Shown one piece after another: positions 1 through 16,642 of a stretch of DNA of 16,642 nucleotides. The translations under genes were made by a program, and so were the position numbers. The stretch covers positions 1 to 16,642 of the forward strand of contig JAKQKF010000124.1 of NCBI GenBank assembly GCA_029560815.1, given 5' to 3'. The notes beneath the pieces were generated by a model that was not told where the DNA came from, searched no databases, and saw only the letters and a list, made by a program, of their open reading frames with translations. Every line of letters starts with the position of its first letter. Within the stretch, counting starts at the first letter, position 1. The stretch is from a bacterium. Lineage in GTDB: Bacteria > KSB1 > UBA2214.

Positions 1-411
1 TCCCAGGGCGACGGCCACACCGTAGAGGATCGCCTCCGGCCGTGGCGGGCAGCCCGAAACGTAGAAATTCACCGGGATGACCTTGTCCACCCCGCCGTAC
101 ATGTTATAGCTGTCATAGAATACATCCCCGCCGCAGGCGCATGAGCCGATCGCGAAAACCAGTTTGGGATCGGGAGTGGCCTCGTAGAGGCGCTGCAAAG
201 CGGGCGCGATCTGACGCGAGACCCCGCCGGTCACCAGCAGGACATCGGCATGGCGCGGCGAGCCCACCAGCTTGATGCCGAAGCGTTCGGCGTCGTAATA
301 GGGCGTGAGCACGTTAATGATCTCGATGTCGCAGCCGTTGCAGGCCGCGCAGTTGGTGTGGTAGACCCACAGCGCCTTGGGAAAGGCCTTTGCGCACAGC
401 TTCTTGAACAT
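1..411 (-). CDS. hyfI: group 4 [NiFe]-hydrogenase small subunit (HyfI/HycG/NuoB-like), partial
   Basis: This small subunit carries electrons through its [4Fe-4S] cluster to the Ni-Fe site of the large subunit at the membrane-facing base of the complex. The 137 codons in the window begin at ATG 411; the C-terminus lies beyond the left edge. The protein starts MFKKLCAKAF and carries C21-A-A-C24-N-G-C27-DIEI, then AERFGIKLVGSPRHADVLLVTG-type sequence (residues 41-62), a Cys in GSCACGG (C91) and a Cys in SGCPPRPE (C121). This is the cysteine pattern of the HycG/NuoB family. An AAAGG element lies 7 nt before the ATG. It follows the HyfF-like gene after 34 nt on the same strand and is the last operon gene visible. 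There is no Tat signal, as expected for group 4. Identification is firm. Confidence 0.95.
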   Translation of the reverse strand, partial: MFKKLCAKAFPKALWVYHTNCAACNGCDIEIINVLTPYYDAERFGIKLVGSPRHADVLLVTGGVSRQIAPALQRLYEATPDPKLVFAIGSCACGGDVFYDSYNMYGGVDKVIPVNFYVSGCPPRPEAILYGVAVALG

Positions 412-445
412 GCCTGAACCTTTCAAATGGTATACGTCTCTCCTG

Positions 446-1942
446 TTACCAGACGGTCAGCACCGCCCGGGTGGCACTCTCCAGCAGCGGGTAGAGGATA
501 TTCGGGAAGAGACCGGTCAAAAGACAGAGGCCGGCGAGGATCACCATGCTGATATATAGCGAAAAAGGCACCTCGCGCACCTCCGCGGCTGCGGGAGAGG
601 CATCGCCGGCGGCGGGGGCCCAGAAGACCTTGTAACCGGCGCGCACCAGGCACGCCAGGGTGAGCAATCCGGTGAGGATCGCTATCGCCACCGCCCACCA
701 GAGATGCGCCTCGCCGAGAGCCAGAAAGAGCGAAAACTTGCTCAAAAAGGCGTTAAGCGGCGGAAGGCCGCCCAAAGCGAGAGCGCCCAAGATAAAACAG
801 AAGGAGGTGACCGGCATCCTGCCGGCGAGCCCTCCCAGCCGGGAGATCCGCCGTTCCCCGCCGGTCGCATACATGACCGCACCGACGCTCAGGAAGAGCA
901 GAGCCTTGATCAGGGTGTGATTGACCATGTGAAAGAGGCCGCTGTAAACCCCGAGATGGGTGCCAAGTCCCAATCCGATGAAGAGGTAGCTGATCTGGCT
1001 GACGCTCGAAAAGGCGAGCATCCGCTTGAGATCGTCCTGAACCAGCGCCATGATGATGCCGGCCAGCATGCTCACAGAGGCGAGCAGGGCGATGAAGGGG
1101 GCGATCCCGCTTAAGACGGGGGCGAAGAGGGTAACGGTGCGGGCGAGGCCGTAAGCCCCCAGTTTGATGATCAGGCCGGAGAGCAGGGCGCTGACCGGTG
1201 TTGGGGCTTCGGAGTGGGCATCGGGCAGCCAGGCGTGAAAGGGGACCACACCCGCCTTGGTGGCGAATCCCACCGTCATCAATCCGACCCCCACCAGGGC
1301 GACATTCTTCGGCACGAGCCGCGCCACCTGCCCCATGTGGGTGAGCAAAAGCGCATTCGCTCCCAGCAGGGGCTGCGCGGCCGAGAAGAGCAGCACCATG
1401 CCGAGCAGACTGAAGGTCATGCCGACGATGACGAGCAGCACATATTTATAGCCCGCCTCCAGAGAGGCTTTTTTACGGTAAAAAGCGACCAGCAAAGCCG
1501 AAGCGAGGGTCGAGGCCTCCATGGCCACGTAAAGAAGGATGAGGTGGTTGGTCGTGACCGTCCAGTTCATCGCGGCGGTGAAAATCAGCACGAGCATGTA
1601 GAAGAGGAGCAGGCTTTTACGATCGGCAAGACCATGCTCCTCCTCCCTTTTCATGTAGCGCGCCGCCTGGATGAGGACGAGGAGCACCACGCCGTTGATC
1701 AGCAGCCCCATCAGGGCGCTGAGGCCGTCCACCCGCAGTCCGCTGCCGAAGAGCAGGAGCTTGCCCCCGAGGGAGGCACTGCTCTGACAGATCGAGAGCG
1801 CCAGCTGGACGATCATGACCAGGATGGCTGTTCCTTCCCGGCCCCAGCGGAGCCCGCCTCTGCCGGCCAAAAAGACCAGCAGTGCGCCCAAAAGCGGCCA
1901 GAGAATCAGGAAGAGGGGGAGAATGGAATCGATCTGTACCAT
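446..1942 (-). CDS. hyfF: antiporter-like membrane subunit, HyfF/NuoN/MrpD-like
   Basis: This 498-residue polytopic protein is one of three proton/sodium-translocating antiporter-like subunits in this operon. Family landmarks are visible: a Glu in a membrane helix (E142 in YVAMEAST), a Lys in GFATKAGVVPFHAWLPDAH (K229), a second Lys in LLSGLIIKLGAYG (K260), VQDDLKRMLAFSS (301-313), and a late Lys in NAFLSKFS (K402). In complex I and hydrogenase-4 these charged residues form the ion-transfer chain. The ATG at 1942 is chosen because GAGGTG sits 5 nt upstream; the open frame extends further upstream only over the preceding HyfE-like gene, whose stop is 10 nt away. Length is close to E. coli HyfF. 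NuoN-like versus HyfF-like naming is family level; the role as an ion-pumping subunit is inferred. Confidence 0.93.
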   Translation of the reverse strand: MVQIDSILPLFLILWPLLGALLVFLAGRGGLRWGREGTAILVMIVQLALSICQSSASLGGKLLLFGSGLRVDGLSALMGLLINGVVLLVLIQAARYMKREEEHGLADRKSLLLFYMLVLIFTAAMNWTVTTNHLILLYVAMEASTLASALLVAFYRKKASLEAGYKYVLLVIVGMTFSLLGMVLLFSAAQPLLGANALLLTHMGQVARLVPKNVALVGVGLMTVGFATKAGVVPFHAWLPDAHSEAPTPVSALLSGLIIKLGAYGLARTVTLFAPVLSGIAPFIALLASVSMLAGIIMALVQDDLKRMLAFSSVSQISYLFIGLGLGTHLGVYSGLFHMVNHTLIKALLFLSVGAVMYATGGERRISRLGGLAGRMPVTSFCFILGALALGGLPPLNAFLSKFSLFLALGEAHLWWAVAIAILTGLLTLACLVRAGYKVFWAPAAGDASPAAAEVREVPFSLYISMVILAGLCLLTGLFPNILYPLLESATRAVLTVW

Positions 1943-1952
1943 GGTCACCTCG

Positions 1953-2615
1953 TTATCTCTTGAGCTCCGAGAGCCGCGCCGAATCGGTGGTGCCGAATAC
2001 CCTGTAAACATCGGCGCCCAGATAAAGCAGGATAAAAACGGCCAGGGCAGCATTGACGAGTATCCCAATCATGGTGCTCTCCTTGAGCTGCGGGGCGAGG
2101 GCGAGCAGGATCAGGTGGACGCCGTTCTCCATCAGGGCGAGGCCGATGGTGATTTTGATGAGATCCCGCCGTGAAAGCAGGGTCCAGATCCCGAGACTGA
2201 AGAGGGTCGCAGCCCCGGCGAGCAGGCTGCGCCCGGGTTCCTCCGCGATGGCGGGGGCCACATCGGCGGCGACGCCGCGGAAGAGCTGAAAGAGCACCAC
2301 GATCATTACCGTCATCATGACCATGGAAAAGACAAAGCCCGGGATCGGCTTGTTCTCGATGGGGGGAACTCCCCGGATGAAACGAAGCAGGAGCCAGGGG
2401 ATGAGCACCACATTGAAGAGCAGGCAAGTGGCCGCCCAGAGGTAAAGCCCTTCATTATCGTACAAGCGGGCGCAGGCGATGATGATCAGGCAGAGCAGGA
2501 CGGAATTGACAAGATAGGCCCAGGCGGCAGCGCGCAGATTGCGGATCTCCACCGCGGCCATGGCGGTGATGAGGATCGCTGTCGTCAGCGTGAGAAGGGT
2601 CTGGCCGGTGATCAT
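1953..2615 (-). CDS. hyfE: hydrogenase-4 component E-like membrane protein (HyfE)
   Basis: This 220-residue hydrophobic protein is almost the same length as E. coli HyfE. It starts MITGQTLLTLTTAILITAM and has several membrane segments. A C-terminal NuoK-like part, around residues 155-200, reads RDLIKITIGLALMENGVHLILLA and includes a Glu within a membrane helix (LMENG). HyfE joins NuoK-like sequence to additional helices and is found in hydrogenase-4 but not in the smaller hydrogenase-3. ATG 2615 overlaps the stop of the ferredoxin gene by 4 nt (ATGA), which indicates translational coupling and fixes the start; the longer open frame upstream is only read-through of the neighbour in another frame. 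It probably forms part of the ion pathway between HyfC and the antiporter-like subunits. Confidence 0.92.
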   Translation of the reverse strand: MITGQTLLTLTTAILITAMAAVEIRNLRAAAWAYLVNSVLLCLIIIACARLYDNEGLYLWAATCLLFNVVLIPWLLLRFIRGVPPIENKPIPGFVFSMVMMTVMIVVLFQLFRGVAADVAPAIAEEPGRSLLAGAATLFSLGIWTLLSRRDLIKITIGLALMENGVHLILLALAPQLKESTMIGILVNAALAVFILLYLGADVYRVFGTTDSARLSELKR

Positions 2616-3103
2616 GAGGCCTCCCTCTCCCCCGGCGCACCGTGGGGCATGGAGGATCCGACATAGTTGCGGCCCTTGCGCATGCGCCGCGTGGGGATGT
2701 GGTCGATGGCGTTTTCGGTCTCGAAGCAGCGTCCGCAGCGCTTGCAGGTGAGCATGTAGAGCTGTTGCTCGATGTAGAGATCGGTCTTGTCGTCGGTCGC
2801 CGATTCGAAGAGCTGGGTCATGGTGATCGCCCCTTCGGGACAAACTTCGGCGCAGCGTCCGCAATAGGTGCAGCGGTCGAGGATGAACTCCATCCGCGTC
2901 TTTTCGCCCTCATCGTAGCAGCGTATCAGCCGCGACGGGCAGACGTTGGCGCAGCCTCCGCAGCCGATGCATTTAGAGGCATCGACATCGATCTTGCCGC
3001 GAAAGCCCTCGCTCACCTCGGCGCCCGGCCCGAAGGGATAGGGCAGGGTGACGCGCAGATTGCTGAAGCAGATCCGGGCCTCTTTTATTTTGGATTTGAG
3101 CAT
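2612..3103 (-). CDS. hyfH: polyferredoxin-like subunit, HyfH/HycF/NuoI-like
   Basis: This 163-residue 2[4Fe-4S] protein wires the input module to the small subunit cluster. The two cluster motifs are C45-IG-C48-GG-C51-ANV-C55-P and C78-TY-C81-GR-C84-AEV-C88-P. The stretch GFRGKIDVDASKCIGC (33-48) matches the opening of HycF. A third group, C120-KR-C123-GR-C126, follows; HycF-type proteins also carry extra cysteines here, possibly for a metal site. The gene starts at ATG 3103, 32 nt after the HyfC-like stop, with a weak GGCGGA-type ribosome site. Its stop overlaps the HyfE-like start by 4 nt. It lies at the position expected in hyf/hyc operons, between the HyfC-like and HyfE-like genes. Confidence 0.95.
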   Translation of the reverse strand: MLKSKIKEARICFSNLRVTLPYPFGPGAEVSEGFRGKIDVDASKCIGCGGCANVCPSRLIRCYDEGEKTRMEFILDRCTYCGRCAEVCPEGAITMTQLFESATDDKTDLYIEQQLYMLTCKRCGRCFETENAIDHIPTRRMRKGRNYVGSSMPHGAPGEREAS

Positions 3104-3135
3104 AGTAGATTTCCGCCAGTCTCGGTGTACACCTC

Positions 3136-4038
3136 TCAGGAGCCGACCAGGGCCAGAGCCAGGCCGGCGAGCTCGATGACGATCAGGGCCATGAAAAAGC
3201 GCACGGCCTGATCGATGCGCAGCCGCGGATTAACCACATGAACGACGCCGACGATGATCAGCAGGATCACCATCTTGAGCAAAGTGAAGAAAAAATTGAG
3301 CGCTGCCGTCTGCATCACCGGCCAGGGGACGAAAAGCGAAATAAAAACCGCGGCGAAGATGAACTGCTTGGCATAGATCATCCACTTGAAGAGGGCCAGT
3401 TTGGGGCCGCTCTGCTCTATAAAGGGACCCTCCATGATCTCCTGGTCGGCTTCGACGATATCGAAGGGAAGGCGCGCCATCTGCGCCACGATGGCGATGA
3501 AGAGGGTGAGGCCCGCGAGCAGAGTCGAGAAGGTGGGCGCGTTGGCGGCCTGCCAGGCCATGATGTCGCCGAATTGCGTTGAACCCGCCTTGACCGCCAT
3601 GCTGATCAGGGCGATGACGATGACCGGCTCGACGGTCAGCAGCATCATCACCTCGCGCGAGGCGCCGATGGCGGCGTAAGGGCTGTCGGAGGCGACACCG
3701 CTGATCACCACCATCACCGCGGCGAGGGTTATGAGATAGATAAAGACCAGGATGTCGCCCGCACTCTCCAGGGGCGGGAGCATGCCGATGGGGATGAGGA
3801 CGGCGGTGGTCAGGATGGCCGCCAGCCCGAGCAGAGCGCTGTGGCGGAAGAGGGCATGCGGCGTGGTGACCAGTTCCTCCTTCCCCAGCAGCTTGAGAAG
3901 GTCCAGGTAGGGCTGATGCAGGGGCGGCCCGATGCGCGAATGGACCAGAGCCACCAGTTTGCGCATCACGCCCTCAAAAAGGGGCGCCAGCAGCAGCACC
4001 AGGATGATCTGCACAAAGGCCATCAGGTAACTGTTCAT
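3136..4038 (-). CDS. hyfC: membrane anchor subunit, HyfC/HycD/NuoH-like
   Basis: This 300-residue membrane protein is the NuoH-type subunit that joins the hydrogenase catalytic pair to the membrane arm. Landmarks are SRIGPPLHQPYLDLLKLLGKE (34-54), SPYAAIGASREVMMLLTVEP (119-138) and FDIVEADQEIMEGPFIEQSG (192-211). Their acidic loop residues are conserved in HycD, EchB and NuoH, where they lie near the quinone-site equivalent. About eight hydrophobic segments are visible. ATG 4038 overlaps the stop of the large subunit gene by 4 nt (ATGA). Length agrees with HycD/HyfC (roughly 300-315 residues). Identification is firm; the coupling role comes from family knowledge. Confidence 0.95.
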   Translation of the reverse strand: MNSYLMAFVQIILVLLLAPLFEGVMRKLVALVHSRIGPPLHQPYLDLLKLLGKEELVTTPHALFRHSALLGLAAILTTAVLIPIGMLPPLESAGDILVFIYLITLAAVMVVISGVASDSPYAAIGASREVMMLLTVEPVIVIALISMAVKAGSTQFGDIMAWQAANAPTFSTLLAGLTLFIAIVAQMARLPFDIVEADQEIMEGPFIEQSGPKLALFKWMIYAKQFIFAAVFISLFVPWPVMQTAALNFFFTLLKMVILLIIVGVVHVVNPRLRIDQAVRFFMALIVIELAGLALALVGS

Positions 4039-5735
4039 AGCCGCTCCTTCAATCCGTGCCTTCGGCGATAGAGCTCCCGCAGCTCCTCCCTGCTCCAGAT
4101 GCGCACCTCGCCGCTGCGCACGTCGATGGTTTCGAGCCGTTCAGTGCAGGAAAAGCAGGGATCCATGCTGCCCAGGCCGATGGGGACGTCGGCGATATAT
4201 TCACCGGTCACCATCACCGGAATGCCCTGCAGGTTCTGAAACGTGGGCGCGCGGGCTTTCCAGCGGTAAGGACGCTGATCTTCGCCGGTGATGACGAAAT
4301 GGTGGGTCTCGCCGCGCGGAGCTTCGACTGAAGAGATGCCGGTTCGCCCGGCGGGAATCGGTTGACGCATGTCCGCCATGATCGGGCCATCTGGCATCAT
4401 GCTCAGGGCGTCGCGGATGAGGCGGACCGCTTCGAGAGTTTCACGCAGGCGCACCAGCACCCGCGACCAGATGTCGCACCCCTGCTCGACCATCACCTCG
4501 CACCCGAGTTCGGGATAGGCGGCGTAGGGATGGTCGATGCGGATATCGATGCCGATGCCGGAAGCGCGGGCAGTAGGGCCGAGCAGGGCCAGGGCGATGG
4601 TATCTTCGGGGGTGATGACGCCGACCTTCTCGCAGCGCGCCTGGAGGGTGGTATCGCCGGCGATGGCCTCGAGGACTGCCTTGCTCTCCTTCTCCACCCT
4701 GGCGATCACCTCGAGCAGTTCGCTGTGCTGCTCCTTCGGGACGTCGCGGCGGACACCGCCGACCAGATTCATGCCTAAAAGCTTGCGGTTACCGGTGATC
4801 TTTTCGCAAAGCCACATCACCGGTTCGCGGATGCGCCAGGCTTGCATCAGCACTGTATCAAAGCCGATGATATGGCCGGCGATGCCGAGCCAGAGCAAAT
4901 GGCTCTGGATGCGCTCAAGCTCAAGACAAATGACACGAATGAAACGCCCGCGGGCCGGGACCTCAATTTCTGCTGCTTTCTCTACTGCTTGACAGTACGC
5001 CGTACTGTGTACCGACCCTCATATACCGCAGATCCGTTCCGCGAGGAACGGCACCTGGTTATAGTTGAGCTGGCTGTCGGCGATCTTTTCGACACCGCGA
5101 TGATTGTAAAAGCCGCGGTAATCGCCGCCGACCACCCTCTCACCCTCTATGAAGAGACGGAACTGGGCCGGCTCCTCCAGCACCGGAAAAAAGGGGCCGA
5201 TCGGCACGACCGTCGCCCCTTCCGGGGGCTCCTTGAAGATGGGGGTCATCCCCACGGCCTTGTCCGGATAGGTCTGCAGCGGCATGTCCCGGCGCAGGGG
5301 ATGGAGATCCGCCGGCCAGTCATCAGCCAGCATGAGCCGGCGCGGATCGGGATGGTTGCGCAGGGGAATGCCGAGCATGTCCTGGATCTCCCGCTCCGCC
5401 CAGTTGGCCGCCGGAATATCCGCCGCTCCGGTGATCGCCTCGATCCACAGGTCTTTCTCCGGCAGGTTCAGCCGCACGGTGACGAAGAAATGGTGCGCCG
5501 GGAAGGAGTAGACATAATCGACCAGGTAGCCGCCGGATTCGCTGCGGTAATCGGTGCCGACCGCGACGACAAAACGGCCGGAGAGATCATGGAAGAGATA
5601 GCGGTTGACCGCAACGCTGTCGTTGCGGTCGATATGGATCAGGAACATATCGGGGACCGGGTTTTCGGTACGGCGGATGCGGGCTCCGAACTTGTTGTTG
5701 AGATGGTTAAGCATCTCTTGTGCAGTCATGGCCAA
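4035..5735 (-). CDS. hyfG: selenocysteine-containing group 4 [NiFe]-hydrogenase large subunit with 30-kDa domain (HycE/HyfG-like)
   Basis: This is the catalytic Ni-Fe subunit of the complex. If the in-frame UGA (5021-5019) is read as Sec, the gene gives 566 residues, the normal size of HycE/HyfG. Residues 1-180 form the NuoC-like domain, with the signature W112-AEREIQDMLGIPLRNHPDPRR. The L1 motif is R234-I-C236-G-I-U239-GSVH243 and the L2 motif is D525-P-C527-FS-C530-TER533. U239 replaces the second L1 cysteine; the other three Ni ligands are cysteines. The 33 residues after R533 resemble the HycE tail that HycI removes, and a HycI-type protease is encoded upstream. Sequence on both sides of the UGA is in one frame and well conserved, which argues against decay. 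AAGGAGG lies 5 nt before the TTG at 5735 and 11 nt before an in-frame ATG at 5729, so the true start may be either. Standard gene calling splits this gene in two (5735-5019 and 4898-4035). The TGA of its stop overlaps the next ATG. Confidence 0.93.
4992..5008 (-). promoter_or_regulatory. putative bacterial SECIS hairpin in the hydrogenase large subunit mRNA
   Basis: On the minus strand a perfect 7-bp stem ACAGTAC/GTACTGT closes a 3-nt GGC loop. Seventeen nucleotides separate the UGA from the first loop G. Bacterial SECIS elements are hairpins just downstream of UGA with a G near the start of the apical loop, at roughly this distance, and bind SelB. The match is by eye, without folding energies; the loop is smaller than in E. 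coli fdhF. Confidence 0.75.
5019..5021 (-). other. in-frame UGA, predicted selenocysteine codon 239 of the hydrogenase large subunit
   Basis: The codon reads TGA on the minus strand, between codons for ERICGI and GSVHST. In homologues this position is the second Cys of RxCGxCxxxH. A single base separates TGA from TGC/TGT. The downstream hairpin, the unbroken conserved frame and a second Sec-type gene in the window favour Sec over a stop or an error. Confidence 0.85.
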
Positions 5736-5750
5736 GCGTGCCTCCTTCTA

Positions 5751-7811
5751 CTACATGCCGCCGGATAGGGTGAAGAGGATAAATAGGGCCAGCGCAGCTC
5801 CGACCGCCAGCCACAACAAATAGAGATGGGGAGCGCCGCTGTGGGTGGCGCTGAAGAGGCGCATCAGTTTCATCGACGAATGCGCCAGGGGCCGGTAGAA
5901 CCAGCGGTCGATATCAATAACCCGGTTGAAGGCCGGTTCTTTCCTGAAGAGCTTTTTCGGCCAGGCGATGGTCGGATAGATGCCCGGCCGTTCATAGCGG
6001 CCGATGCGCAGCCGGAAAAGCTGTTTGAAGGGGAGATAGAATCCATGCGCGCGGTAGCGCGCATCCTGGTCGCTCAACTCCTCGCCGCAGTACCAGGTTT
6101 CGACGGTCCGCTGCCGGGCGCCGCCGGCGCGAAAGATGCCCCACGCCAGCAGGGCGCACAGGCCGAAGATGATCGTCAGCAGGAGAGCGTTCCAGGCGGC
6201 CGGGCTGCCCGCCGCGTTGAGCGAAAAGCCGCGAAAGATCCCTCCGCCAAAGGTCGATGCTGCTGTCGGCATCGAGCCCGCCGGGAAGAGATAGGCGATG
6301 CTGCGATGGATCCACCCTATTGGCCATTGCGGCACCAGACCGAAGAGAATGCAGAGGGTGGCGAGAAAATTCTGCGGCAGGCGCATGGCCAGCGGCACAT
6401 CCCCCGGTTTGGCCCTGCTGCCGTTATCGGTATACTTGCCGAAAAAGATCGCACCGAAAAATTTGATAAACGAGGCGAGCGTGACGGCGGAGATGAATAT
6501 GGCGACCAGAGCCAGGAGGATAAAAAAGGGCTCGCTGAAGCCACCGCGCAGCGCCGACTGATAGATCAGCCATTTGCTGGCGAAGCCGCTGAACGGGGGG
6601 ATGCCGGCAATCGAGAGCGACGCGATGATCGTGGCCGCGGCAGTAATGGGCATGATGCGGACCAGACCGCCGACCTTGTTGATGTCCCGGGTGCCGGTCT
6701 TGTAAAAAACCGACCCGGCGTTGAAAAAAAGGCATGATTTATAGCTGACGTGATTGATCAAATGGAAAATGCCCGCGCCAAGTCCGATCATGCCTATCAC
6801 CGGCTGCGTCCCGATGAAATGGAGTCCGATGCCGATGGCGAGAAACATATAGCCCATCTGGCCGATGACATGGAAAGAAAGCAGCCGCTTGGCATCATCC
6901 TGCACCAGGGCGGTCATGGTCCCGACCAGGATCGAAACCGCTCCGAACGAGGCGATGATGAGCCCCCAGATCTGGCTGTGGGTGGAGATGGGCAGCAGAC
7001 CGCAAAAAACGCGCACAAGGCCATAAATTCCCAATTTGGTCATCGAGCCGGCAAAGGCCGCACTGGCCGGGGCCGGTGCCGCAGGATAGGCATCGGGCAG
7101 CCAGTCGCCCATGGGCAGAATGCCCGCCTTGGTGGCGAATCCGAGGAAGAAACAGCCCAGAATGAAATGGAGCAGGCCGGGCTGGCTCTGCTGCATCTCC
7201 GCCATCGCTATCTTGAGAAAGGAGAACGAAAAAGAGCCGGAGAAGCGATAGAGCAGGATGCCACCGATGAAAAGAAAGATCGTGGCCACATGGGTGATGA
7301 GAAAATATTTATAGCCTGCGCGCAGCCGCGCCCGCTCCTCGTGCCTGAAGATGACCATGAGATAGGAGGTCAGCGTCATGATTTCCCAAAAGACGAAAAA
7401 GAAAAAGAGGTCGGCCACCACGACCACATTCAGTACAGCCGCGAAAAATACCAGCAGCACACTGTAAAAGTAGCGGAGGCTGCCGGAGCGGTAGTGCGCG
7501 ATCTGCATGAATTTTTGCGCATAGAGGGTAACCAGGAGGCTGACGATGGCGATGATGGCGAGAAAAAGGGCGCTGAGATAGTCGATCTGATAGATCAGGG
7601 CCGCCCCCAGGCCCGGGATCTGCAGGAGAGGCAAACCGGTCGAAACCGGCCCCCCACGGAACACCCCGAGGACAATGGTCAGGATCAGCAGGGTGCCAAG
7701 TGCGGCCGCTCCGAAGGCCACCCAACCGACCAGCTTGCGCTTTCCGCCCAGAAACAAGGCGAGGAGCGCACCAGCCAGATAGATTCCCTGCGCGGAGAAG
7801 AATGTGTTCAT
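5751..7811 (-). CDS. hyfB: large antiporter-like membrane subunit, HyfB/HycC/NuoL-like
   Basis: This 686-residue polytopic protein is close in length to E. coli HyfB (about 672). It is an ion-translocating subunit of the membrane arm. Charged residues within helices are E143 (FVFWEIMTLTS), K228 (GFATKAGILPMGDWLPDAY), K259 (AGSMTKLGIYG) and K413 (GFASKWLIYQ). VQDDAKRLLSFHVIGQ lies at 303-318. After the core, a C-terminal extension carries the HycC/HyfB-type YCGEE element followed by an amphipathic stretch and a last membrane helix (LYLLWLAVGAALALFILF), the part that acts as a lateral helix in this family. ATG 7811 has GAGG 9 nt upstream and is 39 nt after the HyfD-like stop. The TAG at 5751-5753 is followed by the ribosome site of the large subunit gene. 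Confidence 0.94.
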   Translation of the reverse strand: MNTFFSAQGIYLAGALLALFLGGKRKLVGWVAFGAAALGTLLILTIVLGVFRGGPVSTGLPLLQIPGLGAALIYQIDYLSALFLAIIAIVSLLVTLYAQKFMQIAHYRSGSLRYFYSVLLVFFAAVLNVVVVADLFFFFVFWEIMTLTSYLMVIFRHEERARLRAGYKYFLITHVATIFLFIGGILLYRFSGSFSFSFLKIAMAEMQQSQPGLLHFILGCFFLGFATKAGILPMGDWLPDAYPAAPAPASAAFAGSMTKLGIYGLVRVFCGLLPISTHSQIWGLIIASFGAVSILVGTMTALVQDDAKRLLSFHVIGQMGYMFLAIGIGLHFIGTQPVIGMIGLGAGIFHLINHVSYKSCLFFNAGSVFYKTGTRDINKVGGLVRIMPITAAATIIASLSIAGIPPFSGFASKWLIYQSALRGGFSEPFFILLALVAIFISAVTLASFIKFFGAIFFGKYTDNGSRAKPGDVPLAMRLPQNFLATLCILFGLVPQWPIGWIHRSIAYLFPAGSMPTAASTFGGGIFRGFSLNAAGSPAAWNALLLTIIFGLCALLAWGIFRAGGARQRTVETWYCGEELSDQDARYRAHGFYLPFKQLFRLRIGRYERPGIYPTIAWPKKLFRKEPAFNRVIDIDRWFYRPLAHSSMKLMRLFSATHSGAPHLYLLWLAVGAALALFILFTLSGGM

Positions 7812-7850
7812 CTTGCGAATCCTCGCGTTGGAATACGGGAATGCCTTCCG

Positions 7851-9305
7851 CTATAATCCCATTGTTCCCATCAACTGCATCGCGACCCAGGGGGCGAGCA
7901 GGGTGAGGAGCATCAAAACGATCAGCACAGCGGCCATGACGCCGGGTACGGCGCCCGCTTTGGCAACGGGGCCGGAAGCGGGTCCGAAAAAGACCTTGTG
8001 GCCGATGTGGAGAAACCAGGCAAACGCCACAGCAATCTCCAGGGCAAACGGTATCAGCAGCAGCCAGCCCGATACTCCACCCAGTTTGAGCGCCGCCACC
8101 ATGAGATAGAATTTGCTCCAGAATCCCGAAAAAGGCGGCACACCGAGTATCGCCAGCATGCCGACCACAAAGGCCATGGCCGCCAGAGGCGAGGTCCGGG
8201 CGACGCCGGAGAGTTCTGATATCCTGCGGGTGCCGGCGGTATAGCTGAGCACCCCGACGCTCAGAAAGAGCAGCCCCTTGCCGACACTGTGGTTCATGAT
8301 GTGCATCGCTCCGGCATAGCCGCCCAGCCGGCTGCCCATGATCGCCACCCCTACGCCCAGAAAGACATAGGCGAGATGGGCGATGGTCGAATAGGCGAGC
8401 AGCTTTTTCAGATCATCCTGGAAGAAAAATAACCAGAGTGCCAGCAGCATGGTCACCACCGCCAGGATGGAGACGATCAGACCGGCGGCCCAGGGGAGGC
8501 CGGGATTGGCCAGAGCCAGACGCACCATGAGAAAAACACCCGCCTTGACCATGGCCGCAGCATGCAGATACATGCTCACCGTGGTCGGGGCGGCCATCGC
8601 ATCCGGCAGCCAGGTGAAAAAGGGGAACTGGGCCGATTTGGCCCACGCCGCGACCGCAAAAAAGAGAAATACCCACAGACGCATCCGGGGAGCCAGATCA
8701 GAGAGGGCATCGAAGGCAAAACTGCCGGTATGGACATAAAGCAGGACCAGCCCGAGAGCGAAAAAGAGACCACCCGAAAAGGTCATCAGCAGGGCTTTGA
8801 AACCGGCCCGCAGCGATTCCGGATTGCGATAGTGCGAGATCAGCGCCCACGAACAGAGGGTGGTCATCTCCCAGAAAAAATAGAGCTGCAGCAGGTTCGG
8901 GGAGAGAGCGACGCCGATCATGGCGGTGATGAAGAGCAGCAGCCAGGCGTGATGGCGGGGCTTGCCCTCAGCGCCGGCATGCTCCCGGTTGCCCGCGCCG
9001 AGATAGGCGGTGGCGTAGAGCACGACCAGAAAGCCGAGCAGTACGACCACCAGCAGCAGGAGCAGGGAGAGACCGTCGAGGAGGAAACCGAAGAGGCCCT
9101 CCCGGAAATAGCCCTCCAGCCATCGCCAGGTCAAGGGCAGGCTTAGCCAGCTCCCCTCGGGTTTGGCCAGGAGCAGCCAGAGGAGGCTGAGCACCATCCC
9201 CCCCGCCGCCCCCATGGCGCACTTGTCGGCATGCCTTGCGGGCAGGAGCGCACAGAGCACAGCTCCGATGAAGGGCAAGAGGAACAAGAGGATCACGCTG
9301 GACAT
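7851..9305 (-). CDS. hyfD: antiporter-like membrane subunit, HyfD/NuoM-like
   Basis: This 484-residue membrane protein matches HyfD in size (about 479 in E. coli). Ion-path residues of the family are present: E146 in FFWEMTTL, K223 in WAKSAQFPFFTWLPDAMAAPT, K254 in HAAAMVKAGVF, FFQDDLKKLLAYSTIAHL (294-311), H339 in MNHSVGKGLL and K398 in GFWSKFYL. It is the first of three antiporter-like genes in the operon. This full set (B-, D- and F-like) is typical of hydrogenase-4 and absent from hydrogenase-3. ATG 9305 has AGGG 9 nt upstream and lies 64 nt after the protease stop, one of the larger gaps in the operon. HyfD is the best fit; an MrpA/MrpD-like label is possible because these families intergrade. 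Confidence 0.9.
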   Translation of the reverse strand: MSSVILLFLLPFIGAVLCALLPARHADKCAMGAAGGMVLSLLWLLLAKPEGSWLSLPLTWRWLEGYFREGLFGFLLDGLSLLLLLVVVLLGFLVVLYATAYLGAGNREHAGAEGKPRHHAWLLLFITAMIGVALSPNLLQLYFFWEMTTLCSWALISHYRNPESLRAGFKALLMTFSGGLFFALGLVLLYVHTGSFAFDALSDLAPRMRLWVFLFFAVAAWAKSAQFPFFTWLPDAMAAPTTVSMYLHAAAMVKAGVFLMVRLALANPGLPWAAGLIVSILAVVTMLLALWLFFFQDDLKKLLAYSTIAHLAYVFLGVGVAIMGSRLGGYAGAMHIMNHSVGKGLLFLSVGVLSYTAGTRRISELSGVARTSPLAAMAFVVGMLAILGVPPFSGFWSKFYLMVAALKLGGVSGWLLLIPFALEIAVAFAWFLHIGHKVFFGPASGPVAKAGAVPGVMAAVLIVLMLLTLLAPWVAMQLMGTMGL

Positions 9306-9369
9306 CGTGCTTTTCCCTTTCGCTGTGGAGCCGCCGGTTCCGCGCGCAGCGCGCAGCGCCGGCCGCGCA

Positions 9370-9891
9370 TCATGCCGTTCCCGATTCGGCCGGCAGGGCC
9401 GGACCGGCGAGGAGCTGAGCCAGACAGGTGATGCTCTCCTTCACCTCCGGGCTGATGGGCGCATGCAGCGCCCGGTTTTTAGGCTGTACACCGATGAGCG
9501 TCACATCCGCGCCGGTTTCAGCCTCCAGATAATGCATGAGCAGCGCGAGGCCCGGCTTGTGGGTGCTGAAACGATCGCTGCGCAGCTGCTCCCGGCGCAG
9601 AGAGATGATTTCGCCCGGCGTCCCGGAGAAATCGACGGCATCAATGAGGATGATCGCGCGGGGCCGGAGCGCCTTGACCTCCGCAGTATAATTCTCAGGC
9701 ACCTCCTCGCAGACCAGGGCGTGGGCGAAGCCGCAGGAGTTCAGCAGGCGGGCCGTCTCGCAGCCAAGGTTGTCATCGCCGCAGAGGGGATTGCCGATGC
9801 CAAGCACGACGGTTATGCCCTCACTCTGCCGCAGGGGAAATTCGCCCGCACGCAGGTTCGTCCAGGCTGTATTTTCCACCACTCCGTTCAT
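9370..9891 (-). CDS. hycI: HycI-type [NiFe]-hydrogenase maturation endopeptidase
   Basis: This 173-residue enzyme removes the C-terminal peptide of the large subunit after nickel insertion. The family pattern is clear: GIGNPLCGDD (31-40, nickel-sensing D40), IDAVD (83-87, D84), THKPGLALLMHYL (110-122, H111) and LIGVQPKN (132-139), corresponding to GDDG, VDATD, TTHNMPLNYL and LGIQP in E. coli HycI. The first motif reads GDDNLG rather than GDDG. ATG 9891 overlaps the stop of the upstream flavin subunit by 4 nt (ATGA), so the longer frame starting at 9993 is rejected. Its substrate is most likely the large subunit in this operon, which has a HycE-like 33-residue tail after DPCFSCTER. Confidence 0.93.
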   Translation of the reverse strand: MNGVVENTAWTNLRAGEFPLRQSEGITVVLGIGNPLCGDDNLGCETARLLNSCGFAHALVCEEVPENYTAEVKALRPRAIILIDAVDFSGTPGEIISLRREQLRSDRFSTHKPGLALLMHYLEAETGADVTLIGVQPKNRALHAPISPEVKESITCLAQLLAGPALPAESGTA

Positions 9892-10712
9892 CGTTCCGGC
9901 AGCCGTTTGATCTGGCGCCACGAGAAGACCGGTCCGTCCACACAAATATACTTGTGGCCGATGGCGCAGTGGCCGCACTTGCCCACCCCGCACTTCATAT
10001 AGCGCTCGAGGGTGGAGATGATGCGCTCCTCGGCGAAGCCCATGGCCAGCAGCTCCTGGATGACAAAGCGGATCATCACGGGCGGGCCGCAGGTGAAAGC
10101 GACCGTGCGGTCAACGTCGAGCTTGATCTTTTCGAAGAGGGTGGTCACCACCCCCACCGGCCCCTTCCAGTCCGGATCGGGAGTATCCACGGTCTGGAGC
10201 AGGGTGATATCACCCCGTTCGCTCCACTGCTTGAGCAGTGGCTTGTAGACCTGGTCGGCGGGCGTGCGCGCGCCGTAGAGAATGATGAACTGGCCGAAAT
10301 CACCCCGGCAGTCGAGCATCGGATCGATCAGGGATTTAAGCGGCGGCAGCCCGATGCCCCCGGCGATGAAAAGGATATCCTGCCCCTTGACCTCCTCGAG
10401 CGGGAAGCAGTTACCGAGCGGGCCGCGGATGCCCATAAAACCGCCGGGTTTAAGAGCGTGCATGGCCCGGGTCACAATCCCTGCGGCCCGGACCGTGATG
10501 TCGAATTGCTCCGGATGGTTGGGATTGGAGGCGAAGCCGAAGGGGGCTTCACCGGCGCCGAAGACCGAGGCCTCGACGAACTGGCCGGACTTGAAACGGA
10601 AATTCTTCCTCAGCTCGCGCGAGATCAGGCTCAGGGTGAATGTCTTGATGTCATGGGTCTCATCGACGATCCGGTCGATGACGGCGAGGTCGGGCAGATA
10701 GATGTTTTCCAT
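9888..10712 (-). CDS. FAD/NAD(P)-binding electron-transfer subunit with [2Fe-2S] site (AsrB/HydG-like, FNR family)
   Basis: This 274-residue cytoplasmic flavoprotein should exchange electrons between NAD(P)H and the iron-sulfur subunits. It has an FNR-type FAD domain (residues 1-108, with PFGFASNP at 57-64 in the flavin-binding position). A nucleotide-binding half follows, with AGGIGLPPLKSL (117-128) and CGPP (208-211). The C-terminal cluster motif is C241-GVGK-C246-GH-C249 plus C257, as in anaerobic sulfite reductase AsrB, sulfhydrogenase gamma and PyrK-like proteins. ATG 10712 lies 4 nt after the previous stop, with GTGAG just upstream. An in-frame ATG at 10727 is an alternative overlapping start. 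NADH versus NADPH preference cannot be read here. It probably pairs with the AsrA-like protein encoded upstream. Confidence 0.92.
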   Translation of the reverse strand: MENIYLPDLAVIDRIVDETHDIKTFTLSLISRELRKNFRFKSGQFVEASVFGAGEAPFGFASNPNHPEQFDITVRAAGIVTRAMHALKPGGFMGIRGPLGNCFPLEEVKGQDILFIAGGIGLPPLKSLIDPMLDCRGDFGQFIILYGARTPADQVYKPLLKQWSERGDITLLQTVDTPDPDWKGPVGVVTTLFEKIKLDVDRTVAFTCGPPVMIRFVIQELLAMGFAEERIISTLERYMKCGVGKCGHCAIGHKYICVDGPVFSWRQIKRLPER

Positions 10713-10716
10713 AGGC

Positions 10717-11769
10717 TCACTGTCCATCCCGGCGCAACCGCTTGACCACCGCGCTGATATCGAGAAGGCCGAAGGCCTCGCAGACGGTGATGCAGCGGCC
10801 GCAGCCGACGCAACCAGGGTGACCATCCTGCTGGATGTAGGCGTAACTCAGTTTGTGGTAAAAGCGGCGTTTGACCCGTTCCTTGGCCCTGGCGCGCGGA
10901 TTATGACCCGAAGCCTCGCGCGTAAAGCCGGCATACTGGCAGGAATCCCAGCAGCGGATGCGGGCTCCGCTCTGCGCCCCGTCGGGGCAGTCGATGACGT
11001 CGAAGCAGGTGCAGCAGGGACAGACGTGGGTGCACCCCCCGCAGCTGAAGCATTCGGAACCCATCTCTTCCCAGAGCTCCTCGCGCACACGATTGTTGGT
11101 GATCTGGATGCAGGCCTTGGCGAGATAGGCGGTGGGGAGCATGCGGGCGTCGCAGGCTTCCATAAGCTCGCGGCGGCGGCTCTCATCGCGCCTGCCTGCC
11201 TTCACGGCCGGCACTTTCCACTCCTCAAGAAAGCGGCGGCCGGCGCCGGAACCGACGTCGATGAGAAACTCTTCACCGAGATCGGTCAGCTGCAGATCGA
11301 AGCCGCTCTCCAGCCAGGGACCGCCGTTGCAGCAGATGCAGAAACAGCTTTCGTTGGGCGTATTGCAGGCCAGGCTGATGATCAGGGTGTTCTTGCGCCT
11401 GGCCAGGTAGAGCTCGTCGTAATAGGCCCCCTGGAAAAATCCATCCATGTGGACCAACCCCTGCACATCGCAGGAACGGATGCCAAAGAGCACACGGGGT
11501 TTTTCCGGCGGCGGCTGGCTGAGCCGGGGCTTGCTGCCCGAGGTATCGTACGCAAAGAGCACCTCGCGCGGCGGGAGGAAGAAGCGCTTGAGCGGATCAA
11601 GATCGTTGACATAATCGAAAGTCAGCCTGCGCAGGGAGCGAAGCGGCCCGAAGGTCACTTCGCCGCCGGCAAGCTTTTGCGGACCGATGACGGTCATCTT
11701 TTGCATGCAGAGTGACAAATTTTCGAGAAAGGCCTGCTTGCTGACGACCAGCCGTGTTCCTGCCTGCAT
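10717..11769 (-). CDS. dicluster [4Fe-4S] electron-transfer subunit (AsrA/HydB-like)
   Basis: This 350-residue protein belongs to the family of anaerobic sulfite reductase subunit A and sulfhydrogenase beta subunit, which relay electrons between the flavin subunit and the catalytic partner. Visible features are GIRSCDVQGLVHMDGFF (96-112), an ACNTPNESCFCICCNGGP segment (134-151) typical of the family, and two ferredoxin-like clusters: C240-FS-C243-GG-C246-THV-C250-P and C320-VG-C323-GR-C326-ITV-C330. ATG 11769 shares one base with the stop of the upstream gene (TGATG) and has GGAG 8 nt upstream. The open frame extends 9 codons further, but that longer start lacks support. Its position between the molybdopterin-type and flavin subunits suggests it is the hub of the soluble input module. 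Confidence 0.92.
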   Translation of the reverse strand: MQAGTRLVVSKQAFLENLSLCMQKMTVIGPQKLAGGEVTFGPLRSLRRLTFDYVNDLDPLKRFFLPPREVLFAYDTSGSKPRLSQPPPEKPRVLFGIRSCDVQGLVHMDGFFQGAYYDELYLARRKNTLIISLACNTPNESCFCICCNGGPWLESGFDLQLTDLGEEFLIDVGSGAGRRFLEEWKVPAVKAGRRDESRRRELMEACDARMLPTAYLAKACIQITNNRVREELWEEMGSECFSCGGCTHVCPCCTCFDVIDCPDGAQSGARIRCWDSCQYAGFTREASGHNPRARAKERVKRRFYHKLSYAYIQQDGHPGCVGCGRCITVCEAFGLLDISAVVKRLRRDGQ

Positions 11770-13778
11770 CAAACCATCTCCAATTTGGCGGCGCATAGTT
11801 TCATCTGCGGAATGGCCGATTCCGGTTCCAGCATGGACGGCATCAGGGATTGGGTCAGGCCGTCCTTGTGGTGGATCGGGAGGAAGAGTGTCCCGGGCGG
11901 CACGGCACGGGTGACGATGACGGTGCGGCGCACCTCGCCGCGGCGGGTCTTGACCAGGACCTGCCAGCCGCTGCGCAATTTAAGCGTCTTGGCGTCATCG
12001 GTGTTGATTTCGACGGTGGCGACCGGGTCCTCCTTGTCAAGAGTGAAGGAACGCGTGACCAGGGTTCCGGAACGGCGGTGGAAGAGTGGCCTGCCGGTGA
12101 TCAGTGAGAAGGGATACTCCTCATCGGGCTCTTCGCCAAAGGGGAGGCCGGCGGTCACCTCGGTGAAGGCGCCCTGGCGGTCGCCGATCAGTTTGCGATA
12201 GAGGATGCACTCCTCGTCGTCTGTGTGGGCGGGCCAGAGGACCCCGCCGGGCCGGCCGATCGATTTCCAGCTGATGCCGCTGTAGCAGGGCATGAACTGC
12301 TGCATCTCGGAAAAGAGCTCTTCAGCCTTCCGCACCGGCCAGCCCGCCCCGAGGGCGTTGGCCAGCAGCTGGATGATCTCGAGGTCGGGTTTGCAGCCCT
12401 TGAGCGGGGCGATGGCGCGGCGCACGCGCTGGATGCGGCGCTCCAGGCTGGTATAGCTTCCCTCCTGCTCGGCGAAGCTGGCGGCGGGCAGGACCAGATC
12501 CGCCCTCGCCGCCGTCTCGGTCAGAAAAAGCTCCTGCACGAGGAGAAAATCAAGTTTGTCAAACGCCGCCAGGGTTTTGGCGCTCTCCGGGGCGCTCCAG
12601 GCGAGGTTCTCGCCGACGACGTAGAGACCACGAATGCGGCCGCCGGCCTGATCGAGCATCTCCTGGAGGGTCAATCCCTTTTGGGAGGGCAGACTGCAGC
12701 CCCAGGCCGATTCGATCGCGCGGCGGGCCTCGGCCTCGCGCAGGTCGCGCTGGCCCGGCCCCCATTCGCTCATCAGACCGCTATCGGCCGCCCCCTGGCT
12801 GTTGTTGGAGGTCAGCAGCGGCAGGAGCCCCCCGCCCTCACGGCCGATGCTGCCTGTGAGCAGGGCGAGATTCCAGAGGGCCCGGACATTGGCCGTGCCG
12901 TTGGCCTGCTGGGTGATGCCGGTGCCAAAGAGGATGAGCAGAGAGGAGGCCTTGCCGATCAACTCAGCGGCGGTGCGAAGCTCATCCTGCCCGACGCCGC
13001 AGACGCTTTCTGCGTAGCCGGGCGTGAAACGGTCGAGGCCGTCATCGCGCAGCTTGGCAAGCCCGGTGACGCCCGGCGCCTGCCAGCCTTCCGCGAGCAG
13101 GATATGGCTGAGGGCGTTGATCAGAGCCAGGTCGGTGCCGGGGCGCAGCCGGAGGTGCAAACGGAAAAAACGGCTGTGCTCCTGCTGGCGGGGATCGATC
13201 TGAATAACCGGAACACCCCGTTTGGCGGCCTGCAGGAGCAGGGAGCCGGCGCGGGCATTCTGCGCTTTGGCATCGGCGCCGATGACCAGAATGACCCCCG
13301 CCTTCTCAATGTCGGCGAGCGCAGCAGTGGCATTGGCGAACCCGCTCTGCTCACGCAGGACGCGCAGGGAGGGAGCGTGGTCAAAACGGAGCGGGGCATC
13401 CAGATGGGGGGTTTGCAGCACCGACCTCGCCAGCTTGCCGAGCAGATAGGAGGCTTCATTGGTCGTCTTGAGGGAACCGATCACCCCGAGCGCATCCCGG
13501 CCATGGGCTTTTTGCACTCCGGCGATCCTTTCGGCGGCATAGGAGAGCGCTTTGTTCCAGCTTACGGGTTTGAGGCGGTTGTTGATACGAAGAAGGGGTT
13601 GGGTGAGGCGATCGGGGTGATGAATGATTTGGTGGCCGTTCCACCCCTTGATACAGAGGGTGCCTCGGCTCACAGGGTGATCTCTTTGCGGCGCGGCAGC
13701 CAGAACCACGCCTTGCTCCACCTCCAGGAGCATTCCACAGCCACATCCGCAGTAGGGACACGTCGTCTGAATTTTCAC
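11769..13778 (-). CDS. formate-dehydrogenase-like molybdopterin oxidoreductase lacking the catalytic Sec/Cys
   Basis: This 669-residue protein has the fold of FdhF/FdhA, close to the length of E. coli FdhH (715). The N-terminal [4Fe-4S] site is intact (C7-PY-C10-GCG-C14, C42-I-K44-G). A gapless match over TPHLDAPLRFDHAPSLRVL (residues 123-141) to the FdhH active-site segment puts D133 at Sec140 and H134 at His141. The catalytic Arg333 position falls on L322 (PLLTSNN instead of PVRGQNN). It may therefore bind the metal through Asp, as nitrate reductase NarG does, use another substrate, or serve only as an electron conduit, like the NuoG domain that lost its cofactor. Start GTG 13778 has AAGGGAG 6 nt upstream. 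It is the first gene after the operon promoter, and its stop overlaps the next start. Family assignment is firm; substrate unknown. Confidence 0.9.
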   Translation of the reverse strand: MKIQTTCPYCGCGCGMLLEVEQGVVLAAAPQRDHPVSRGTLCIKGWNGHQIIHHPDRLTQPLLRINNRLKPVSWNKALSYAAERIAGVQKAHGRDALGVIGSLKTTNEASYLLGKLARSVLQTPHLDAPLRFDHAPSLRVLREQSGFANATAALADIEKAGVILVIGADAKAQNARAGSLLLQAAKRGVPVIQIDPRQQEHSRFFRLHLRLRPGTDLALINALSHILLAEGWQAPGVTGLAKLRDDGLDRFTPGYAESVCGVGQDELRTAAELIGKASSLLILFGTGITQQANGTANVRALWNLALLTGSIGREGGGLLPLLTSNNSQGAADSGLMSEWGPGQRDLREAEARRAIESAWGCSLPSQKGLTLQEMLDQAGGRIRGLYVVGENLAWSAPESAKTLAAFDKLDFLLVQELFLTETAARADLVLPAASFAEQEGSYTSLERRIQRVRRAIAPLKGCKPDLEIIQLLANALGAGWPVRKAEELFSEMQQFMPCYSGISWKSIGRPGGVLWPAHTDDEECILYRKLIGDRQGAFTEVTAGLPFGEEPDEEYPFSLITGRPLFHRRSGTLVTRSFTLDKEDPVATVEINTDDAKTLKLRSGWQVLVKTRRGEVRRTVIVTRAVPPGTLFLPIHHKDGLTQSLMPSMLEPESAIPQMKLCAAKLEMV

Positions 13779-13838
13779 CTGCCACTCCCTTTTAGAGATT
13801 CGCCAGGTCGATCCAAGCCAGATGGGCGCGTATAGTTC

Positions 13839-13867
13839 ATTATAATTAATCAGCGAGACTATATCAA
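13839..13867 (-). promoter_or_regulatory. sigma70-type promoter of the hydrogenase operon
   Basis: On the minus strand, TTGATA (13867-13862) and TATAAT (13844-13839) are separated by exactly 17 nt: one mismatch in the -35 box and a perfect -10 box. Transcription would start near 13832, giving a leader of about 54 nt before the GTG at 13778. I saw no sigma54 -24/-12 site of the kind used by E. coli formate hydrogenlyase genes. Confidence 0.7.
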
Positions 13868-13944
13868 GTACTTTTTATTTTTTTTAACAAATGCGACCTG
13901 CGCCGCACTTTGTCGGAGAGAGTGGAAAGAGCCGACGAAAAGGC

Positions 13945-13973
13945 TTGATTATTTGACGAAAATGTGATAAGCT
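13945..13973 (+). promoter_or_regulatory. candidate promoter of the HesB-like gene
   Basis: TTGATT (13945-13950) and TAAGCT (13968-13973) are 17 nt apart, with a TG two bases in front of the -10-like GATAAG overlap. An alternative pairing is TTGACG (13953-13958) with TATAGG (13973-13978), whose spacer is short at 14 nt. Both are weak, so the call is tentative. Confidence 0.25.
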
Positions 13974-14041
13974 ATAGGGTTGTTATGAAGATGCGGCAGG
14001 TAATTGACCCGGGTGAAAATAAAATGGAGTGACCAGCGGGA

Positions 14042-14344
14042 ATGATCAGTTTAACGGAACGCGCAGAAAAGGCCCTCCTCAAGGCTGCGGAAAAGGGGCC
14101 GCTCTCCTATCAGGTTGTCATCGCCGGTTTTGGCTGAGGCGGCCCCAAGCTCAGCCTGGTCGAGGCTGCCCAAGCGGAACTCCCTGCTGCAAACAGAATG
14201 CAGTTTGGCGATGCCACTATTTTCTGGGATGATCGCATCGCGCAGGTCGCCAACATGTACGGCGATCTGCTCATAGACCATGCCCACTATCTCTTTGAGG
14301 AACGCTTCATTGTCGGCTTCGGCGGCAGCCGCAGCTGCTGCTGA
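14042..14344 (+). CDS. HesB/IscA-like selenoprotein
   Basis: Reading the TGA at 14135-14137 as Sec gives a 100-residue protein that starts MISLTERAEKALLKAAEKG and contains VVIAGFG-U32-GGPKLSLVEA. This is the signature of the HesB-like selenoprotein family of anaerobes, in which Sec takes the place of the first conserved Cys of IscA. The protein ends in GFGGSRSCC, so a Cys pair sits near the C-terminus. The A-type family binds or delivers iron-sulfur clusters; the Sec branch has no settled function that I know of. ATG 14042 is the first start after an upstream in-frame TGA (14030). The stop at 14342 lies 14 nt from the stop of the convergent neighbour, a natural end. Standard gene calling misses this gene because of the UGA. 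Confidence 0.9.
14135..14137 (+). other. in-frame UGA, predicted selenocysteine codon 32 of the HesB-like protein
   Basis: The codon lies in GFG-U-GGP, the established Sec position of HesB-like selenoproteins. The frame stays open and family-like for 68 codons beyond it. Confidence 0.9.
14152..14168 (+). promoter_or_regulatory. putative bacterial SECIS hairpin of the HesB-like gene
   Basis: A perfect 6-bp stem CAGCCT/AGGCTG closes a GGTCG loop. The first loop G is 20 nt after the UGA. The loop is very similar to the GGUCU loop of the E. coli fdhF SECIS, with comparable spacing. Judged by eye only. Confidence 0.8.
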
Positions 14345-14358
14345 GCCCCTCCCCCCCC

Positions 14359-15141
14359 CTATCGGACCACCGCCAGCGGCCGAACCGTGACATGGTTTGG
14401 CGCTGCCGGTGGCACCTTGTCCTCTACCACCACCGCTTCTCCTTTTTCGTAGACGCGCAGATCGAAATACCAGGGTCCCGGCTGAGCACAATAGCCCCAG
14501 ATCAGGTTATCCTTGCCGATGAGAAGATATTTGAACGGCTCGATCTGCCCCGTGAAGGCAAGCTCCGCCATCAGGTTGCCGTCCAGAAAGGCATAGACCC
14601 GCTCTCTCGTCCAGGTGATGCGAAATTCATAGATGCGGCCCAGGCGCCAAAGATAATCCTCAACGCAGGTGACCTCATCGCGGGTGCCGATGCCGCGCGC
14701 CGCGGCCAGCACCTTGAATCCGGCCCTGCCCGGCATGGTGGAATAGCCGCTGCCGGTGCGGATATGGATCCAGGAGCCGTCCGTGTCAAAGATCTCCTTG
14801 TTGTTGGTATAGATCCGGGAATAGAGGTTGATGATGTGCAGCTTGAGATCATCCACCCACTGTTCGGCCGGATTGAAATTGGTGACCTTGACGGCCAGCG
14901 TCCCTTCCAGGGGCAGCGGTTTTGCGAGATGGATCTGCAGCTGGCTGGTGGTATGCTCTGCGTTCCACCCCTTGACCGCATCGAACTCCCCGTCGATATT
15001 GTAAATGGTTTCGCCCTGGCCCGGGGCGGCCGAGGTCAGGGGATGGCTGTAGATGAGCCGGCGATGGTCCGCCGGCTGGGCGAAAAGGGGAAGGGAGACG
15101 AGCAGATAGAACAGGATGGTCAGGAAAGGGAATGGTCTCAT
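14359..15141 (-). CDS. secreted concanavalin A-like lectin/glucanase-fold protein
   Basis: This 260-residue protein begins with a signal peptide (MRPFPFLTILFYLLVSLPLFA, probable cleavage before Q22). The rest is beta-rich. Its segment RLGRIYEFRITWTRERVYAFLDGNLM, then FTGQIEPFKYLLIGKDN and WYFDLRVYEKG, resembles lectin/glucanase-fold domains, in which a strand carrying 'W...v..yvDG' packs the sheet. No catalytic glutamate pair was recognised, so carbohydrate binding is more likely than hydrolysis. The tail VEDKVPPAAPNHVTVRP looks like the linker that usually introduces a fibronectin type III domain, but the protein stops there. ATG 15141 is preceded by GAGGAGG only 2 nt away; the frame is open further upstream but without a signal peptide. 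It converges on the HesB-like gene. Function not known. Confidence 0.8.
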   Translation of the reverse strand: MRPFPFLTILFYLLVSLPLFAQPADHRRLIYSHPLTSAAPGQGETIYNIDGEFDAVKGWNAEHTTSQLQIHLAKPLPLEGTLAVKVTNFNPAEQWVDDLKLHIINLYSRIYTNNKEIFDTDGSWIHIRTGSGYSTMPGRAGFKVLAAARGIGTRDEVTCVEDYLWRLGRIYEFRITWTRERVYAFLDGNLMAELAFTGQIEPFKYLLIGKDNLIWGYCAQPGPWYFDLRVYEKGEAVVVEDKVPPAAPNHVTVRPLAVVR

Positions 15142-15664
15142 AGCCTCCTCACAAGATGTGGCCCCGCCGCCACACGCGGATGAATAATGGTCGACATATA
15201 GATTGTAATTATTAAGGTTACAGACATGCCTGCTCCGGCGGCGACGGATTACCATATTGAGGGCAAATAATGGGCCACAATTTGCTTGACTTTTTCAGAT
15301 TGTAAATAATGCAATAATATTCGTTATTTATAACGATTATGTATAATTTTTCTTTCTTTTGGAATTTTTTTAGCCTATATTTGTTACATTAAACAACAGC
15401 AGCACTGGTATTGACTCCCGCGCAACAGCATCCTTCGCACGGCATTTCCTCAGTTTTATCTGCACTACCTAACCAACAGTTTTTGTTCGTCGTAATCCAT
15501 TTGCACAAGGGGAATTGATAAGGCAAGGTGGGGCTCACCCAGCCGCACCCATGCCGCTTGAGGCCAGCCGGCGCAAGCTGATCCTGGAGCATGCTATTGC
15601 ATCTCCGGACTCGGCGACTGCTGCTGCCGGAGGCGTCGCTCATTATTTTAAACCAGGAGGCACC
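15142..15664. other. divergent intergenic region with AT-rich core and structured leader
   Basis: This 523-nt region separates two divergent secreted-protein genes. From about 15183 to 15400 it is AT-rich, with TATAAT at 15342-15347 and TTGACT at 15286-15291, though no convincing pair of boxes at 16-18 nt. From about 15520 to 15650 it is GC-rich and can form hairpins: GGTG/CACC (15527-15539) and CTCCGG/CCGGAG (15603-15632). I recognise no known riboswitch, RNA gene or coding frame in it. Confidence 0.5.
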
Positions 15665-16642
15665 GTGAAAAAAAGTGCTATCATCTTCGCGTTCATGTTT
15701 CTCTATGCCATCGCCGGTCTGGCGCAGGTCAATCTGCCCTCGATCGTCAACGTCCCGGATCTCAATCGCCCGGAGGATGATCCCGATTTCTACATGCGGG
15801 TCGAGCTCGACCGGGCCAACGACACCGGCGAGCGCATTATCGTCACCTACACCATCAACCCCGGCACGGCCGCCTATCCGGCCGACTATTCCGGTCCTGA
15901 TGCGAGTGTCCGCACCGTGCCGATCCCGCTCAACGCCAGCAACCGCGGTCTGGCGCCCGTCCTTACCATCGATGACAACATCTATGAGGGCAACGAGACC
16001 TTCACCGTCACCATCATCAGCGCCCGGACCGAAAACAGCAATATGCCCATCGCTGTGCTTGACAACAGCGCGACGGGCACCATCGTCGATAACGATCCCC
16101 TCCCCACCGTCTCGATCGTCAACGACGGCGCGGATGAGGGTGACAGTCCCGAGAACGATCTGCCCGACGAGAAGCGCGGCCGCTTCCGCGTCGAGCTTTC
16201 CCATCCGGCCAGTCAGGATGTCTGGGTGGACTATTTCACCGCCGACGGCACCGCCCTGGCTGCGGACAACGATTACGTGCCCGCCAATGACCGTTTGACC
16301 ATCCCCGCCGGCGAGACCATGAAGCGGATCCGCATCATCTACGTGGCCGACAACCGGGTCGAACCGGATGAGCACTTTTTCGTCCGCCTCAGCGGTGCCC
16401 TCCTTGCCGACGAAACCCCGCTGACCATCACCGATGCCCGAGCCCGCGGAAACATCATCAATGATGACTTTAGCGCCGATATAGAAGTCGCGGCCAAGTG
16501 GGTGCGCGAAGCGGATGGCGGACCCAAGCTCACCACTGTCATGGCCGGCGAGACCTACCGCTTTGTCATCCAGCTCTTCAACCGCGGCGATGCCGATGCC
16601 GAGGATGTGGTCGTCGAAGATGTGCTCCCGGCGGGACTCACC
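15665..16642 (+). CDS. secreted Calx-beta repeat protein with DUF11-like domain, partial
   Basis: An uninterrupted frame of 326 codons runs from GTG 15665 past the right edge. AGGAGG sits 4 nt before the GTG. The product starts with a signal peptide (MKKSAIIFAFMFLYAIAGLA, probable cleavage before Q21). Two Calx-beta domains follow at about 28-145 and 146-268. Both contain the acidic calcium-type motif (DDNIYEGNETFTVTI at 103-117, ADNRVEPDEHFFVRLS at 228-243) and end in GTIVDND or GNIINDD. From about 272, ADIEVAAKW, then AGETYRFVIQLFNRGDADAEDVVVEDVLPAGLT, is the start of a DUF11-like adhesin repeat. Such proteins are large cell-surface or secreted adhesins, often calcium-stabilised. The C-terminus, and any sorting signal, lies outside the window. 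The large opposite-strand frame here is a shadow. Confidence 0.88.
   Translation, partial: MKKSAIIFAFMFLYAIAGLAQVNLPSIVNVPDLNRPEDDPDFYMRVELDRANDTGERIIVTYTINPGTAAYPADYSGPDASVRTVPIPLNASNRGLAPVLTIDDNIYEGNETFTVTIISARTENSNMPIAVLDNSATGTIVDNDPLPTVSIVNDGADEGDSPENDLPDEKRGRFRVELSHPASQDVWVDYFTADGTALAADNDYVPANDRLTIPAGETMKRIRIIYVADNRVEPDEHFFVRLSGALLADETPLTITDARARGNIINDDFSADIEVAAKWVREADGGPKLTTVMAGETYRFVIQLFNRGDADAEDVVVEDVLPAGLT

Follow-up and report, generated by a model that had tools for sequence, protein, structure and literature searches.

The selenocysteine (Sec) that occurs naturally in [NiFe]-hydrogenase large subunits has so far been listed in the second cysteine motif (L2) only, as far as the accessible parts of PMC13188914 go. 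Table 1 of that 2026 compilation of 119 prokaryotic selenoprotein families and subfamilies holds FrhA and MvhA/VhuU as its only hydrogenase large subunits, both with the motif UxxC, and enzymes of the HycE/HyfG/Ech type are absent from the table (PMC13188914). The accessible text of a study of E. coli Hyd-2 places the natural Sec at the first L2 cysteine and describes variants in which each of the four ligand cysteines in turn was replaced by Sec, positions 61 and 64 of the first motif (L1) among them; all four variants were active, though at a lower level (PMC11212049). Hydrogenases with Sec in L1 do not appear in the accessible parts of PMC12013277, PMC11291895, PMC9723677, PMC11227280, PMC5029168 and PMC1794560, and in the open-access literature (subscription papers and preprints being outside our scope) we found no description of natural Sec in L1 of a hydrogenase. 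The original prediction for the locus described here had put the Sec of characterised [NiFeSe] enzymes at the first L2 cysteine and had known of no described example of a bridging Sec in a group 4 hydrogenase.

Here we analysed a window of 16,642 nucleotides (the whole stretch of DNA, to which all positions refer) that contains a hydrogenase large-subunit gene with an in-frame UGA codon. When the UGA is read as a residue, translation yields 566 residues with no further internal stop. The gene had been predicted to encode a group 4 large subunit interrupted by one in-frame UGA exactly at the second L1 cysteine, with the sequence on both sides intact and in frame and with both cysteines kept in L2. 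The Pfam domains and the homology to HycE confirm the group, the 566-residue reading confirms the intact flanks, and L2 reads DPCFSCTER, with DPCFSC complete; to this description we add that the gene lies on the minus strand, the plus-strand reading of coordinates 4035..5735 having been rejected as not being the gene. Three of the four ligand positions are thus encoded by Cys codons and the second of L1 by UGA, a departure from the four-cysteine CxxC/CxxC pattern. In the alignment, the UGA column is Cys in 14 of 14 Cys-containing homologues and matches the second L1 cysteine of E. coli HycE (structure-derived chain 7z0s_E), native Cys244 by our own count, which takes the internal tag in this chain into account. 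A single base change would turn 25 further codons of the gene into TGA, the three remaining metal-ligand Cys codons included, so that a UGA at a ligand cysteine is by itself weak evidence; the evidence becomes strong because the protein ends of relatives recur at the same codon.

The large subunit matches the 30-kDa and 49-kDa complex I domains and NiFeSe_Hases in Pfam, and is a NuoC-NuoD-like fusion homologous to HycE. Its closest solved relative is HycE of the E. coli formate hydrogenlyase (7z0s_E, E 3e-122), which also ranks first in a Foldseek search with a fold model of the protein; this model was mediocre (mean pLDDT 71, below 50 in L2) and was used for the fold only, not for ligand geometry. 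None of the 25 NCBIfam models listed for the large subunit reaches its cut-off, and the NiFeSe models score 47 bits against cut-offs of 600 and 780. Alignment with HycE places the first L1 cysteine at residue 236, the UGA at 239 and the L2 cysteines at 527 and 530, while HycE Asp192/Glu193, Ser283, Arg478 and Asp529 (as named in the accessible part of PMC9474812) correspond, by our own matching of the numbers, to Glu187/Glu188, Ser278, Arg474 and Asp525. According to the same part of that source, the HycE site has two terminal and two bridging cysteines, Cys531, the first of L2, being terminal (PMC9474812). The alignment pairs HycE Cys531 with Cys527 of the window protein. We take the second cysteine of each pair to be the bridging one (Cys68 and Cys533 in D. 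gigas) and the first L1 cysteine to be a terminal Ni ligand.

The genes around the large subunit, all on the minus strand, make up a complex-I-like set of the Hyf type that includes three antiporter-like subunits (see the table). Complex-I-like membrane subunits, a small subunit and a maturation protease adjoin the large subunit, as expected of group 4, and the remaining genes of the operon appear intact. In the FdhA-like subunit an Asp occupies the column in which three formate dehydrogenases of solved structure have the Cys or Sec that binds Mo; in this it differs from the FdhF-type subunit of formate hydrogenlyase, where Cys or Sec ligates Mo. The HydB-like and FAD/NAD(P)-binding subunits (9888-11796, minus strand) look as if a sulfhydrogenase-type electron input had been joined to a group 4 hydrogenase. 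Beyond these genes, an open-ended reading frame (15515-16642, plus strand) carries Calx-beta and DUF11 domains and likely encodes a surface or repeat protein, and a frame of 298 aa (14359-15255, minus strand) has no Pfam match in the 262-aa part that was scanned.

Features of the hydrogenase locus, with positions in the window
Feature	Position	Strand	Details
NuoB/HycG-like small subunit	1..426	minus	cut by window edge; PF01058
HyfF/NuoM-like antiporter-like subunit	446..1963	minus	PF00361
HyfE-like membrane subunit	1953..2612	minus	NF008556 120.5 bits, below cut-off 136; PF00420
HyfH/NuoI-like ferredoxin subunit	2612..3103	minus	domain/family profile matches
NuoH/HyfC-like membrane subunit	3136..4038	minus	PF00146
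Group 4 large-subunit gene	4035..5735	minus	start TTG 5735 or ATG 5729; UGA stop 4037-4035
L2 motif DPCFSCT	4137..4157	minus	Cys527 and Cys530 both intact
Candidate SECIS hairpin (weak)	4992..5008	minus	ACAGUAC-GGC-GUACUGU, 17 nt long, 7 bp, GGC loop, 17 nt past UGA
In-frame UGA, codon 239	5019..5021	minus	predicted Sec at second L1 Cys (RICGI-U-GSVH)
Second antiporter-like membrane subunit	5751..7811	minus	PF00361
HyfD-like antiporter-like membrane subunit	7851..9305	minus	NF005097 506 bits, cut-off 430
HycI-type hydrogenase maturation protease	9370..9993	minus	TIGR00072 88.9 bits (cut-off 47.45); TIGR00142 83.5, below 119.1
FAD/NAD(P)-binding reductase-like subunit	9888..10742	minus	PF00970, PF00175, PF10418
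HydB (sulfhydrogenase beta)-like iron-sulfur subunit	10717..11796	minus	NF040833 169 bits, below cut-off 750; PF17179
FdhA-like molybdopterin subunit	11769..13778	minus	TIGR01591 551 bits, below cut-off 666

When the N-terminal half (238 aa) was used as query under a length limit that shuts full-length proteins out, 324 proteins were matched, 120 of which were listed, and 109 of these 120 terminate at an L1 cysteine. The ends fall into two classes: 74 of the listed matches stop after ..AERICGI, at precisely the UGA position, and 35 stop after ..AERI, at precisely the first L1 cysteine (for example P0166, P0170, P0182 and P0221). The remaining 11 comprise nine longer pieces in which L1 is Cys-Cys, P0197, likewise Cys-Cys (QICGIC), and the exceptional P0196, whose sequence changes past RICGI as if frameshifted. 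From the fact that these protein ends fall on Cys codons, we infer that the stops of the relatives are UGA. The window's own fragment cluster consists of 13 sequences on 16 contigs, so that one isolated assembly error does not account for the stop. Among the matches listed, the fragments reach 90% identity to the window protein, and the source names include KSB1, Calditrichaeota, Desulfobacterota and Armatimonadetes. Several N halves are named, for example, 'NADH-quinone oxidoreductase subunit C' in their source records; genes split in this way in the databases would presumably be missed by surveys that require an intact L1. The original prediction had named unrelated stops or frameshifts in close relatives as an outcome that would speak against it; the ends at the UGA codon or at the first L1 cysteine in 109 of the 120 listed matches, with one apparent frameshift (P0196), are favourable to it. 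Its proposal of an L1 Sec variant at the second cysteine is supported, and the further class that ends at the first (35 of the 120 listed) was not visible to it.

Outside this collection, the second-Cys pattern had no match in viral contigs, and the first-Cys pattern matched one locus (L001), which was rejected for surroundings unlike a hydrogenase. Protein search of the viral contigs found nothing, and an alignment search there gave 26 pattern matches, none of them a relative. In plasmids the search returned 250 records, all below 60% identity (40 of the 250 listed).

UGA terminates seven of the 11 operon genes whose ends were checked. It is therefore a working stop that has not been reassigned throughout, a reassignment of the genetic code was rejected on this ground, and decoding at codon 239 must be site-specific, the SelB/SECIS route being the one known in bacteria. 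A SECIS after the UGA is possible. When set against the bSECIS rules in the accessible part of PMC13188914 (stem of 4-16 bp, loop of 3-9 nt with an early G, spacing of 16-37 nt, energy at most -7.5 kcal/mol), the candidate hairpin complies in its stem of 7, its GGC loop, its early G and its spacing of 17, but not in its energy of -6.8 kcal/mol. It has a probability of about 0.036 (about 3.6%) in the ensemble of the 45 nt after the UGA, where a rival fold reaches -9.1; competing folds are more stable than the hairpin, and the 45-nt fold is unremarkable (z -0.77). An equally good hairpin follows 8% of the codons of the gene, or 18% when bulges are allowed, in a scan in which the known E. coli SECIS elements do not stand out either (20-26% of fdhF and fdnG codons are as good). 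The fdhF and fdnG minihelices are of similar size, lie 18 and 19 nt past the UGA and have energies of -4.2 and -4.5; these have lower stems, whereas the window hairpin has none. GC3 drops from 0.77 to 0.52 across the 25 codons past the UGA, and that of the 22-codon stretch past it is about the 16th lowest of 545. A scan of the window with Rfam gave three matches only, sub-threshold and unrelated. In Table 1 of PMC5029168 (2016), two KSB1 genomes have selD and no known selenium trait, which either counts against Sec or is an effect of incomplete single-cell genomes.

The weakness of the candidate SECIS leaves some room for a reading in which an unusual UGA-reading tRNA inserts cysteine or another residue, the enzyme then being an ordinary [NiFe] hydrogenase. 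UGA-reading tRNAs that carry Cys exist. Against this reading, the same UGA serves as the normal stop of seven of the 11 operon genes, and the tRNA gene that it calls for was not found in the window, where ARAGORN reported no tRNA gene of any kind; we regard it as very unlikely.

The downstream half was examined in the same manner. With the C-terminal half as query (287 aa), 3800 proteins were matched and 120 listed, and the best 57 of the 3800 are C-terminal pieces with 63-99% identity. The motif DPC[FY]SC is intact in 120 of the 120 listed matches, the L2 Sec of [NiFeSe] enzymes being absent, and Arg474, Asp525, Cys527 and Cys530 are kept in all 57 close rows, as is Ser278 in all 42 of those that reach it. 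N and C halves can also be paired: between the lists of 120 each, 21 N rows (17 second-Cys, three first-Cys and one Cys row, P0197) share with a C row a longest contig of exactly equal length. Twenty of these N rows have an L1 end, against a background of about 0.7, the average per offset of the 14 matches that 20 shifted offsets gave in all.

Could the large subunit then be made as two polypeptides, with the UGA as a true stop, somewhat like VhuA/VhuU? Methanogens do have such a split pair, and among the 57 close C-half rows 33 have their first residue at 242, three codons past the UGA, so that a start codon is available there in those relatives. In the window, however, the codon at 242 is GTA and the first start codon downstream of the UGA is codon 280, so that a separately translated C half would miss about 40 conserved residues. 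The other 24 rows start at nine other places, and a total of 10 places is what the choices of gene callers would give; with starts so scattered, and codon 280 the first available in the window, it is not obvious that the C half forms a separate gene. A split enzyme would moreover be short of one of its four ligands, and in the rows listed the breaks fall on ligand Cys codons only. Taken together, these points make separate polypeptides extremely unlikely. At residue 246, the 33 C-half rows starting at 242 (within rows P0243-P0298) all have Ala or Gly, and 10 of 14 full-length Cys homologues have Cys, a change that may go with Sec or reflect simple kinship.

An ordinary nonsense mutation, a decaying gene or a sequencing error would need only the one base between TGC or TGT and TGA, from which 25 other codons are likewise one step off, but is extremely improbable given the ligand-cysteine ends of 109 of the 120 listed relatives, the 13 sequences on 16 contigs, the conserved downstream halves with intact L2 and the intact reading of the rest of the operon.

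We consider it very likely that the UGA encodes a selenocysteine, predicted to bridge Ni and Fe, in the large subunit of a group 4 hydrogenase, and the comparison of sequences makes Sec in L1 of such an enzyme appear well supported at the protein level. The UGA would be decoded through the bacterial SelB/SECIS route, and the selenium would act as a bridging ligand between Ni and Fe. The enzyme would be part of a complex-I-like, ion-pumping complex that evolves H2 or works reversibly, fed by the FdhA-like, HydB-like and flavin module, and its C-terminal tail would be processed by a HycI-type protease.

The two classes of L1 end were defined from the protein ends and not from a tree, and a first tree had already been inspected before the clade test was made. 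The N-half tree (129 Cys-Cys, 74 second-Cys and 35 first-Cys rows, with P0196, P0197 and P0001 left out) has several long branches and many weak forks, and on it the class label changes 13 times against a mean of 91.5 for shuffled labels. Using a thinned tree (26 of 35 first-Cys, 37 of 74 second-Cys and 23 of 120 full-length Cys rows), we could reject both a single clade of first-Cys rows (AU p 1.3e-5) and a single clade of second-Cys rows (AU p 1.9e-33), and the two classes interleave. Judging from the protein ends, the other L1 ligand, the first cysteine, is probably recoded in the second class, which would make it a sister class with its own Sec site. The interleaving suggests that the Sec site moves between both L1 cysteines, or that each appeared repeatedly, which includes transfer between species. 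It seems likely to us that these are widespread bacterial complex-I-like hydrogenases with natural selenium in L1 and not in L2, in a version with a bridging ligand, to which the window belongs, and a version with the first L1 cysteine as terminal ligand, the site having moved several times; some rows of the second class could carry both.

If this is true, a bridging selenolate and a class with selenium at the other L1 ligand would mean that evolution uses positions that have so far been probed by engineering only (PMC11212049, accessible text). With natural Cys and Sec relatives to compare, it would become testable what each ligand contributes to proton transfer, to H2 bias and to resilience against oxygen or sulfide. 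The engineered Hyd-2 variants are artificial and belong to group 1, whereas the window holds a candidate natural enzyme of group 4. Sec variants of E. coli Hyd-1 were reportedly engineered as well, as the forerunner of the Hyd-2 study.

Among natural enzymes, the Cys-containing group 4 homologues (P0002-P0121) are full-length, with the same fusion and with L1 and L2 intact, and at 54-60% identity they are more distant from the window protein than the fragments are. E. coli HycE and HyfG of hydrogenase 4 share with it the NuoC-NuoD fusion, L2, the C-terminal tail and the Hyf-type neighbours; HycE, however, has Cys at both L1 positions where the window protein has UGA at the second, and in comparison with these systems the window adds HydB-like and flavin subunits and has an FdhA-like partner with Asp at the Cys/Sec position. 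The [NiFeSe] hydrogenases (HysA, VhuU/MvhA, FruA/FrhA) have a natural Sec as one of the four ligands of the Ni-Fe cluster that are otherwise cysteines, as is predicted for the window protein. Their Sec sits in L2 (UxxC in Table 1 of PMC13188914; the first L2 cysteine in the accessible text of PMC11212049), whereas L2 is all-Cys here and the UGA lies in L1, within a complex-I-like architecture unlike theirs. The window enzyme would thus resemble a [NiFeSe] hydrogenase in having selenium in its cluster, but it falls outside the known [NiFeSe] families, which have Sec in L2.
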